From NCBI GenBank assembly GCA_028824125.1, contig JAPPES010000151.1, forward strand, positions 48,663 through 112,662: a DNA stretch of 64,000 bases, in the 5' to 3' direction. The notes below the pieces were generated by a model. It was not told the DNA's origin, ran no database searches, and worked only from the letters and a program-made list of their open reading frames with translations. Shown in pieces: positions 1 through 64,000 of this stretch. The DNA is from Candidatus Poribacteria bacterium (lineage in GTDB: Bacteria > Poribacteria > WGA-4E > WGA-3G). Both the position numbers and the translations under genes were made by a program. The stretch's first letter is position 1. Each line of letters starts with the position of its first letter.

Positions 1-1
1 C

Positions 2-145
2 CGTTTTTTACAAGAACTGGGGCTTGTCAGATATGTTATCGTTTCCTTTCTGTTCTTAAGTATGGTCGCACTACCTATCAAAATGGTTCTTAGATTAGCA
101 TTAAATATCAAATATGTTTGGGTATCACCCTGGTTCAACATCTAA
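2..145 (+). CDS. C-terminal end of a membrane protein, probably cytochrome b subunit (partial)
   Basis: An open frame enters from the left edge and stops at TAA 143-145. It is too short for the ORF track. The 47 residues include a hydrophobic helix (VIVSFLFLSMVALPIKMVLR) and end in the aromatic tail YVWVSPWFNI. This layout resembles the C-terminus of cytochrome b/b6-type subunits of quinol:cytochrome c reductases. The position, about 40 bp upstream of an eight-haem cytochrome c, fits a cytochrome b followed by its cytochrome c partner. The frame and hydrophobicity are seen; the family assignment is inferred from a short tail and could be wrong. Confidence 0.5.
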   Translation, partial: RFLQELGLVRYVIVSFLFLSMVALPIKMVLRLALNIKYVWVSPWFNI

Positions 146-185
146 TTTCTACAACTAATTGATTGACTTGGAGGTTATACATTTC

Positions 186-3100
186 GTGAGGAGCAAAAAA
201 GAGATTCCCGCTGAAAATAAATCGTATTCTGTTTTGTTCTTTATTCTGGCCGGACTGTTAGGGTTGGTGACGATATGGGGTTTTTGGGATGAGATGATCA
301 CGCGCCGCCCCTGGAAGGAAATTCAACAACAGTTCTATCAATACGAGTATGTGAAGACAAAAGCAGAATTGGAGAACGCTAAGCAAAACTTGCCCGATGA
401 ACCCTCCAAACCTGAAGTTGATAAGAAACAGTTGGCAAACTTGGAAAAAGAAGTCAATACAAAGCAGGTTGCGTTAGATGAAGCAATGCAAGAACGTAAG
501 TTTGAGCAAAGCAAATCTGATGCAATTAACTATAAATATCAGCACAGCCTACACGAAGCTCATGGGAAAGAGAATGAGACAGTCAAAAAATGGAAAGAGA
601 AATTAGACGAGTTTGAGAAACGGATTGAAGGTGAACTGACTTCTGATGTTCTAAAAGCTGAAGCCGAATTTGCTGACGCGAATAAAGTACTTGCTGATTT
701 TTATCAAACCAGTAGTGACCCTGAAAATGCACTCTCCACCTACCTAATTGCACAAAAATACAAACCCGAAGATACTGAAATCGTTAACGGAATTTCCACT
801 GCACAAGAGGCACTCGCCTCCCTTGAAACAGATAAAGCCCAATTTGATTCAGTTGCACGCCTGCAAGAAAAGTTAGCGGATGTTGGTGGTATCAAGCGAA
901 ATTTCCTCGGCAGTCTACTGGAAAACCCCTTTAGAGAAACACGCACAATCGTTCAATATTATCTTGAAGAGTTTAATTACACCGCGGATCGGTGCGAAAC
1001 GTGTCATTTTGCAGTTGACAAAAGTGGTTATGAAAGTGAAGCTGAAGAGATTTTTGAAGTCGAAGGGGACGGTGAAAACGATGTTAAATATCAGCTCAAA
1101 CACCCAAAGGTCAAAGTCGGTAGTGAGATAATTACTATAGATGGTTTTGATGCGGGAGAAGATGAATATAAATTGTCAGAAGACGGTCTCCTGACCTTCA
1201 CCCCCGATGTTTTTGGAGAAGTTGAAATTTCTTATAAAACAGACTACCATGGGGAACTTCAAACGCACCCGGAGCGAGACGTTCTTCTGGCAAAACATCC
1301 GCTTGAAAGATTCGGTTGTACACCTTGCCACGGTGGACAGGGACACGGCTTAACAGCAAAAGCTGCCCATGCTTTGACGCATGCCGAATATTGGTTGACA
1401 CCTGTGCTTGGGATGGAAAGAGTCGAAGACGAAAAAGGCAAAGTAATAGAAAGAACATCCGAAGAGAAAAAAGGATACATGGAGTCTAATTGTCGGCGTT
1501 GCCACGATGGTGTAATGAAGCTAGACTTCGGCGTGGATCCCGAAACAAACGCGCCCAAAGACTTTGCACCGAATCTTACGAAAGGAATGGCACTTTTTGA
1601 AGACCTCGGATGCCATGGATGCCATGCAGTAGAAGGTTACAGTGCACTTGATAAAATTCAAAAAGTTGGCCCCTCACTGGAAAAAGTCGGAAGTAAAGTC
1701 AAGGATATCGCGTGGCTTGAGAATTGGATAAAAAAACCGGAAGCATATCTCCCGAATACAACAATGCCAAACTTCTTTCCAGTAGAGGGCATGAGTCAAC
1801 TCGTGTACTTTAAAAATGGCGGGCAGCGCACCGGTCTCGTCACAGAAACTGAAACCCAATATATTCTGAAAGCTGACGATGGAACAGAATATAAGTACGC
1901 GAAAGGTGATGTTGTACGTATCGTTGACGAAGTAAAATCTATAGCCAAATATCTTGCAGAAGAGATGAAAGATCAAGATTTAGATGGGCCCCAAGGCACA
2001 TACTCTAAATCAGAGAGCGCGATTAAGGCGGGCGAGGAAACCGTAAAAACAGTCGGATGTCTAAGCTGTCATGCTGTTGACGGATTAGACAAAAGCAATT
2101 TTGCCCCCGCGCTGGACAGTGTCGGCACTAAAGTTACACCAACTTATCTTCGCCAATGGATTGATAATCCAAAAGCCTATGATCCTGATACCGCCATGCC
2201 GAGCTTGCGATTGAGCAACCGGGAACTTGATAACGTCGTTGCCTATCTCATGAATTTACAAAAAGACACACCGCTTGCAGTTTCAAATTCAATAGGTGAA
2301 GCAGATGTTGACGAAGGCAAAAAACTTGTCAGAACTTATGGATGTTTCGGTTGTCACGAAATTCCAGGGTTTGAAAATGAATCCAAAGTCGGTGCTGATC
2401 TCGGTGAATTCGGCGCAAAAATGTATGATGAACTTGACTTTGGGGACACCTTAGAAGATGAAGTCGGACATAGTTGGCACGATTGGACAATTGGGAAAAT
2501 TACCAACCCGCGGCGTTACCAAACGCGTAGGATTGTATCCCGTATGCCTATTTTTAAAACTTTACAGGATAACACCGAGGACGCGAAAGCAATCGCTGTG
2601 TTACTAAAAAGTTTCCAACCGGAGAAATACCCGCTCAATTATATCTTTGATCATGCAGTTGAACCGCATCGTGTTGAAAAACAGAAGCAAATTGATGCTG
2701 GAAGGCGAGTCGTGAAAAGATACAACTGTACCGGATGCCACGAGATTGAAGGAGAAGGTGGAGACTATCGTGATGTTATCATTGCACATGATGGTTTAGA
2801 TGAAATCACAGCGAAACAGTTAGCACCACCTCCCTTGCAAGCACAAGGTGCAAGAGTTTATCCTGATTGGTTGTTTAATTTCCTCAAAGACCCTTCCAAG
2901 CCGATACGTTACGGACTCAAAGTGCGTATGCCAACATTTGATATGTCTGATGAAGAAGCGACAACGCTTGTCAAATACTTCTCCGCATTAGACGATGAGC
3001 CGTTCCCTTACGAGACGCTTGAACCGCCTATGTCTACAAGTGCGGAATTGCGAGTCGGCAAGCAGATATTTGACGAACTGAAATGCGATTCATGTCATCC

Positions 3101-3356
3101 ATCACAAGGCGAGACTATTCCTGCGGGTAGCGATAAGGCGGGAAGACCCGATCTCTCCTTGGCGAAAGAACGGTTGAAAGCAGACTGGCTTATTGATTGG
3201 ATGAAAGACCCGCAGAGCTTCCAACGCGGCACTGCAATGCCGCAGGCGTGGCCCCTCTCCGGCGGACAACACATGCCAGTTGATGGTTATGCCGATAATG
3301 ACGCTGAGAAGCAGATTCGGTTAGTTCGTGATTATCTTATTTCGTTAGGTCGTTAG
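186..3356 (+). CDS. Membrane-anchored octahaem cytochrome c
   Basis: About 1056 residues. The track start (TTG 159) precedes the best start: GGAGG at 170-174 sits 11 nt before GTG 186, giving MRSKKEI. An N-terminal helix (SVLFFILAGLLGLVTIWGF) anchors the protein and is followed by a charged coiled coil to about residue 230. The rest carries eight CXXCH haem c motifs: CETCH, CTPCH, CRRCH, CHGCH, CLSCH, CFGCH, CTGCH and CDSCH, at roughly residues 270, 380, 435, 475, 625, 720, 850 and 965. Repeated 'WI..P......MP' segments look like distal-Met cytochrome c domains. Between CHGCH and CLSCH a small beta insert (GQRTGLVTETETQYILKADD) resembles inserts in large planctomycete-type cytochromes. Likely role: periplasmic electron wire from a cytochrome b partner to the soluble or oxidase cytochromes downstream. 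Haem count is seen; partner is inferred. Confidence 0.85.
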   Translation: MRSKKEIPAENKSYSVLFFILAGLLGLVTIWGFWDEMITRRPWKEIQQQFYQYEYVKTKAELENAKQNLPDEPSKPEVDKKQLANLEKEVNTKQVALDEAMQERKFEQSKSDAINYKYQHSLHEAHGKENETVKKWKEKLDEFEKRIEGELTSDVLKAEAEFADANKVLADFYQTSSDPENALSTYLIAQKYKPEDTEIVNGISTAQEALASLETDKAQFDSVARLQEKLADVGGIKRNFLGSLLENPFRETRTIVQYYLEEFNYTADRCETCHFAVDKSGYESEAEEIFEVEGDGENDVKYQLKHPKVKVGSEIITIDGFDAGEDEYKLSEDGLLTFTPDVFGEVEISYKTDYHGELQTHPERDVLLAKHPLERFGCTPCHGGQGHGLTAKAAHALTHAEYWLTPVLGMERVEDEKGKVIERTSEEKKGYMESNCRRCHDGVMKLDFGVDPETNAPKDFAPNLTKGMALFEDLGCHGCHAVEGYSALDKIQKVGPSLEKVGSKVKDIAWLENWIKKPEAYLPNTTMPNFFPVEGMSQLVYFKNGGQRTGLVTETETQYILKADDGTEYKYAKGDVVRIVDEVKSIAKYLAEEMKDQDLDGPQGTYSKSESAIKAGEETVKTVGCLSCHAVDGLDKSNFAPALDSVGTKVTPTYLRQWIDNPKAYDPDTAMPSLRLSNRELDNVVAYLMNLQKDTPLAVSNSIGEADVDEGKKLVRTYGCFGCHEIPGFENESKVGADLGEFGAKMYDELDFGDTLEDEVGHSWHDWTIGKITNPRRYQTRRIVSRMPIFKTLQDNTEDAKAIAVLLKSFQPEKYPLNYIFDHAVEPHRVEKQKQIDAGRRVVKRYNCTGCHEIEGEGGDYRDVIIAHDGLDEITAKQLAPPPLQAQGARVYPDWLFNFLKDPSKPIRYGLKVRMPTFDMSDEEATTLVKYFSALDDEPFPYETLEPPMSTSAELRVGKQIFDELKCDSCHPSQGETIPAGSDKAGRPDLSLAKERLKADWLIDWMKDPQSFQRGTAMPQAWPLSGGQHMPVDGYADNDAEKQIRLVRDYLISLGR

Positions 3357-3760
3357 TGTCCGAACGGATTCAATTCGTCCCTACCGAGGGAGTTCCGTTC
3401 TATATGAAGCATCTACTGATTGTAATCGTCATGATTCTTGTGTGGCTTAACGGATTTATCTGGTTAGGAAAACAGGTTGACCCAAGCACGAAGTATCGGA
3501 CAGAAATAGAATATAAATATGCACGGTATTGTGCGGGGTGCCACGGGAACAGTGGTGAGGGCAATGGACGTATTGGTCGCTTCAAAAAATTAGACCCTGC
3601 TGACCTGACAGATACGAATTTGTGGGCGATGCACGACGATACGCAGCTGCTTGAAAGTATTCGTAATGGCAAAGATGATATGCCAGCGTTCCATTACTAT
3701 CTCAGCAATAAGGAACAACGTGAACTACTTGAATATATTAAAGTAACCTTCCGCCCTTAA
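3356..3760 (+). CDS. Small membrane-anchored monohaem cytochrome c
   Basis: 134 residues. The GTG start overlaps the previous stop by one base (TAGTG), which indicates translational coupling with the octahaem gene. An internal ATG at 3404 (MKHLLIV), preceded by GAGGGAG, is an alternative start. A single helix (LLIVIVMILVWLNGFIWLG) anchors one cytochrome c domain with CAGCH near residue 60, the typical following GNSGEGNGR stretch, and a candidate distal Met in DDMPAFHYYLS. Class I cytochrome c fold. It probably shuttles electrons with the octahaem protein. A perfect 14-nt palindrome (cacggatatccgtg) lies just after the stop. Confidence 0.85.
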   Translation: MSERIQFVPTEGVPFYMKHLLIVIVMILVWLNGFIWLGKQVDPSTKYRTEIEYKYARYCAGCHGNSGEGNGRIGRFKKLDPADLTDTNLWAMHDDTQLLESIRNGKDDMPAFHYYLSNKEQRELLEYIKVTFRP

Positions 3761-3857
3761 AACGCACGGATATCCGTGATATTTATTTTTAAGGGTTTGC
3801 CTTTTCAAATCTTAAAGTGTTAACATAATAAAAAAGAATTATATAAGGAGAAAAACG

Positions 3858-4628
3858 ATGAAAAATCTTAAACTCATAATCGCGCTACTTATTTGTGGCA
3901 CAATGGCAAGTGTTGCTTTTGCCGGTAATGTCACTGGTACTGTAACCTATGAAGGTGATGCTCCTGCCCGTAAAGCACTGGCAATCAATACACAGGAACA
4001 ACACTGTATTGATGCTACAAAAGGAGCAAAATCTGAAGAACTTGTTGTTTCAAAAGGAAAAGGTATCCAGAACGTTGTCGTTTACATGCGCCTGCGCGGA
4101 AACCAAGAACTCAAGATACCAGATAAAAAGAAACTTATAGTTGACCAGAAGGATTGTCGTTATTTGCCGCATGTCATCGTAGTGCCTGAGGGTGCTACCG
4201 TTACTATAACCTCTGACGATCCGGTCGCGCACAATGTTCACTCCCATGCAGCAAAGAATAAAGCACTTAATGTCCAGATTGCTAATAAAGGGGGTACCCA
4301 CGATTACGCAATTACTGTAGCCGAAGCAATTAAGTTGACATGTGATATTCACAAATGGATGAGCGGTTACATCGTTGCAGTTAAAAGCAACTATTATACA
4401 GTAACTGGGCAGAAAGACGATAAAGACAAATGGATTCACCCTGATGATTATGAAAAATCTTCTGACAAGGGTAAATATACCCTCAAAGATGTTCCAGCAG
4501 GTAGGGCACGAGTTGTTGCATGGCACGAGAAACTCGGCACAGCTTTTAAGAACGTTGAAGTTCCCGCAACTGGTGATATTTCAGTAGACTTTAAAAGCAC
4601 TGACTTTAAACCGCCTAAGAAAAAATAG
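3858..4628 (+). CDS. Exported cupredoxin-like protein (methylamine-utilisation/amicyanin-like copper site)
   Basis: 256 residues with strong RBS AAGGAG. Sec signal peptide (LIIALLICGTMASVAFA|GN). A type-1 copper site can be read: His in VAHNVHSH near residue 128 and the C-terminal loop CDIHKWM near 162-168. That C-x2-H-x2-M spacing is the amicyanin pattern rather than the longer plastocyanin loop. The last third (GKYTLKDVPAGRARVVAWHE) looks like a carboxypeptidase-regulatory-like beta sandwich. It has a clear paralogue at 10861-11661. Lying between cytochrome genes and an oxidase subunit, it may be a periplasmic one-electron carrier or a copper donor. The copper ligands are inferred from motif spacing. 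Confidence 0.75.
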   Translation: MKNLKLIIALLICGTMASVAFAGNVTGTVTYEGDAPARKALAINTQEQHCIDATKGAKSEELVVSKGKGIQNVVVYMRLRGNQELKIPDKKKLIVDQKDCRYLPHVIVVPEGATVTITSDDPVAHNVHSHAAKNKALNVQIANKGGTHDYAITVAEAIKLTCDIHKWMSGYIVAVKSNYYTVTGQKDDKDKWIHPDDYEKSSDKGKYTLKDVPAGRARVVAWHEKLGTAFKNVEVPATGDISVDFKSTDFKPPKKK

Positions 4629-4713
4629 ACTTTTTTCATAAGGATAGGGATTTTGCCCTTTTAGGTGTATTCTAATACCATTTCTACATGGTTACTTCTC
4701 ATTAAAAAAACGC

Positions 4714-4748
4714 GTTGTAGTCGCGCAATTCATTGCGCCTCTTACATT
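4714..4748. repeat. Dispersed palindromic repeat, family A
   Basis: GTTGTAGTCGCGCAATTCATTGCGCC and tail CTTACATT in the 209-bp gap between the first cupredoxin and the CydA-like gene. Confidence 0.85.
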
Positions 4749-4837
4749 CAACATAAGATGAGTTTCAAAATCGTATAAAATCTCCGTGATGGCATTTTAT
4801 TTATCAGAATTGGTATAACAATTTAGAGAACAAAAAG

Positions 4838-6751
4838 ATGCGTTGTTGTTCTGCTTTTATTACTAAAAAGAGAATTTACCTCATACTCAGTTTTGTGTTG
4901 CTCGGTTTTGTGCTATTAGCAATTGTGCCAGCATTTGCACAAGACGCGACAGAGGCGGAATATCGTCCGTTTCCTTTGATTGGTAGCCGAAACGCTGCTT
5001 GGATAGCCGCGCAGCTGCATTTATTGTTCGGATCTTTTATCCTCGGTGTGCCGATGTTTGCGGTTATCATTGAGTTCATCGGTTGGAAAACCAAAGATGA
5101 ACGGTATGACCGAATGGCACAAGAGTTTATCAAACTCTGTATGGGGGCATTTTCAACAACAGCATTGCTCGGTGGCGTTCTCGTTTTTATTCTTGTTTGG
5201 TGCTATCCAAAGGTGTTAAACAAGTTGAGCGGCATCTTCGGCCCGACAATGATCTTCTACGTCGTGCTATTTTTCGGAGAAACTTTTACCCTCTACCTCT
5301 ATTCCTACGGTTGGGATAGGATGCGGGGACGTTTTAAATGGGTACATCTGGTGCTTGGTGTCCTACTCAACGTATGGGGTACAGCGATTATGTTTGTGTC
5401 AAATACGTGGCTCACCTATCAGACAAGCCCAGCGACAATGTTCGGAAAGTTATCTGATGAGACAAAGGAAGCCTGGATAGAAAATTCAATAGCGCAAAAC
5501 CCTGAGCTCACCCGTGCTGAACTACTTGAGGGTGTAACAGATAAAACTGTAATCCCGCTCCACAACGAAACCACAGGTGAATTCTTGGGAAATGTTTGGG
5601 AAGCAGTCAACAATTTCACATGGATGCCAGTCAATATCCACCGACTTATCGGTAACATCGCATTTGGTGGTTCCATTGTAGCTGCTTATGCAGCATTTCG
5701 CTACCTTGTGGCTAAAACTAAAGAGGAAAAAGCACATTACGATTGGATGGGATATAACGGTAACTTCATCGCCTTGTGTGGACTGATTCCACTGCCTTTC
5801 GCTGGCTATTGGTTAGGTAGAGAAATCTACATGTTTAACAACACAATGGGCATCAATATGATGGGCAGTCTGTTCTCATGGCTGTTTATCATACAGGCGG
5901 TGATGATTGGTGTGCTGTTCATCGGTGCAAACTACTACCTTTGGTCTGGAATGGGAAGAATTAAGGGGGCGGAGATATATGCACGCTACCGCCCATATAT
6001 GATTGCCATTATTGTTATCTGTGTAGCAATCTGGATGACACCGCGTACGCTTTCCAAAATATCCTCTGCTTCAGAACTCAGTGCGATGGGAGGCTCAAAT
6101 CACCCACATCTCGGATTCTTTGGGTTGATGAGCGCAAAAAACACCGTAGTAAATATTGTTATTTTGACAACTTTTCTGAGTTTTCTATTCTACAGACGTT
6201 CTGGCAAAACACCTATTGTAGGTTGGAAAGGTATAGGAAACATTGTTATTTCAACAATTTTCTTTTTAGGCGTGGTTTCAATTGTTGTTATCGGTATCGT
6301 TGGGTTTGCAGTTGAAACTGATGTGCGCGTCAATGTGTTGACACCGTGGCAGGTATTGGTTGCACTCGGTGTTATGGTTGTTGTAACAGTAGTTGATATT
6401 TTCATGTACCGAAAGGCGACATCATCAGGCACTATCAATTGGGGACAAATGACTGAACGATCACAATACGTTCTAATCCTACTCGCAATTACATTTACCT
6501 CGTTGATGGGTTTAATGGGGTATGCGCGCTCCGGTCTTCGTGAAGGGTGGCATATCTTTGGCGTTCAGAAAGATACCTCCGTTGACGCATATACGCCCGC
6601 TCTGGGGGATGCAGTGAACATGGTTTCAATTATTATGGTACTCTTTTTCGCACTTGTTGGGTTTATCTTCTGGCTCGGTTTGTGGGGGGACAAGAAAAAA
6701 CAACCTGCAGTGCCAATTGAAGCAGAGGTTACTGCAGAAAGTGATGACTAA
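4838..6751 (+). CDS. CydA-like (cytochrome bd-type) oxidase subunit
   Basis: 637 residues, longer than ordinary CydA, with many membrane helices and a signal-like N-terminus ending AFAQ. CydA landmarks: an early His in AQLHLLFGSFILGVP, matching the helix-1 haem ligand, a second His in VNIHRLIGNIAFGG, and Met in NMMGSLFSWLF. The C-terminal helices exceed the usual nine-helix core. No CydB follows. Instead three cytochrome c proteins follow directly, so the electron donor is more likely cytochrome c or a membrane cytochrome complex than quinol through a normal CydAB dimer. Such CydA-like proteins beside cytochromes c are known from Nitrospira and related bacteria. Function as terminal oxidase is inferred. 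Confidence 0.8.
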   Translation: MRCCSAFITKKRIYLILSFVLLGFVLLAIVPAFAQDATEAEYRPFPLIGSRNAAWIAAQLHLLFGSFILGVPMFAVIIEFIGWKTKDERYDRMAQEFIKLCMGAFSTTALLGGVLVFILVWCYPKVLNKLSGIFGPTMIFYVVLFFGETFTLYLYSYGWDRMRGRFKWVHLVLGVLLNVWGTAIMFVSNTWLTYQTSPATMFGKLSDETKEAWIENSIAQNPELTRAELLEGVTDKTVIPLHNETTGEFLGNVWEAVNNFTWMPVNIHRLIGNIAFGGSIVAAYAAFRYLVAKTKEEKAHYDWMGYNGNFIALCGLIPLPFAGYWLGREIYMFNNTMGINMMGSLFSWLFIIQAVMIGVLFIGANYYLWSGMGRIKGAEIYARYRPYMIAIIVICVAIWMTPRTLSKISSASELSAMGGSNHPHLGFFGLMSAKNTVVNIVILTTFLSFLFYRRSGKTPIVGWKGIGNIVISTIFFLGVVSIVVIGIVGFAVETDVRVNVLTPWQVLVALGVMVVVTVVDIFMYRKATSSGTINWGQMTERSQYVLILLAITFTSLMGLMGYARSGLREGWHIFGVQKDTSVDAYTPALGDAVNMVSIIMVLFFALVGFIFWLGLWGDKKKQPAVPIEAEVTAESDD

Positions 6752-6766
6752 TGGGAGGACAAAACG

Positions 6767-8287
6767 ATGAAAAACACACTCGTTAGAATTGCAAGCCTAA
6801 TCATAATGGCGGTAAGTTTCATCGCCTTTATTGCGAAAGCACCTGCCTTTCCAATTGCTTCTGAGAACTTACTCCCTTGGTCGGTCTGGTTTACGCTTTC
6901 AGTGTTGGTAAACATGATTGTGTGGTTCCCTGTCATGAAATTGGTGTCATTTTCTCTCGGTATAATATGGTGTTATGCCTTTATAGCAGGCCTCGTGCCA
7001 GACACATCTACAGCATCAGGGACTGTAACAACATTGGACTGGACTGATCCAGATGCGGTCGCTGAAATTGGTTTAGGTATTTTCAATGGAAAAGGTCAGT
7101 GTGCTGCATGCCACACCTTGGATACTTCCGCACCAAAAGGCAGATGCCCCGATTTAACAGATATCGGCATAAACGCCGCAAACCGAGTACCGGGAACGGA
7201 TGCAAAGACATATCTAATTGAATCGCTGTATGAACCGAGCAAATATTTAGTACCAGGATACGGTAAGATCATGCCAGAGGTATGGAAAAATCCAATTGCA
7301 CTCACAAAGTTAGAGATTGAAGCTGTCATAGCATTCCTACAGAGTCAAGGCAGTGAAATTGATGATACACCGTTCCAGGAACCGATTGATAGAGCAAAAG
7401 CCGAGACATCAGCAGAAGCACTCCCTCCTTTGCTTTCTGGTGATCCCGAAGCTGGCAAAAAGGTATTTATAGAGGCAGCGTGTATTTCTTGTCATGAAAT
7501 AATAGGTTTAGAAAATCCAAAGGCAGGAGAGGGAAATGAAGACTTTGAAGTTGTCACCGCACCAGAACTGACCGAAATTGCTGCATTGAACAGTTCGCGG
7601 TATATTGAGGAATCAATCCTAAAGCCAAATGCAGAAATTGTTCCCGGTTACGGGGCAGTCACGGTCCAATCAAAGGGGATAACCTATCAAGGAATACTTG
7701 TCTCACAAGATGAAGAAAAGATCGTTGTCCGCACAAAAGACGACGATGGTACGGAACAGGAACATACCATCTTGCTGAGCGAATTGGACGAAGAATCGAT
7801 TGAAGACCTTACAAATCTTAAGGCGAGGGGTTATTTTACGTTAACTGTAACACCAACTGATTCCGACACACCAGTAAGTGGAGAAATTATAGAGGAAAAC
7901 GATGAAACTGTAATCCTCAAAGTTGGTGAAAATACGCAAACGATCTCTAAAACATCAGTGAAAAAACAATTCAAGGGGACCACTATTGATGGCGAAGAAA
8001 TCGTCGGAGAGCATATTTCGGGAGAATTGACCGATGATTTTATTGTAATAAAAATTGATGGAAGTGAGGAGACTTTCGACCCGTTGTTCGACTTTGAGGA
8101 AGGTGCTATGCTTTTGTACGGTATTGGCAAACAGTTATATGTTACGTCGCCAATGCCAACAAATTTTCCGGATGACTTATCAGTGTCAGATATGGCTAAT
8201 TTACTCGCTTACCTAAGCACATTGACTGGACAAACAGCAACAGAAGAAACAGCACCGACTGGGACAGTCGAAGAAGACATGGAATAA
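6767..8287 (+). CDS. Membrane dihaem cytochrome c with beta insert
   Basis: 506 residues; RBS GGGAGG then ATG, 15 nt after the CydA-like gene, so same operon. The N-terminus has two or three helices (RIASLIIMAVSFIAFIAKA; LSVLVNMIVWFPVMKLVSF). Two haem sites follow: CAACH near residue 112 and CISCH near 240. Between the second CXXCH and its presumed distal Met (TSPMPTNFP) lies an insert of about 190 residues with two similar beta units (SKGITYQGILVSQDEEKIVV and PVSGEIIEENDETVILKVG). The octahaem protein has a similar insert. The C-terminal tail is low-complexity Thr/Glu. Likely an electron donor subunit of the CydA-like oxidase. Confidence 0.8.
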   Translation: MKNTLVRIASLIIMAVSFIAFIAKAPAFPIASENLLPWSVWFTLSVLVNMIVWFPVMKLVSFSLGIIWCYAFIAGLVPDTSTASGTVTTLDWTDPDAVAEIGLGIFNGKGQCAACHTLDTSAPKGRCPDLTDIGINAANRVPGTDAKTYLIESLYEPSKYLVPGYGKIMPEVWKNPIALTKLEIEAVIAFLQSQGSEIDDTPFQEPIDRAKAETSAEALPPLLSGDPEAGKKVFIEAACISCHEIIGLENPKAGEGNEDFEVVTAPELTEIAALNSSRYIEESILKPNAEIVPGYGAVTVQSKGITYQGILVSQDEEKIVVRTKDDDGTEQEHTILLSELDEESIEDLTNLKARGYFTLTVTPTDSDTPVSGEIIEENDETVILKVGENTQTISKTSVKKQFKGTTIDGEEIVGEHISGELTDDFIVIKIDGSEETFDPLFDFEEGAMLLYGIGKQLYVTSPMPTNFPDDLSVSDMANLLAYLSTLTGQTATEETAPTGTVEEDME

Positions 8288-8312
8288 CTTAGAAATGTTA
8301 AGGAGGTAACCC

Positions 8313-9089
8313 ATGAAAAGAATATCACTTTTTACAATATGCTTCGCAATTTTCATCGCATGTTGGGTGTTTTTGAGGTTCGTCGTTGGTGGCGTTATCT
8401 CAGTGCCGATACCAAGTAGCGTGATTTCGATGTATATGGGGTTGGTCCTCATCGCCATTTTGGTGCATGTTTCCGTTGAAGACACAAGATTTCGGGAATT
8501 CCTCCGCCCCATCCACGAGACACTCGTTGGCGAAAACCGTCGTGTACGGCGCATCGTCTTGGCAGTGTTGATTCCGCTCCTTATGCTTGGGTATACATAT
8601 TCAAATCTTGCACAAAAAGCCAATCCACCTGGAGATCCGCGCGATGCGCATCCATCGCCTCCACTTGAATTGACATACAAGGATGAGGTTATTGGGTCAA
8701 TGCAGGATGTTGAAAATCCTTATCGTCACTATGAAAAAGACGATCCAGAAAAGTTCAAATCACATGTAGAAAATGGAAGACGCGTCTATTACCAGAACTG
8801 TTTTTATTGTCATGGGGATCACCTTGATGGAAAAGGACACTTTGCAGACGCGCTAAATCCATTGCCTGCAAATTTCCAAGACCCAGGTATTATTCCGAAT
8901 TTCCAAGAATCTTTCTTTTTTTGGCGAATTAGTAAAGGCGGACCCGGGTTACCGGCATCAGGGACACCGTGGAACTCAGCGATGCCAATCTGGGAAGATC
9001 ACTTAACGAAAGAAGAAATCTGGGACGTTATCCTCTTCCTATCTGATTATACTGGGTATCCGTATCGAACATTTGGGGAGGGACATTAA
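8313..9089 (+). CDS. Membrane-anchored monohaem cytochrome c
   Basis: 258 residues with an excellent RBS (AAGGAGG). Three N-terminal helices (SLFTICFAIFIACWVFL; VISMYMGLVLIAILVHV; IVLAVLIPLLMLGYTYS) precede a periplasmic class I cytochrome c domain. The haem motif is CFYCHG near residue 166 with DGKGHFADALNP behind it, and the probable distal Met lies in WNSAMPIWEDHLT. Third consecutive oxidase-associated cytochrome in this operon. The architecture resembles membrane c-type subunits of cbb3 or ACIII systems, but I do not see a closer family match. Confidence 0.8.
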   Translation: MKRISLFTICFAIFIACWVFLRFVVGGVISVPIPSSVISMYMGLVLIAILVHVSVEDTRFREFLRPIHETLVGENRRVRRIVLAVLIPLLMLGYTYSNLAQKANPPGDPRDAHPSPPLELTYKDEVIGSMQDVENPYRHYEKDDPEKFKSHVENGRRVYYQNCFYCHGDHLDGKGHFADALNPLPANFQDPGIIPNFQESFFFWRISKGGPGLPASGTPWNSAMPIWEDHLTKEEIWDVILFLSDYTGYPYRTFGEGH

Positions 9090-9090
9090 A

Positions 9091-10788
9091 ATGAGAAGCA
9101 AAAATGTTGTCTACTTAATCCTTATTTTAGGTCTACTCTCTGTTTATAACTTGATATTTGCGCAGGACGCTCCAGAAGTCTCGGAAAAAGGAAAAGAGGT
9201 CTATGAAGAAAGTTGCGCACACTGCCACGGCACCGAAGGACGTGGTGATGGCAGTGCAGCAGAAAATCTTTTGCCACAGCCGAGAGATTTCACACGTGGA
9301 TTATATAAAATTCGATCTACAGAAAGCGGGCAACTCCCCACTGATCAGGATTTATTCGACATCATCACCGAGGGGATGCCCGGTTCATCAATGCCTGGGT
9401 GGGAAACTTCATTAAAAGCTGATGAACGCTGGGAAGTGGTCGCATATATTAAAACCTTCTATGATGGCTTTAAAGAAAGTGAAACACCACCTCGGCAAAT
9501 CAGTCTGGAGGGTAAAATTCCTTATTCTGAAGAGAGTATAGAAATTGGGAAGGGACTTTATACACAGTTCGCATGTTTTGAATGCCACGGTCAGGTAGGG
9601 CGAGGCGATGGCACCTCCGCACCAACTCTCCAAGATGAATGGGGTTTTCAGAGTTGGCCAGCAAACCTCGCACAAGGTTGGAATTTCAGAGGTGGAAACG
9701 ATATAGATGACATTTACAAGCGGTTCATCGGTGGAATTGCTGGTTCAGCGATGCCCATGTTTGAAGACCCTGCTTTCGGCTTAACTATAGAGCAATCCAT
9801 ACGTTATAACGAATTAGACAATAAAGTTGAAATGACAGAGGCTGAGGAAGAAGAATATAACCAACTTGATGAAAAAATGGGGAATGCTTTTGAAATCTTA
9901 GACCTTATGGCAGAGGGCAGCGCAGATGAAGAACAAAAACAATCCTATGCTACAGCAATGAAGGCGTTTTACGAGAAAAGTTGGCACTTAGCGAACTACG
10001 TCAAATCGCTTTCTTCTGAAAAGAGACCAGAACCAGCAATTGGTAAAAATGTGCTTCGGTCACAATATACAGAAGATGATTTGCCTCAGATAATGGATGC
10101 TGCTTGGGATACACTTGATTCAAGCTACTTTCCACTTGTTGGGCAAATTATCATTGAACCGAGACAATTTAATCCGACAATTGACTCGGTTAACGCCAAA
10201 TCGTTTTACAATGATACGGAGGTAGCATTCCTCTTCACATGGGATGACCGCACTAATAATACCGAAGTCAAAGAGAATGAAGATACTGGCAAAACGTTTG
10301 AGGATGCAATTGCTATTCAATTTCCTGTGAAAATACCAAAAAGCCCCACCGCTGAGAAACCCTATTTCCTTTGGGGTGGAAGAAAAGCTGTCTACCTGTG
10401 GGAGTGGAAAGCATCTGCTGCCGATAAGATTACAGAACTCACAGCAAAAGGTATAAATAATGCTGAGGAACAAGAAATTCAAGGTGACCTTCAGGTAGAA
10501 GGTAAATACACAGATGGTCAATACAATTTATGGATCAAACGTGCTTTGAAAACAGATGATAAGAAAGACTTGCAGCTGGAACCCGGTGTATTTGTGCCTA
10601 TCGCTTTTTCAGCTTGGGATGGCGCAAATGGTGATGTTGGGACAAAACGGGTTATCTCAAGTTGGTATTCTTTTGTGTTAGAACCTGTTCCCTCATCAAG
10701 AAGGTTTATTTATCCGCCATTAGTGGCACTTCTCTCGTTCGGTTTGTTGGTCGGACTACGAGAGTTTGTACGGCAAAGAAATACGTAA
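9091..10788 (+). CDS. Dihaem cytochrome c fused to an EB_dh/NxrC-like haem-binding domain
   Basis: The track start at 9073 is replaced by ATG 9091, 8 nt after GGGGAGGG; 566 residues. Signal peptide (VVYLILILGLLSVYNLIFAQ). Two cytochrome c domains: CAHCHG near residue 43 and CFECHG near 162. From about residue 325 the sequence (AAWDTLDSSYFPLVGQIIIE ... VAFLFTWDDRT ... AIQFPV) matches the ethylbenzene-dehydrogenase-gamma type haem b domain found in DMSO-reductase-family gamma subunits, including NxrC. A C-terminal helix (YPPLVALLSFGLLVGLREFV) anchors it. No molybdenum catalytic subunit is in this window, so the domain is probably reused as an electron-transfer subunit for the oxidase cluster. 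Confidence 0.78.
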   Translation: MRSKNVVYLILILGLLSVYNLIFAQDAPEVSEKGKEVYEESCAHCHGTEGRGDGSAAENLLPQPRDFTRGLYKIRSTESGQLPTDQDLFDIITEGMPGSSMPGWETSLKADERWEVVAYIKTFYDGFKESETPPRQISLEGKIPYSEESIEIGKGLYTQFACFECHGQVGRGDGTSAPTLQDEWGFQSWPANLAQGWNFRGGNDIDDIYKRFIGGIAGSAMPMFEDPAFGLTIEQSIRYNELDNKVEMTEAEEEEYNQLDEKMGNAFEILDLMAEGSADEEQKQSYATAMKAFYEKSWHLANYVKSLSSEKRPEPAIGKNVLRSQYTEDDLPQIMDAAWDTLDSSYFPLVGQIIIEPRQFNPTIDSVNAKSFYNDTEVAFLFTWDDRTNNTEVKENEDTGKTFEDAIAIQFPVKIPKSPTAEKPYFLWGGRKAVYLWEWKASAADKITELTAKGINNAEEQEIQGDLQVEGKYTDGQYNLWIKRALKTDDKKDLQLEPGVFVPIAFSAWDGANGDVGTKRVISSWYSFVLEPVPSSRRFIYPPLVALLSFGLLVGLREFVRQRNT

Positions 10789-10812
10789 TTCTATAGAATC
10801 AAATCAAAACAG

Positions 10813-10830
10813 TGAGGCAGTGGTGCCTCA
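10813..10830. other. Perfect 7-bp stem-loop between cytochrome and cupredoxin genes
   Basis: TGAGGCA-GTGG-TGCCTCA. The hairpin has no T run after it, so an intrinsic terminator is not supported. It could be an mRNA processing or stability element in the 72-nt gap before the second cupredoxin gene. Confidence 0.4.
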
Positions 10831-10860
10831 TAAACTTTAAATTATAGAAGGAGATAAAAA

Positions 10861-11661
10861 ATGAAAACGAAAATGTTGACATGTCTCACACTTCTTCTTG
10901 CATGTGGCTTCGGTCTGTTTGTGTTTGCAGACAGTCACGAAAAAGAAGAAGATATGAACAAACTTGTTTTTCCCAAAGCTTATAAAACCACGGCTGTTAG
11001 CAACGGTGGTAAAATTAGCGGTGTTGTAAAGTTTGATGGCGAAGTGCCTGAAATGAAAAAACTGGAAATCACAAAAGACAAAGCAGTTTGTGGTGTTACG
11101 GATAAGTTTGACGAAGCGCTTGTCGTTGGTGAAGGGAACGTTTTGAAAAATACGATCGTTTATCTGATGGACATTTCACAAGGCAAAGATTTCGACAAAG
11201 AAGCAAAACCGGAACTTGACCAGAAGAATTGTCGATTCAATCCGCATGTGCAGCTCATTCCTGTTGGCACAGCCTTGACGGTATTGAACAATGACAAGGC
11301 AACACATAATGTGCATATCTTCGGAACAAGCAAGAATAATACCTCAGTAAACAAACAGCAGACAAAGAACCGCAAAAAAATGCGCCTCACTGGTGCCAAG
11401 GGTGCGGAAGGTCCTGTTGAAGTGAAATGTGATATCCATGGATGGATGAAAGCATGGGTCGCTTATGTCCCGCATCCCTATTTTGCTGTAACAAACGAAA
11501 AGGGTGAATTCACGCTTGAAGATGTTCCCCCAGGAGACTATAAATTAGGATATTGGCACGAAGCATGCGGTACTAATAACAAAGAACCTGTTAAGGTCAC
11601 CGTCGCTGCTGGTGGAGAAGTCAAGCAAGATTTTACACTCAAACTTAAAGAGGCCAAGTGA
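10861..11661 (+). CDS. Exported cupredoxin-like protein, second copy
   Basis: 266 residues, RBS GAAGGAG. Signal peptide (CLTLLLACGFGLFVFA|DS). Paralogue of 3858-4628: shared LDQKNCRFNPHVQLIPVGT-type core, copper-site His in THNVHIF and loop CDIHGWM (C-x2-H-x2-M). The C-terminus (GEFTLEDVPPGDYKLGYWHE) is the same regulatory-like beta sandwich. The GTG of the following ABC ATPase overlaps its stop by four bases (GTGA), so it is cotranscribed with the exporter and the cox genes. Either an electron carrier feeding cytochrome oxidase or a copper-delivery protein; the sequence does not decide. Confidence 0.75.
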   Translation: MKTKMLTCLTLLLACGFGLFVFADSHEKEEDMNKLVFPKAYKTTAVSNGGKISGVVKFDGEVPEMKKLEITKDKAVCGVTDKFDEALVVGEGNVLKNTIVYLMDISQGKDFDKEAKPELDQKNCRFNPHVQLIPVGTALTVLNNDKATHNVHIFGTSKNNTSVNKQQTKNRKKMRLTGAKGAEGPVEVKCDIHGWMKAWVAYVPHPYFAVTNEKGEFTLEDVPPGDYKLGYWHEACGTNNKEPVKVTVAAGGEVKQDFTLKLKEAK

Positions 11662-12578
11662 GTGTAAATCGGATCACGGTCCAAAATCTAACGCACACCT
11701 ACGGTACACGGTGTGCGTTAGACAACGTAAGTTTCACTGTTTCACGTGGCGAGATTTTTTGTCTACTCGGTCCGAACGGAAGTGGAAAAACAACCCTTTT
11801 TAAGGTTCTGTCTACACTTATGCCGCCAACGTCGGGGAGTGTTAACATTCTCGGACACAACTTGAGTATTGGCACTAAGGCAATTCGGAAGTTATTAGGG
11901 GTTGTTTTTCAACATCCAGGATTAGATGTCAAACTGACTGTTACAGAGAATTTACGACATCACGGACACCTCTATGGATTGAAAGGCAAAAGCCTAAAGC
12001 TTAGAATTGCTGAACTATTAGAACGATTTGGAATCAGTGACAGATCACATGACCTCGTAGAAAAATTATCAGGAGGTTTACAAAGGCGCGTAGAAATAGC
12101 GAAAGCAATGCTACATTCCCCACAGGTTTTACTACTTGATGAACCGAGTAGCGGATTGGATGTAGGCGTACGCCGACAACTGAGCAACCATTTGATCTCA
12201 CTTGCGGAAACAGAAAATATCATCATTCTACTCACAACGCATCTTATGGATGAGGCAGAGTTATGCAACCGAGTCGGTATCTTGGATATAGGGAAAATGG
12301 TGGCACTCGGAACACCAGACGAACTCAAAGCACAAATTGGCGGGGATGTTGTACTAATAGAAACTACAAACGGTGAAGTTCTCCGAAACGCAATTGCTGG
12401 CCACTTTGAGGTTCTTCCAATATTAACTGAGAATTACCTACACGTTGAATGTGAACGTGGGCATGAGTTTGTGCGAGATGTAGTTGCGGCGTTTCCTGAT
12501 GAAATTCAGACAGTTCGCTTCGGTAAACCGACTTTAGAGGATGTGTTCATCAAGTTAACAGGGAACCCGTTTGTGTAA
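11658..12578 (+). CDS. ABC transporter ATP-binding protein
   Basis: 306 residues; GTG start overlapping the previous stop (GTGA). Walker A GPNGSGKTT near residue 40, signature LSGGLQRRVEIAKAM near 137, Walker B VLLLDEPSSGLD near 155 and switch His in LTTHLMDEAE. The C-terminal extension after about 220 is the regulatory tail seen in ABC-2 (NatA/DrrA/NosF-like) exporters. It forms a pair with the next gene. Placement between cupredoxin and coxB suggests a role in cytochrome oxidase biogenesis, as for NosFY in nitrous oxide reductase maturation; that role is inference. Confidence 0.88.
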   Translation: MSVNRITVQNLTHTYGTRCALDNVSFTVSRGEIFCLLGPNGSGKTTLFKVLSTLMPPTSGSVNILGHNLSIGTKAIRKLLGVVFQHPGLDVKLTVTENLRHHGHLYGLKGKSLKLRIAELLERFGISDRSHDLVEKLSGGLQRRVEIAKAMLHSPQVLLLDEPSSGLDVGVRRQLSNHLISLAETENIIILLTTHLMDEAELCNRVGILDIGKMVALGTPDELKAQIGGDVVLIETTNGEVLRNAIAGHFEVLPILTENYLHVECERGHEFVRDVVAAFPDEIQTVRFGKPTLEDVFIKLTGNPFV

Positions 12579-12588
12579 GGATAGCAGA

Positions 12589-13383
12589 ATGCGGAACGTT
12601 TTGCTACCGATTGCAACAATTTGGTGGCGTGAAATCATCAGGTTTTTTCGCCAAAGGAGTAGACTTTTTAGTGCGATTGCACAGCCCTTGGTATTTTGGA
12701 TTCTAATCGGGAGTGGTTTAAACGCATCATTTCAACCCGCTGGCGTATCAGGAAAATCGGAGTATATTGAGTACTTTTATCCTGGAATTGTCGTTTTAGT
12801 CTTGCTTTTTACTGCTATTTTCGCTACAATCTCTGTTGTAAATGAACGGCGTGAAGGGTTTTTGCAGGGTGTACTTGTTGCGCCCGCGCCGAGATGGGGA
12901 ATTGTGCTTGGGCAAGCATTAGGCGGAACAACTTTAGCATTACTTCAAGGAGTGCTTTTATTGTTCATCGCCCCGCTAACTGGAATCCGATTTGGGTTAA
13001 CCTCACTGCTTTCTACATTGGGCGTGATGACACTCTTAGCCTTTGGTTTAACAAACCTCGGTTTGTTAATTGCTTGGAGAATGGATTCTACACAAGGTTT
13101 TCATGCAGTTATGAACCTTATACTCATCCCGATCTGGCTGCTGTCAGGTGCTTTTTTTCCAAGTGCTGGTGCACCCGATTGGTTGGCATGGGTAATGAAA
13201 TTAAACCCTTTAACGTATGGCGTCGATGCTTTTCGGCGAAGCCTCTACTTTGATACTGTAACTACTAACGGCAACATGCCGACGTGGACACTTTCTATAT
13301 TGGTAATATCTCTATTTTGTTTTTTGACCTACTTGGGCGCGACGCTTACTGCTTCTGCAGAAACAAATAAAAAGCACGCCTAA
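12589..13383 (+). CDS. ABC-2 type transporter permease
   Basis: The track start at 12571 overlaps the ATPase gene; ATG 12589 (MRNVLLP) after AAGG is better and leaves a 10-nt gap. About 264 residues with six predicted helices and the ABC-2 permease signature (NPLTYGVDAFRR near the C-terminus). It is the membrane partner of the preceding ATPase. The substrate cannot be read from sequence. Confidence 0.85.
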   Translation: MRNVLLPIATIWWREIIRFFRQRSRLFSAIAQPLVFWILIGSGLNASFQPAGVSGKSEYIEYFYPGIVVLVLLFTAIFATISVVNERREGFLQGVLVAPAPRWGIVLGQALGGTTLALLQGVLLLFIAPLTGIRFGLTSLLSTLGVMTLLAFGLTNLGLLIAWRMDSTQGFHAVMNLILIPIWLLSGAFFPSAGAPDWLAWVMKLNPLTYGVDAFRRSLYFDTVTTNGNMPTWTLSILVISLFCFLTYLGATLTASAETNKKHA

Positions 13384-13421
13384 CGAATATTCTACTTATG
13401 ACTTTGGAAAAGGAGAAATGA

Positions 13422-14081
13422 ATGCTTGGATGGCTTCCAGAGAATATATCAGAATACGCGCAAGGTGTTGATAAACTCTTTGCACTCATCTATTGGATTA
13501 CCGTGGTGGCGTTTGTTCTTGTGATAGGTACTCTTATCGTATTCTTAATTAAATACCGTCATCGAGCGGGACACCGCGCGGAATACATTGAAGGAAGTAC
13601 GAAACTTGAAATCATCTGGACGGCTGTAACTACAGTGATTGTGTTTGGATTGGCAATGCTCAGCTTCCCAGAGTGGAATAACCTTAAATCACCAGCTGAA
13701 AATCCTGATTATGTCGTTCAGGTTCGAGGTGAACAGTTTAACTGGTATATGATCTACCCCGGTCCAGATAATGAATTGGGCACAGAAGACGATCTGGAAT
13801 TGGAAAACGAATTGTATGTCCCAGAAGACAAACTTGTGCAAATCTTATTAACTTCAAAAGATGTGATTCACAGTTTTTTTATACCTAATTTGCGCCAGAA
13901 ACAGGACGCACTGCCAAATCAAACTATTGACACTTTAAAGTTTCAGGCAAGAGAGCCTGGGCGTTATGAAATTCCGTGTGCCGAACTCTGTGGATTTGGA
14001 CACTCAGGCATGCTCGGATATCTCATTGTGCAAACACAAGAAGAATATGATGCATGGGTTGCGGAACAGTGGCCTGAGTAA
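13422..14081 (+). CDS. coxB: Cytochrome c oxidase subunit II (CuA)
   Basis: 219 residues, RBS AAAGGAG. Two N-terminal helices (LFALIYWITVVAFVLVIGTL; LEIIWTAVTTVIVFGLAML) form the hairpin, followed by a periplasmic cupredoxin domain. CuA ligands are all present: His in KDVIHSFFIP and CAELCGFGHSGM (Cys, Glu, Cys, His, Met). It lacks a fused cytochrome c domain, unlike caa3-type CoxB, which fits with the many separate cytochromes upstream. The domain has an acidic insert (PDNELGTEDDLELENE) before the conserved core. Confidence 0.93.
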   Translation: MLGWLPENISEYAQGVDKLFALIYWITVVAFVLVIGTLIVFLIKYRHRAGHRAEYIEGSTKLEIIWTAVTTVIVFGLAMLSFPEWNNLKSPAENPDYVVQVRGEQFNWYMIYPGPDNELGTEDDLELENELYVPEDKLVQILLTSKDVIHSFFIPNLRQKQDALPNQTIDTLKFQAREPGRYEIPCAELCGFGHSGMLGYLIVQTQEEYDAWVAEQWPE

Positions 14082-14150
14082 GTGACGTCAGAGCGGCCTG
14101 ATTCAATAGCAATTCGCAATTGCAGCGTCGTGAAAGGAGTAAATATAAAG

Positions 14151-16115
14151 ATGCAAGAAAACGAAAATATTTCACATGAGCATGACGATGACGAACATCA
14201 CGAGCATGCACATGACGATAACGATACTATGGAACACACACATGAGCATGACAACGATGAACATCACGATCATGCTGATCATCATGAAGAGAGTTTTATT
14301 CGCAAATATATCTTTTCACTTGACCACAAGATGATCGGAAAGCAGTTCCTTATCTATGGGTTGATCATGCTATTTGTTGGAGGCGGACTCGCACTGCTTT
14401 TTAGATGGCAACTTGCTTACCCTGAAACACCCGAACTGGAGGGGGGTAAACCTGCAAAGGCCGCGAAACCTTTACCTATCATTGGTCCTTCTCAAAAGTA
14501 TATTGATGATGGAGAGGTGGTTACCGGTGCAGATAAAATGTGGGAGCGGATTTACGATTCCGATAAAGAGGAATTTCTTGAAGTAAACATGCCGAGCGGT
14601 TTAATTGAACCGCATTTCTACAACATGTTGTTTACGATGCATGCCACTATAATGGTGTTCTTTGTCGTTGTTCCTATATTAGTGGGTGCTTTTGGAAATT
14701 TCTTGATTCCTCTAATGATAGGCACGCGGGATATGGCATTCCCCGTTCTCAACATGCTATCATTTTGGCTTGCCGTGCTTGCAGCAGTTATAATGGCAGC
14801 TGGGTTTTTCGTACCGGGTGGACACGCTTCAGCAGGTTGGACAGGATATGCTCCGCTATCATCTGACCCACAGTGGACCGGTGTTGGATGGGGACTCAAC
14901 CTATGGGCAATCAGTTTGTTGATTCAGGGGTTTTCGTCTTTAGTAGGTTCCATAAACTATATTACAACAATTATCAATATGCGCGCGCCAGGTATGACAT
15001 TCTTGAGGCTTCCGTTAGTCATCTGGTCACTATTTATCGTAGCAATTCTGTTGCTTCTCGCTTTTCCTGTCTTGTCCTCTGCTTTAGCACTTCTCATATT
15101 TGATAGACTTGCAGGCACGACATTCTTTACCTCCACAGCTGAAGGTGGTGGTTCTTCGCTACTCTGGCAACACCTATTCTGGTTCTTTGGACATCCAGAG
15201 GTATATATTCTTATTTTACCGGGTATGGGGATTGCATCCGAATTAATCGCTGTTAACTCACGCAAACCGATTTTCGGATACCGCTCTATGGTATACGCGA
15301 TGATCGCAATCGCATTCTTAGGATGGGTTGTTTGGGGACATCACATGTTCCAAAGTGGGATGCGTCCCGGTATGGGAGCATTCTTCATGACGACAACAAT
15401 GCTTATTGCAGTACCTTCAGCTATTAAGACATTTAATTGGCTCGGCACGATGTTCCGTGGTTCAATCCGATTTACAACACCGATGCTTCATGCTATCGCC
15501 TTTGTGTCTATGTTTGTAATCGGCGGACTCAGCGGCATCTACATGGCTAACACACCAGTGGATATCTACATACACGATACTTACTACATTGTAGCGCATA
15601 TTCACTATGTCGTTTTTGGCGGAAGTCTGTTTGCTATTTTCGGTGGTATTATCTTCTGGTTCCCGAAGATGTATGGACGCTATATGAATGATACGTTGTC
15701 CAAAATTCATTTTTGGTTGACCTTCATAGCGTTTAACTGCACTTTCTTCCCAATGCACATTCTCGGCGTAGGCGGTCACATGCGACGCATTTCTAACCCG
15801 ATGCAGTATGAGTACCTGCAAACCTTTGAAGGCATGAACATATTTATCACAATGAGCGCATTTACGCTCGGTTTTGTGCAGTTGATACTTGTCTTCAATT
15901 TTGTCTGGAGCATTTATCGTGGTAAGGTCGCTGAAAAGAATCCGTGGAACGTCACCACATTGGAATGGGAGGCACCAACACCAGTGCCGCACGGCAATTT
16001 TGCTCAGATTCCGACTGTTTATCGTGGTCCTTATGAATACAGCGTCCCTGGCGAAGAATCTGATTTCATTCCGCAGGCACAACCTGAGCATGCTCCAGCA
16101 AGTGCTGGAGATTAG
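14151..16115 (+). CDS. coxA: Cytochrome c oxidase subunit I with histidine-rich N-terminus
   Basis: The track start (GTG 14082) is too early: AAAGGAG at 14134-14140 serves ATG 14151 (MQENENI), giving 654 residues. The first 45 residues are packed with His, Asp and Glu (HEHDDDEHHEHAHDDND), a likely cytoplasmic metal-binding tail. The core is a haem-copper oxidase of the A1 type: FGHPEVYILILPG gives the CuB His, the channel Glu and the cross-linked Tyr; HHMFQSG gives the CuB His pair; HDTYYIVAHIHYV gives the haem a and a3 ligands; GTRDMAFPVLNMLSFW gives the D-channel Asp. An insert of about 70 residues follows the first helix (ELEGGKPAKAAKPLPIIG). Confidence 0.94.
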   Translation: MQENENISHEHDDDEHHEHAHDDNDTMEHTHEHDNDEHHDHADHHEESFIRKYIFSLDHKMIGKQFLIYGLIMLFVGGGLALLFRWQLAYPETPELEGGKPAKAAKPLPIIGPSQKYIDDGEVVTGADKMWERIYDSDKEEFLEVNMPSGLIEPHFYNMLFTMHATIMVFFVVVPILVGAFGNFLIPLMIGTRDMAFPVLNMLSFWLAVLAAVIMAAGFFVPGGHASAGWTGYAPLSSDPQWTGVGWGLNLWAISLLIQGFSSLVGSINYITTIINMRAPGMTFLRLPLVIWSLFIVAILLLLAFPVLSSALALLIFDRLAGTTFFTSTAEGGGSSLLWQHLFWFFGHPEVYILILPGMGIASELIAVNSRKPIFGYRSMVYAMIAIAFLGWVVWGHHMFQSGMRPGMGAFFMTTTMLIAVPSAIKTFNWLGTMFRGSIRFTTPMLHAIAFVSMFVIGGLSGIYMANTPVDIYIHDTYYIVAHIHYVVFGGSLFAIFGGIIFWFPKMYGRYMNDTLSKIHFWLTFIAFNCTFFPMHILGVGGHMRRISNPMQYEYLQTFEGMNIFITMSAFTLGFVQLILVFNFVWSIYRGKVAEKNPWNVTTLEWEAPTPVPHGNFAQIPTVYRGPYEYSVPGEESDFIPQAQPEHAPASAGD

Positions 16116-16138
16116 TTAGTATAAATAATTTCCACTGG

Positions 16139-16259
16139 TAGGTGTCAATTTGGCAAATACTTTCTTGTTGGAGGGCTTTGTCCGCCCGATTTATTACCAA
16201 AGGTAGGCGCGTTTACAAAACGCGCCTACCAGGGTGGCGAACCGCTAAATTGACACCTA
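16139..16259. repeat. MITE-like palindromic unit inside the cox operon
   Basis: A 121-bp unit bounded by perfect 13-bp inverted repeats (TAGGTGTCAATTT at 16139 and its complement ending at 16259). Inside are GGAGGGCTTTG...GCCCG and a hairpin, GGTAGGCGCGTTT/AAACGCGCCTACC (16202-16230). The same left end (TAGGCATCAATTT then CTTGGAGGGCTTTG) recurs at 63904. The unit fills almost all of the coxA-ctaA gap and creates a false N-terminal extension of ctaA in the ORF track. Confidence 0.75.
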
Positions 16260-16285
16260 TTAGAAAATGTCCTGCGGAAAATAGC

Positions 16286-17239
16286 ATGAAGAAACAAAGC
16301 AGCTATAGCCCTTGGTTACATCGAGTAGCATGGTTCACCGCAGGTGCAACGTTTCTGTTAATTGTTATAGGAGGAATTGTTACAAGCACCGAGTCAGGAT
16401 TGGCAGTACCAGATTGGCCCACCAGTTTCGGATATAACATGTTTACCTATCCATTATCAGAGATGGTGAAGGATCCCAAAATACTTTATGAACATAGTCA
16501 TAGGTTAATGGGATCGTTGGTCGGCCTGTTGACGATTACACTGTTTGTCATGTTATTGGTCAAGGACTCGCGTGGGTGGGTAAAATGGCTTGGGTTTGCA
16601 GCGCTAATCGGTGTAAGCGTGCAGGGTGTTCTCGGTGGACTTCGGGTTACGGAGGTTAATCTTAATTTTGCGATAGTACACGCGTGTCTTGCCCAAGCGT
16701 TCTTTGCATTGCTCTGCGGAATATGTTGGTTTACTTCACGCGATTGGATTGAAAACCAAAATCTATCTGAAAGTATTATTGATAATGTTTCAGCAAAAAA
16801 ATTACGGAGATTAAGCCTCATTACAACATGCTTGATATATGTTCAGCTCATCTTCGGAGCAATTTTACGACATACTGGAAGTAGACTCGACGCGCATCTT
16901 CTTTTTGCATTCTTGGTAGCACTGCATATATTCCTATTGGTAAGACGTTTCTTTAATACGGGTGATAACACGCAAAAAATTGGTCAATCGTTGCCTTTGC
17001 TATTGTTGGGTTTACTTGTAGTGCAGTTAATGCTCGGAATCGGTGCTTATATTACAAAACTGACTACCTTTGGTGCAACAGCATCAGCACTACTTACGGA
17101 TATTGTTACAACTGCCCACGTAGCAGTTGGAGCACTAATGTTAGTAAGTAGTTTTGTGATTACATTGAAAATTTATTGGTTTACAAATACTACAATTCCT
17201 ATAGAAACACCTGTCACCAGCTCATTGGTTACAGAGTGA
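16286..17239 (+). CDS. ctaA: Haem A synthase (COX15/CtaA)
   Basis: The track ORF begins at 16142 inside a repeat unit; the true start is ATG 16286 (MKKQSSYSPWLHRVAW), giving 317 residues. About eight helices with the four conserved His areas: EHSHRLMGSLVG, VHACLAQAFF, LDAHLLFAFLVALH and TTAHVAVGALM. The early motif TSTESGLAVPDWP is the family signature. It converts haem O to haem A for the adjacent CoxA and is followed 9 nt later by ctaB. The RBS is weak, which may reflect insertion of the palindromic unit upstream. Confidence 0.93.
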   Translation: MKKQSSYSPWLHRVAWFTAGATFLLIVIGGIVTSTESGLAVPDWPTSFGYNMFTYPLSEMVKDPKILYEHSHRLMGSLVGLLTITLFVMLLVKDSRGWVKWLGFAALIGVSVQGVLGGLRVTEVNLNFAIVHACLAQAFFALLCGICWFTSRDWIENQNLSESIIDNVSAKKLRRLSLITTCLIYVQLIFGAILRHTGSRLDAHLLFAFLVALHIFLLVRRFFNTGDNTQKIGQSLPLLLLGLLVVQLMLGIGAYITKLTTFGATASALLTDIVTTAHVAVGALMLVSSFVITLKIYWFTNTTIPIETPVTSSLVTE

Positions 17240-17248
17240 GACAACATA

Positions 17249-18175
17249 ATGCGTTCAACAACAGCAACATTACCAGATAGTAGAGAAGCAACAAATCCAC
17301 CGTCAAGAGCCACAGTTTTTGTAGGGCGAGTGGAGGATTATGTTGAGCTTGTCAAACCGAGATTGGTACTGATGATATTGATTACTACCGCTGCAGGATT
17401 CTATCTCGGCACACGAGGTGATGTGAATTGGTTACTTTTCCTACATACACTTATCGGTGCGGGCTTAACAGCCGCAGGCGTTTTAGGACTGAATCAATAC
17501 TTAGAACGCGATATCGATTCACAGATGGAACGCACACAGCAAAGACCACTGCCAGCAGGTAGGATCCATCCCATAGAAGCACTGCTTTTCTGTGCATTTC
17601 TAACAGGAAGCGGAATGCTTTATCTTACTTTTCTCGTAAATCCACTCAGCGGATTTGTTATCTCCTTAATAGTTGTAAGTTACCTGTTTGTATATACGCC
17701 ACTTAAGCGAAAAACGTCATTATGTACGTTAATCGGTGCGGTTCCGGGCGCATTACCACCTGTCGTTGGATGGGTTGCAGCGCAAGGCAGGCTTTCAAGC
17801 CAAGCATGGGTATTATTTGCCATTCTTTTTCTGTGGCAACTTCCACATTCGCTTGCAATTGCTTATATCTATCGTGAAGACTATGCAAATGCAGGATTAA
17901 AGTTGTTGCCCGTTATCCATCCGGATGGCGCAAGCACACGCCGCCAGATTGTAACAAATTGCGTTGCATTATTCGGGATTGGACTTCTCCCAACGCTATT
18001 CAATATTGCTGGCGGAATATATTTCCTTGCTGCACTATTTGTAGGTGGGATGTTTCTGGCAAGCGGTGTTTATTTAAAGAAAACACACTCAGTGAAAGCG
18101 GCAAGGTATGTGCTGTACGCATCTCTACTATATCTACCACTAATATTTATCACGATGGCAATTGACAAAATATAG
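17249..18175 (+). CDS. ctaB: Protohaem IX farnesyltransferase (haem O synthase)
   Basis: 308 residues. UbiA-superfamily prenyltransferase with the family motifs NQYLERDIDSQMERTQQRPL (Mg-diphosphate binding, residues about 80-100) and a second aspartate region near YREDYANAGLKLLP. Helices throughout. It converts haem B to haem O, the substrate of CtaA encoded just upstream. An N-terminal soluble stretch of about 28 residues precedes the conserved VELVKPRLVLM. Confidence 0.94.
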   Translation: MRSTTATLPDSREATNPPSRATVFVGRVEDYVELVKPRLVLMILITTAAGFYLGTRGDVNWLLFLHTLIGAGLTAAGVLGLNQYLERDIDSQMERTQQRPLPAGRIHPIEALLFCAFLTGSGMLYLTFLVNPLSGFVISLIVVSYLFVYTPLKRKTSLCTLIGAVPGALPPVVGWVAAQGRLSSQAWVLFAILFLWQLPHSLAIAYIYREDYANAGLKLLPVIHPDGASTRRQIVTNCVALFGIGLLPTLFNIAGGIYFLAALFVGGMFLASGVYLKKTHSVKAARYVLYASLLYLPLIFITMAIDKI

Positions 18176-18194
18176 TGTGATCAAAGGAGACCAC

Positions 18195-18461
18195 ATGAAC
18201 GAGCAAGAACGGCGCAAACGAAATCTCAGGGTTGGCATGATATTAGGTCTACTGTTTGTAGGATTGTTTACCATCACGACGTTAGGATTAGTTTTTGGGT
18301 TTGAAGCATCCCCGCCAGTAAAGAAAATTGTTCACTGGACCACCACAATAATTGCTGGTATTATTGGATTCTTCCTGATAGGCGCGGCACTTGTTGAGAT
18401 AATTGTGAAGCCAATATTTGTAAAGATTGAAACAAGCAGAGCTCGCAGATTACGTGAATGA
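18195..18461 (+). CDS. Small two-helix membrane protein of the cox operon
   Basis: The start is ATG 18195 with RBS AAAGGAGA; the track start at 18162 overlaps ctaB. 88 residues: basic N-terminus (NEQERRKRNLR), two helices (MILGLLFVGLFTITTLGLVFG; TTTIIAGIIGFFLIGAALVEII) and a basic tail. I do not recognise the family. Position between ctaB and subunit III suggests an oxidase assembly factor or accessory subunit. Confidence 0.7.
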   Translation: MNEQERRKRNLRVGMILGLLFVGLFTITTLGLVFGFEASPPVKKIVHWTTTIIAGIIGFFLIGAALVEIIVKPIFVKIETSRARRLRE

Positions 18462-18483
18462 TGACGCATAGTGAGAATTAAAA

Positions 18484-19053
18484 ATGACCGAAAGTCGCCC
18501 CTTGAGCAACGCTAAATTGGGAGTTTTAATCCTACTCGGCGCTGAAACGATGTTATTCGTGGGTTTAATCGGTGCATTTCTGGTATTTCGGATAGGGAAT
18601 GTCACCTGGCCCCCGCTGTCAATCGATAATATACAACTGCCACGTTTGGTGACCGGTATCAACACCGTACTTCTAATTATAAGTGGCTACACAATGTTTT
18701 TGGCACTACGTGCAGTTCAGCAAGATCGTATAAAACAACTCCGAAATTTCTTGGTGTTCACGGGAACATTAGGGTTGTTTTTTCTGGTAGTCCAAGGCAT
18801 CGAATGGGTCCAACTTATAGGTAAAGGATTGACGCTTCAATCTGGCGTTTATGGTGGTATCTTTTATGTGCTTATTGGATGCCATGCAGTGCATGTGTTA
18901 GGAGCGGTAATTTGGTTAGCGATTGTTATCGGTATGGCAATAGTAGGAAAGTATTCATCTGTCCATTATACCGGTGTTGAAACGTGTACAATTTATTGGA
19001 TATATGTGGTCGCACTGTGGCCGATACTTTATGTTTTAGTTTACCTTGCTTAA
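18484..19053 (+). CDS. Cytochrome c oxidase subunit III (first copy)
   Basis: 189 residues, five predicted helices. The opening LGVLILLGAETMLFVGLIGAFLVFR matches haem-copper oxidase subunit III, as do GIEWVQLIGKGLTLQSGVYGGIFYVLIGCHAVHV and the final YWIYVVALWPILYVLVYL. It is shorter than the seven-helix type and like the short CyoC/CoxC forms. A second, more distant subunit III follows at 19412, so either two oxidase variants share this operon or one copy has a special role. Confidence 0.88.
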   Translation: MTESRPLSNAKLGVLILLGAETMLFVGLIGAFLVFRIGNVTWPPLSIDNIQLPRLVTGINTVLLIISGYTMFLALRAVQQDRIKQLRNFLVFTGTLGLFFLVVQGIEWVQLIGKGLTLQSGVYGGIFYVLIGCHAVHVLGAVIWLAIVIGMAIVGKYSSVHYTGVETCTIYWIYVVALWPILYVLVYLA

Positions 19054-19064
19054 AGGAAACGCTT

Positions 19065-19292
19065 ATGATTCGTCAAATTCTTTTATTCATTTTTGTGATC
19101 GGATTTATTATTTCAATTGTGCCATTTAGTCTTGAGGCATGTCCCGCTTGTAAAAACCTTGACGAACCGATCGCACGAGGTTTTAATTGGAGTGTGCTTT
19201 TTATGATGGCAATGCCGTTCACGGTTTTCGGAATTATCGGTGGCAGCGTGTTTTATTCCTATCGCCGTGCCAACAGAAATCTGAATGTGTAA
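19065..19292 (+). CDS. Small membrane protein with CPAC motif
   Basis: The start is ATG 19065 after AAAGGAAA; the track start at 18984 lies inside subunit III. 75 residues. Signal-like helix (LLFIFVIGFIISIVPFSLEA), then CPACKNLDEPIARGFNWS, then a second helix (LFMMAMPFTVFGIIGGSVFY). A CXXC right after the first helix suggests a periplasmic metal or redox site. Unknown family; probably a cox assembly factor. It ends about 120 nt before the second subunit III. Confidence 0.65.
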   Translation: MIRQILLFIFVIGFIISIVPFSLEACPACKNLDEPIARGFNWSVLFMMAMPFTVFGIIGGSVFYSYRRANRNLNV

Positions 19293-19411
19293 CACGTTTC
19301 TTCAAAAGCAAAATATATTAACGGTGTTACAATGAACTTTTAGCGTAAACAACACCTTAATTTGCTATTTTATTATGATGTAATTTCTAACAAAAAAAGG
19401 AGTTTAGTATA

Positions 19412-20062
19412 GTGGAACAAGCTACCACTTTAGAACATACTGAAGACGTATACGAACCTTCGCTTACGCCTGATAGCCTCGGTAAACTCGGCATGTGGAT
19501 TTTCCTAATTGGCGATACCATGTCGTTTGGCGCGCTGCTTGCGGCTTATGCAGCACTCCGTACGGGCGCAGGTGTAATCGGATGGGTTCCCCCAAGCGAA
19601 ATACTCGGTATTAACCTGACCGCAGGTATGACGTTCCTATTAATTTGCAGTAGCGTCACAATGGTTAAAGCGTTAGAGTCAATTCAAAAAGGCAACGTAT
19701 CTCGAATGTGTACGTTCCTTGGCTTAACTATATTAGGTGGTGTAATATTTCTTGGATTGCAAGCGTACGAATGGACACATCTGATTAAACACGGGTTGAC
19801 GCTTACTGAAATCCCTGAGCACGGACTAAAGGGCGGTGCTATTGCTGGGTCAACACTTTTTGGTCCTACTTTTTATGCAATCACAGGTTTCCACGGGTTA
19901 CACGTAACAGGTGGGGTAATCTATCTTATCGTGATATTGATACATGGGTTGCGTGGAAGATATACAGCAGAATTTAATCATGAGGTGGAAATTGTCGGAC
20001 TCTATTGGCACTTTGTTGACCTTATTTGGATTATGGTTTTCACTTTCATCTATCTAATTTAG
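19412..20062 (+). CDS. Cytochrome c oxidase subunit III (second copy)
   Basis: 216 residues; GTG start with AAAGGAG 12 nt upstream. Core motifs LGMWIFLIGDTMSFGALLAAYAALR, LQAYEWTHLIKHGLT, TFYAITGFHGLHVTGGVIYLI and VGLYWHFVDLIWIMVFTFIYL are typical of subunit III. It is better conserved at the C-terminus than the copy at 18484. With the following subunit IV it forms the usual III-IV pair. Confidence 0.92.
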   Translation: MEQATTLEHTEDVYEPSLTPDSLGKLGMWIFLIGDTMSFGALLAAYAALRTGAGVIGWVPPSEILGINLTAGMTFLLICSSVTMVKALESIQKGNVSRMCTFLGLTILGGVIFLGLQAYEWTHLIKHGLTLTEIPEHGLKGGAIAGSTLFGPTFYAITGFHGLHVTGGVIYLIVILIHGLRGRYTAEFNHEVEIVGLYWHFVDLIWIMVFTFIYLI

Positions 20063-20074
20063 GAGGACCCAAAA

Positions 20075-20413
20075 ATGGCTCAAAATGGACATAATGAGCA
20101 TCCGAAATACATGTGGATTTTCTTGTGGCTTGCTGTCCTGACTGCTATTGAGGTCGGCATAGTTATTCCCGATTTTCCTAAAGCACTTACCATCATACTA
20201 CTCATCGGTTTGGCATGTGCTAAGGCTATCTTGGTTGCTGTCTATTTTATGCATCTAAAGTTTGAAAAACGCACTTTGGCAGTTATCGTTATTACGCCTT
20301 TTCTTATCTGTGTGTTCCTTGTTATAATGCTCCTGCCCGATTTGACATCAGATAAACGGCACGAAGGTATTGAAAAACCAGCAGCAGAGGTCGTTGAAAC
20401 TACAGAGCACTAA
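20075..20413 (+). CDS. Cytochrome c oxidase subunit IV (COX4_pro type)
   Basis: 112 residues, RBS AGGAGG. Three helices with the subunit IV signature AKAILVAVYFMHLKFEKRT around residues 48-66. The tail after residue 90 is charged. It is the small stabilising subunit of bacterial caa3/aa3 oxidases, 12 nt after subunit III. Confidence 0.9.
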   Translation: MAQNGHNEHPKYMWIFLWLAVLTAIEVGIVIPDFPKALTIILLIGLACAKAILVAVYFMHLKFEKRTLAVIVITPFLICVFLVIMLLPDLTSDKRHEGIEKPAAEVVETTEH

Positions 20414-20458
20414 GATTCGGGCGGTGATTGATCTGTCGCACTGTATGTGTGAACAAAT

Positions 20459-21094
20459 ATGGAAAATCAGACAGACAACCTTAATCATGATGAACGCAAA
20501 CTTGATAAAAGCACACTGCCTTGGATAATATTGGGGCTCATCGTTATCGGTATTGCTATTCTCAATTTGTGGTTAGTTTTTAAGAATAAACCAGAATCAA
20601 CAGCAGAAGTTGTCCACGCGAGCGTTCCTGATTTCAGTCTGACCAACCAGCAAGGACAACCGCTGGGTTTATCCGATTTACAAGGCAAAATCTGGGTTGC
20701 TGATTTTATTTTTACCCACTGTCCAACGATATGTCCTGTGATGACGCAGGAAATGGTAAAACTGCAATCGGAATTTGACTCAGATCCTGTTACTTTCGTC
20801 TCTTTCACAGTTGACCCAGAGCGGGATACACCAGAAGTTCTTTCGCGTTATGCCGTGCAATATGGTGCTGACAAACAACGATGGCATTTCCTCACTGGTG
20901 AAAAGAATCAGATTTACCAATTGGCTAACGATGGTTTTAAATTAGCCTCAGCTAAGCACGGAGGTGGGTTTCCGCATAGCACAAGGTTTGCCCTTGTAAC
21001 ACCAGATGGAAACATTTACGGCTACTACGATAGTCGTAGTAAACCTGCGATGAAACGTTTACGCAAGGATATCAAAACACTTCTCAAAAAATGA
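20459..21094 (+). CDS. SCO1/SenC copper chaperone
   Basis: 211 residues. An N-terminal helix (LPWIILGLIVIGIAILNLWLV) anchors a thioredoxin-fold domain in the periplasm. Copper ligands: Cys pair in THCPTICPVMTQ and His in GGFPHSTRFALVTP. It loads the CuA site of CoxB. Its stop overlaps the ATG of the next small gene (ATGA). Confidence 0.93.
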   Translation: MENQTDNLNHDERKLDKSTLPWIILGLIVIGIAILNLWLVFKNKPESTAEVVHASVPDFSLTNQQGQPLGLSDLQGKIWVADFIFTHCPTICPVMTQEMVKLQSEFDSDPVTFVSFTVDPERDTPEVLSRYAVQYGADKQRWHFLTGEKNQIYQLANDGFKLASAKHGGGFPHSTRFALVTPDGNIYGYYDSRSKPAMKRLRKDIKTLLKK

Positions 21095-21363
21095 AGGACC
21101 TGAACCTATTAATTTCTATCGCAGCATTCGCGGTTCATTTCCCTTTTGGGTTTTTTCGCGTACGGTATAAAAAGTTCAGTCGCCCTTGGAGCAGATGTCT
21201 ATATATTCCGATTGTTCTTAACATCGTTGTTCGGCGTTTCATCCTTCATTGGCAATGGCAAACAGCAATAATATACTTATGGCCAGCAACACTGTTAGCA
21301 CACATCCTCGGAGGCATTATCGGTTCTCGGCACAAGTCTTGTGATAACGAAGAGACAGAGTGA
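21091..21363 (+). CDS. Small membrane protein coupled to SCO
   Basis: 90 residues; ATG overlaps the SCO stop by four bases. About three hydrophobic stretches (LLISIAAFAVHFPFGFF; YIPIVLNIVVRRFIL; AIIYLWPATLLAHILGGII). His residues occur at helix ends. No known family seen. The overlap argues for a real gene and for a function with SCO or the oxidase. Confidence 0.6.
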   Translation: MKDLNLLISIAAFAVHFPFGFFRVRYKKFSRPWSRCLYIPIVLNIVVRRFILHWQWQTAIIYLWPATLLAHILGGIIGSRHKSCDNEETE

Positions 21364-21372
21364 ATTCTTAAC

Positions 21373-21408
21373 GTTTGTAGTCGCGCAATTTATTGCGCCT
21401 CTTACATT
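21373..21408. repeat. Dispersed palindromic repeat, family A
   Basis: Copy of GTTTGTAGTCGCGCAATT..., with core hairpin GCGCAAT-TT-ATTGCGC and tail CTCTTACATT. It lies between the cox operon and the USP gene. Other copies: 4714, 29937, 31222, 49878 and 56886. Confidence 0.85.
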
Positions 21409-21478
21409 ACACCAATAAACTTGAAATCACTGCAGCCGTTATAGACTTTACTATAATAATGGCAAGTGAGAAAACATT

Positions 21479-23395
21479 ATGAAAAAGATATACGTCCCTG
21501 TAGATAATTCAGACTATTCAGATGCCAGCATTGACTTAGCTGTTGAATTCGCAAAAAAATTCGATTCACAGTTAGTTGGGTCTCACGTCTACGCGGCAAA
21601 AATGCACGATGTACGCTTTAAGCAGATGGAATATACACTGCCAGAGGAGTATCAGGACGAAGTAGAACTCGAAAAACAGCGCCGTATCCACGACACACTC
21701 ATTACCATGGGGCTCCAACTCATTTCGGATTCCTATCTTGAGGTAATGAAAAAGAAGTGTGAAAAACTTGAGATTCCGTTTGAAGCGAAGATGCCTGAAG
21801 GCAAGCACTACATCAAACTGGTCGAAGACATTCAGGAAAGCGATTACGATCTTGTTATTATGGGCGCGCTCGGTATGGGTGCTGTCAAAGATAGCCTCAT
21901 CGGAGGCGTCTGTGAACGCGTTGTGCGGCGTATTACTACTGATACACTGGTCGTCAGAAACCTTGACCCGATTGAAGAACAATCTGGTAACATCCTTGTC
22001 GGAATCGATGGAAGTCCTGAATCTTTTTTTGGGTTGAAAACCGCCATCCGTCTTGGTCAGAAATTCAATAAACAAGTGGAAGCTGTAGGCGTATATGATC
22101 CCTATCTGCACTACATCGTTTTCAATTCTGTTGTAAATGTCCTGACTGAACGTGCCGCCAGAACATTCAGATTCAAAGAGCAGGAACAGCTGCACGAAGA
22201 AGTAATAGATACCGGTCTTGCTAAAATATATCAATCACATCTTGAAGTTGCCCGTTCTATTGCCAAAGAAGATCACGACTATAAATTAAAAATTACACTC
22301 CTTGATGGCAAAGCTTATGAAAAAATACTACAATACACCCGAAAAACAGAACCGTGGTTACTCGTTATAGGCAGAATTGGTGTCCATAATGAACAAGATT
22401 CGGACATTGGCAGCACAGCTGAAAATCTCTTACGTCTTGCCCCCTGTAATGTCCTGCTGTCAAGCCAACGTTATTTCCCACAAATTGATGTAAAAGCGGA
22501 AGAAACCCTCGTCTGGACGCAGGAAGCGATGGATCGAATGGAGAAAGCACCGCCACTTGTGCGTGGTATTGCCAAGACTGCGGTGCATCGTTTTGCAATT
22601 GAACGTGGACATTCTGTTATTACTGAAAGCGTTATTGACAAAGCGATGGAAGCGATAATGCCCCAACGCGCCTCTGAAAAACTGACACGCGTTGCCAAAG
22701 AGATCGCAGAGCAGAAAGTTTTGGAAGCAGGTGATGTGCAAACCTATATCTGTGGGGAGTGTGGCTATGCAGCGCATAACCAACAACCTGTCCAATGTCC
22801 TGTTTGTAGTTCTCCACCAGAACGTTTCCAGATGGTGGATAAAGATTCCATTGAACACATCGCCATCGACGAAGGTGGTACTGCAGAAGAGGAAACATTT
22901 GACGGTGTCCGCTTACAATGGTCTGAGCAGGCGAAGAAAGCACTGCGTACCGTGCCACGCGGTTATATGCGGCGCAATGTTAAAGCACGAATCGAAAAAT
23001 CTGCACGATCCCAAAAGATTGGCACGATTACAAATGATTTTGCCATGCAGATTATTGACGACAGCATGGGGGAAGCTGCAGCTGTGCGTGAAGATGCCCC
23101 TGAACTCAGAGCCATGCAAACGCAAGCCGAACCGCAAAACGCTGAAGCAAATGTTGACTTTAAAAGTGCTCTGCAATGGAATGAAGATGCTATAGAACGA
23201 TTGAATTTAGTCCCCGCCGGTTTTATGCGAAAGATCACCCAAACGCGCATTGAACAACGTGCCCAAGAGGCGGGTATTTTAAAAATTACGCTTGATTTTG
23301 CCGCACGGGTCATAGAGGATGGCAGAAGTCTGGCAAATGAAGTACTCGGTGAGTATTACCAACAAGCAAACAATGGAAATAATCAAGATAACTAA
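21479..23395 (+). CDS. Double universal-stress protein fused to rubredoxin-like knuckle and three PCP_red-like domains
   Basis: 638 residues. UspA domain 1 (residues 1-160) has the nucleotide loop GALGMGAVKDSLIGG. UspA domain 2 (about 168-325) starts NILVGIDGSPES. PCP_red-like domains: (i) about 345-395, VWTQEAMDRMEKAPPLVRGI; (ii) about 480-530, LQWSEQAKKALRTVPRGYMR; (iii) about 565-620, LQWNEDAIERLNLVPAGFMR. Between (i) and (ii) is a rubredoxin-like pair of knuckles, YICGECGYAA and CPVCSSPPERF, a likely Fe or Zn site. Both Cys pairs are intact, so metal binding is plausible. The combination suggests a nucleotide-sensing scaffold tied to tetrapyrrole or Fe-S chemistry. A motif ATAGACTTTACTATAATAATGG just upstream also precedes the Uma2 gene at 31497. 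Confidence 0.82.
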   Translation: MKKIYVPVDNSDYSDASIDLAVEFAKKFDSQLVGSHVYAAKMHDVRFKQMEYTLPEEYQDEVELEKQRRIHDTLITMGLQLISDSYLEVMKKKCEKLEIPFEAKMPEGKHYIKLVEDIQESDYDLVIMGALGMGAVKDSLIGGVCERVVRRITTDTLVVRNLDPIEEQSGNILVGIDGSPESFFGLKTAIRLGQKFNKQVEAVGVYDPYLHYIVFNSVVNVLTERAARTFRFKEQEQLHEEVIDTGLAKIYQSHLEVARSIAKEDHDYKLKITLLDGKAYEKILQYTRKTEPWLLVIGRIGVHNEQDSDIGSTAENLLRLAPCNVLLSSQRYFPQIDVKAEETLVWTQEAMDRMEKAPPLVRGIAKTAVHRFAIERGHSVITESVIDKAMEAIMPQRASEKLTRVAKEIAEQKVLEAGDVQTYICGECGYAAHNQQPVQCPVCSSPPERFQMVDKDSIEHIAIDEGGTAEEETFDGVRLQWSEQAKKALRTVPRGYMRRNVKARIEKSARSQKIGTITNDFAMQIIDDSMGEAAAVREDAPELRAMQTQAEPQNAEANVDFKSALQWNEDAIERLNLVPAGFMRKITQTRIEQRAQEAGILKITLDFAARVIEDGRSLANEVLGEYYQQANNGNNQDN

Positions 23396-23422
23396 ATAAA
23401 AATAATAGACACTTTCGTCCCT

Positions 23423-23450
23423 GGTAGGCGAGGTTTCCTAACCTCGCTGG
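23423..23450. repeat. Dispersed palindromic repeat, family B
   Basis: GGTAGGCGAGGTTTCCTAACCTCGC hairpin in the gap after the USP gene. Member of the family built on GGTTTCCTAACC. Confidence 0.75.
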
Positions 23451-23499
23451 TGTAGAATCTCCAAGTAATTCTCAAATCTACAACAAATGGAGATAAATT

Positions 23500-23928
23500 A
23501 TGGCAGAAATTCCGACAATTACTTTCCAAATACTCGGACCAAATGAAGGTGCAGCAGAGGGTTCAAGCAAGGGTTTATGGTTTAAGTTAAAATCAGATCC
23601 CCCACCATCAGAGGACCTTGTCGTAGCCTTGAAAGTCCGCTCATCTAACGGAAATATCAGGCAAACCGGTGTTATCATGATCCTGAAACATGAAAGCCAT
23701 TCTGCTGACTTTTTTTATAAAACAGTGATCGGTGATCTTGACGTATGGCTGGAAATTGAACCTGTTGACTCCCTCACCAAACTTGAATTCCCTATCTTCA
23801 CAAATGAAGGTTATATTATAGAAGCAGAGTATAAGTTCCCCGAATACAGTGTGGGAGATTTATCAAAAATTGTTCCTTACCAATGGAACGGTCCAGATCG
23901 AGGTTTATGGACAGACGAAAATCGTTGA
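23500..23928 (+). CDS. Hypothetical beta-rich protein
   Basis: 142 residues; ATG with RBS TGGAGA. No signal peptide or helix. Alternating hydrophobic strands (PTITFQILGPNEGAAEGSSK ... VLKVRSS-like stretches ... DVWLEIEPVDSLTKL) suggest a beta sandwich. I do not recognise the family. It may be cytosolic. It ends 14 nt before the PQQ-type lipoprotein gene, so it is probably in the same transcript. Confidence 0.6.
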   Translation: MAEIPTITFQILGPNEGAAEGSSKGLWFKLKSDPPPSEDLVVALKVRSSNGNIRQTGVIMILKHESHSADFFYKTVIGDLDVWLEIEPVDSLTKLEFPIFTNEGYIIEAEYKFPEYSVGDLSKIVPYQWNGPDRGLWTDENR

Positions 23929-23942
23929 AACGGAGGCAAATG

Positions 23943-25262
23943 ATGAAGAAAAAAGTTTTTACAAACGGTGCAACCGTCATTTTAAGCGTAGTTACACTTA
24001 TTTTTTGTATAAGTAGTTGTGCACAGAAAACACCTGGTCCGAATGCCGAATCTACAGAGACAATTCCTAAAAATTGGTCCCAGTGGCGGGGACCAAACAA
24101 CGGCGGCATAAGCGATGAAACGGATGTGCCTATTCAGTGGAGTCAGACTGAGAACGTCCAATGGCGTTTACCACTGCCCGGTGAGGCGGCTGCCACACCC
24201 GTTGTCTGGGGAGATAAGATTTTTCTGACATCCGCTGACGGCAGAGAACTTGTTCTGATGTGTGTCAGTACCAAAGGTGAAGAACTATGGAAACGCACTT
24301 TAGCACAAGGCAACCGTACCTCTCGCGGTGATGAAGTAAACTTTGCTGCGCCCTCACCAACAACTGATGGTGAACATGTTTGGGCATTTCTCGGAACAGG
24401 TGATCTCGCTTGTTACGATTTTGAAGGAAATCCTGTCTGGCAGACAAATTTAGAGGAACGTTACGGTAAGTTCAGACTCGGCTTTCTGATGTCAATGACA
24501 CCACTGCTGGACAAAGACAAATTATACCTTCAACTCATTCATAGCAACGCATGGTTAGTCCTGGCACTTGATAAAATGACAGGCGAAGAAATTTGGAAGC
24601 ATGACCGAAAAAGCGATGCGACAAGAGAGTGTGAACACGCCTATACATCCCCTATTCTTTACCGCGATACGGAACGTGAATTCCTTGTTGTGCATGGTGC
24701 AGATTATGTTACTGCACACAATCTTGAAGATGGCAGCGAAATTTGGCGATGTGGCGGTTTGAATTCTCGAGAAAGATATAACCCTTCGTTCCGACTCGTT
24801 GCTTCACCTGTAGCAACAGAAGGACTCATTGTGGTTCCTTCAGCCAAAAACGGACCCGTTTTAGGTTTAGCCCCGTCAGGAACAGGCGATATTACGGAAA
24901 CTAAATGGCAAATCTGGAAACTCCAACGAGGCACACCAGACGTACCATCTCCGCTTATTCATGATGGTTTAGTCTATCTGTGTAGGGAAAATGGCGACCT
25001 AATCTGCTTGGATGCCGAAACAGGAGAGCAGCTTTATCGGCAACGAACGCATCGTCACCGCCACCGCTCCTCGCCTGTCTATGCTAACGGCTATATCTAT
25101 CTAACGGCGCGGGATGGTGTCGTCAGTGTTGTTAAGGCAGGACGCGAATTTGAAATCGTGGCTACCAATTCAATTAACGAAACCGTTGCTGCATCGCCAG
25201 TAATTGTAGATGGCACGCTCTATCTCCGCAGCTACGATGCCTTATACGCCATCGGCCAGTAA
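23943..25262 (+). CDS. PQQ-type beta-propeller lipoprotein
   Basis: The track ORF starts at 23883 inside the preceding gene; RBS CGGAGG favours ATG 23943 (or 23940), giving 439 residues. Lipobox ISSC after a basic hydrophobic N-terminus. The mature protein opens WSQWRGPNNGGISDETDVPI, the usual start of outer-surface PQQ-like propellers in Planctomycetes and Poribacteria. Repeats such as GEELWKRTLA, GEEIWKHDRK and GEQLYRQRTH mark the blades. Quinone-ligand residues cannot be judged, so a structural or binding role is as likely as dehydrogenase activity. Confidence 0.82.
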   Translation: MKKKVFTNGATVILSVVTLIFCISSCAQKTPGPNAESTETIPKNWSQWRGPNNGGISDETDVPIQWSQTENVQWRLPLPGEAAATPVVWGDKIFLTSADGRELVLMCVSTKGEELWKRTLAQGNRTSRGDEVNFAAPSPTTDGEHVWAFLGTGDLACYDFEGNPVWQTNLEERYGKFRLGFLMSMTPLLDKDKLYLQLIHSNAWLVLALDKMTGEEIWKHDRKSDATRECEHAYTSPILYRDTEREFLVVHGADYVTAHNLEDGSEIWRCGGLNSRERYNPSFRLVASPVATEGLIVVPSAKNGPVLGLAPSGTGDITETKWQIWKLQRGTPDVPSPLIHDGLVYLCRENGDLICLDAETGEQLYRQRTHRHRHRSSPVYANGYIYLTARDGVVSVVKAGREFEIVATNSINETVAASPVIVDGTLYLRSYDALYAIGQ

Positions 25263-25264
25263 AA

Positions 25265-26149
25265 GTGAAAAGTTACAAGGAACTTCCGGATGATGCCGGT
25301 TCCAACATTATCGGGCAAGTAACAGCGCAAGCAAACCGCCTCACCAAACGTCTCGCCTCAATAAAACGAACAGTCGCTATAATGAGTGGGAAAGGCGGTG
25401 TCGGCAAAAGTGCTGTTACTGCCAACCTCGCTACCGCACTCACACTGGCGGGTTATACTGTCGGTGTCGTTGATGCTGACATCAACGGTCCAACGATTGC
25501 TAAAATGATGGGGGTACGCAACGCAACGCTTGAATATACCTCCGCAGGTGTCAAACCCGCCATCAGTTCCCTTGGCACGAAGATCATCTCAATGGATCTG
25601 CTGCTGTCTGAAGATGATGCACCAGTGCTGTGGAGTGCACACACACAAAAGGATGCTTTCACATGGCGTTCCACCATGGAAGTCGGCGCACTGCGGGAGT
25701 TTATCGGCGATACCGAATGGGGCGAGTTGGATTATCTTTTGCTCGATCTGCCCCCAGGTTCTGACCGCCTACCGAATGTAGCTGAACTTATCCCAAATCT
25801 CGGTGGCGTGATCGTTGTAACAATCCCTTCCGAAGTTTCACATCTGATTGTCAGAAAATCTATCACAATGGCGAGAGATATTTTCAAGGTGCCGATTATC
25901 GGCATTGTAGAAAATATGGCATTCTATGCGTGTAAACACTGTGGTGAACACGAATCCCTCTTTTCTCCTGAAGATACACCTGATAACACGTTTCAGGTAA
26001 CAACGCTTGGTAAAATCCCTTTCGATCCGAAACTATCGCATTGTAACGACAACGGCACGCCTTATATCCATGAATACCCAGATTCCCTTGCAAGCGCAGC
26101 AATTTTAGAAGTGACACAAAAGATTCAAGATTTCTTCAAATATTACTGA
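25265..26149 (+). CDS. Mrp/NBP35-family P-loop ATPase (Fe-S carrier type)
   Basis: 294 residues; GTG start only 2 nt after the PQQ gene. Deviant Walker A MSGKGGVGKSAVTANLATAL near residue 40, switch regions DADINGPTIAKMMGV and LLLDLPPGSDR. A CXXC pair (FYACKHCGEHESLFS, near 220) is the bridging [4Fe-4S] site of Mrp/ApbC proteins. Expected role: carry and transfer Fe-S clusters to apoproteins. Neighbours with Cys knuckles and a radical SAM enzyme are plausible clients; that is inference. Confidence 0.9.
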   Translation: MKSYKELPDDAGSNIIGQVTAQANRLTKRLASIKRTVAIMSGKGGVGKSAVTANLATALTLAGYTVGVVDADINGPTIAKMMGVRNATLEYTSAGVKPAISSLGTKIISMDLLLSEDDAPVLWSAHTQKDAFTWRSTMEVGALREFIGDTEWGELDYLLLDLPPGSDRLPNVAELIPNLGGVIVVTIPSEVSHLIVRKSITMARDIFKVPIIGIVENMAFYACKHCGEHESLFSPEDTPDNTFQVTTLGKIPFDPKLSHCNDNGTPYIHEYPDSLASAAILEVTQKIQDFFKYY

Positions 26150-26171
26150 TAAGGGAATCTTAAAAGTAGTA

Positions 26172-26188
26172 GGCACGCTCCGCGTGCC
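26172..26188. other. Strong 7-bp hairpin GGCACGC-TCC-GCGTGCC
   Basis: Perfect stem in the gap between the Mrp-like gene and the Zn-knuckle/PCP_red gene, without a clean T run. Either another palindromic repeat or a weak terminator. Confidence 0.45.
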
Positions 26189-26282
26189 GTCGACAAGTTT
26201 AAGATGCAATAAATTATGCTACTACAAATAAGGAATACATAGAAAGTTACTATTCGATTTCGAAAAATTTGGAGATAAAACG

Positions 26283-26807
26283 ATGAAATTCTTATGTATA
26301 GACTGCGACACAGCAATGAAATTTAAAGACGTAACCCGTCCTGAACAGGGTTCCGTCACCGCTGTTTTTGAATGTCCCGACTGTTTTACAGAGATTGCAA
26401 TGTTCCTCAATCCGTGGGAAACACAGATGTTAAAATCCTTGGACCTAAAACTCGGTGGTAGCGGCGAAGCGGCACAACCGATGCAGATGGTACGCTCACA
26501 GTTAGAGACTGCAAAACAGGATTCCATGCCAAATGTATCGTCAGAAATGGGTTCTGGAGAAACCGCAGAAGGTGGAAAGTGTCCTTTTACCGCTGTCATT
26601 TCGGACGCTTTTGAGGAAAAACCAGAATCTGAACCTGAAGGTCCAACGTGGACACCTGAGGCACTTGAGCGTTTAGAACGTATCCCAAGTTTTGTTCGTC
26701 CGATGGCAAAGATGGGTATCGAAAGTTTTGCGAAAGAAAACGGACATACCGAAATTACTGGTGAAGTGATGGATGCCGCACGAGGAAACTTCCCTGCGCA
26801 GTTCTAA
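26283..26807 (+). CDS. Zinc-knuckle protein with C-terminal PCP_red-like domain
   Basis: 174 residues; RBS TGGAG. N-terminus has two Cys pairs, FLCIDCDTAMKF and FECPDCFTEI, forming a zinc-ribbon-like or Fe site. A linker with CPFTAVISDAFEE follows. The C-terminal 50 residues (WTPEALERLERIPSFVRPMA ... EITGEVMDAAR) form a PCP_red-like domain very like those in the neighbours at 21479 and 28575. No membrane segment. Likely a small metal-binding partner in the same system. Confidence 0.78.
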   Translation: MKFLCIDCDTAMKFKDVTRPEQGSVTAVFECPDCFTEIAMFLNPWETQMLKSLDLKLGGSGEAAQPMQMVRSQLETAKQDSMPNVSSEMGSGETAEGGKCPFTAVISDAFEEKPESEPEGPTWTPEALERLERIPSFVRPMAKMGIESFAKENGHTEITGEVMDAARGNFPAQF

Positions 26808-26920
26808 TCCTAAAATGCTTGATACCCTCTCGGTTTTCGGTTATAATTAATGCACAATATTGGCAGAAGTCATAGTCTTAATCGCTGGCTACACACATAT
26901 TATGTTATAGGAGCAACATT

Positions 26921-27703
26921 ATGGCAACCAAAACAGAGAAGGAAAAACTCTCTTATGTCCCCACAGATGCACTTTATCCTGAAGAGGATGGTGAACCGAT
27001 GGCAGCAAGCGACCTTCACAGGGCACAGTTGTTTAGAACATTAAGCACACTTGAGACGCACTTCTCCCAAGATCCAACAGTCTATGTTTCTGGTGATATA
27101 TTGATGTATTACGTGCAAGGTGTACCCAATAAATCTATAGCTCCAGATGTGCTTGTCTCTTTTGGGATAGGCATGAAAAAGCGCAGAACCTACTTGGTAT
27201 GGGAAGAGGGAAAAGTGCCAGAGTTCGTGATGGAGTTCAGCAGCAAAAACACATATCACGATGACTTAACTAAAAAAATGGACATCTACGCATCACTTGA
27301 GATACAAGACTATTTCTTGTATGATGCAGAGGGGCTATATTTACCATCACAACTAATAGGTTTTGAGTTGGTTGATGGCAACTATGTTCCTATTCCACCG
27401 GATGAGAATGGTGGTATCCGTTCATCGTCCCTGGGTTTAGGTTTCCGCATGAAAGATCAGGGAATAGGTATTTATAATCCAGTTGCGGGGGGCTGGCTAA
27501 AAACACGTGCAGAAGCTGAGGCGATACGTGCAGATGTCGCTGAAGCACGTGCAGAACAAGAAGCAAACGCACGACAGAAGGAAACTACACGTGCGAACAC
27601 CGCTGAAGCACGCGCAGAACAGGAAGCCACTCGGGCGGACACTGCTGAGGCGGAAGTTGCACAACTCCGAGAACAACTTGCACGCTTACAAGCACGCTCT
27701 TAG
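26921..27703 (+). CDS. Uma2-family endonuclease-like protein with coiled-coil tail
   Basis: 260 residues. PD-(D/E)XK-type Uma2 (DUF820) fold: SIAPDVLVSFGI holds the catalytic Asp, followed by VPEFVMEFSSKNTYHDDLTKKMDIYA with the E-x-K-like pair (usual form 'E.S'). After residue 190 the chain becomes an Ala/Glu/Arg coiled coil with repeats of AEARAEQEA. These proteins are abundant in multicellular-type bacteria; in vivo role unknown. A second Uma2 gene lies at 31497. Confidence 0.8.
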   Translation: MATKTEKEKLSYVPTDALYPEEDGEPMAASDLHRAQLFRTLSTLETHFSQDPTVYVSGDILMYYVQGVPNKSIAPDVLVSFGIGMKKRRTYLVWEEGKVPEFVMEFSSKNTYHDDLTKKMDIYASLEIQDYFLYDAEGLYLPSQLIGFELVDGNYVPIPPDENGGIRSSSLGLGFRMKDQGIGIYNPVAGGWLKTRAEAEAIRADVAEARAEQEANARQKETTRANTAEARAEQEATRADTAEAEVAQLREQLARLQARS

Positions 27704-27758
27704 TCCCCTATTTGAGACGTTATTGGCAAATAGCACATCTAAAACAGGAAGAGTCGTT

Positions 27759-28073
27759 ATGAAATACGGCTTATCAGACAAGACTATTCAAAAAATACAC
27801 AGCGTTTTCAAGCAGGACCCACAAGTTGAAAAGGCGATTTTGTACGGTTCGCGTGCTATAGGCAACTATAGAAACGGATCTGATATTGACCTAACCCTCT
27901 GCGGCGAGGGGTTAACACACAGCGTACTCACAAAAATTGACTTTGATCTTGATGATCTGCTTTTACCCTATACGATAGACTTATCTGTTTTCAGTAAAAT
28001 AAACAATCCAGATATGGTTGCACAAATTGAGCGAGTTGGAGCGAACTTTTATGAGAAATCTCAGAATGTATAA
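27759..28073 (+). CDS. MNT-type nucleotidyltransferase (MntA-like), orphan
   Basis: The real start is ATG 27759 (MKYGLSDK); the track ORF's first 84 codons are an out-of-frame shadow of the Uma2 coiled coil. 104 residues with the minimal nucleotidyltransferase motif GSRAIGNYRNGSDIDLTL and a later Asp in TIDLSVF. Such proteins usually pair with a HEPN toxin as antitoxin by AMPylation. Here the next gene is a membrane protein, so the HEPN partner is missing or elsewhere. Confidence 0.85.
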   Translation: MKYGLSDKTIQKIHSVFKQDPQVEKAILYGSRAIGNYRNGSDIDLTLCGEGLTHSVLTKIDFDLDDLLLPYTIDLSVFSKINNPDMVAQIERVGANFYEKSQNV

Positions 28074-28115
28074 TTCCATACCTAATCGTCAGGCAAATCC
28101 AGCAAAAAACAAACA

Positions 28116-28574
28116 ATGCGTCATATCGTAGAACTTTTCATCCGATGTATCCATCTCATTGCAGCAATAGTCTGGTTCGGAGGTGTCGTCTTTTCAACTT
28201 TGATTGCAATGCCGATAGTTCGGCAAAACTTACCAGCACAAGACCTGTTAGAAATTCACAATAGATTTCGCCACTGGATACGATTGATGATTAATATGCT
28301 TTTACTCACAGGCGGGATTGTAATTTTTATTGTGGCATGGAATAATGACATGAAATTAAGTGCCGAATATATGATATATTCTGCTGCAAAGTTAGTCGCA
28401 TTCGGATTGATGGCACTCTTTTGGGGACTATACAGTTCACTCTATCGGCGGCACCTTGAAGCAGCACAGCCAAATAGTTCAGTTATCGTCCCACGTCACA
28501 TCAATGTTTTTGGACATTTAACGCTTTTTTCAGGATTAATTGTTTTTGCGCTTGCGTTGTTATTGAGAAATTAA
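28116..28574 (+). CDS. Four-helix membrane protein, CopD/HemJ-like
   Basis: 152 residues. Four helices; helix 1 carries RCIHLIAAIVWFGGVVFSTL, the His and W-F-G pattern shared by CopD-like and HemJ-like (protoporphyrinogen oxidase) small membrane proteins. A second His cluster occurs in EIHNRFRHWIRLM and a third in PRHINVFGHLTLF, which could ligate haem b or copper. It abuts the radical SAM gene (stop then ATG within 1 nt), so the two are cotranscribed. CopD-like copper import versus a haem-linked redox role cannot be separated here. Confidence 0.65.
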   Translation: MRHIVELFIRCIHLIAAIVWFGGVVFSTLIAMPIVRQNLPAQDLLEIHNRFRHWIRLMINMLLLTGGIVIFIVAWNNDMKLSAEYMIYSAAKLVAFGLMALFWGLYSSLYRRHLEAAQPNSSVIVPRHINVFGHLTLFSGLIVFALALLLRN

Positions 28575-29879
28575 ATGCAAAACACAAAAGTTCAGGCAGT
28601 CTCATGGAATATCACCAGATTATGCAATCTGAAATGTACGCACTGCTATCTTCCCGCGGGGTTTGTAGACACAGACGAATTCCCACAAGGGTATCACAGG
28701 GATACAGAGCTAAACCAATCAGAGTGCTTTCGTGTCATTGATGAAATAGCCGAAATCAATCCGCATATTCTGCTGATACTTACGGGTGGCGAACCGTTGT
28801 TGCGTCCCGATATTCTGGAGATTTCAAAATACGCTTCAGATACTGGATTCCTTGTTGTGATGGGAACAAACGGTGTCCTACTGAACAATGAAGTGGTTGA
28901 AAAGATGCAACAGCACGGCGTTACTGGTGCAGGTATTAGTCTTGATTCTATCCAACCGACAAATCACGACAAATTTCGGGGCATGGAAGGTGCGTGGAAA
29001 GCAACAATGAACGGTGTTGAAGCACTCAAACGCGCACAACTTGACTTCCTTGTCCAAACCTCTGTGACGCAGTGGAATTACGATGAAATCCCTGAGATTG
29101 TGGAATATGCTTATCAGTTAGGTGCAAAGGTGCTAAACCTCTATTTTCTCGTACGAACAGGTAGGGGCAAGACGGTAATGGACATCACACCTGCACAATA
29201 TGAAAAGATGCTTGAGACAATGTTTCAACTGCAGGCAAAGTATAGCGGAAAAATGCTCATCGCGGCGAAATGCGCGCCGCACTACAAACGCGTTATCTAC
29301 GAACAACAGTCCGATTCAGCCTTCCTTCAAGGCTATCCGAGTGGCACTTGCCCTTGTGGTATCTATTATTGTCGCATCAGTCCAGAAGGCGAGCTTACAC
29401 CGTGTCCGTATCTACCTGTTAGCGTTGGCAATCTCAAAAATGAGAGTTTTGTCAAACTGTGGAATGAATCGGAAACTTTTCATGACTTGCGAAATCGGGA
29501 TCTGCTGCAAGGCAAGTGTGGCGCATGCGAATTCAGAGAGGTATGCGGCGGATGTAGAGCACGTGCTTATGCCACGACTGGCAACTACCTCGCAGCAGAT
29601 GAATCTTGTGAATACCAACCCGGACAACAGGGACAACAACCTGTTCAACTTGAAAAACGGACTGCCTTTGCAACTGAACCCGATTATGATTTAAAATGGA
29701 ATGAGGCGGCGGAAAAAAGATTGAAACGTGTCCCCTCATTTGCGCGCGGCATGGTTATCAAAAGCGTTGAAAAATACGCGCGTGAACACGGTTATCGTGA
29801 AATAACGCCTGAACTTATGAAAGCGGTCAAAAAACGGTTTGATAAAACAGGCATCCCTTCTTTTCGACCGCGGCGATAG
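28575..29879 (+). CDS. Radical SAM/SPASM enzyme with C-terminal PCP_red-like domain
   Basis: 434 residues. Radical SAM cluster CNLKCTHC (residues 17-24) with WNITRLCNLKC, the style of NirJ/AhbC/AhbD haem-modifying enzymes and PqqE relatives; SAM-binding ILTGGEPLLRPD. The SPASM region holds many Cys (CPCGIYYC ... CPYLPVSVGNL ... CGACEFREVCGGCRAR), giving auxiliary Fe-S clusters. After about residue 370 a PCP_red-like domain follows (LKWNEAAEKRLKRVPSFARG). The fusion of a haem-type radical SAM core with this domain, near Mrp and haem A genes, points to tetrapyrrole or peptide-cofactor chemistry. The substrate is unknown. Confidence 0.85.
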   Translation: MQNTKVQAVSWNITRLCNLKCTHCYLPAGFVDTDEFPQGYHRDTELNQSECFRVIDEIAEINPHILLILTGGEPLLRPDILEISKYASDTGFLVVMGTNGVLLNNEVVEKMQQHGVTGAGISLDSIQPTNHDKFRGMEGAWKATMNGVEALKRAQLDFLVQTSVTQWNYDEIPEIVEYAYQLGAKVLNLYFLVRTGRGKTVMDITPAQYEKMLETMFQLQAKYSGKMLIAAKCAPHYKRVIYEQQSDSAFLQGYPSGTCPCGIYYCRISPEGELTPCPYLPVSVGNLKNESFVKLWNESETFHDLRNRDLLQGKCGACEFREVCGGCRARAYATTGNYLAADESCEYQPGQQGQQPVQLEKRTAFATEPDYDLKWNEAAEKRLKRVPSFARGMVIKSVEKYAREHGYREITPELMKAVKKRFDKTGIPSFRPRR

Positions 29880-29936
29880 AAATTTGGTGACATTAAAAGG
29901 TTTTTAAATTCAAAAGCATTTCTTTGGATTAGCAGC

Positions 29937-29972
29937 GTTTGTAGTCGCGCAATTTATTGCGCCTCTTACATT
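29937..29972. repeat. Dispersed palindromic repeat, family A
   Basis: Full copy with core GCGCAATTTATTGCGC, ending 25 nt before the phytanoyl-CoA dioxygenase start. It may sit in the 5' leader. Confidence 0.85.
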
Positions 29973-29996
29973 TTGCTTACAGAAGAGGAAACTGGT

Positions 29997-30716
29997 ATGC
30001 TAACAACAAAACAGGTGGAATCTTTTCAAGAAAACGGATACCTTATCCTTGAAAACTTGATAGATTCAGATGTAATTGATGGATGGCGTGAACAGATTTG
30101 GAAACATTTCAATTCCAGCTTAGAAACACCAGAAACATGGCCCGACAATTATGTGGTAGAAAACTTCGGTTTTTCGCCAAATTTCGGACAACTGCCTGCT
30201 ATGCAAGCGATTATTGAGCAGCTCGGCGGCGGTCAGTTTGCAGGTGGCGGTGGCTCACCCCTTGTGAAATGGCCTAATCCGGATGGGGAATGGTCAATGC
30301 CCGGGAGCGGACACATTGATGCCTACGGCCCTGGCGGCTGGAGTCCGTTTATGATGGGTGCCACAACTTACCTATATGATGTTGAACCAGGCGGCGGTGC
30401 ATTCGTCTTTTGGCCCAAAAGCCATCGGACAACGCACGAGTACTTTCTCAAATATCCTAAACAGGTTGATGGGAGTTTTAGAGATATTGAAGGGTGGGGA
30501 TGGCATACATTTTCAGATTTATCACCAGAGGGTCCGCGTGAGTTTATCGCATCTGCGGGAGATGTTGTGTTATGGCACGCATACTTGTGTCATACAGGTT
30601 CTGGCAATATCAGGAATGTCCCACGAGTTGGCATATTTGCCCGTTATCATCATAAACGGCGCGAAGAGATTAGATACGAAATTCCAGAAGACCTTTGGAA
30701 ATACTGGACAATATAA
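29997..30716 (+). CDS. Phytanoyl-CoA dioxygenase (PhyH) family protein
   Basis: ATG 29997 (MLTTKQVESF) with AGAGG upstream is preferred over the track's TTG 29973, giving 239 residues. Double-stranded beta-helix Fe(II)/2-oxoglutarate oxygenase: opening FQENGYLILENLIDSDVID, metal motif HIDAYG (H-x-D), distal His in VVLWHAYLCHTGSGNIR with the 2OG-binding Arg behind. PhyH-like enzymes are heavily expanded in Poribacteria. The substrate is unknown. Confidence 0.88.
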   Translation: MLTTKQVESFQENGYLILENLIDSDVIDGWREQIWKHFNSSLETPETWPDNYVVENFGFSPNFGQLPAMQAIIEQLGGGQFAGGGGSPLVKWPNPDGEWSMPGSGHIDAYGPGGWSPFMMGATTYLYDVEPGGGAFVFWPKSHRTTHEYFLKYPKQVDGSFRDIEGWGWHTFSDLSPEGPREFIASAGDVVLWHAYLCHTGSGNIRNVPRVGIFARYHHKRREEIRYEIPEDLWKYWTI

Positions 30717-30725
30717 GGAGGAAAC

Positions 30726-31139
30726 ATGAGCGAGCAAATTAACGTTCAAGAACGGCTCACGAGTGTTGAAGACCGCTTAGAACGTCTGGAAAGTCTACTT
30801 ACCAGCATCAATGAGAAGTTAGAGCAAACACCGCAAAACAGTGTTGCAGAATCTGAAAGCACAGAAAAGTTTCAAGAGTGGGTAACAGACTATGTCTCAA
30901 TGCGGTTACAGCAACTTGTACCAGAGACATGTGATCATCCTGCTGAAGCAGCTGTGCTGGACGGGCCTTTTCTTGACAACACCAATGTCCCTTGCACGGA
31001 AGAGGTAGTGCATCGTGTCAAACGCATTCCGATCCCATTTGTGCGAGAGATGGTTGTGCAACGTGTGGCAGAGAATGCGCGTTCCGCTCAAGTAGAACGT
31101 GTGGATATTGAATTCTTTGAAAAAGCAGCCACGTTCTGA
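30726..31139 (+). CDS. Coiled-coil protein with PCP_red-like C-terminus
   Basis: 137 residues, RBS AAGGAGG, 9 nt after the PhyH gene. Residues 5-40 form a heptad coiled coil (RLTSVEDRLERLESLLTSIN). The last 50 residues (CTEEVVHRVKRIPIPFVREM ... QVERVDIEFFEKAA) align by eye with the other PCP_red-like domains, though the first Trp is replaced by Cys. A lone TCDHP may be metal-binding. Fourth member of the set in this region. Confidence 0.68.
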   Translation: MSEQINVQERLTSVEDRLERLESLLTSINEKLEQTPQNSVAESESTEKFQEWVTDYVSMRLQQLVPETCDHPAEAAVLDGPFLDNTNVPCTEEVVHRVKRIPIPFVREMVVQRVAENARSAQVERVDIEFFEKAATF

Positions 31140-31221
31140 CAATGTAAAGCCACAGAGGAGTTCCCTCTGCCCGATTTTGATTGGAAGGACTTCTTGAAGG
31201 CTCCTGGGTTATAATGGATCC

Positions 31222-31257
31222 GTTTGTAGTCGCGCAATTTATTGCGCCTCTTACATT
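31222..31257. repeat. Dispersed palindromic repeat, family A
   Basis: Complete copy in the 350-bp intergenic stretch 31140-31496, which otherwise holds the family D palindrome and a TATAAT box. Confidence 0.85.
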
Positions 31258-31394
31258 CTGATCCGTGTTTGAATAGCAACGTGGGGTAAAACTGACCAAT
31301 AATTGTAAACTTTTCTCTAACCATATTATAGTGAAATACAAAATATATGCACACTTTTGGTCCGTGGAACCTAAACCGACAGACTGGACTGTGC

Positions 31395-31452
31395 TGTAGC
31401 ACAAACTTTTAGTTTGTGCAGTAGTGTACGCAAACTAAAAGTTTGCGCTACA
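31395..31452. repeat. Dispersed palindromic repeat, family D (paired arms)
   Basis: TGTAGCACAAACTTTTAG... followed by its near-complement ...CTAAAAGTTTGCGCTACA. Each arm is itself palindromic (GCACAAACT/AGTTTGTGC). Related copies lie at 34097 and 54803. Confidence 0.75.
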
Positions 31453-31496
31453 ATTGTGTGCAAGTAATTATAGATTTTACTATAATGGAGGCACGC

Positions 31497-32069
31497 ATGT
31501 CATCTCTTAGCGCACGAACACTCTATACACCAGAAGAATATCTTTTTATGGAACGCAAGGCGGCGCTCAAAAGCGAATATCTCAGCGGAGAGATACTCGC
31601 GATGTCAGGTGCAAGTCTTGCACATACACGCATCACATTGGACATAGCCATTGAACTTGACAACCAATTGAAAGGAAAAGAATGTGAAGTTGTTACTAAC
31701 GATTTGCGTGTGAAGACCAGCCCGATGGTTGCCTATTTCTATCCAGATGTAGTCATTTTCTGCGGTGAACCCGAACTTGAGGACGACACCTTTGACACAC
31801 TCCTCAACCCAGTCGTTATCATAGAGGTGCTTTCACCCTCAACCGAAGTTTATGACAGAGGCGAAAAATTTGAATACTATCAACAGATACCATCCTTAAA
31901 AGAATATATCCTCGTTTCACAAGACAAAGTCGACGTTGAACACTATCACCTTCAAGGGACACAGTGGAATTTAAAAGAGTTTTACGCTCTCCAGGATACG
32001 CTAACGCTTTCTTCCATCGGATGCAAACTACCTTTACGCGACATCTATACACGCGTTGATTTTGATTAA
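31497..32069 (+). CDS. Uma2-family endonuclease-like protein
   Basis: ATG 31497 (MSSLSARTLYTPEEYLFMER), 5 nt after GGAGG, replaces the track start 31443; 190 residues. Canonical Uma2 order: YTPEEYL opening, KSEYLSGEILAMSGAS, YFYPDVVIFCGEPE with catalytic Asp, then PVVIIEVLSPSTEVYDRGEKFEYYQQIPSL with the Glu and Lys of the PD-(D/E)XK site. All key residues are present. It has the typical cyanobacterial/poribacterial length. Function in vivo is unknown. Confidence 0.9.
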   Translation: MSSLSARTLYTPEEYLFMERKAALKSEYLSGEILAMSGASLAHTRITLDIAIELDNQLKGKECEVVTNDLRVKTSPMVAYFYPDVVIFCGEPELEDDTFDTLLNPVVIIEVLSPSTEVYDRGEKFEYYQQIPSLKEYILVSQDKVDVEHYHLQGTQWNLKEFYALQDTLTLSSIGCKLPLRDIYTRVDFD

Positions 32070-32100
32070 CAGTTCGTATTCCATTTAATAAGGACAAATC

Positions 32101-32475
32101 ATGGATTGGGTATTTAACACATTCTCAGAATACCTTGAAAACGACTTCAAAAAGCGGATCGGCAATCCGAATCCCTCTGTCGCTGACTTGTGGAATGCGT
32201 TTCAGGTGCTATTTCCTGCAACTTCCGCGCAGCTGTTGGTGCAGGAACCTGTGGGGAACACCGTACGGTTCAAACCGCTTGCTTTCTACTATGCAGACGA
32301 AATGGGACCATTGATTGACGCACCTTTGGATTATCTTAAACAGAATTTTGGCGGCGGTAAGTTTAAAATCAACTTCTATCACGGCATGCAGTTCATCGCA
32401 ACAATTAATTTCAAACCAGAAGGCCCAGAAATATGGCGAGATTTACCAGAAATGGAGGCTATAGGTCCCTCATGA
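32101..32475 (+). CDS. Hypothetical protein
   Basis: 124 residues, RBS AAGGA. No signal, helix or known motif. Hydrophobic strands (SAQLLVQEPVGNTVRFKPLA; KFKINFYHGMQFIATINFK) suggest a small alpha/beta protein. Its TGA overlaps the ATG of the HEAT-repeat gene (ATGA), so the two are coupled. Unknown function. Confidence 0.6.
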   Translation: MDWVFNTFSEYLENDFKKRIGNPNPSVADLWNAFQVLFPATSAQLLVQEPVGNTVRFKPLAFYYADEMGPLIDAPLDYLKQNFGGGKFKINFYHGMQFIATINFKPEGPEIWRDLPEMEAIGPS

Positions 32476-32900
32476 ATCAACAAGAGTACGGGGAATGTCC
32501 GAAGTGTGGCAATGTGAACGTCCAGCAGTTAGACGGAAATTCATGGTTCTGTTTGGATTGTGATTGGGATACTCTTAAAACAATTCCCACAGAAAATGAC
32601 GGATTACTTGCATCCTTACGTCATGGTGATATACACTCTCGACGCATTGCAGCACAATCCTTAATTAATATCGGTGATATAGAACGACATCTTGCTACCC
32701 CTTCAGATACCGAAGCACTGCTGGCAGCACTTGATGATGAGGATGCGGATGTCCGTTATTTCGTAGCAGTAGCTCTCGGCAAACTGGAAGCAAAACATAG
32801 CCTCAACAAACTTAAACAGCTGGCACAAAATGATACCTCCGCACTTGTGCGGGAAGGCGCGCAAACTGCAGTAGAACACATAGAATCGCTTTCGGATTAA
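32472..32900 (+). CDS. Zinc-ribbon HEAT-repeat protein
   Basis: Starts at ATG 32472 (MNQQEYGECPKC), overlapping the previous stop; the track start 32433 is inside that gene. 142 residues. N-terminal zinc ribbon CPKCGN...CLDCDWD, then HEAT/PBS-lyase-like repeats (LLASLRHGDIHSRRIAAQSL; ALLAALDDEDADVRYFVAVA; ALVREGAQTAVEHI). Likely a protein-interaction adaptor. Confidence 0.8.
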   Translation: MNQQEYGECPKCGNVNVQQLDGNSWFCLDCDWDTLKTIPTENDGLLASLRHGDIHSRRIAAQSLINIGDIERHLATPSDTEALLAALDDEDADVRYFVAVALGKLEAKHSLNKLKQLAQNDTSALVREGAQTAVEHIESLSD

Positions 32901-32913
32901 GGAGACCGCTAAA

Positions 32914-33981
32914 ATGGATAGAATTAAAATCGGCTATATCGGATGCGGGTTTATGGCACAAAAGGTGCATATTCCGAATTTTGCAAGTATTCCGGAATGT
33001 GAGATTGTCGGACTCGCAGAGGTGCGTTCTGAACTCGGCAAAAAAGTGCAACAGCGATTCAGCATTCCGCATCTCTATCAACACCATACTGAACTGGCAC
33101 AAAACACCGATATTGAAGCGGTCGCAGTATCCGCTGATTTCGCTTTACAGGGTGAGATCGCAAAAGATCTCTTGCGTGCCGGAAAACACGTCTTCATGGA
33201 AAAACCGATGGCTGTTTCAGTTGAACAAGCACAAGCAATCGTAGATGCCTCACAAGAATCTGGCAAAAAATTGATGGTCGGCTACATGAAACGCTATGAT
33301 GCTGGCAACGAGATTGTTAAAGAGAAGATCGCACAATTCCGTGAAACTGGTGAACTTGGACGTTTGACGTATGCCCGTAATCACGCCTTTGGCGGCGATT
33401 GGGTATGCAATCTTGATACACCGATGGACGGCACAGACGAACCCAAACCCAGCGCACCACAAAAATTCCCCGATTGGCTTCCAGAAAAATGGTGGGGCGG
33501 ATACATCGGATACCTTCAGCAGTATACACACAACATCAATCTAATGCGATGGTTTCTTGATGCTGGTGATAACGTTACCGTTAAAGCCGTTGATTTGAAT
33601 GAAAACGGATATACTGGCGTTGTTATTTTTGATATGAATGGTACACGCGTGACTCTGGAAACTGGACATGTTTCTCACTACCGTTGGGATGAGCATTCAC
33701 AAATTTATTTTCAGCACGGCTGGATTCACACCTGGGCACCGCCGCTGTTGCTAAAAAACACACCTGCAGAGGTTGAAATCTACCGCGCAGGTGAAGAACA
33801 GGAAATTACACAACCAATTCCGAGACCTTCATGGACGTGGGCATATCACAGAGAAGCAGAATATTTTATCAAAAACCTGCGTAATCCTGAACCGTTCCGT
33901 TCCTCTGCCGAAGATACACTAACGGATGTGCGGCTTTTTGAAGACATCTACCGCATCTTTGTCGCACAGCAAGAGAGCTAA
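32914..33981 (+). CDS. Gfo/Idh/MocA-family oxidoreductase
   Basis: 355 residues, RBS AAGGAGA. Rossmann motif IGYIGCGFMAQKVHIPNF at the N-terminus, then the conserved EKPMAVSVEQAQ with the catalytic Lys near residue 92 and a C-terminal alpha/beta domain. NAD(P)-dependent sugar or inositol-type dehydrogenase; the substrate cannot be told. It is 13 nt downstream of the HEAT gene. Confidence 0.9.
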   Translation: MDRIKIGYIGCGFMAQKVHIPNFASIPECEIVGLAEVRSELGKKVQQRFSIPHLYQHHTELAQNTDIEAVAVSADFALQGEIAKDLLRAGKHVFMEKPMAVSVEQAQAIVDASQESGKKLMVGYMKRYDAGNEIVKEKIAQFRETGELGRLTYARNHAFGGDWVCNLDTPMDGTDEPKPSAPQKFPDWLPEKWWGGYIGYLQQYTHNINLMRWFLDAGDNVTVKAVDLNENGYTGVVIFDMNGTRVTLETGHVSHYRWDEHSQIYFQHGWIHTWAPPLLLKNTPAEVEIYRAGEEQEITQPIPRPSWTWAYHREAEYFIKNLRNPEPFRSSAEDTLTDVRLFEDIYRIFVAQQES

Positions 33982-34096
33982 ATATTTTTTCTTAGTCGTA
34001 AAAAAACTTTGTATTCTGGCTTTGCAACATATATACTATACTCAAATCTTGCTCTGCAAAATTAGCATTATACCATTTCTGATAATCTCTCTCTTA

Positions 34097-34121
34097 TGTA
34101 GCACAAACTGTTAGTTTGTGC
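34097..34121. repeat. Dispersed palindromic repeat, family D
   Basis: TGTAGCACAAACTGTTAG followed by TTTGTGC; single arm copy in the gap before the coiled-coil gene. Confidence 0.7.
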
Positions 34122-34217
34122 CTTCCAACACGCAATTCATGAAATTCAGTGATGAGAAATTATTTTTTAGAAATGGTATTAGATTACAGTGAAGTGCGCT
34201 TCGGAGGCATTCCTATA

Positions 34218-34754
34218 ATGAAACTCAAAATATTGCTATGTCTATTCCTTATCGTGATTATATCACCGACGGCGATGACTCAAAACGATTCTGCAGATCA
34301 AGAAACGCGCCTGACCCGTATTGAAGTGACTTTGGAGCAAATGAACCACCGCATTAGCAGTATAGAAAGCGATGTAAATAGAATAGATGGTCGTTTAGAT
34401 ACGCTCATCATATCGGTTGTTGGTTTGCTCGCTGCGTCATTTATCTCTATCTTCGTTTTAATCCTTCAAATTAAAACACGACTCAGTGAAATGAATCTGA
34501 AATTCGAAACACAACTCAGTAAAATGAATTTAAAATTCGAAACACAACTCATTGAGATGAACGCGAAATTCGGTTTGCTACAGAAGGATGTTAGCATTTT
34601 AAACGAGAAAGTTGATGGGATTGAGAAACGGATTGATGGAATTGAAGAACGCGTTGATGGGTTTGAACGTCGAATTGGTGCGCAACTCAACCAAATTCAG
34701 AAGGCACTTGCCAAACAATTGGGCATGGAACTTGATGATGAAACGCTAACTTGA
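34218..34754 (+). CDS. Exported or membrane coiled-coil protein
   Basis: ATG 34218 (MKLKILLCLFLIVIISPTAM) after GGAGG gives a signal peptide and 178 residues; the track start 34149 adds a non-signal prefix. A coiled coil follows (RLTRIEVTLEQMNHRISSIE), then one helix (TLIISVVGLLAASFISIFVLIL), then a second coiled coil with direct 10-11-residue repeats (KFETQLSKMNL / KFETQLIEMNA) and KVDGIEKRIDGIEERVDGFE. Function unknown; the repeats suggest recent internal duplication. Confidence 0.7.
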   Translation: MKLKILLCLFLIVIISPTAMTQNDSADQETRLTRIEVTLEQMNHRISSIESDVNRIDGRLDTLIISVVGLLAASFISIFVLILQIKTRLSEMNLKFETQLSKMNLKFETQLIEMNAKFGLLQKDVSILNEKVDGIEKRIDGIEERVDGFERRIGAQLNQIQKALAKQLGMELDDETLT

Positions 34755-34809
34755 TGGTGTTTTATAGTAAAACCATAATTATTTACACATTACGAATCAA
34801 CGTTAAATG

Positions 34810-35046
34810 CGCTTGGCAGAATACGCCAAATCAACGGTATGAATCATGGAGCATGCCATACGGGGAGCGCCTAAATGGCATTCATACCCGGGGAACGCCT
34901 ACAGGCGTTCATACCGTTGATTTCTTGATTTGGCGCATGCTGCTTTAGGCATTCCCCGTGTGGTATTCTGCATGGTTTAGCGGGTTCGGTTTCCTAACCG
35001 AACAGGTGTTGTTCAGTCTCGTAGATGTGGTTAGGAAACCGAACCC
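34810..35046. repeat. Large nested hairpin region
   Basis: The 480-bp gap 34755-35238 holds no gene that I can support. Nested inverted repeats are visible: TCAACGGTATGAA/TTCATACCGTTGA, GCATGCC...CCCCGT arms, and then a perfect 18-bp pair GGGTTCGGTTTCCTAACC (34982) with its complement (35029-35046). The CGGTATGAATG motif recurs at 54841-54875. Confidence 0.75.
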
Positions 35047-35131
35047 TAACACTCAAGACCTAACTCTGAGTCCAGTTCATTAACTGAAAATTCCTAAGAC
35101 TAAATAGCCCTGACGGAATGCGCTTTTTTGT

Positions 35132-35161
35132 TTGATTTTCGGTTGTTTTTTATGGTATGAT
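35132..35161 (+). promoter_or_regulatory. Candidate promoter for the 35239 gene
   Basis: TTGATT, 18-nt spacer, TATGAT, about 75 nt upstream of the start. Reasonable sigma-70-like match by eye only. Confidence 0.35.
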
Positions 35162-35238
35162 ACTGTTATTGATTGCTTTTAGTAATGTAGTAAAAAGCAT
35201 AATCTTGATTCTGAATGCTTAGTATTGAGGGGACACCC

Positions 35239-35577
35239 ATGGTGAATAACACATCGATACCTCGCGAAGACCATTGGAGCCGTCCAGTGGCTATGGCACC
35301 CAACGGGCAATGGCTCTCTCTACGGGAAGTGGTAGAAGAGGAACCTGCACGGTTTTCGTTCGCTCAATTGACTCCCGAACAACAGTCAGAGTTGGTCGCG
35401 GAACGTATTCGACAACGCCCCAAATATGATATGGGTATTCTCGGCCTGGGGGTCCTGGACAAAAAACGCGCTATTAACGAAGTACAAGCCGGAACGCCTA
35501 TAGGATGCACTCTAATTGAGGTCGAGCGGCGAATGATTGAACGTTTGATCGAACGTGCTAATGAAAGAGAGTTATAA
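35239..35577 (+). CDS. Hypothetical protein
   Basis: ATG 35239 (MVNNTSIPREDHWSRP), 6 nt after GAGGGG; the track start 35215 lacks an RBS. 112 residues. Contains NGQWLSLREVVEEEPARFSF and a basic amphipathic C-terminus (LIEVERRMIERLIERANERE). The ELTPEQQ-like segment and helical tail resemble small regulatory or antitoxin-type proteins, but no family is recognised and no toxin follows. Confidence 0.55.
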   Translation: MVNNTSIPREDHWSRPVAMAPNGQWLSLREVVEEEPARFSFAQLTPEQQSELVAERIRQRPKYDMGILGLGVLDKKRAINEVQAGTPIGCTLIEVERRMIERLIERANEREL

Positions 35578-35740
35578 CACCAGAAAATGAGAACGCCATC
35601 CTGCTAAAAAACGACGCACTGACTTGAAAATCCTTGCTATTGATTCCAGTTACGATCAGATCACAAAAGCCTCCTACAACTATCGAAATCGGCATGTTTA
35701 TCCCTATTTATGGTAAATTATTGAATTAATTCTACACATT

Positions 35741-35772
35741 GGTATAGGCGAGGTTAGGAAACCTCGCCTACC
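35741..35772. repeat. Dispersed palindromic repeat, family B
   Basis: GGTATAGGCGAGGTTAGGAAACCTCGCCTACC; hairpin just before the TGTATAAT box of the GIY-YIG-like gene. The remaining gap 35578-35855 shows nothing else. Confidence 0.8.
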
Positions 35773-35855
35773 GTGGGATGTCGGTGTATAATTATTTGTA
35801 TTTTTCACCATAATAGTATCAATTTAGTGGGAGTATGTCATAAGAGGTACAAATT

Positions 35856-36140
35856 ATGAATAACAATACAACAGTTGTCTTCTTCTTTGAATGTCAAGGT
35901 TTTATCAAAATCGCATCAAGTAAGTATTATACTGACTTTGTCTCCTATATAACAGGACAAGTGAAATGGGGAAACCCATTTGATGTGAAATATCTCGGAT
36001 ATATACCTTTTGATAATGAAGCAGATGCAAAAGAACAAAAACAGCTGCTTAAGACACGTTTTAAGCGTTTGTGGCATAGAAATGATTGGTATCACGAAGA
36101 TCCTGAATTGCACAAATATATTCAGAAACATGTCCGCTAA
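35856..36140 (+). CDS. GIY-YIG/T5orf172-like small protein
   Basis: 94 residues, RBS AAGAGG. Pattern VFFFECQGFIKIASSKYYTDFVSYI ... GYIPFDNEADAKEQKQLLKTRF ... HRNDWYHEDPELHKYI follows the T5orf172/MUG113 subgroup: (Y/F)xI, KI...S, and RxxWY in place of GEWF. The catalytic Tyr of the second half-motif and the Arg are not clearly conserved, so nuclease activity is uncertain. Family call by eye only. Confidence 0.55.
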   Translation: MNNNTTVVFFFECQGFIKIASSKYYTDFVSYITGQVKWGNPFDVKYLGYIPFDNEADAKEQKQLLKTRFKRLWHRNDWYHEDPELHKYIQKHVR

Positions 36141-36357
36141 CCAACACCGAGGGGACTCTGTCCCCTCTTACTCCAAAGGTTTACTTTTATACTCTATAGT
36201 TTAGCAAATTCCGTGCCGATCCGAAAAAGACTGCACTGACGGGGTTCTCTATAGAATGTTCAGAAAGATCTTCACAAAATGGTGCATATTTTGTAATCCG
36301 AGGTGCCACTTATAACCTTTTATGGGAGAATATGGAATTTTTTATACACTCTGCAAA

Positions 36358-36385
36358 CGGTGCAATTAGGAAATCGCACCTACCG
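36358..36385. repeat. Dispersed palindromic repeat, family B, next to TGTATAAT box
   Basis: GGTGCAATTAGGAAATCGCACC then TACCGTGGGG and, at 36397, TGTATAATTATTTTC. The same hairpin-plus-box order occurs at 35741-35811. The rest of the 358-bp gap 36141-36498 is featureless to me. Confidence 0.6.
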
Positions 36386-36498
36386 TGGGGTGGGAGTGTA
36401 TAATTATTTTCATACTTCACCATAGAAGCAAAAGGGTTTGAAATTATCCGGTGTCAAGGGAAATTTGCGCGCCATTATTTAAAGGTAAAAGAGAAACT

Positions 36499-37671
36499 AT
36501 GAAAAAAACAATATATAAAAAGATATGGGAATTGAAAACACTCACACTTATTGCGGCAATTGCCACCTTGACAGTCGGGTTATCTGCTTGTGAGCGGGTA
36601 CCCGAAATCATCCACCCCCCCACAGAAGATAAAAGTAACGAGATTTCTATCGGAGTTGTTTTGCCTTTGACAGGACACTTAGCTGCTGCAGGCAAACTCA
36701 TGAAACAAGGCTACGATCTCGCTCTCGATGAAATTAACATGGCACAACTCGGTAATACCCAATTCAAGTTTATTATTGAGGACGACACCAGTACCCCAGA
36801 GGGGGCAGTTGAGGATTTCAATAAACTGATTCACGAAGACGGTGTGTCTGTTATTATCGGACCCGCATCCTCAAGCGCAACGAAGGCGGCATTTCCGGTC
36901 GCACGAGACAACCAGATCGTGGCAATTAGTTCGACATCGGGTGCCCGTGGCCTGGGGGCAATCAGTGATTTTGTTTTTCGTATCCCGCTCACGACAGATG
37001 TTGTTGCGCCCAAAGGTGTCAAGGCAACGCATGCGAAACTCGGCTACCAACGAGTGGCTACGTTATATGACAAGACCGATGTCTTCTCCACGGATAGAGA
37101 CGCGGCATTGCAGGAAGCATTCACAGCAAACGAGATTAAGGTGCTCACCACGGAGACTTTCCAGAGTGGCGATATTGACTTCTCCGCACAATTAACACGG
37201 ATAAACACGGTGAATCCCGATGCTGTTTTTGTCTCCGCGTTGCCGCCGGAAAAACCGAGAATACTGATTCAAGCACACGAACTCGGTATATCCGTTCCTT
37301 TTATCGTGAGCTCATTAACGGATGTTGAGGTCCAAGCTGCGGGTGCCGCCGCCGAAGGTGCAATTACTTTTATCGGTTGGCTCCCCACAGACGACACACC
37401 CGGAAACCGAGCCTTCGTTCAGAATTATACCGATACTTTCGGCATGGAGCCAAATGCCTTTGCCACAGCATCGTACGCCACCGTCTATATTTTAGCAGAG
37501 GCAATTAAGAATGCGCACACAACCGATTCAACTGCAATTCGAGACGCGCTGGCAAATATCAAAGACTTTGACACAGTTTTCGGCAAGTTCTCTTTTAATG
37601 CCGATGGAGATGCCGTCTATGAACCGAAGGTGTTGATAGTCCAAGATGGCACATTGCAACCCTTTGAGTAA
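36499..37671 (+). CDS. Branched-chain amino-acid-type ABC substrate-binding lipoprotein
   Basis: ATG 36499; the track start 36451 is upstream. 390 residues. Lipobox LSAC after TLIAAIATLTVG. Mature domain is Peripla_BP_6/LivJ-like: IGVVLPLTGHLAAAGKLMKQ, IGPASSSATKAAFPVARD and AVFVSALPPEKPRILIQAHE. No permease or ATPase genes are next to it, so it is an orphan receptor here. The first ten residues, MKKTIYKKIW, are oddly like the N-terminus of LeuC at 40120 ([10 protein letters not shown]), and the DNA is similar from 15 nt upstream. Confidence 0.85.
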   Translation: MKKTIYKKIWELKTLTLIAAIATLTVGLSACERVPEIIHPPTEDKSNEISIGVVLPLTGHLAAAGKLMKQGYDLALDEINMAQLGNTQFKFIIEDDTSTPEGAVEDFNKLIHEDGVSVIIGPASSSATKAAFPVARDNQIVAISSTSGARGLGAISDFVFRIPLTTDVVAPKGVKATHAKLGYQRVATLYDKTDVFSTDRDAALQEAFTANEIKVLTTETFQSGDIDFSAQLTRINTVNPDAVFVSALPPEKPRILIQAHELGISVPFIVSSLTDVEVQAAGAAAEGAITFIGWLPTDDTPGNRAFVQNYTDTFGMEPNAFATASYATVYILAEAIKNAHTTDSTAIRDALANIKDFDTVFGKFSFNADGDAVYEPKVLIVQDGTLQPFE

Positions 37672-37762
37672 TCATCTCCACGGCGTAGATGCGGTTTCCT
37701 AACCAATGCAGAATACCACACGCGTATTCTGCATTATGCGTCAATTTTAACGTCGCCCAGGC

Positions 37763-37789
37763 CGGTAGGTGCGGTTTCCTAACCGCACC
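37763..37789. repeat. Dispersed palindromic repeat, family B
   Basis: GGTAGGTGCGGTTTCCTAACCGCACC in the 255-bp gap 37672-37926; a partial copy lies at 37688-37708 next to an ATGCAGAATACC/GTATTCTGCAT hairpin (about 37706-37736). Confidence 0.8.
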
Positions 37790-37926
37790 GGACCCTCGGT
37801 AGAAACCTAAAAAAATACCCAGCAAAAACACTACCTATTACTTTTAGGATTCACTTTAAATGGAAGAAATAGTTGCGAAATTCATAAGATTTCGCGATAA
37901 AAAATTGAATAGCTTAGGAGATACAC

Positions 37927-38889
37927 ATGGGACACCATTACGTTCCGAGATTCTACTTAAAAAACTTCGCTTATAACACGGATAGATCTCAAGTCTACTC
38001 AATGACTACGGAGGGCAAAATCCTTGATGAGCCGAATGCAGTAGGGGATATTTGTCAGAAAAAAAACTACAACACACCTCAACAAGAGCAAGAACAAGGT
38101 CTGTTTGAAGAAAAACACGCTCATGTATTGAGAGAATTTATTGAAACCTCTAACCCAGAAACCTTCTATAATTTGCACACCTTTATAGAACTTATCAGTT
38201 TTATGATGGGTAATAACATACACATCAGAACAGTAATGAATCAATGGCTCCGTAAGAAACTATGCGATTATATGATAAGAGAAGGATTTCCAGCCGACAT
38301 TAATTTTGACACTAATTTAGTTGATACGGGGTATAGGGGCCAGTTAAATAACAGTATCGGGTTTGCTGGTTGTGTCTTGAACGAATTCAAAAATTGGAAG
38401 TTTGTTCGTTACTTGTCACTTGAGAAAAAAAGAGTTTTCATTACCAGTGACAATCCTGTTAATATGCTGAATCCTGGCAATATGTTTACTCCTGGAAAAA
38501 TAACCCTTGAATATAAAAATCTGAGGGTAAATATTGGTGATGACAGACCGGTTTCAAAAGGTAGAGTGGCTATAGACTATGAACTTGATTTTACCTTTGA
38601 TAGTGTTTCTTTTGGACGGGATGCTATAATGGTTTTTCCAGTAACACCCTACATGTACGTACTCGGTTTCTCCGACGGTGAGAGGTACACTAAATATATG
38701 GATCGCCCTCAGGGCAAGAAGGACAATATTATCTCTACTATAAATCTTGTAATGCACAATCAGTGCAACAGAGCTGTTTATTCATGTTCTAAGGATGAGC
38801 TAGAAGTTACCAAAATTAACAAACCCCGCTTTCTAGATTATTGCCAACGTCATGGATATGTTCCCTCTTTTGATGCAGCTATATGTTAA
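37927..38889 (+). CDS. DUF4238-family protein
   Basis: 320 residues, RBS AGGAGA. Begins GHHYVPRFYLKNFAYN, the hallmark of DUF4238, with a later FITSDNPVNMLNPG region also typical. Soluble. Family function is unsettled; members occur in defence-like and accessory islands. AT-rich codon use compared with the leu genes suggests transfer. Confidence 0.82.
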   Translation: MGHHYVPRFYLKNFAYNTDRSQVYSMTTEGKILDEPNAVGDICQKKNYNTPQQEQEQGLFEEKHAHVLREFIETSNPETFYNLHTFIELISFMMGNNIHIRTVMNQWLRKKLCDYMIREGFPADINFDTNLVDTGYRGQLNNSIGFAGCVLNEFKNWKFVRYLSLEKKRVFITSDNPVNMLNPGNMFTPGKITLEYKNLRVNIGDDRPVSKGRVAIDYELDFTFDSVSFGRDAIMVFPVTPYMYVLGFSDGERYTKYMDRPQGKKDNIISTINLVMHNQCNRAVYSCSKDELEVTKINKPRFLDYCQRHGYVPSFDAAIC

Positions 38890-39067
38890 GAAAGATTCAT
38901 GTATTCAATAGTGGATAGGGGTGTAAATATTTCGGCAGTGTTCCTGTATAGAAGCAGATGTGAACGGTGATGGGGTGTGAATGTTTTAGATTTGGAGCAA
39001 ATCGAGAATGAGATTTGACTTTGTAGCGCGGTTAGAAACCTCGCCAACGAAAGAAAGGTGATTTCTT

Positions 39068-39361
39068 ATGAAAGAACAATCATATATAGTAGTGGAACGC
39101 TTTGTCGATTTGAATGATGTTATGCGAGGTGTGGGCCATTCATATTCGGAATCAGACACGTTAATTAAATACTCAAAAAAGGTGGATTCTCCTGTTTCGC
39201 CAGTACCATCTGACTTTATCCGCCTCGGGGCTGCTGGTTCTTATGGTGATTATATAAAGGATCCCGGGTTAGTAGGTGATGATACAGAAGGCGAGTACAC
39301 AGAGATTCATGATTGGACAAAGCGGGGAAGTAGGTGGGCGAGAGAACGAAGGGAAGTCTAA
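39068..39361 (+). CDS. Hypothetical protein, possibly first half of a frameshifted gene
   Basis: 97 residues, RBS AAAGGTG. No known motif (SYIVVERFVDLNDVMRGVGH ... TKRGSRWARERREV). It ends inside the start of the next ORF, which lies in the -1 frame and overlaps by 28 nt. Either a coupled pair or one gene broken by a frameshift. Confidence 0.55.
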   Translation: MKEQSYIVVERFVDLNDVMRGVGHSYSESDTLIKYSKKVDSPVSPVPSDFIRLGAAGSYGDYIKDPGLVGDDTEGEYTEIHDWTKRGSRWARERREV

Positions 39362-39975
39362 TCGGGCCTTCATCTGTTCTAAAAAATATTAAAGGCAAAA
39401 TGAGTATAACGTGGAAACAGGTTAGCGGCTCTTGGTTGTATTGCACTTCAATTGACCCAACAGTAAACGGTCAAAGAATAATACAGATGAAAAGTACCAA
39501 GCCAGAGTACAATTTCATGACTAAAATAGATGAACCTACCGCTTTCGCTCAACAGTTAGGATATGATTTTGGGAGACAGATTGAAAGTAACAGAGACTTA
39601 AAATGTGATTCTCAGGGTTGGCACCTGCTTGCTTCAGCTGCGGCCAAGGAGAGTGGAATCGGTGGTTATTCCATTTTTGTCCATCATGGGCCAGTCATTT
39701 ATTTAGAAGCAGAAAAGTCCGCTGAATTCATTAGCTATGCTTCTAAAAAAATGGGGAACCACGTACTACTTATAAAAGGTGAGAAGTGTGAAGATATACT
39801 AGAGTATGAAATAGGGAAACAAGTTATGTTTTTTGTTAAAGATAAGGAATACGAAGTACAGCAGGAATATAGATTTGTCGTTAGTATCAATTCTCATAGT
39901 CCGAGAGAGAGGGCAATTTATCTAAAAGTTTCTGAAGACCTCAAAAGGTTTATGTCACCGTTGTCTTTCTGGTGA
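39334..39975 (+). CDS. Hypothetical protein, possibly second half of a frameshifted gene
   Basis: 213 residues from GTG 39334 after GCGGGGAAG; ATG 39400 (MSITWKQVSGSWLYCTSIDP) is an alternative. Mixed alpha/beta with FAQQLGYDFGRQIESNRDLK, AKSEFISYASKK-like segments and YRFVVSINSHSPRERAIYLK. The segment before the second ATG (GSLIGPSSVLKNIKGK) looks coding. No family recognised. Accessory gene near DUF4238. Confidence 0.6.
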   Translation: MGERTKGSLIGPSSVLKNIKGKMSITWKQVSGSWLYCTSIDPTVNGQRIIQMKSTKPEYNFMTKIDEPTAFAQQLGYDFGRQIESNRDLKCDSQGWHLLASAAAKESGIGGYSIFVHHGPVIYLEAEKSAEFISYASKKMGNHVLLIKGEKCEDILEYEIGKQVMFFVKDKEYEVQQEYRFVVSINSHSPRERAIYLKVSEDLKRFMSPLSFW

Positions 39976-40036
39976 TTACCGAATCAGATGATGCGGTTAG
40001 GGAACCACATCTACCAAACGAAGACTCTTTATTTCT

Positions 40037-40065
40037 TTGAATTCTCAAGGCACATTGTGTATAAT
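40037..40065 (+). promoter_or_regulatory. Candidate leuC promoter
   Basis: TTGAAT, exactly 17 nt, TATAAT, with the leuC start about 55 nt downstream. Good sigma-70-like match by eye. No leader-peptide attenuator with Leu codons is seen in the short 5' region. Confidence 0.5.
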
Positions 40066-40119
40066 TAATTCCGTTTTTATCCTTTATACGGACAAATAGG
40101 ACAGAGGTAAAAGAAAAAT

Positions 40120-41520
40120 ATGAAAAAAACGATGTACGAAAAGATATGGGAGACGCATCTCGTACACGCCTCCGCAGATGAGGTGCCGATTCTCTATATT
40201 GACACACACCTTGTTCACGAAGTGACATCTCCGCAAGCATTTGAAGGGTTGCGGCTCAACAACCGAAAAGTGCGCCGCCCCGATCTCACATTCGCTACGA
40301 TGGATCACAACGTGCCGACAACGGACAGAAGTCTGCCGATCAAAGATCAAATCGCAGCGAAACAGATGGAAACACTTGCACAAAACTGCACAGAATTTGA
40401 CATTCCACTCTATGACATCAATAGTCCTGAGCAGGGCATTGTCCATGTCATCGGACCAGAACTGGGCATCACCCAGCCCGGAAAGACGATTGTGTGTGGG
40501 GATAGCCATACCTCAACACACGGTGCGCTCGGTGCGCTTGCCTTCGGTATCGGTACAAGTGAGATTGAGCATGTCCTTGCTACGCAGTGCCTCTTGCAGC
40601 ATAAGTCGGAAACCTTTGAGATACGGGTGGATGGCACACTGCCTTACGGCGTAACTGCGAAAGACATTATCCTCTCTATTATCGGACATATCGGTATAGA
40701 CGGAGGCAACGGTGCTGTGGTTGAATATACAGGTTCCACGATCCGCGCCCTCAGTATTGAAGAACGGATGACAATATGCAATATGTCAATTGAAGCAGGT
40801 GCTCGCGCAGGTATGATCGCACCTGACGACACGACATACCAATATATCGCTGGTAAACGTTTTGCTCCGAAAGGTGAAGCTTTTGATGCCGCAGTTGAAC
40901 GTTGGAAGCAACTCCCGACTGACGAGGGAGCGAGTTATGATCGTATCCTAACCCTTGATGCAGCCGACATAGCACCGCAGGTGACATGGGGCACAAATCC
41001 CGGTATGGTCACTGATGTAACAGGGCGTGTGCCGAATCCAGCGGATATGGACACAACCGACGAAAAACGCGCTGCAGAACACGCTTTGGCATATATGGAT
41101 CTCCAACCCGGCACCCCGATGACAGATATTGCTGTGGACAGAGTTTTTATCGGTAGTTGTACGAACTCTCGTATCAGTGATTTACGTGCTGCAGCCGAGG
41201 TTGTGACAGGTAGGAAAGTAGCAGATACCGTCAATGCTATGGTTGTCCCCGGTTCGCAAGCGGTTAAACGTCAGGCAGAAGCAGAAGGGCTTGACGAAGT
41301 TTTTCGGACCGCAGGTTTCGAATGGCGCGAAGCGGGTTGCAGTATGTGTCTCGGTATGAACCCCGATATCCTGATGCCAGGGCAACGTTGTGCAAGCACA
41401 TCAAACCGGAATTTTGAAGGCAGACAGGGCAAAGGTGGGCGCACACACCTTGTCAGTCCGCAGATGGCTGCTGCAACCGCAGTTACAGGCCACTTTGTAG
41501 ACATCCGCACATTTGGATAG
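40120..41520 (+). CDS. leuC: 3-Isopropylmalate dehydratase large subunit
   Basis: 466 residues. Aconitase-superfamily large subunit: [20 protein letters not shown] start, [29 protein letters not shown]. [4Fe-4S] ligands in [17 protein letters not shown] and [10 protein letters not shown]. Second step of leucine biosynthesis with LeuD (42272). The usual leuC-leuD adjacency is broken by a DUF2281-PIN pair. Start at ATG 40120 (MKKTMYEK) or 40132. Confidence 0.95.
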
Positions 41521-41600
41521 ATCATCAAATAAGGGCTTGCACAAGGTCGAAAAAAGCATACAATAACGTCCCTCCCTACCAAGAAAATATGGAGGCAACA

Positions 41601-41807
41601 ATGGAATCTATCATTATTGAAAAGATCAGAGAGCTTCCACCGGAGCTCCAAGAAGAAGTCATTCATTTCATTGATTTCCTACGAACGAAAAAAAGTTCAA
41701 ACCGGAAGAAAAAACCGAATTTGGAATGGATTGGCGGATTAAAAGCGTATCGTGACCAATTTACAGCCCTTGAACTTCAGAAAAAGGCATCAGATTGGAG
41801 GGATTAG
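41601..41807 (+). CDS. DUF2281-type antitoxin
   Basis: ATG 41601 with TGGAGGC upstream; the track start 41589 precedes the RBS. 68 residues. The opening IIEKIRELPPELQEEVIHFIDFLRTK is the DUF2281 signature (VapB-like). Its TAG overlaps the GTG of the PIN gene by one base, as expected for a toxin-antitoxin pair. Confidence 0.82.
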   Translation: MESIIIEKIRELPPELQEEVIHFIDFLRTKKSSNRKKKPNLEWIGGLKAYRDQFTALELQKKASDWRD

Positions 41808-42199
41808 TGTACCTCGCGGATACCAATATTTTTCTTGAAGCCCTATTGGGACAAGACAAAAAGGATGATGTCCAATCATTCTTACAGACTATTGACTTGA
41901 GCACAATCTTCATAACAGATTTGTCGCTCCATTCCATAGGTATTATTCTGTATCGATTGAAGAATTTTGCACTCTTTAGTTCGTTCTTAGAGGATATAAT
42001 TGTTGACGGAGTTGGTGTTCTCTCATTACCTCCGGAAAATCTTAAAACGTTGGATATGACAGCCGACAAATTTAACCTTGATTTTGACGATGCATACCAA
42101 TATGTTGTCGCCGCGAAATATGAACTGCAACTCATCAGTTTCGATACGGATTTTGATCGAACTGAAAGGAAACGAAAGGAACCCATTGAGGTGTTATAA
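41807..42199 (+). CDS. PIN-domain protein (VapC-like toxin)
   Basis: GTG 41807 follows GGAGGG with a 4-nt gap; the track TTG start overlaps the RBS. 130 residues. PIN acidic residues: YLADTNIFLEALL (first Asp), FDDAYQYVVAA (third) and ISFDTDFDRTE (fourth). The second acidic position, usually Glu in helix 3, reads DLSLHSIG, so that residue is not obvious. Predicted RNase toxin paired with the DUF2281 protein, inserted between leuC and leuD. Confidence 0.82.
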   Translation: MYLADTNIFLEALLGQDKKDDVQSFLQTIDLSTIFITDLSLHSIGIILYRLKNFALFSSFLEDIIVDGVGVLSLPPENLKTLDMTADKFNLDFDDAYQYVVAAKYELQLISFDTDFDRTERKRKEPIEVL

Positions 42200-42271
42200 T
42201 AAAATTCTTAGGTAGTATAAACCACATTCACCAGAAAATGCCAAAAACACCAAAAGGAGAAAACAAAAAAA

Positions 42272-42859
42272 ATGGAAGCATTCAAAGAACACGTTGGACT
42301 TGTTGTCCCACTTGACCGAATTAATGTTGACACCGACCAGATTATCCCAAAACAATTCCTGAAACGGATTGAGCGGACAGGTTTCGGTGAATTTTTATTT
42401 TACGATTGGCGTTATCTTGAAAATGGCGACCCAAACCCAGAATTCGTGCTGAACCACTCACGCTACACAGGCGCGAGTATCCTAATCACAGGTGCAAACT
42501 TCGGCTGTGGCAGTTCACGTGAACATGCCCCGTGGGCATTACAGCAGTACGGTTTCAAAGCGATTCTTGCCCCATCATTTGCCGACATTTTCCGCAACAA
42601 TTGTTATAAGAACGGCATCCTACCTATCGCCTTACCTGCAGACGTTATCGCATCGCTTAGCCAAGAAGCACACGACACCGAAGGGTATCGGTTAATGGTT
42701 GATTTAGAGGAACAATCGGTTATCTGTCCTGATGGAACGGCACACACTTATGAAATCGGCGACTTTGAGAAGTACTGTCTGCTAAACGGACTCGATGAAA
42801 TCGGTTGGACTTTGCAGTTCGAAGCGGACATTGCTGCGTATGAAAACCAAAATCGCTAA
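42272..42859 (+). CDS. leuD: 3-Isopropylmalate dehydratase small subunit
   Basis: 195 residues, RBS AAGGAGA. Swivel domain with [20 protein letters not shown] and the conserved [21 protein letters not shown]. Partner of LeuC. Length and motifs are standard. Confidence 0.95.
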
Positions 42860-42877
42860 ATTTAGATGGAGGTAGAA

Positions 42878-43138
42878 ATGGCACAACCAAAAAAGATTAG
42901 AGCTACCTACAAAAATGGTGTGATTGAACCGTTAGACAAACTCAATCTTCCTGAAGGACAAGAACTTGAGCTTGAATTCAAAGTACTCCTTTCTGCCACT
43001 ACTGAACTTTCTAAAGAAGAAAAAAGAAACCTAATGCAGAAAATGCGAGGTTCTATGAAAGGCACATGGGGAAGTACCGTCGAAGAAGTTGATAATTATC
43101 TCAAGTCAGAAAGGGAAGCATGGAACAGAAAGTATTAG
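42878..43138 (+). CDS. DUF104-type antitoxin
   Basis: ATG 42878 (MAQPKKIRATYKNGVIEPLD) 5-6 nt after GGAGG is preferred to 42866. 86 residues. IRATYKNGVIEPLDKLNLPE is the DUF104/AF2212-like antitoxin signature. The C-terminus (STVEEVDNYLKSEREAWNRK) is the helical toxin-binding part. It overlaps the following PIN gene by 19 nt. Confidence 0.85.
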   Translation: MAQPKKIRATYKNGVIEPLDKLNLPEGQELELEFKVLLSATTELSKEEKRNLMQKMRGSMKGTWGSTVEEVDNYLKSEREAWNRKY

Positions 43139-43596
43139 ATTTTCGATCAGTTTTTTCTCAAGCTGCATCGGTGTTATTGGATACTTCTGTTCTAATATAT
43201 TACCTTGAAGAAGTTGAACCATATTATCCTTTAGTAGAAACAATATTCAATGACATCCTTGATAACAACATTAGCAGTTTTCTATCAGCAATTTCAATAA
43301 CTGAATTCGTAACTAAGCCTTTTACAGATGGAAAAGGCACAGATGTTGAACGTTTTAAGCAGTTTCTATCTTCACTCTCAATTCAAGTGCTTGCGGTTAC
43401 CTACGAAATAGCAGAACGGGCAGGTAAACTTCGTTCGCAATACCTGAGTACTCGAACTCCTGATGCGCTAATTATTGCCACAGCATTAGAAAATGGTTGC
43501 GATGTATTTGTTACTAATGACAAAAATCTAAAGAAGTTTGAAGTTCCTGGGTTAACTGTAATTGTGCTTGAAGATTTTGTTGTGGGTAAAATCTAA
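43120..43596 (+). CDS. PIN-domain protein (VapC-like toxin)
   Basis: 158 residues. Four acidic residues are visible: VLLDTSVLIYYLE, SAISITEFVTKP, RTPDALIIATALENG and VFVTNDKNLKKF. This is a complete PIN active site. RNase toxin paired with the DUF104 antitoxin. Second toxin-antitoxin pair flanking leuD. Confidence 0.9.
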   Translation: MEQKVLDFRSVFSQAASVLLDTSVLIYYLEEVEPYYPLVETIFNDILDNNISSFLSAISITEFVTKPFTDGKGTDVERFKQFLSSLSIQVLAVTYEIAERAGKLRSQYLSTRTPDALIIATALENGCDVFVTNDKNLKKFEVPGLTVIVLEDFVVGKI

Positions 43597-43664
43597 ATGG
43601 GGCTACAAGCGTTAGCTAATAGACCATCACCTTTCAGTTTTACATAACGGAGTAAGTCATCCGC

Positions 43665-44648
43665 ATGCACAAAACTAACGCTAACAAATTAATTGTCGAC
43701 TCTTTGATTGCCGAATCCGGCACACGGGTAGAAGGACATTTGTCCGTTGGCAATATGGCAGACGGAACACCGATTCGTGTGCCTATTGTCCTTATCAATG
43801 GAAAACAACCAGGGAAAACCCTCTATCTCCAAGCAATTAGCGATGGAAATGAACTGAACGGCATCGCAGTTATCCATGAAATTTTAAATCAGATTGACCC
43901 GGCTGAATTAAGCGGTAGTCTCATCGCAGTGCCAATTGTCAATGTTCACGCTTTTCATGCTAAGCAAGCGTATAGTCCAGTTGATAACGTCAAAATGAAC
44001 CGTTGTTTTCCGGGACGATCTGATGGCACATCAAGCGAACGTATCGCGTATCAGTTGTTTGAGAAAGCCATTCAAAACGCGGACTATTGTATCGATCTGC
44101 ATCAGGGCGGCGTTCAACCGATGATTGATGAGGTACGCGTGCGTGTTGACCAGAAGCATCGATGCCACAGTGCGTGCCTTGCGTTAGCACGGGTTTTCGG
44201 GATCGGTTATATTCTTGACCAAAAGGGACCGAAAGGACAACTTGCACAAGCTGCACCGGATATTGGAATACCTACAATTGACCCGGAACTCGGAGGAACA
44301 CACGGATGGGACACCAGCAGTATCAAAAAAGGGGTGCAAGGAATTCTAAACGTACTCAAACACTATCAATTTATTGAGGGAACACCTGAAATTCCTGATC
44401 AGCAGATAGTTGTCCACCGGTTTGTGTCCATCCTCAGCAATACAGGGGGATTTGTCTATTATAAGGCAAAATTATACGATCGACTTGAGGCACGGCAACC
44501 GATAGCTGAAATCCGGGATGTATTCGGAAATATATCTGAAGTTGTTCGGGTCCCTGAGGAGGGTATATTCTGGTCCCACCCAGTCTACCCAATGGTCGCG
44601 AGCGGTGGTACCATCGGTAAAATAGGAACACCAATTAGCTGTCTTTAA
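43665..44648 (+). CDS. Succinylglutamate desuccinylase/aspartoacylase-family protein
   Basis: 327 residues. M14/AstE-like fold: LYLQAISDGNELNGIAVIHE, VPIVNVHAFHAKQ, MNRCFPGRSDGTSSERIAY and YCIDLHQGG. The usual first zinc pair H-G-x-E appears as D-G-N-E, so one zinc ligand seems changed from His to Asp; the third ligand (DLH) is kept. Likely an amidohydrolase or deacylase with altered metal site. The C-terminal beta barrel is present. Confidence 0.82.
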   Translation: MHKTNANKLIVDSLIAESGTRVEGHLSVGNMADGTPIRVPIVLINGKQPGKTLYLQAISDGNELNGIAVIHEILNQIDPAELSGSLIAVPIVNVHAFHAKQAYSPVDNVKMNRCFPGRSDGTSSERIAYQLFEKAIQNADYCIDLHQGGVQPMIDEVRVRVDQKHRCHSACLALARVFGIGYILDQKGPKGQLAQAAPDIGIPTIDPELGGTHGWDTSSIKKGVQGILNVLKHYQFIEGTPEIPDQQIVVHRFVSILSNTGGFVYYKAKLYDRLEARQPIAEIRDVFGNISEVVRVPEEGIFWSHPVYPMVASGGTIGKIGTPISCL

Positions 44649-44765
44649 GGAACTCTCCTGCGGTTTGAAAATATCAGAAATCAGTCTTATCGTTTCTTTG
44701 GTTTTAACAGAAAACAACCCTTTTTCAAGTAAAAGTGTACGAACTGGAAAGAAAAATTATCGGTA

Positions 44766-44794
44766 TTGCTTTTTTAGGAAAAAGTTGATATAAT
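44766..44794 (+). promoter_or_regulatory. Candidate promoter P1 upstream of Panacea operon
   Basis: TTGCTT, 17-nt spacer, TATAAT, about 240 nt before the first gene. Confidence 0.4.
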
Positions 44795-44846
44795 CACACC
44801 TAAAGTAAATTAGAGAATTATAATCTTCATCCACGTGTGAAAATTA

Positions 44847-44875
44847 TTGATTGTGGTGGAAAAATATGTTATAAT
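44847..44875 (+). promoter_or_regulatory. Candidate promoter P2 upstream of Panacea operon
   Basis: TTGATT, 17-nt spacer, TATAAT, within a very AT-rich 383-bp gap (44649-45031) that otherwise holds no gene. The leader to the first start is about 150 nt, leaving room for autoregulation. Confidence 0.45.
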
Positions 44876-45031
44876 ATTCACAATATAATAATTATATAAA
44901 TACCTATTAGTTAATTTAAGCAAAATACGTCACTAATTTAGTGTTTTTGATAACCATGAATGTTTGACTTCAGGCAAAGGATTGTTCGAACGCTTGTAAC
45001 TACTTAAGCGAAACATTGAAAGGCATTGCTT

Positions 45032-45688
45032 ATGAAATTAGATCATACCACAAGTGCTTTGGTTATTGTCGGGGGTTGGAATAGTCGTATATTTACGCCC
45101 CCCTGGATAAAAAAGTACCTTTTTCCTGGTGAAAACGAAGATTTCACAATAGAGATGCCAGCTCCGTTCTCTCTTGATTTCAACACACAATTCATTTCTC
45201 CACGTATTTCGTCCAAAGAAGTACGAATTCTTTTGCAAGAAAACAGGCTAAGTTTTAGTCCGGTAGAAAACAGAAACGAACATTTTGATCAAATACAAGA
45301 ACTTGCTCTGCAGCTCGCCGATTACCTGCCCCATACCCCTGTCACGGCGTACGGTGTAAACTTTCTCTTTACTGAGCACCCTATTAGTGAAGAAATGGTA
45401 AATCGCATACGTCCAAGAGACTTAGAGGAATTTGAGCAGATAAACGATTCATTGACCAGTGAACAATATACTCGTCGTTTGAGTTTATATGGACGAACAC
45501 TGAATTTCACAGTAAAACTTGATGGGGATAAAGCCGCCTTTGATTTTAATTTTCATTTTAAAATCGGCGATCTTGTTGCGTTTAAGGCAAAAATTGCTGA
45601 AATCTCAATACTTGAATTGAAACATGAAGCAGTACAATTCATGAGCGAAATTTACCATTTAGAATTGGAGGAAGAACTGAATGAGTAA
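45032..45688 (+). CDS. Unknown protein, first gene of a Panacea operon
   Basis: ATG 45032 (MKLDHTTSALVIVGGWNSRI) with AAAGG upstream; the track TTG 45026 adds two residues. 218 residues, soluble. Pattern ALVIVGGWNSRIFTPPWIKK and YLPHTPVTAYGVNFLFTEHP; the second half is beta-rich. No family recognised. Its last eight bases (ATGAGTAA) hold the start of the Panacea gene. Confidence 0.65.
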   Translation: MKLDHTTSALVIVGGWNSRIFTPPWIKKYLFPGENEDFTIEMPAPFSLDFNTQFISPRISSKEVRILLQENRLSFSPVENRNEHFDQIQELALQLADYLPHTPVTAYGVNFLFTEHPISEEMVNRIRPRDLEEFEQINDSLTSEQYTRRLSLYGRTLNFTVKLDGDKAAFDFNFHFKIGDLVAFKAKIAEISILELKHEAVQFMSEIYHLELEEELNE

Positions 45689-46316
45689 ATGGACTGATAC
45701 AAGCACAAACTTTGAAGACGATGATACTTTTTCTAAAAATGTGGTAGATTTTGAAGAACCAAAAAACACATTTGATTTAGAATTTCATGAGAAAACTGCC
45801 TCCGAAGTACTGGAAGAAAATGTAAATTGGGAAGAATTACAGAAACAGAATCTTGAAACTCCAAAAATCCGCGTCTTTGATGTTGCAGCATATATTTTAG
45901 AGAAAATGGATACAATGACTACTATGAAGTTACAAAAACTGGTATATTATAGTCAAGCGTGGTCGTTGGTTTGGGATGAAAAACCTTTATTTGAGGAAAA
46001 TATTGAAGCTTGGGCAAATGGTCCTGTAGTTAGAGAATTATTTGATTACCATCGTGGAATGTACGAAATATCTGAAATACCGATTGGCAACCCACGTTTG
46101 TTAGATCAGACACAACGGGATACGGTTGATGCTGTCCTTGAATATTATGGGAATAGACCTGCCCAATGGTTAATTGACTTATCGCACATGGAAGATCCTT
46201 GGATTCATGCGAGGAAAGGACTGCCTCCATTGGAACGAGGTAATCGAGTTATACCTTTAGACGCGCTGGCAAATTATTATAGTTCATTGCCCGTTGAGGA
46301 AGATCTTGATGAGTAG
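45681..46316 (+). CDS. Panacea-domain (DUF4065) protein
   Basis: 211 residues, RBS GGAGG. An acidic N-terminus of about 65 residues precedes the Panacea/GepA domain: VAAYILEKMDTMTTMKLQKL, VYYSQAWSLVWDEKPLFEEN, EAWANGPVVRELFDYHRG and a final DPWIHARKG. Panacea proteins are antitoxins that neutralise many unrelated toxins. It overlaps both neighbours by 8 nt, so one of them is probably the toxin. The long acidic prefix is unusual and may be the toxin-binding part. Confidence 0.87.
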   Translation: MSKWTDTSTNFEDDDTFSKNVVDFEEPKNTFDLEFHEKTASEVLEENVNWEELQKQNLETPKIRVFDVAAYILEKMDTMTTMKLQKLVYYSQAWSLVWDEKPLFEENIEAWANGPVVRELFDYHRGMYEISEIPIGNPRLLDQTQRDTVDAVLEYYGNRPAQWLIDLSHMEDPWIHARKGLPPLERGNRVIPLDALANYYSSLPVEEDLDE

Positions 46317-46743
46317 GAAAAACCCTCGGCGAGAACGGGCCCCGAAAGGAAGAAAGAAAGCTACATCTGTTCGTTCCCCGAGCACTCAAAATAAGCAACT
46401 TGTGTGGAAAGTTTCAAAAATTGACGATAAAGGTCAATGGGGCTGGAATAATATATCTTGTCCTGATTTCCTCAGGAATATATGGGACAAGATGCGTAAC
46501 TTTGAAACTATGACATGGAGTCAAATATTAGGTAGAAGTCACCACATGATTCCTGTCAGTGACATCATAAAACCTGCACAAGAACGGTTACGAGAATTAA
46601 AACATGATGATCAAGAGGAATTGGTTTCATTACGACTAACCGGTAAGCAACGACTATGGGCAATTCGATCAGGAGGAGAGGCTTTTCTACTGTGGTGGGA
46701 CCCAAACCATGAAATTTGCCCATCACCTAAAAAGCATACCTAA
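46309..46743 (+). CDS. Probable toxin partner of the Panacea protein
   Basis: ATG 46309 overlaps the Panacea stop (ATGAGTAG). 144 residues. Highly basic, Ser-rich start (SRKNPRRERAPKGRKKATS), then a compact domain: GQWGWNNISCPDFLRNIWDK, FETMTWSQILGRSHHMIPVS, RLTGKQRLWAIRSG and LLWWDPNHEICPSPKKHT. The clustered Arg, His and Trp residues fit an RNase-like or nucleic-acid-binding toxin, though no catalytic family is proven. Basic toxin next to acidic antitoxin supports the pairing. Confidence 0.68.
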   Translation: MSRKNPRRERAPKGRKKATSVRSPSTQNKQLVWKVSKIDDKGQWGWNNISCPDFLRNIWDKMRNFETMTWSQILGRSHHMIPVSDIIKPAQERLRELKHDDQEELVSLRLTGKQRLWAIRSGGEAFLLWWDPNHEICPSPKKHT

Positions 46744-46853
46744 ACAGTTTCCTACGCTTGAAACAACCACGTATTACACATGACTTGAAAACTATAGAGC
46801 AAGGTACAGAAACCGCCTTGCAGCTTTCCAAGATTTGTGTAACAGTAAGCAGC

Positions 46854-49724
46854 CTAAGCAAGATGCTCCTTCAAAAACCGACCCGTAAAAGATTTACGCA
46901 CCTTTGCAACTTCCTCAGGCGTGCCTTGCGCTAAAACCTGCCCACCCTTATGTCCACCCTCAGGACCAAGATCAATCACATAATCAGCAGTTTTAATCAC
47001 ATCCAGATGGTGTTCAATCACAATCACCGTATGCCCAGAATCTACAAGTCGTCCGATGCTATCCAAGAGTTTCTGAATATCAGCAAGATGTAGCCCAGTC
47101 GTCGGTTCATCAAGGATATAGAGATTGTGTTTTCCGCGTTTGATTTTACTGAGTTCGTTAGCGAGTTTAATCCGTTGTGCTTCACCGCCTGAAAGGATAG
47201 GCGCAGGATGCCCAATTTTGAGATAACCGAGACCGAGTTCGTTAAGAACACCTAATTTGTGGCAAATCAGACGTTGGTCAACAAAGAATTCAACCCCATC
47301 CTCAATTGACATCTCAAGGATTTGAGAGATATTTTTGTCGTTATAGGTAACTTCAAGCGTATCCTCATTGTAGCGCGCCCCCTTACAAGTTGGGCATATA
47401 ACCTCAACGTCCGGCATAAAGTGGAGCTGCGTGGTGATTGTGCCTTCCCCGTGGCACTCTTCGCAACGTCCACCCTTGACATTAAAACTGAATCGTGATG
47501 CGGTATAACCGCGTAATTCCGCTGCAGGTGTGCTTGCAAAAAGTTTGCGGATATTGTCATAAAAACCGATATAGGTCGCAGGGTTAGAACGAGGTGAACG
47601 TCCAATCGGAGATTGATCAATGTTAATTACATTGCTGATATTTTCGTGCCCTTCAAGTTCATCGTGTTCACCATAAAGTGTGCGGCTATCGTGATAGATA
47701 GAATAGAGTCTCTTGTAGATAATCTCGTTGAGAAGCGTGCTTTTTCCTGATCCAGAGGCACCGGTAATGCAGATAAACGCACCTAATGGAATATCTACAC
47801 TAATATTTTGTAGATTATTTTCTCTTGCGCCAGTAACACTGAGAAATTTGCCGTTCAAGGCGCGGCGTTCAACAGGCATTGGAATTTCGCGTTTCCCGCT
47901 CATATACAGCCCCGTCAAGGAATCATCGCTCTTAATAATCTTTTCATAGGGACCTTGGACGACAACATATCCACCGTGAACACCCGGACCTGGTCCCATC
48001 TCAATGATATGATCCGCAGCGCGAATTGTGCTTTCATCGTGTTCAACAACAATCACTGTGTTACCGATGTCACGCAGCTTGCGCAGTGTTTCAATCATCT
48101 TCTCATTGTCTTTCGGATGTAAGCCAATACTCGGTTCGTCAAGCACATACAACATGCCCATCAACCCCGATCCAATTTGTGTAGAAAGACGGATACGTTG
48201 CGATTCACCACCGGAAAGTGTGGCGGAACGTCTATTGAGGTTCAAATAGTCAAGACCGATACCGAGGAGTAATTCTATGCGGCTGACCAGCTCTCTGATA
48301 ACACGTTGACCCGCTTCGCGCTGTTTTTCAGGTAAGTCGGTAATTTCAGATAAGAAATCGCGTAACTGTTCGAGATGCAATTCGCCAACATCATGGATAG
48401 TCTTGTCATCAATAGTAACAAGGAGTCGCTGTCGTTTAAGTTTCATGCCGTGGCAATCGGGACAAGTGTGTTCAACCATCACTTTTCGGAGATAATCCTC
48501 CATCCCTGAATGTGCCTCGCCCTGTTTCCGGTAATTCCGATAACGCCTGTCAATGCGCGTAATAATGCCATCAAAACGGACAGGCATGCCGATATGCTTT
48601 TCCCGCATCGGTTTTGCATCTGGCGCTTGGCAGAGCGGAAATTCCTCGCCGCGCGTACCATAAAATACAATATCTACAATCTCGTCAGGAAGGTCCGCAA
48701 AAGGCATATTCAGGTCAATCTTATAGTGTTGTGCCAGACTATACATCATCCGCCCATCCCATCTATCCGGTTCATAGTTAAACGCTTGCTTAACAAACGC
48801 GCCATCGGCAATGCTCCGTGTTTTGTCAGGGACAAGTAGATTCGGATGCACCTGTAGGTAAGTACCAAGACCTGAACAGGTTACGCACGCACCAGTCGGT
48901 TCGTTAAAGGTAAAATGATGCGGCCCTAATTCACACATCAACACACCGTGTTCAGCACAGCCAAAATCTTGCAGTAATTCGTCAACGTCAGCGTCTTCGT
49001 CATCCGGTAGTTGCACATGAAAACGCATAAAACCTTCACCGACCAACATTGCGTGTTCAAGCGCAGCTAAAACCTGTTTATCAACGTCTTTTTTGACGAA
49101 AAATTTGTCAACGATGACCTGAATATCGTATTCTTTATCTTGATCTAATTCAATTTCTTCACTGATGTCGTGTTCAACACCGTCAATACGCACATGTCTG
49201 CAACCTTTAGTCCTTATATCGTCAAAAAGATATTCATAATCTTCGCCATAAATTTTGAAGACAGGCGCATGGATTTCTACTTCGGTGTCATCGGGAAAAG
49301 AAAGGAGTCGCTCTAAAATCTGATAATGCGAACGGATCGGAATTTCTGTCTCACAATAAGGGCAATGTGATGTACCGATAGTAGCGAAAAGCATCCGCAA
49401 GTAGTCTTGCAAATCAGTCATCGTACCCACGGTGGAACGCGGGTTCGCTGTGATTGTTTTTTGCTCAATTGATACAACAGGCGACAACCCATCAATAAAA
49501 TCAACGTCCGGTTTTTTCAACTGCGTGATGAACCGCTTGGCGTAAGTAGACATCGATTCAAGGAATCGGCGTTGTCCCTCAGCATAAACAGTGTCAAATG
49601 CTAATGAGGATTTTCCCGATCCGCTAATACCCGTAACAACGACAAGTTGATCGCGTGGAATCTCTAATTCTATATTTTGCAGGTTATTTTCTCGTGCGCC
49701 TTTAACTGAGACTGTTTGCCTCAT
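46854..49724 (-). CDS. uvrA: Excinuclease ABC subunit A
   Basis: 956 residues. Two ABC ATPase halves: Walker [14 protein letters not shown] and [13 protein letters not shown]; signatures [12 protein letters not shown] and [13 protein letters not shown]. Zinc modules CPYC, CPDCHG and CEECHGEG...CPTCKGARY. The DNA-damage recognition insert and [20 protein letters not shown] are typical. Nucleotide excision repair with UvrB/UvrC, which are not in this window. It is a lone gene converging with the Panacea operon. Confidence 0.95.
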
Positions 49725-49877
49725 GCCTTTCCTCCTTGCTTACTATAAATCCAAATTGAAAAAAATTGTCCGGTGTGAATGGTCTTATTATATGCAGTGG
49801 TTGAAATGGGAATTATCTGATTTATTCTATGTAAAATTACGAAAAAACAACTCGTATAGTTACGTGGGAAAAGTGTT

Positions 49878-49907
49878 GTTTGTAGTCGCGCAATTTATTG
49901 CGCCTCC
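49878..49907. repeat. Dispersed palindromic repeat, family A, followed by family C
   Basis: GTTTGTAGTCGCGCAATTTATTGCGCCTC; the tail diverges to CCTCCGTTCTG and runs into GTAGGAGGGGTTTTCAACCCGC (family C). It lies between uvrA and the WD40 gene. Confidence 0.75.
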
Positions 49908-50020
49908 TCCGTTCTGTAGGAGGGGTTTTCAACCCGCTTTAGAAGACTTGATAAATGGTTTCATGCTTCATTAACGCCTATTTCAGTCATTTTAAACTCT
50001 TATTTTAACAGATATGGAAA

Positions 50021-52339
50021 TTATTCAACATCTAACTCTTGTATTATAGATGTTAGATCCCATAATAGTACGAAATCATCAAAGCCAAAACTGGCAATGG
50101 TATTCCCATCAGCACTAAACGAGAGTCTCATAATCTTCCTTGCATGACCATCAAGCGTTTTTTTGAGTTCTCCTGTACGTAAGTCCCATAGATGGACAAT
50201 TTCAGTCTCCATACTCATTTGAGATTGAGAACTTCTCACCTCACTTGCCAACGGTAAACCATTCGGATAAAACAATACCTGCCACACAGTACGTTTATAT
50301 CCAGAGAGTGTTTGTTTCTCCACACCGGTATTGATATCCCACAAACGTGCTGTCCCGTCTTTACCTGTACTCGCAAGAGACCGTTCGTCATAACTAAAAG
50401 AGAAACTTGTAACAGCATCCGCGTGCCCTGTGAGAGATTTCTCTATTTGCCATGTAGAAGCACTCCATAGATCTATATTCCCATTTTCATAGCCCACAGC
50501 AAGAATACTTCCATCGTGATTGAATGATAAGATCATATCATGATGATGTCCCGTTTTAGCTGACGAATTTTGTCTTGTCTCTATTTTTTTATGTTTACCT
50601 GTTGTAATATCCCATATATGCAATACATACTCATGATCACCTGCCACAAGAATTTTTCCATCTGGACTGAAGGTGGCATCTCGGATTAAACTCGTATATT
50701 CCTGAAACGTTCGTTTATGTCTGCCGGTAGAAACATCCCACAAACGAATCGCCGTATCTTTGTCAAAACCCCAACTCACAAGAGTGCTGCTATCCGGACT
50801 AAATACGATACGATTAATTGTTCCTTTATGTCCTCTAAGTGTACGTTTATGTTTCCCATCAACAGTTCTCCATAGTCGAATTGTTGTATGTTTGTACCTA
50901 TCCCAACTTGCTATAGTTTTGCCATCGGGACTTACCAATACACCTTGTGATGGAATATCTTTAGAGTTAGACTTCTGGCCGTTAATTGGTTGTGATTTTT
51001 TCGTATCGGTATCCCACAGATATATAGTTCCGTCCTGGTTTGTTGAGAGAAATTTCTGTCCATCCGGTGTGATGGTCATGTCATGCGTATCATAGGGTTT
51101 TTCATAAGCAGAATCCCTTGCACTGAAATTTGTTATAGTCCGTTTAAGTTCACGTGTAGTAACATTCCATATATTTATATATCCACTGGAAGCTCCTGTT
51201 GCCAGAGTCTTTCCATCCGGACTATAACAAGCGTTCGTCATGTAACCTGGATGTTTAGGAAAACGTCTACGTTTACCTGATGCAATATCCCACATTCGAA
51301 TTTCGTAACCGTTAACCAAACTAAGAATCAATTTTCCATCTGGACTAAACAGAATATCTTCTACTCCACTTATATAACCTGTCTCCTTCTTATCTTTATT
51401 TTTATCGGAAAAAGTCTGTTTAAGTTTACCAGTCGTTGAATCCCACAGGTGGATCGTTCTGGATTCGCCTGCGGTGATGAGTATACTTTGATCCGGACTG
51501 AAGAATGTCCTTTTTATCTTTTCTTTTGTTTCTATCTTATCGGATATAACACCTTGACTTGCAAATGGTAGTTTTAGTTCCCCTGAGGTAATATCCCAAA
51601 AATTAATCGTCATATCCCTGCTTACACTAATTAGTGTGCTTCCATCCGGACTGAATAATAAGAAAGTAATATTATCCTGGTGACCTGTTAGCGTTCGTAT
51701 GTGTTTCCCTGTTTCAACATCCCACAAACGTATTGTCTGATCATGACTCCCACTTGCTATGATTTTGTCATCTGGACTATATGCCAAACAAGCAATATAG
51801 TCTTCATGTCCTTTGAGTGTATGTTTGGAAATATTCGTCTTTGAATCCCGTATATGAATTTCCTTGAAACTTATAGTTACAAAAGTGTTTCCGTCTGAAC
51901 TGTATGTTGCATGGCGAGGGAAATCATGCCTCGTCTTTGTTGCATGGCGAGGGAAATCATGTCTATTTTTTGATGATTTCTTGATTTTCGGTAAAGTAAC
52001 ATCCCAATGGGTGATTTTATGGGGGAACCTCTCCATACCTGCAAGAACTGTCCCATCATGATTAAAATACACTTTCTCCATTTCTTGATTACTTCGAGAT
52101 AACAATGCTTGTTCCTGATATGTATCAGTATCATATACCCAAATACCAATGGTAGTCGCAACTGCAAGTATAGATCCATCAGGTGAATATTGCATATCAT
52201 TGATACGTCCCTTTCCAAGACGGGCGATTGCACCATCAGGTAACTCCCATTGTGTGTACCCTTGAGCATATATATTGGGTATGTCGATTTGAAGAAGAAA
52301 GAGTAACAAGCTAATTATAGATAGTACTGTTTTTATCAT
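50021..52339 (-). CDS. Exported WD40-repeat protein
   Basis: 772 residues. Signal peptide (LSIISLLLFLLQIDIPNIYA). About 14-15 WD40 units, recognisable by SPDGSTL...IRLWDVETGKHIRTLTGH-like sequence, enough for two seven-blade propellers. Starts with QWELPDGAIARLGKGRINDM, shared with the paralogue at 52516. An 11-residue tandem insertion (RHDFPRHATKT then RHDFPRHATYS) lies near residue 130-150. Probable periplasmic or surface scaffold. Confidence 0.87.
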   Translation of the reverse strand: MIKTVLSIISLLLFLLQIDIPNIYAQGYTQWELPDGAIARLGKGRINDMQYSPDGSILAVATTIGIWVYDTDTYQEQALLSRSNQEMEKVYFNHDGTVLAGMERFPHKITHWDVTLPKIKKSSKNRHDFPRHATKTRHDFPRHATYSSDGNTFVTISFKEIHIRDSKTNISKHTLKGHEDYIACLAYSPDDKIIASGSHDQTIRLWDVETGKHIRTLTGHQDNITFLLFSPDGSTLISVSRDMTINFWDITSGELKLPFASQGVISDKIETKEKIKRTFFSPDQSILITAGESRTIHLWDSTTGKLKQTFSDKNKDKKETGYISGVEDILFSPDGKLILSLVNGYEIRMWDIASGKRRRFPKHPGYMTNACYSPDGKTLATGASSGYINIWNVTTRELKRTITNFSARDSAYEKPYDTHDMTITPDGQKFLSTNQDGTIYLWDTDTKKSQPINGQKSNSKDIPSQGVLVSPDGKTIASWDRYKHTTIRLWRTVDGKHKRTLRGHKGTINRIVFSPDSSTLVSWGFDKDTAIRLWDVSTGRHKRTFQEYTSLIRDATFSPDGKILVAGDHEYVLHIWDITTGKHKKIETRQNSSAKTGHHHDMILSFNHDGSILAVGYENGNIDLWSASTWQIEKSLTGHADAVTSFSFSYDERSLASTGKDGTARLWDINTGVEKQTLSGYKRTVWQVLFYPNGLPLASEVRSSQSQMSMETEIVHLWDLRTGELKKTLDGHARKIMRLSFSADGNTIASFGFDDFVLLWDLTSIIQELDVE

Positions 52340-52397
52340 TTGTAAAACCTCCCATTACATTCTCACCATAACGATATGTTCCGACTATATTATTTTA

Positions 52398-52513
52398 ACG
52401 TGAGTTCGGTGTCCGAGAAATGAAGTTTTTAATGCTTTGAATTCTACTCTCAAAGCCACGGTAGGTGCGGTTTCTAACCGCACCTCAAAATTACTTATAC
52501 CGAACTCACGTTA
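52398..52513. repeat. MITE-like unit between WD40 paralogues
   Basis: 116 bp bounded by perfect 15-bp inverted repeats TAACGTGAGTTCGGT (52398-52412) and its complement (52499-52513). Inside is the family B hairpin GGTAGGTGCGGTTTCTAACCGCACC (52460-52484). Related ends occur at 54678 and 54916. Confidence 0.75.
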
Positions 52514-52515
52514 TT

Positions 52516-54627
52516 TTAGTTTACCATCTCCGTGTTCTCGTCATTGTCCCTCTCAAATAATACTGTCAAATCCCACAAGAGTGTTGTGCCATCAACACCA
52601 GAACTAACAAGAGTCTGTCCATCTGGACTGAATTTTAGGTAAGTAACATGATTTACATGTCCATTAAAAGTCTTAATTCGTTTCCCTGTAGTAACATCCC
52701 ATACATTGATCGCACCATCAACACGTCCGCCTACAAGGAGAGTACCATCAGGACTAAACGACAACTGAACGATCTGCCTTATATAGTCTTTACTATATCC
52801 ACCGATGATATATTGATTGTGAAGGATACCTATTTCCTCTCCAGTATCAACATTCCACAAATAGATATTTCCATCTATATCTGCCTTCACCAACATTTTA
52901 TATTCTGAATTTAAAGCCAAAAAACTAAACATACTTGGTATTTTAGGAATTATCTTTTTCTGTTTTCTTGTAGTAACATCCCACACAACAATTTCTGAAT
53001 CAGTACAATATGCAAGCATACTCCCATCAGAACTGATTGGTATATTTATATTAGCAGGAAATTGAAATGTGTATATAACCTGTTTGGATAATGTTGTATA
53101 TGATCCTGTCTCTAAATCCCACAGATTAAGGGAGTTTGGTTGATCTTCCTTATCATTCCTCGATAATGCGAAATTTCCATCTGGACTGAATCCTATATCC
53201 CGACCATATACCCCTACTTCAAAACTATACTTCTGTCTACCCTTTTTAATATCCCATAGACGAACCATCTTGTCATCACCGGAACTGATAAGTGTTGCAT
53301 CGTCTTTGAACAGAACGCGTGAAACTTGATCAGAATGTCCTCTTAGTGTCTTTTTATGTCTTCCCGTGTCAACTGTCCAGATCCGGACAGTCTTATCCAA
53401 ACCGCCACTTGCCAGAGTCTTTCCATCTGGACTGAAGGATAGACTATACACCTGCTTCTTATGCCCCGTGAGTATAGTCTGCACTTCCTGTGTGTTTAAA
53501 TCATAGAGAATTATGTTATTGCTTCCATAAGTGGTTGCAGCTGTAATTTTATCTTTACTAAACACTATATTCTTTGAAGCAAATCCACCACCATGTCCAA
53601 CAATCGTATTCTTATGTTCCCCTGTGTTAAGATCCCACTGATGGATAATTCCATCCATCAAACTTGCGCTTGCTAAAGTTTCTCCGTTTGGACTGAAGGT
53701 GATTCTATGCAGATATTCAGAATTCGTTTTGAAAGTGTGCATACGTTTTCCAGTGGCAACATGCCATACACGTATTGTTTTGTCTTCACTTATGCTTGCA
53801 ATACGACTACCATCACGACTAAAGGTTAAACTCAAAATAGGTTTCTTATGTCCTTTTAAGGTCTTATGTAATGTTTCTGTTGCAGCATTCCACAAACGAA
53901 CCGTTTTATCCCTACTTCCAGAGGCAATCATTGTCCCGTCAGGACTGAATGCGACACATGTGATACTCTCCTTATGTGCATCATTTATTCTCTTTTTCGT
54001 TTCAGTTCCTAAATCCCAGAACGTGATTGTTTTGTAATTTCCATTAACCACCGATATCCTATCTTTGTGAAATGTTATATCAGATTGGCGTTCGAAATAC
54101 GTTTGCCAATCCCCTTTATGCACTCTTTTTTCTACATCCCAAATATGCAAACCATAATCACCCCAACAAGTTAATGTTGTCCCATCCGGACTGAAATTTA
54201 CACCTATTATATCTCTCCTATGTCCCATAAATGTATGCATGAGTTTACGGGTTTCAACATTCCACAACCGAACCAATTTATTTCCACATGCAGCCGCAAG
54301 TGTTTTTCCGTCATGACTGAATCCTATAGAATTCACACCTTCTCCGTCCTTAGTAAGGAGTGCGAATTCATTACCACTATTCGAATCATAAAGCCAAGTT
54401 CCTATTGAACTTGCAATAGCGAGTATAGTACTGTCTGGAGAATACGCCAAGTCTTTTACAATTCCCTTACCGATACGTGCTTTCACACCTTTCGGTAAAT
54501 GCCATTGTGGCGTATTTAATTGTGCCGTATTCACATCAAGTAGATCTGGTGCTGAAGAATAACGAAATAGCCAAATAGCTACAACTATCACGACAACCAA
54601 AAATATGATAACTAATGCATTTTTCAT
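52516..54627 (-). CDS. Membrane-anchored WD40-repeat protein
   Basis: 703 residues. The N-terminal helix (ALVIIFLVVVIVVAIWLFRY) lacks a clear cleavage site, so it is probably an anchor. About 14 WD40 units (VRLWNVETRKLMHTFMGHRR; VRIWTVDTGRHKKTLRGHSD; INVWDVTTGKRIKTFNGHVN). It shares the PKGVKARIGKGIVKDLAYSP opening with the 50021 protein, so the two arose by duplication. Role unknown. Confidence 0.87.
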   Translation of the reverse strand: MKNALVIIFLVVVIVVAIWLFRYSSAPDLLDVNTAQLNTPQWHLPKGVKARIGKGIVKDLAYSPDSTILAIASSIGTWLYDSNSGNEFALLTKDGEGVNSIGFSHDGKTLAAACGNKLVRLWNVETRKLMHTFMGHRRDIIGVNFSPDGTTLTCWGDYGLHIWDVEKRVHKGDWQTYFERQSDITFHKDRISVVNGNYKTITFWDLGTETKKRINDAHKESITCVAFSPDGTMIASGSRDKTVRLWNAATETLHKTLKGHKKPILSLTFSRDGSRIASISEDKTIRVWHVATGKRMHTFKTNSEYLHRITFSPNGETLASASLMDGIIHQWDLNTGEHKNTIVGHGGGFASKNIVFSKDKITAATTYGSNNIILYDLNTQEVQTILTGHKKQVYSLSFSPDGKTLASGGLDKTVRIWTVDTGRHKKTLRGHSDQVSRVLFKDDATLISSGDDKMVRLWDIKKGRQKYSFEVGVYGRDIGFSPDGNFALSRNDKEDQPNSLNLWDLETGSYTTLSKQVIYTFQFPANINIPISSDGSMLAYCTDSEIVVWDVTTRKQKKIIPKIPSMFSFLALNSEYKMLVKADIDGNIYLWNVDTGEEIGILHNQYIIGGYSKDYIRQIVQLSFSPDGTLLVGGRVDGAINVWDVTTGKRIKTFNGHVNHVTYLKFSPDGQTLVSSGVDGTTLLWDLTVLFERDNDENTEMVN

Positions 54628-54677
54628 CTCATTAAATCCTTACGAACTATATTTTATTAGTTCAATTATCTTGATTA

Positions 54678-54916
54678 TAACGTGAGTTCGGAAATAATGT
54701 GACATGAGCTGGATGTCCGAAATAACTTGAATTTGAGTATAGATAGATGGGTGTTTTGCCTATTTTTTTCCATCTAAAAACCCCTCAGATAGGGAAATCA
54801 GCTGTAGCACAAACTGTTAGTTTGTGCATCTGTGGAACACGGAGAATGCCATTAAGGCATTCATACCGTTGATTTGCTAACAGTTTGCTTTACAAAGACT
54901 TTTACCGAGTTCACGT
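54678..54916. repeat. Nested palindromic repeats upstream of WD40 gene
   Basis: The 305-bp gap 54628-54932 has no gene. TAACGTGAGTTCGG (54678) and the imperfect complement ACCGAGTTCACGT (54904) bracket a family D arm (54803-54827), the CATTCATACCGTTGAT motif (54856-54871) and CTAACAGTTTGCTTTACA, which complements the D arm. It looks like one element inserted in another. Confidence 0.6.
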
Positions 54917-54932
54917 GTGAGTATGTCAATAC

Positions 54933-56807
54933 TTACAGAAATGGATTGTCAACATCATAAAAATACGCAGGCTCTTCCACCGAAACCTTACTGTCCTTAG
55001 TTAATCGGACAGGTGAAGAAAATTGCTCCAAAATCTCTTTACGTGCAAGCCATTCACACGCCATATTAATCCATAGTTTGCGATGACCAAAGTGATCATA
55101 GATATCAGACAAGGATTGTTCACCGCCCGCATCCTCTAAAAAATCGAGTAACGGTTTAAAAAACGTCTGTGCGTTATCTTCTAAATATGTGTCAATCAGT
55201 TGCAACACCTCGCCAAGGTTTTCCTCATTTTTCGGAACATTGATAATATCGGTGAAAATGGCATTAAAAAACTCTGGATTATGTTTGAGTGCTTGGTAAA
55301 TCACTTTCCGTTTTGGCGTTTCACCATGCCTGATAGTTTCAAGACGCGCTAATCCTCTCACAGCGAACATTAAATAATGGAACGTATAGTTGTAATCTTT
55401 CTTGACATAAAACCATTTTTCCGTTTTGTCAAGGACTGTAGTTACCTCACTGGCTGCGTTAAATAGTTGGGATTCTTTATCACGTTTACCGATGACATCA
55501 AGGTCTTTATGCAAATCAGCAAGAGACGGATCTTTAGTCCAAAGTATTTCACTTTGCGACATGATAGAGAAGATTCCACTCCCTTGTAAGTTTCTCTCCA
55601 TCAACTTTTTATATGCATTTCGGTTTTGAAGTCTTACGCGGATCGGTATCCCATCCTCAATTAATTGACACTCTCTTTGTTGAAATTTCGTCCCATCTCT
55701 CATAATCAGCGTAATATGAACATTTGTCTTTTCCCAAACGTTATCTTCCGCTAAATTACTGGTCAGAATAGCAGCGACGATGTATAGATCCTCAGCAATA
55801 GTGTCTACGAACCGTTCTACAGCATCTTTAATTTGAGGATGAATATCAGATTTGAGGCGAGGTGGATGCAATTCGGGTTCGGAATCATCGTAGTAATATG
55901 CGGGTTCTTCTACTGCAATTTGACTTTTGACAGTTAGTTTCATGGGAACAGAAACCTGCTTGATAATGCCTTTCCATGTTAACCATTGGCATATCACATC
56001 AACGGATGCATCGCGGAATTTTGAATGAAAATGGGAATTCATCTCCGAGTTTGTTCGAGGTCCCTTCTGCTCCGCGAGATAATCCAAAATCGGTTGGAAG
56101 ATAAACTGACGCTCGTCAATGTAAGCATTGATCGCATCAAGTGCCTCTTGAATAACTGCCGCGTTCTTTTCGCAATTAATCAGGTCGGTATAAACATGAT
56201 TGAAGAAATCGGGGTTGTAATCAAGGGCTGGTTGGATAACTTCTCGTGCGGGCACCTGATTGTTCAATAGCACCTCTATCCGCGCTAATCCTTGTACAAC
56301 ACTTAGAAGTGACAAGAAAGAGGTTATCAGATCGTTATTAACATAAAACTGCTTTTCGGCATAGATAAGCGCTGGTAAGGTCTCGGCAATAACGTTTAGC
56401 ACTTGAAGTTGCTTATCACGCTCACCAATGCTATCACGGCTTGCGTTTTTATCGTACCACTCTTTGATCGAGTCATCGCGAGAAAATAGAAGCGTACTGT
56501 GGGAAAAGTAGGAGTGCATGAATGAACCTTGTTGCGCACTCTCTATTGATCGTTTAAAGGAACTGCGCGGAGACAAACCCGCATGTATGTTCACGCCATT
56601 TTCCACAAGTGAGAAAAACGATTGTGTCGGACGTATGCCATCTTTGCCGATGATTTCTACATCCAAATCTGACCTTTCCCACACCTGTGCATGGGAGAAA
56701 CTACCAGCAACAATCGCCGCGAGGATATACGGATCTTCCTGCACCTTTTCAACAAGCGAATCAACAGCTTCATAATACTGTTGTTCAACAGCGTCTTGGG
56801 ATTTCAT
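54933..56807 (-). CDS. Tandem-duplicated nucleotidyltransferase, one half degenerate
   Basis: 624 residues made of two homologous halves (about 1-315 and 325-624), each with a nucleotidyltransferase domain, a helical domain and a winged-helix-like end finishing SxVxVEEPAY(Y/F)YD. Half 1 keeps the catalytic pattern GSFSHAQVWERSDLDVEII. In half 2 the same place reads TSNLAEDNVWEKTNVHITLI: the GS is lost and the D-x-D is N-x-H. So one active and one pseudo-enzyme domain in a single chain. The helical parts (FLSLLSVVQGLARIEVLLNN; YLMFAVRGLARLETIRHGET) also align. Substrate unknown; AMP transfer to protein or RNA is possible. Confidence 0.82.
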   Translation of the reverse strand: MKSQDAVEQQYYEAVDSLVEKVQEDPYILAAIVAGSFSHAQVWERSDLDVEIIGKDGIRPTQSFFSLVENGVNIHAGLSPRSSFKRSIESAQQGSFMHSYFSHSTLLFSRDDSIKEWYDKNASRDSIGERDKQLQVLNVIAETLPALIYAEKQFYVNNDLITSFLSLLSVVQGLARIEVLLNNQVPAREVIQPALDYNPDFFNHVYTDLINCEKNAAVIQEALDAINAYIDERQFIFQPILDYLAEQKGPRTNSEMNSHFHSKFRDASVDVICQWLTWKGIIKQVSVPMKLTVKSQIAVEEPAYYYDDSEPELHPPRLKSDIHPQIKDAVERFVDTIAEDLYIVAAILTSNLAEDNVWEKTNVHITLIMRDGTKFQQRECQLIEDGIPIRVRLQNRNAYKKLMERNLQGSGIFSIMSQSEILWTKDPSLADLHKDLDVIGKRDKESQLFNAASEVTTVLDKTEKWFYVKKDYNYTFHYLMFAVRGLARLETIRHGETPKRKVIYQALKHNPEFFNAIFTDIINVPKNEENLGEVLQLIDTYLEDNAQTFFKPLLDFLEDAGGEQSLSDIYDHFGHRKLWINMACEWLARKEILEQFSSPVRLTKDSKVSVEEPAYFYDVDNPFL

Positions 56808-56885
56808 CAGTCGTTACTCCTATTCCTATTCACAATCTTATGTACCAGCGAAGCATAAAAAATATACATCATTTGGAATGATGGC

Positions 56886-56917
56886 GTTTGTAGTCGCGCA
56901 ATTCATTGCGCCTCTTT
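56886..56917. repeat. Dispersed palindromic repeat, family A
   Basis: GTTTGTAGTCGCGCAATTCATTGCGCCTCTT in the 314-bp gap 56808-57121. Confidence 0.8.
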
Positions 56918-56968
56918 AGATCCGACTACGGCACGCGAATGAAGATTAAAAAATAAATTGGGTAATTT

Positions 56969-57036
56969 GGCGAGGTTAGGAAACCTCGCCAGCAGAGATG
57001 TACACTTGCTGCTGACGAGGTTTCCTAACCTCGTCC
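56969..57036. repeat. Paired family B hairpins
   Basis: GGCGAGGTTAGGAAACCTCGCC (56969-56990) and GACGAGGTTTCCTAACCTCGTC (57014-57035), flanked by CAGCAG/CTGCTG so the two can also pair with each other. No gene in this gap. Confidence 0.75.
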
Positions 57037-57121
57037 CCTTACCGAAATATTTATTTAATCTTCATAAGCGTGCCTGCTACTTTTAAAGCACATTTAACAT
57101 TAAATCATTTATGTATACAGA

Positions 57122-58273
57122 TCAGATAATTGTACGCTTCTGCCGATATACCTTACCACCTTTAATAACAACGATAGGTTCAAGTTTTTGTCTACAGATC
57201 TTAGCCTTGCCTCGGGCATCAACCAATTGGAATTCCCCCTCGCGCATTTCGAATACAACAGCATCTCCCCACGCACCTGCAGCTAATGTTCCAACTTGCC
57301 CTGGCATTAATATCGTGTCTGCTGGAATACTGGTCACTTTTGCCAACGCATCGTCAAGCGACATACCGAGGTAAAGGAATTTGTTTACGACATTAACCAG
57401 ATCATAAACCGGGCCGTTGATATTATAGACATGCAAGTCCGATGAAATCGTTGTCGGTTCAACCCCTTGTGCCATCGCTTTTTCAACGACATCCCAGCTG
57501 AAAGAACCTGCCCCGTGTCCAACGTCAAAGATAACACCGCGCTCAATCGCTGCATGCACAGAATCTCGGATTTTACCATTTTTGTCTAAAATACCGCATG
57601 CCATATCGTGGAAACAGTGCGTAAGAATATCGCGCTTTCTCATCACCGCTAAAATATCATCTATGGACTCACACCATGCATCTTGCGGGTGAACCATCAT
57701 CGGAAGACCAGCCGCGTCAGCAGCCTCACGCGCTCTATGCAGCGGTTGCATGCCTGCCCGTTCTCCAACAATAGAATTGCGTGTCAATCGCACCTTAACA
57801 CCTAAGATTATATCACGATGCTGTTCTATCATTCGGCATGCTTTGTCAACATCCGCATAATCAGGATTTTCTAATTCGCCAATTTCACGTGTTAGCATCC
57901 CTTGTGAAGATATGTTCAATTGTGCAAGTATTCGGGTCTCACTTACATCTATAACGTATTTACGAAATCCGGGGAAAGTATCTGCACCAGCTGATCCCGC
58001 ATCAACAACTGTCGTAGCACCGCGCGCTAAGCATGTCGGGTCAGGTTCAATGCCGAAATGACTAACACCGTGAAAAACATGCACGTGCAAATCTATCAAA
58101 CCAGGGGTAACATAACACCCATCAGCGTTTACGACGTCTCGTGCTTCAGTGTCAGAAATGTCATCACTTACAAAAGAAACGTTGCCATCCTTAAACGCTA
58201 TATCTTTTTTGGCGTGGAGCCCTTGTGCTGGATCAATTAACGTTCCGTATTTGATTATCAGATCATATTTCAT
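57122..58273 (-). CDS. Amidohydrolase/deacetylase-family metallohydrolase
   Basis: 383 residues. Amidohydrolase superfamily: metal motif GLIDLHVHVF, the carbamylated-Lys site in ILGVKVRLTRNSIVG, metal His in MVHPQDAW and LTHCFHDM, catalytic Asp in ISSDLHVYNI. The nearest group is the EF_0837/AHA-type dihydroorotase-like deacetylases. Its ATG overlaps the stop of the upstream MNT-HEPN gene by 1 nt (TAATG), so the two are coupled. Confidence 0.88.
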   Translation of the reverse strand: MKYDLIIKYGTLIDPAQGLHAKKDIAFKDGNVSFVSDDISDTEARDVVNADGCYVTPGLIDLHVHVFHGVSHFGIEPDPTCLARGATTVVDAGSAGADTFPGFRKYVIDVSETRILAQLNISSQGMLTREIGELENPDYADVDKACRMIEQHRDIILGVKVRLTRNSIVGERAGMQPLHRAREAADAAGLPMMVHPQDAWCESIDDILAVMRKRDILTHCFHDMACGILDKNGKIRDSVHAAIERGVIFDVGHGAGSFSWDVVEKAMAQGVEPTTISSDLHVYNINGPVYDLVNVVNKFLYLGMSLDDALAKVTSIPADTILMPGQVGTLAAGAWGDAVVFEMREGEFQLVDARGKAKICRQKLEPIVVIKGGKVYRQKRTII

Positions 58274-59025
58274 TAGTTTGCATTCTCTTTAATAGGTAAT
58301 TTCAACTGTGCGCGAACTGCTTGGCGCACCATTTCACAGGTTTGCATCGCATGCTCTGCATCAGCAGCAGTCGGCGACGTGCCCAGGTATTTTGTTTCTA
58401 CGGCATGTTCAGAAAGTTTTGACATATCTGATTTCCAGGCATCCCAAGCAGGAATAGTCGGGAGAATCAAATTTAGCAATTCTTCTAAATTGTGTGTCCT
58501 CTGAATAGGGGTATTGTTCTCTTGAAGCCATGCTTTTAGATACTTTTCAGTACACTGCTGAGCAAGGAAACAAATAACATGATATACCGGATTTTGCCCC
58601 TGCTGGTTTTCCCTTGCAACAGAATAATCACCCTCTGCCTTTTCTATCCATTCTAATGTAATAGGATTCATTTCGGTATTCTCTCGTTTGTGCGGTTTAA
58701 CATAAAAATCTTCAGATTCATACAGCACTTCCCCTTTTTCAGTGACTTCCCGAAGAAACCAATCGTTGTGCGATATACGGTAAGCGATCTCTTCTGGTGA
58801 ACGCACAAGGATGTCCATACTGAATCGGCGTGGGATCCGTTCCCGAATTTCTGATGCTTGACGACGCGTTTCCGATTTCGCTACCGGCATCACGACTAAC
58901 AGATCAACATCCGAACATTCGGAAGGCATGCCATACGCATAGGAGCCAAAAAGAATGATTTGTAACGGCGCAAATTCACGCACGATGTCATCACATGTAG
59001 CTTGAATGTCTTTGCGGCTAACCAT
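58273..59025 (-). CDS. MNT nucleotidyltransferase-HEPN fusion protein
   Basis: 250 residues. Residues 1-110: nucleotidyltransferase with LFGSYAYGMPSECSDVDLLV, G-S and D-x-D intact. Residues 115-245: HEPN domain, WIEKAEGDYSVARENQQGQN, YHVICFLAQQCTEKYLKAWL and RTHNLEELLNLI. The catalytic R-x4-6-H of toxic HEPNs is not evident, so the HEPN part may be a binding module. MNT and HEPN are usually separate antitoxin and toxin genes; here they are one chain, transcribed with an amidohydrolase. Confidence 0.87.
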   Translation of the reverse strand: MVSRKDIQATCDDIVREFAPLQIILFGSYAYGMPSECSDVDLLVVMPVAKSETRRQASEIRERIPRRFSMDILVRSPEEIAYRISHNDWFLREVTEKGEVLYESEDFYVKPHKRENTEMNPITLEWIEKAEGDYSVARENQQGQNPVYHVICFLAQQCTEKYLKAWLQENNTPIQRTHNLEELLNLILPTIPAWDAWKSDMSKLSEHAVETKYLGTSPTAADAEHAMQTCEMVRQAVRAQLKLPIKENAN

Positions 59026-59108
59026 CTTCTTTATCCTTTTGCGATGTTATAGGAGAGCAGTCTATTTGCAGTTTATCAACCTATGTGTTTTTGTCAGACT
59101 GAATCAAT

Positions 59109-59144
59109 TATGCTATATATACCTTAAAACTTTCAAGTAAAATT
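59109..59144. repeat. 36-nt direct repeat, copy 1 (duplication boundary)
   Basis: Identical to 60549-60584, exactly 1440 nt apart; similarity continues another 15 nt. It marks the unit that was tandemly duplicated in the TolB-like cluster. The 415-bp gap 59026-59440 also has a family C hairpin near 59237 (CGGGCTTACAAAGCCC). Confidence 0.85.
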
Positions 59145-59440
59145 CATGAAGCGCAATGTGATGCTAAGTGTTCTCTATGTATCGCTTGTCTGATTACTGT
59201 AATTGAAACTACCCTTTTCATATATACTTTCTTTGTATCGGGCTTACAAAGCCCTCCTACAAGAGGCTTGTAAGCATTGAATGGTCTGGAAGAATCTTGT
59301 TGATTTTCATTATATGATATGTTATTCTATACTTACAATCTTATTGATGAAGAACCCAGTATTTAGATTGTCACTACCTTCCGTAATTATTTTGGCAAAA
59401 TCTCTTGTTTCTTTGCATAACCTTAAAAATGGAGATTATT

Positions 59441-60580
59441 ATGAAACATTTTTTGGAGAATCAACTGAGTATCTATAGTTTATGTATTATGTTGATGTGC
59501 AGTTTATTGATTGTAGAGATGATTCCTGCCGATGAAATAATTTTTCAACCAATGGAGCGAGGGATATGGCAGAGCAATATCAATGGAGACAATGCACGTC
59601 GTCTATTTAATCCACCTATAATTGTAAGTAGATTTTCAATTCAGAAAGGCAACCGATACATCTTGTGTGTTGGTGTTAGGCAAGGAATAGAAGGTGGTGT
59701 TGATGCATATCTATTTGACAGCAATAATTGGAAAAAAGGTCGCAAAGATTTAACTGATGGAAGGTATGGTACTGTTTTAGATGCTGCCATTTCACCTAAT
59801 GGAGATGTGATATTTTCGAACAGAATCTTTAACGAAGTTTCTGATGGTATCTATCTCATCCCAAATGACGAAATACATGAGCCACTACCACAAGCACAAA
59901 AATTGTATGATGGTCATGCTATCTATGTAGACTGGGCACCTAATGGAAAAGAAGTTACTTTTTCAAATAAAGAGGGTATATTCCTCCTGGATGTATTTAC
60001 AAAAGAAGTTACACAACTATTGGACTATGGATATCGTCCTATTTTTTCACCAGATGGAAGTAAGTTAGCTTTTGCGGTCTCTACTTCTTTGCAAAATAAT
60101 CAACAAGTACTTAGAGGACAAAGATTCAAAGAAATAGGCTTTTTCTCTCTTGATGATCCTCAAAATGTGAAGATACTTAAGAGGACAAGGACAAAAACGA
60201 CTTCTCTTTGCTATTATCTCACTTGGACACCAGATGGAAAGTCAATTGCCTATGTATTAATTGAAATCAAGGGGTTTAAATTCTTCTTTCCGCTTTTCGA
60301 ACATACAAATTTCGTTGTATCAATTGCCAATGGAAAACCTGAACGTATTTTAGAAGACATTAAGGGCGGTGCCAGTGCATTTGACTGGACACAGAAATCG
60401 TATCCAGTTGAACCTAAATCAAAACTTACAACTACATGGGGACACTTGAAACGCGAAACAGGAAACGGAGGTAAAATGAATAATTTAATTCAGACTTACG
60501 GACGTTTATGTTTTTTATATGTCAGTTTGTTTTTTGTATTAACACCTGTATGCTATATATACCTTAAAACTTTCAAGTAA
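59441..60580 (+). CDS. TolB-like propeller protein with fused fossil signal peptide at its C-terminus
   Basis: ATG 59441 after TGGAG; the track start 59405 is upstream. 379 residues. Signal-like start (YSLCIMLMCSLLIVEMIPAD|E). Propeller repeats YVDWAPNGKEVTFSNKEGIF, FSPDGSKLAFAVS and WTPDGKSIAYVLI. The family's normal end is TTWGHLKRETGNGG; after it the frame continues into KMNNLIQTYGRLCFLYVSLF, which matches the start of the 61798 protein. The tail is therefore a truncated copy of the neighbour gene, read through in frame. Confidence 0.83.
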   Translation: MKHFLENQLSIYSLCIMLMCSLLIVEMIPADEIIFQPMERGIWQSNINGDNARRLFNPPIIVSRFSIQKGNRYILCVGVRQGIEGGVDAYLFDSNNWKKGRKDLTDGRYGTVLDAAISPNGDVIFSNRIFNEVSDGIYLIPNDEIHEPLPQAQKLYDGHAIYVDWAPNGKEVTFSNKEGIFLLDVFTKEVTQLLDYGYRPIFSPDGSKLAFAVSTSLQNNQQVLRGQRFKEIGFFSLDDPQNVKILKRTRTKTTSLCYYLTWTPDGKSIAYVLIEIKGFKFFFPLFEHTNFVVSIANGKPERILEDIKGGASAFDWTQKSYPVEPKSKLTTTWGHLKRETGNGGKMNNLIQTYGRLCFLYVSLFFVLTPVCYIYLKTFK

Positions 60581-60584
60581 AATT
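60549..60584. repeat. 36-nt direct repeat, copy 2 (duplication junction)
   Basis: Second copy of the repeat at 59109. It overlaps the last codons and stop of the 59441 gene, directly after the truncated 61798-like signal peptide (LFFVLTPVC). Confidence 0.85.
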
Positions 60585-60770
60585 TCACGAAGCGCAAATG
60601 TTACGAACTGGCAAAATCTTATTGATTTTCGTTGTAGAACATGTTATTCTATAAATTAAAATCGCATTGATGAAGATCGCGGTATTTAAGATTTTCACTA
60701 CCTCCCGTAATTTAGTTGGCAAAATCTCTCGTTTTGTGTTTTGTACACAACCCTAAAATGGAGATACGTT

Positions 60771-61805
60771 ATGACACATTTTATCTCAAATTCCCAGAGA
60801 ATATTGTGTTTAAGTCTTTTTCTTTTGTGTAGTATTTTCATAGTAAATCCTGTTCCTGCAGAAGAAATAATCTATGCATCATTAAATCCTCAGAATAGAA
60901 AAATTGAGATACGGATTAGCGATGTCAATGGGAACAACGCTCGCAAGTTGTTTAGCCCACCAGTTTTTGTCCAAGAGATTTCAATACTAAAAGGCGACAG
61001 ATACATCCTATGTGTTGGTGAGGGTGTCGGAAATGAAACTGGATTTGATGCATACCTGTTCGATACGAAACAATTGAACAAAGGCAGAAAGGATTTAACG
61101 TACGGACGGTTCGGTGTTGTTGCTGATGCAGCGATTTCACCTAACGGAGATATTGTATTTGCAAATTCCATTAATTTTGAGTATCCTGATGGTATCTATC
61201 TTATACCAAATCACGAGATTCATGAACTAATTCCAAAGGTGGAAAAACTGTTTGATGGACCCGCTGGATATGTAGACTGGTCACCAAACGGGAAAGATGT
61301 TGTGTTTTCGAACCTTGACGGAATTTTTCTTCTTGATATTTTTACAAGACAGGTAACACAGATACTTGATTACGGGTTACGTCCTGTTTTCTCACCTGAT
61401 GGAACAAAGGTGGCATTTTATGTTTATACACCAAAAGAAAATAATCAAAAATGGATTCAGGAAGTCGGCGTAATTTTTCTTCAGGATCCACAGAATGTAA
61501 AGGTCCTTGAAAAAACAAAAACCGATTTATTTCTAAATTATCTCACGTGGACACCGGATGGAAAGTCCATCGCTTATGTATTAGTTAAGGATAAAGTGGA
61601 TGGGCGAAGAAATGTGTGGGAATATTTAAATTTCGCAGTGTCGATTGAAGATGGAAAAGTCCGACGAATTTTTGAAGACATTGAAGGTGGTGTCCAGATT
61701 TGGGAATGGACAAAGGCATCATTTCCACTTATCCCTGTGGCGAAGTTGACTACTACATGGGGCAAACTAAAACGTGATACAGGTAAGGGAGGTCAAAATG
61801 AATAG
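60771..61805 (+). CDS. TolB-like propeller protein
   Basis: ATG 60771 after TGGAG; 344 residues. Signal peptide (ILCLSLFLLCSIFIVNPVPA|EE). Close paralogue of 59441: shared GDRYILCVG, DLTYGRFGVVADAAISPNGD, IPNHEIHE and WTPDGKSIAYVLVKD. It ends normally (TTWGKLKRDTGKGGQNE). Its last bases (ATGAATAG) hold the start of the next gene. Probably a periplasmic binding or scaffold protein. Confidence 0.85.
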   Translation: MTHFISNSQRILCLSLFLLCSIFIVNPVPAEEIIYASLNPQNRKIEIRISDVNGNNARKLFSPPVFVQEISILKGDRYILCVGEGVGNETGFDAYLFDTKQLNKGRKDLTYGRFGVVADAAISPNGDIVFANSINFEYPDGIYLIPNHEIHELIPKVEKLFDGPAGYVDWSPNGKDVVFSNLDGIFLLDIFTRQVTQILDYGLRPVFSPDGTKVAFYVYTPKENNQKWIQEVGVIFLQDPQNVKVLEKTKTDLFLNYLTWTPDGKSIAYVLVKDKVDGRRNVWEYLNFAVSIEDGKVRRIFEDIEGGVQIWEWTKASFPLIPVAKLTTTWGKLKRDTGKGGQNE

Positions 61806-62823
61806 CATATTTCAAGCCTGTGGTCATCTATGTATTTTCTGCGTGAGTTTGTTTTTTGTGTTAACACCGCTTAGTGCTGCTCCGACAGGTGAAATTATTT
61901 TTGTCCATCCAGTATCAATGAGTGAGATTTGGATTTCCAACGCGGAAGGCACGACTGCGCGAAAACTTTTTCGTCAAACTTATGGTAGCATTGACAAAAT
62001 CGAAGTGCAGGAAGAGGGAAACTATGTGCTTGTTGTGGCTGACAAAGCAATATTTGAAGGTAATAATGTTCGGATCTTTTCAGGCTACGAACTTTTTCTA
62101 TTAGATCGGCAACACCCCAGTAGAAAAGCAAAAAACCTTACCCTTGGGAGAATTACAGATTTCGTAGATGCAGATATTTCGAAAGACGGTGATGTCGCCT
62201 TTATAAGGCGACCAGGGATAAGACTCATTCGAAATGAAGAACTTGCCAAACCTGAACCCAAGATTGAACTCCTCTTTGATGCTATGGAGTGGGATTCGGA
62301 TCTATTTGAGATAGAATGGTCGCCTGATGGAAAACAAATTGCTTTTACTAAACCTGACGGATTATTTCTATTAGATGTTGCGACAAAAGATGTTTTTCGC
62401 ATAACTGAGAAGGATGTTTGTAATCCTGTTTTTTCACCGGACGGAAAGCAGATTGCTTTTAGTACTGTTGTTGCCCGAAATGGTAAATTGTGGACAAAGG
62501 CAATCACAGTCGTTCCAGTGCAACCCGATGCAGAACCGGAAATGGTGCATGTAAAAAAGGATTATGTCTATGGTGTTGATTCCTGGTCTCCTGACGGAAA
62601 GTTTATCGCATATAGTTCTTATACACACAAGGAACTTGTAAACATTGAATTGTTCCGTTCAGTCGGCAACTTCATTATTCCAGCGACGGGTGGTGAACCT
62701 GAACCCATTTTGTTAACAATGAAGTACACAGTGCATTCACTTGATTGGGATGATAGAACCTATCCTGTTGAACCTGCAGACTCTCTTGTGACAACCTGGG
62801 GTAAATTGAAGGCACAAAAATAA
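61798..62823 (+). CDS. TolB-like propeller protein
   Basis: ATG 61798 with GGGAGG upstream, overlapping the previous gene by 8 nt; the track start 61774 is earlier. 341 residues. Signal peptide (LCIFCVSLFFVLTPLSAA|PT). Propeller motifs EIEWSPDGKQIAFTKPDGLF, PVFSPDGKQIAFSTV and DSWSPDGKFIAYSSY; it ends TTWGKLKAQK like its paralogues. More diverged than the other two. Confidence 0.85.
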   Translation: MNSIFQACGHLCIFCVSLFFVLTPLSAAPTGEIIFVHPVSMSEIWISNAEGTTARKLFRQTYGSIDKIEVQEEGNYVLVVADKAIFEGNNVRIFSGYELFLLDRQHPSRKAKNLTLGRITDFVDADISKDGDVAFIRRPGIRLIRNEELAKPEPKIELLFDAMEWDSDLFEIEWSPDGKQIAFTKPDGLFLLDVATKDVFRITEKDVCNPVFSPDGKQIAFSTVVARNGKLWTKAITVVPVQPDAEPEMVHVKKDYVYGVDSWSPDGKFIAYSSYTHKELVNIELFRSVGNFIIPATGGEPEPILLTMKYTVHSLDWDDRTYPVEPADSLVTTWGKLKAQK

Positions 62824-62950
62824 TTGTGCTGACCATCAACCATTCAAAATCAGATATATAAAAACGTAAAGGGATGACCTTAGTGATGAATCTACACTTG
62901 GTCACCCCTTTGTGCTTAAGATGTTTTTACCTAATTATCTGGTGTTATTG

Positions 62951-63847
62951 TTATATATGTGGAGCCTTTTCAGGGTTTACCAACTGATTTATATACGCTT
63001 CTTGGTAGGTTTCCCAATTCTCTGTGGGAGGAATATCGAAAAGTCCGGAGGTCCAAACTTTGGGCTTCTTTTTAATCCGCATCAACATATCGCGCGCGTT
63101 GAGATAACGGCAATAATCATGAAGATTTTCTATAACGATATTTTTATCAAGAAATGTTTGAAGCCATTCGCTACGTGGATAATGTTCATCTACTTCGGAG
63201 AGTGGCAGTAACTTCCCACTATATTTCAAGACTTCAACACCGTTCAAAACATAGGTTTGACTAATAGTGGTGGTAGCGTGCCGTTCATTGTACTGTGCAT
63301 CAAAACGTTCTATCAGTGACTGAACGCTTTCGGGCTCGGTGGGTTGTTCAACCGATGTATGGGTCTCAACATGAATTCTTTCTGATCGATTCTCGGCAGC
63401 TTCTCTATGTTCTTCAATCTGCTCGCGAATTCTTTCGATCCGTTCCTCTGCATTGTCCCGGTATTCTTTAACGTGTTCTTGGATTCTTTCGATCTCTTCT
63501 TCCACCGTATCCGCTTTTTGTTCTATTTGTTCACGGATTCTTTCAACCTGCTCTTCGGCGTTATCTCTATTTTGTTCAAGTTGATTGTGAATCCCCTCAA
63601 CCTGTTCTTCAATAGTTTTCCGATGTTCTTCTAAAGCATCGTGTAACTTTCGGACCTCTTCTTCAGCCGATTCTGCTTCATGCTGAATTTGGCTGTGAAT
63701 TCTCTCAATCTGTTCTTCAGCAGCGTTTCTATGTTCCTCTATTTCGTTCCGAATTCTCTCAACCTGTTCTTCAGCGGATCTTTCGTTTTCTTCCAAACGA
63801 TTTTGAATTTCATTAATAAGTTCTTCTGCGTGTCCTAAAATATTCAT
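62951..63847 (-). CDS. Coiled-coil protein of 18-residue repeats
   Basis: 298 residues, RBS AGGAG. Residues about 24-150 are seven exact-length 18-residue repeats of the type AEEQVERIREQIEQKADT, with an eighth degenerate unit. The C-terminal domain (ATTTISQTYVLNGVEVLKYS ... WTSGLFDIPPTENWETYQEA) is unknown and globular. No signal peptide. A 54-bp repeat unit at DNA level follows from this. Confidence 0.78.
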   Translation of the reverse strand: MNILGHAEELINEIQNRLEENERSAEEQVERIRNEIEEHRNAAEEQIERIHSQIQHEAESAEEEVRKLHDALEEHRKTIEEQVEGIHNQLEQNRDNAEEQVERIREQIEQKADTVEEEIERIQEHVKEYRDNAEERIERIREQIEEHREAAENRSERIHVETHTSVEQPTEPESVQSLIERFDAQYNERHATTTISQTYVLNGVEVLKYSGKLLPLSEVDEHYPRSEWLQTFLDKNIVIENLHDYCRYLNARDMLMRIKKKPKVWTSGLFDIPPTENWETYQEAYINQLVNPEKAPHI

Positions 63848-63877
63848 GAAATTTTCCTCCTAAATGGAATTATATTG

Positions 63878-63950
63878 TAGGCGTGGTTTGAAACCGTACC
63901 ATAGGCATCAATTTAGTGTCTGATTTTCTTCTTGGAGGGCTTTGAAAGCC
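63878..63950. repeat. Family B/C palindromes, partial MITE-like left end
   Basis: GTAGGCGTGGTTTGAAACCGTACC then TAGGCATCAATTT and CTTGGAGGGCTTTGAAAGCCCG, the same order as the left end of the 16139 unit. The right end lies outside or after 64000. Confidence 0.6.
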
Positions 63951-64000
63951 CGATTTTCTTCTTGTAGGAGCGAGCTTTTCTAGCGACATAGGACGCAGGG

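Follow-up and report, generated by a model that had tools for sequence, protein, structure and literature searches.

A widespread tandem universal stress protein with PCP_red domains in Poribacteria and its possible tie to tetrapyrrole enzymes

Locus and domain architecture

The window, that is, the whole stretch of DNA analyzed here, comprises 64,000 nucleotides of a Candidatus Poribacteria genome (the host; GenBank assembly GCA_028824125.1, contig JAPPES010000151.1, positions 48,663 to 112,662), and its main features are collected in Table 1. The central open reading frame starts with an ATG at position 21479 and continues for 638 codons, none of them a stop, to the termination codon ending at 23395. 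Pfam profiles identified in its product the universal stress protein domain (Usp, PF00582) over two stretches with 120.4 bits against a cut-off of 24, as in tandem-type Usps, and PCP_red (PF08369) over three stretches with 98.1 bits against a cut-off of 32.5. A rubredoxin-like knuckle with the cysteines C425-x2-C428-x11-C440-x2-C443 follows the first PCP_red domain; it falls below the threshold of RUBY_RBDX (PF21349; 20.6 bits, cut-off 26.5), and rubrerythrin sequences match it with E values of 5e-6 and 4.7e-8, in agreement with the fold. Pfam, together with sequence and fold for the knuckle, returned exactly the order Usp-Usp-PCP_red-rubredoxin-PCP_red-PCP_red that a first-pass annotation had read from the DNA.

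None of these domains is new, and domain databases must already list the architecture. No published description of this Usp-PCP_red protein was found in the open-access literature, outside which most subscription journals lie, under PCP_red, Usp with rubredoxin or heme-binding Usp. The C-terminal PCP_red of BchB/ChlB, subunit B of dark-operative protochlorophyllide reductase (DPOR), is the same small domain by profile and fold. The Usp-PCP_red protein is nevertheless not a DPOR subunit B: it lacks the catalytic part of BchB, and the BchB equivalog model gives 64.9 bits against 509, with a match over the C-terminal 56 positions only.

Table 1. Features of the window and the evidence or context for each.
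Feature	Position in window	Strand	Evidence or context
CydA-like membrane protein	4838..6751	+	PF01654, 69.5 bits; conserved respiratory context, 25 loci
c-type cytochrome with ethylbenzene-dehydrogenase-type heme-b domain	9073..10788	+	Conserved context, 23 loci
Cytochrome oxidase cluster with heme A/heme O synthases (CtaA, CtaB) and Sco	13422..21094	+	Presumptive names, from sequence recognition; immediately upstream of the Usp-PCP_red gene
Usp-Usp-PCP_red-rubredoxin-like-PCP_red-PCP_red protein, 638 aa	21479..23395	+	Intact ORF, Pfam, orthologs
Usp domain 1, aa 1-160	21479..21958	+	Pfam Usp; conservation in 88 sequences; fold
Usp domain 2, about aa 170-330	21986..22468	+	Pfam; conservation in 88 sequences; fold
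PCP_red domain 1, aa 346-389	22514..22645	+	Pfam; fold (2kru/2l09)
Rubredoxin-like knuckle, aa 423-450, CxxC-x11-CxxC	22745..22828	+	Sequence, fold
PCP_red domain 2, aa 479-524	22913..23050	+	Pfam, relatives
PCP_red domain 3, aa 565-610	23171..23308	+	Pfam, relatives
Mrp/ApbC-type P-loop iron-sulfur carrier ATPase	25265..26149	+	Conserved neighbor, 26 of 79 loci
Zinc-ribbon-like protein, 174 aa, one PCP_red	26283..26807	+	PCP_red 64.5 bits; after Mrp; 18 of 79 loci
Small membrane protein, weakly CopD- and HemJ-like (UPF0093)	28116..28574	+	Both matches under cut-off; neighbor in 11 loci
AhbD/NirJ2-like radical SAM/SPASM enzyme, C-terminal PCP_red (aa 375-419)	28575..29879	+	Profiles, linkage, co-inheritance
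Likely coiled-coil protein with divergent PCP_red	30726..31139	+	PCP_red 22.1 bits, below cut-off

The succession of cytochrome oxidase, heme A/O synthases, Sco, Usp-PCP_red, Mrp, zinc-ribbon PCP_red protein, small membrane protein and radical SAM PCP_red enzyme is largely kept in the poribacterial order to which the host belongs. Six matches to PCP_red were detected in the host genome, all of them within this locus: three in the Usp-PCP_red protein, one in the zinc-ribbon-like protein, one at the end of the radical SAM/SPASM enzyme, plus a weak match in the likely coiled-coil protein. The host therefore has no BchB with PCP_red, and both DPOR and phototrophy can be ruled out for it. PCP_red has been used to prescreen genomes for phototrophy (PMC12815261); it is an unsafe marker, because it was present in all 20 tested genomes that carry the Usp-PCP_red protein and because every host match is explained by this locus.

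Other parts of the neighborhood recur as well. The Mrp/ApbC ATPase followed by the zinc-ribbon-like PCP_red protein forms a conserved pair in several phyla (25265-26807 in the window, 4781-6391 in L139 and 7750-9398 in L143). Proteins of about 330 aa consisting almost entirely of three or four PCP_red domains are encoded in two loci (L103, 14124-15110; L064, 16282-17295). The CydA-like protein and the product of 9073-10788, together with c-type cytochromes, are kept near the Usp-PCP_red gene in several phyla and possibly belong to an unusual respiratory complex. Two related secreted proteins of the window (3858-4628 and 10861-11661) contain a copper-site-like pattern, HNVH...CDIHGWM, and a carboxypeptidase-regulatory-like domain; their relatives occur near the Usp-PCP_red gene in 26 loci.

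Distribution and conservation of the Usp-PCP_red protein

Across a whole poribacterial order, the great majority of genomes, some of them assembled in one contig, encode a full-length ortholog with 77-95% identity. The tandem-Usp part was scanned against bacterial and archaeal genomes, and 80 of 248 relatives were kept for analysis. Relatives with the same plan are found in Methylomirabilota/Rokubacteria, Nitrospirota, Chloroflexota, Alphaproteobacteria, Rhodothermales, Calditrichota, Marinimicrobia and others. The architecture recurs in at least nine bacterial phyla, next to an enzyme that resembles a heme synthase. The first-pass annotation had allowed for frame errors joining separate genes and for an absence of the architecture in relatives; the orthologs in single-contig genomes and in many phyla rule out a frame error or chimera, and the architecture it had called unusual is real and widespread, not unique.

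Among 78 distinct, non-duplicate loci, the tandem Usp is followed by at least two PCP_red domains in 73 and by at least three in 66, and Chloroflexi members mostly have five. Five loci lack PCP_red, at least two of which (L112 and L113) are cut by a contig end. Two others, L047 and L069, appear to be true forms with the tandem Usp alone, and both adjoin a radical SAM gene that carries PCP_red.

The knuckle was found in 55 of the 78 loci, and all 65 sequences containing it keep its four cysteines (CxxC...CxxC) without exception. It is missing from every alphaproteobacterial member, and is therefore an optional or accessory part that some lineages have lost. Rubrerythrin and nigerythrin share with it the CxxCGY-x-CPxC knuckle and the helix that precedes it, whereas the Usp-PCP_red protein has no di-iron domain, its knuckle stays under the Pfam cut-off and one class dispenses with it. 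The idea that the protein senses iron or redox state through the knuckle is accordingly poorly supported, and the loss in a whole class weakens redox sensing as a core function.

Usp domain 1 contains the ATP motif G129xxG132x9G142, followed by a glycine where serine or threonine is expected, and domain 2 contains a complete motif, G298xxG301x9G311S312. In 88 aligned sequences the motif glycines of both domains are 99-100% conserved. Equally conserved across these sequences, which come from many phyla, are H36, H43, M50 and H71, carried by a long helical insert in domain 1, and H211, H239, H254 and H303 in domain 2; in an alignment inspected by eye, the two domains appear pseudo-symmetric, with H43 corresponding to H211 and H71 to H239.

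An AlphaFold model of the full protein (64 relatives) reached a mean pLDDT of 81.8 with a pTM of 0.58, and one of the C-terminal half a pLDDT of 85 with a pTM of 0.46, values too low in both cases to define how the domains are arranged. The solved structures closest to the full-length model are tandem Usps, namely Rv2623 (Mycobacterium tuberculosis), ATP-bound TTHA0350 (Thermus thermophilus) and UspE (Foldseek E values 2e-16 to 1e-13). For the model of the C-terminal half, the solved PCP_red structures 2kru and 2l09 are among the top five Foldseek matches, with a TM score of 0.76 on the target, an rmsd of 1.6 Å and weak E values of 0.02-0.04. Rv2623, TTHA0350 and UspE have the tandem Usp fold and ATP motifs in both domains in common with the Usp-PCP_red protein, which differs from them in the addition of two to five PCP_red domains and usually the knuckle, in the long helical inserts with invariant histidines, and in an identity of only 13-20%. 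The invariant glycines of the G-x2-G-x9-G motifs and the resemblance to ATP-bound tandem Usps make binding of ATP by the tandem Usp, as the first-pass annotation had suggested, plausible.

The AhbD-like radical SAM partner and other tetrapyrrole enzymes

In 24 of 36 well-flanked loci across phyla, a radical SAM gene neighbors the Usp-PCP_red gene, always on the same strand and often overlapping it or lying within tens of bases; 23 of these 24 radical SAM genes carry PCP_red. Both genes are present in 66 poribacterial genomes and neither in 14, while two genomes have only the Usp protein and three only the radical SAM gene; these counts come from a comparison of two genome lists and are phylogenetically clumped, amounting to one large clade and one independent genome. 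The two genes also occur together when unlinked: they are far apart in five complete genomes (G021, G078, G080, G081 and G082), and in two Nitrospiraceae genomes the partner, with 70% identity, lies on contigs other than that of the Usp-PCP_red gene. No AhbD-like partner was found in any of five Chloroflexi genomes tested, all of which have the Usp-PCP_red protein, and the partnership is therefore not obligatory.

The NCBIfam models nearest to the partner are mostly tetrapyrrole enzymes (AhbD, NirJ2 and NirJ), always below cut-off. Partners reach 290-330 bits with the AhbD model, whose cut-off is 500 (TIGR04545; 328 bits for the host gene), so the reaction of the partner may differ. Eleven cysteines are invariant in 50 partner sequences, arranged as CX3CX2C and CX25CX17CX37CX2CX5CX2CX17C, and they comprise the radical SAM motif and the eight cysteines of a SPASM domain. 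This spacing falls inside the full motif reported for AhbD, CX20-33CX17CX36-37CX2CX5CX2CX17-35C, which serves two auxiliary clusters (PMC10452713), and on these grounds the partner is AhbD-like in its predicted cluster anatomy. It shares the complete cysteine motif of this radical SAM/SPASM heme synthase, although it differs from AhbD in its extra C-terminal PCP_red, in a score under the AhbD cut-off and in its genomic setting, since siroheme decarboxylase is absent from 19 of 20 genomes. The AhbA/AhbB siroheme-decarboxylase domain (PF17805) was found in just one of the 20 genomes and not in the host, and the host and 18 other genomes lack an AhbA/B-NirDL domain, which rules out that they make heme or heme d1 by way of siroheme.

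PCP_red was also identified in Nitrospirota as a fusion to the N-terminus of a ChdC/HemQ-like coproheme decarboxylase, in two diverged groups: a close form in three genomes, and a diverged group of about fifteen in which all seven members read have the fusion (the loci are L137/L147, L148/L168, L149/L167 and L159-L165). The N-terminal module of these enzymes is the one found in the Usp protein, whereas the ChdC/HemQ fold is unrelated, there is no fusion to Usp and most ChdC proteins have no PCP_red. Three unrelated tetrapyrrole enzymes thus carry PCP_red, namely the radical SAM AhbD-like enzyme, ChdC and BchB, which suggests that the domain may mark tetrapyrrole enzymes in general. BchB, AhbD-like and ChdC-like enzymes have unrelated folds and all act on porphyrins with propionate side chains, as is established (PMC7242693). 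In addition, a protoporphyrinogen oxidase gene is part of the cluster in 15 alphaproteobacterial loci, directly after the radical SAM gene where the flanks allow this to be seen; the one tested scored 242 bits with TIGR00562 (cut-off 98).

Genes for a ferrochelatase, a HemY-type oxidase and a HemE-like protein are close together in the host genome, and a ChdC-like gene is also present (L170, 2834-3562, contig C30); its product is diverged, and PF06778 matches the C-terminal half only. These genes and the absence of siroheme decarboxylase indicate that the host appears to use the coproporphyrin route, the final step of which falls to AhbD in some organisms and to ChdC in others (PMC7242693). 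Given this route, an oxygen-independent AhbD-like step is plausible as a second way to finish or modify heme, not as the only one; with ferrochelatase, HemY and the ChdC-like gene present, the AhbD-like enzyme is unlikely to be the only heme synthase of the host.

Possible role and alternative explanations

Taken together, it looks as though a tandem universal stress protein has been recruited to tetrapyrrole metabolism, and the Usp-PCP_red protein is probably a helper, not described before, in making heme-type cofactors for respiration. More specifically, we tentatively favor a scaffold or chaperone that is dedicated to tetrapyrrole (heme) enzymes and built on an ATP-binding tandem Usp. The N-terminal tandem Usp would be its ATP-responsive core, and the three PCP_red modules (two to five in other phyla) would hold partners with a module of the same kind, chief among them the AhbD-like enzyme, whose gene lies some five kilobases downstream. 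The modules may also help to hold the tetrapyrrole. At the site of respiratory cytochrome assembly, the scaffold would probably organize or shield the oxygen-sensitive step from iron-coproporphyrin III to heme b, or some other change to heme side chains; the knuckle would be an accessory that some lineages could lose.

To our knowledge, no function has been established for PCP_red, even in BchB, and we infer docking through it, as we do ATP binding, a physical complex and the chemistry of the partner; the open frame, the domains and their order, the broad conservation, the linkage and co-inheritance with the AhbD-like enzyme and the presence of PCP_red on BchB, AhbD-like and ChdC-like enzymes are observations. 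Docking of other PCP_red proteins had been proposed in the first-pass annotation, and it receives indirect support from the confinement of all host PCP_red domains to this locus and from the linkage and co-inheritance, even when unlinked, with the PCP_red-tailed radical SAM enzyme. That annotation had missed the tetrapyrrole theme, to which the AhbD-like partner, the PCP_red-ChdC fusions and the protoporphyrinogen oxidase belong. The neighboring cytochromes and heme A/O synthases also count in favor of a scaffold for heme enzymes. The Chloroflexi genomes that have no partner count against it, as do L047 and L069, where a Usp-only form stands beside a PCP_red-carrying radical SAM enzyme, and a second heme b synthase may be redundant in the host because it also has the ChdC-like gene.

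If a scaffold for heme enzymes is the correct reading, a role open to testing would become available for two very abundant yet poorly understood modules, Usp, whose clients are mostly unknown, and PCP_red. In a more far-reaching version, which is possible and which we regard with more doubt than the scaffold itself, the Usp-PCP_red protein and the PCP_red-tailed AhbD-like enzyme would form an undescribed and widespread tetrapyrrole-processing complex, PCP_red would be the shared recognition module of BchB, AhbD-like and ChdC-like enzymes, and a heme enzyme would for the first time be seen to use a universal stress protein as its ATP-dependent scaffold.

A sensor of stress or energy state is an unlikely alternative of some substance. 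The tandem Usp would then sense ATP/ADP, perhaps also redox state via the knuckle, and switch PCP_red-carrying proteins of respiratory maturation, as a regulator outside tetrapyrrole chemistry. The intact ATP motifs, the fold of ATP-binding tandem Usps and the respiratory gene context would all fit such a regulator, which comes near the idea of the first-pass annotation. However, all alphaproteobacterial members lack the knuckle, no conserved link to a kinase or transcription factor was found, and the protein's stable co-inheritance with a single enzyme family points to a more direct role than sensing in general.

Somewhat less probable is a carrier function, in which the eight invariant histidine and methionine residues of the tandem Usp would make up one or two binding sites for heme or a metal, which the protein would deliver to cytochromes or the oxidase. 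Their near-complete conservation in the 88 sequences, their pseudo-symmetry and the abundance of cytochromes in the neighborhood are consistent with this, but the histidines may serve structure or nucleotide binding, and we know of no Usp that carries heme.

We consider it improbable that PCP_red is a general small helical adaptor without a tie to tetrapyrroles. The Usp-PCP_red protein would in that case be a generic assembly factor of respiratory complexes, and the radical SAM partner would act on one of the proteins in these complexes. In favor are the frequent modification of peptides by radical SAM/SPASM enzymes and the presence of PCP_red in zinc-ribbon proteins next to Mrp/ApbC and in proteins that consist of PCP_red alone. 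Under this reading, the fusions to ChdC-like enzymes and BchB and the neighboring protoporphyrinogen oxidase would be coincidences. An artefact, through frame errors or contamination, has nothing in its favor beyond the fact that most genomes are metagenome assemblies, and is refuted because frame, order and length agree between dozens of independently made assemblies, single-contig genomes among them, and across phyla.

A different setting was observed in Alphaproteobacteria, where the Usp-PCP_red gene in L051, L071, L094, L109 and other loci lies beside genes for an AioA/IdrA-like molybdoenzyme (TIGR02693, above cut-off) and its Rieske subunit. This island possibly represents an iodate- or arsenite-type respiration with undescribed accessory genes; such a neighborhood is limited to Alphaproteobacteria, which rules it out as the general role of the protein. 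The same loci encode two MauG/MbnH-like diheme proteins, a large HEAT-repeat protein and sometimes a SUMF1-like protein.
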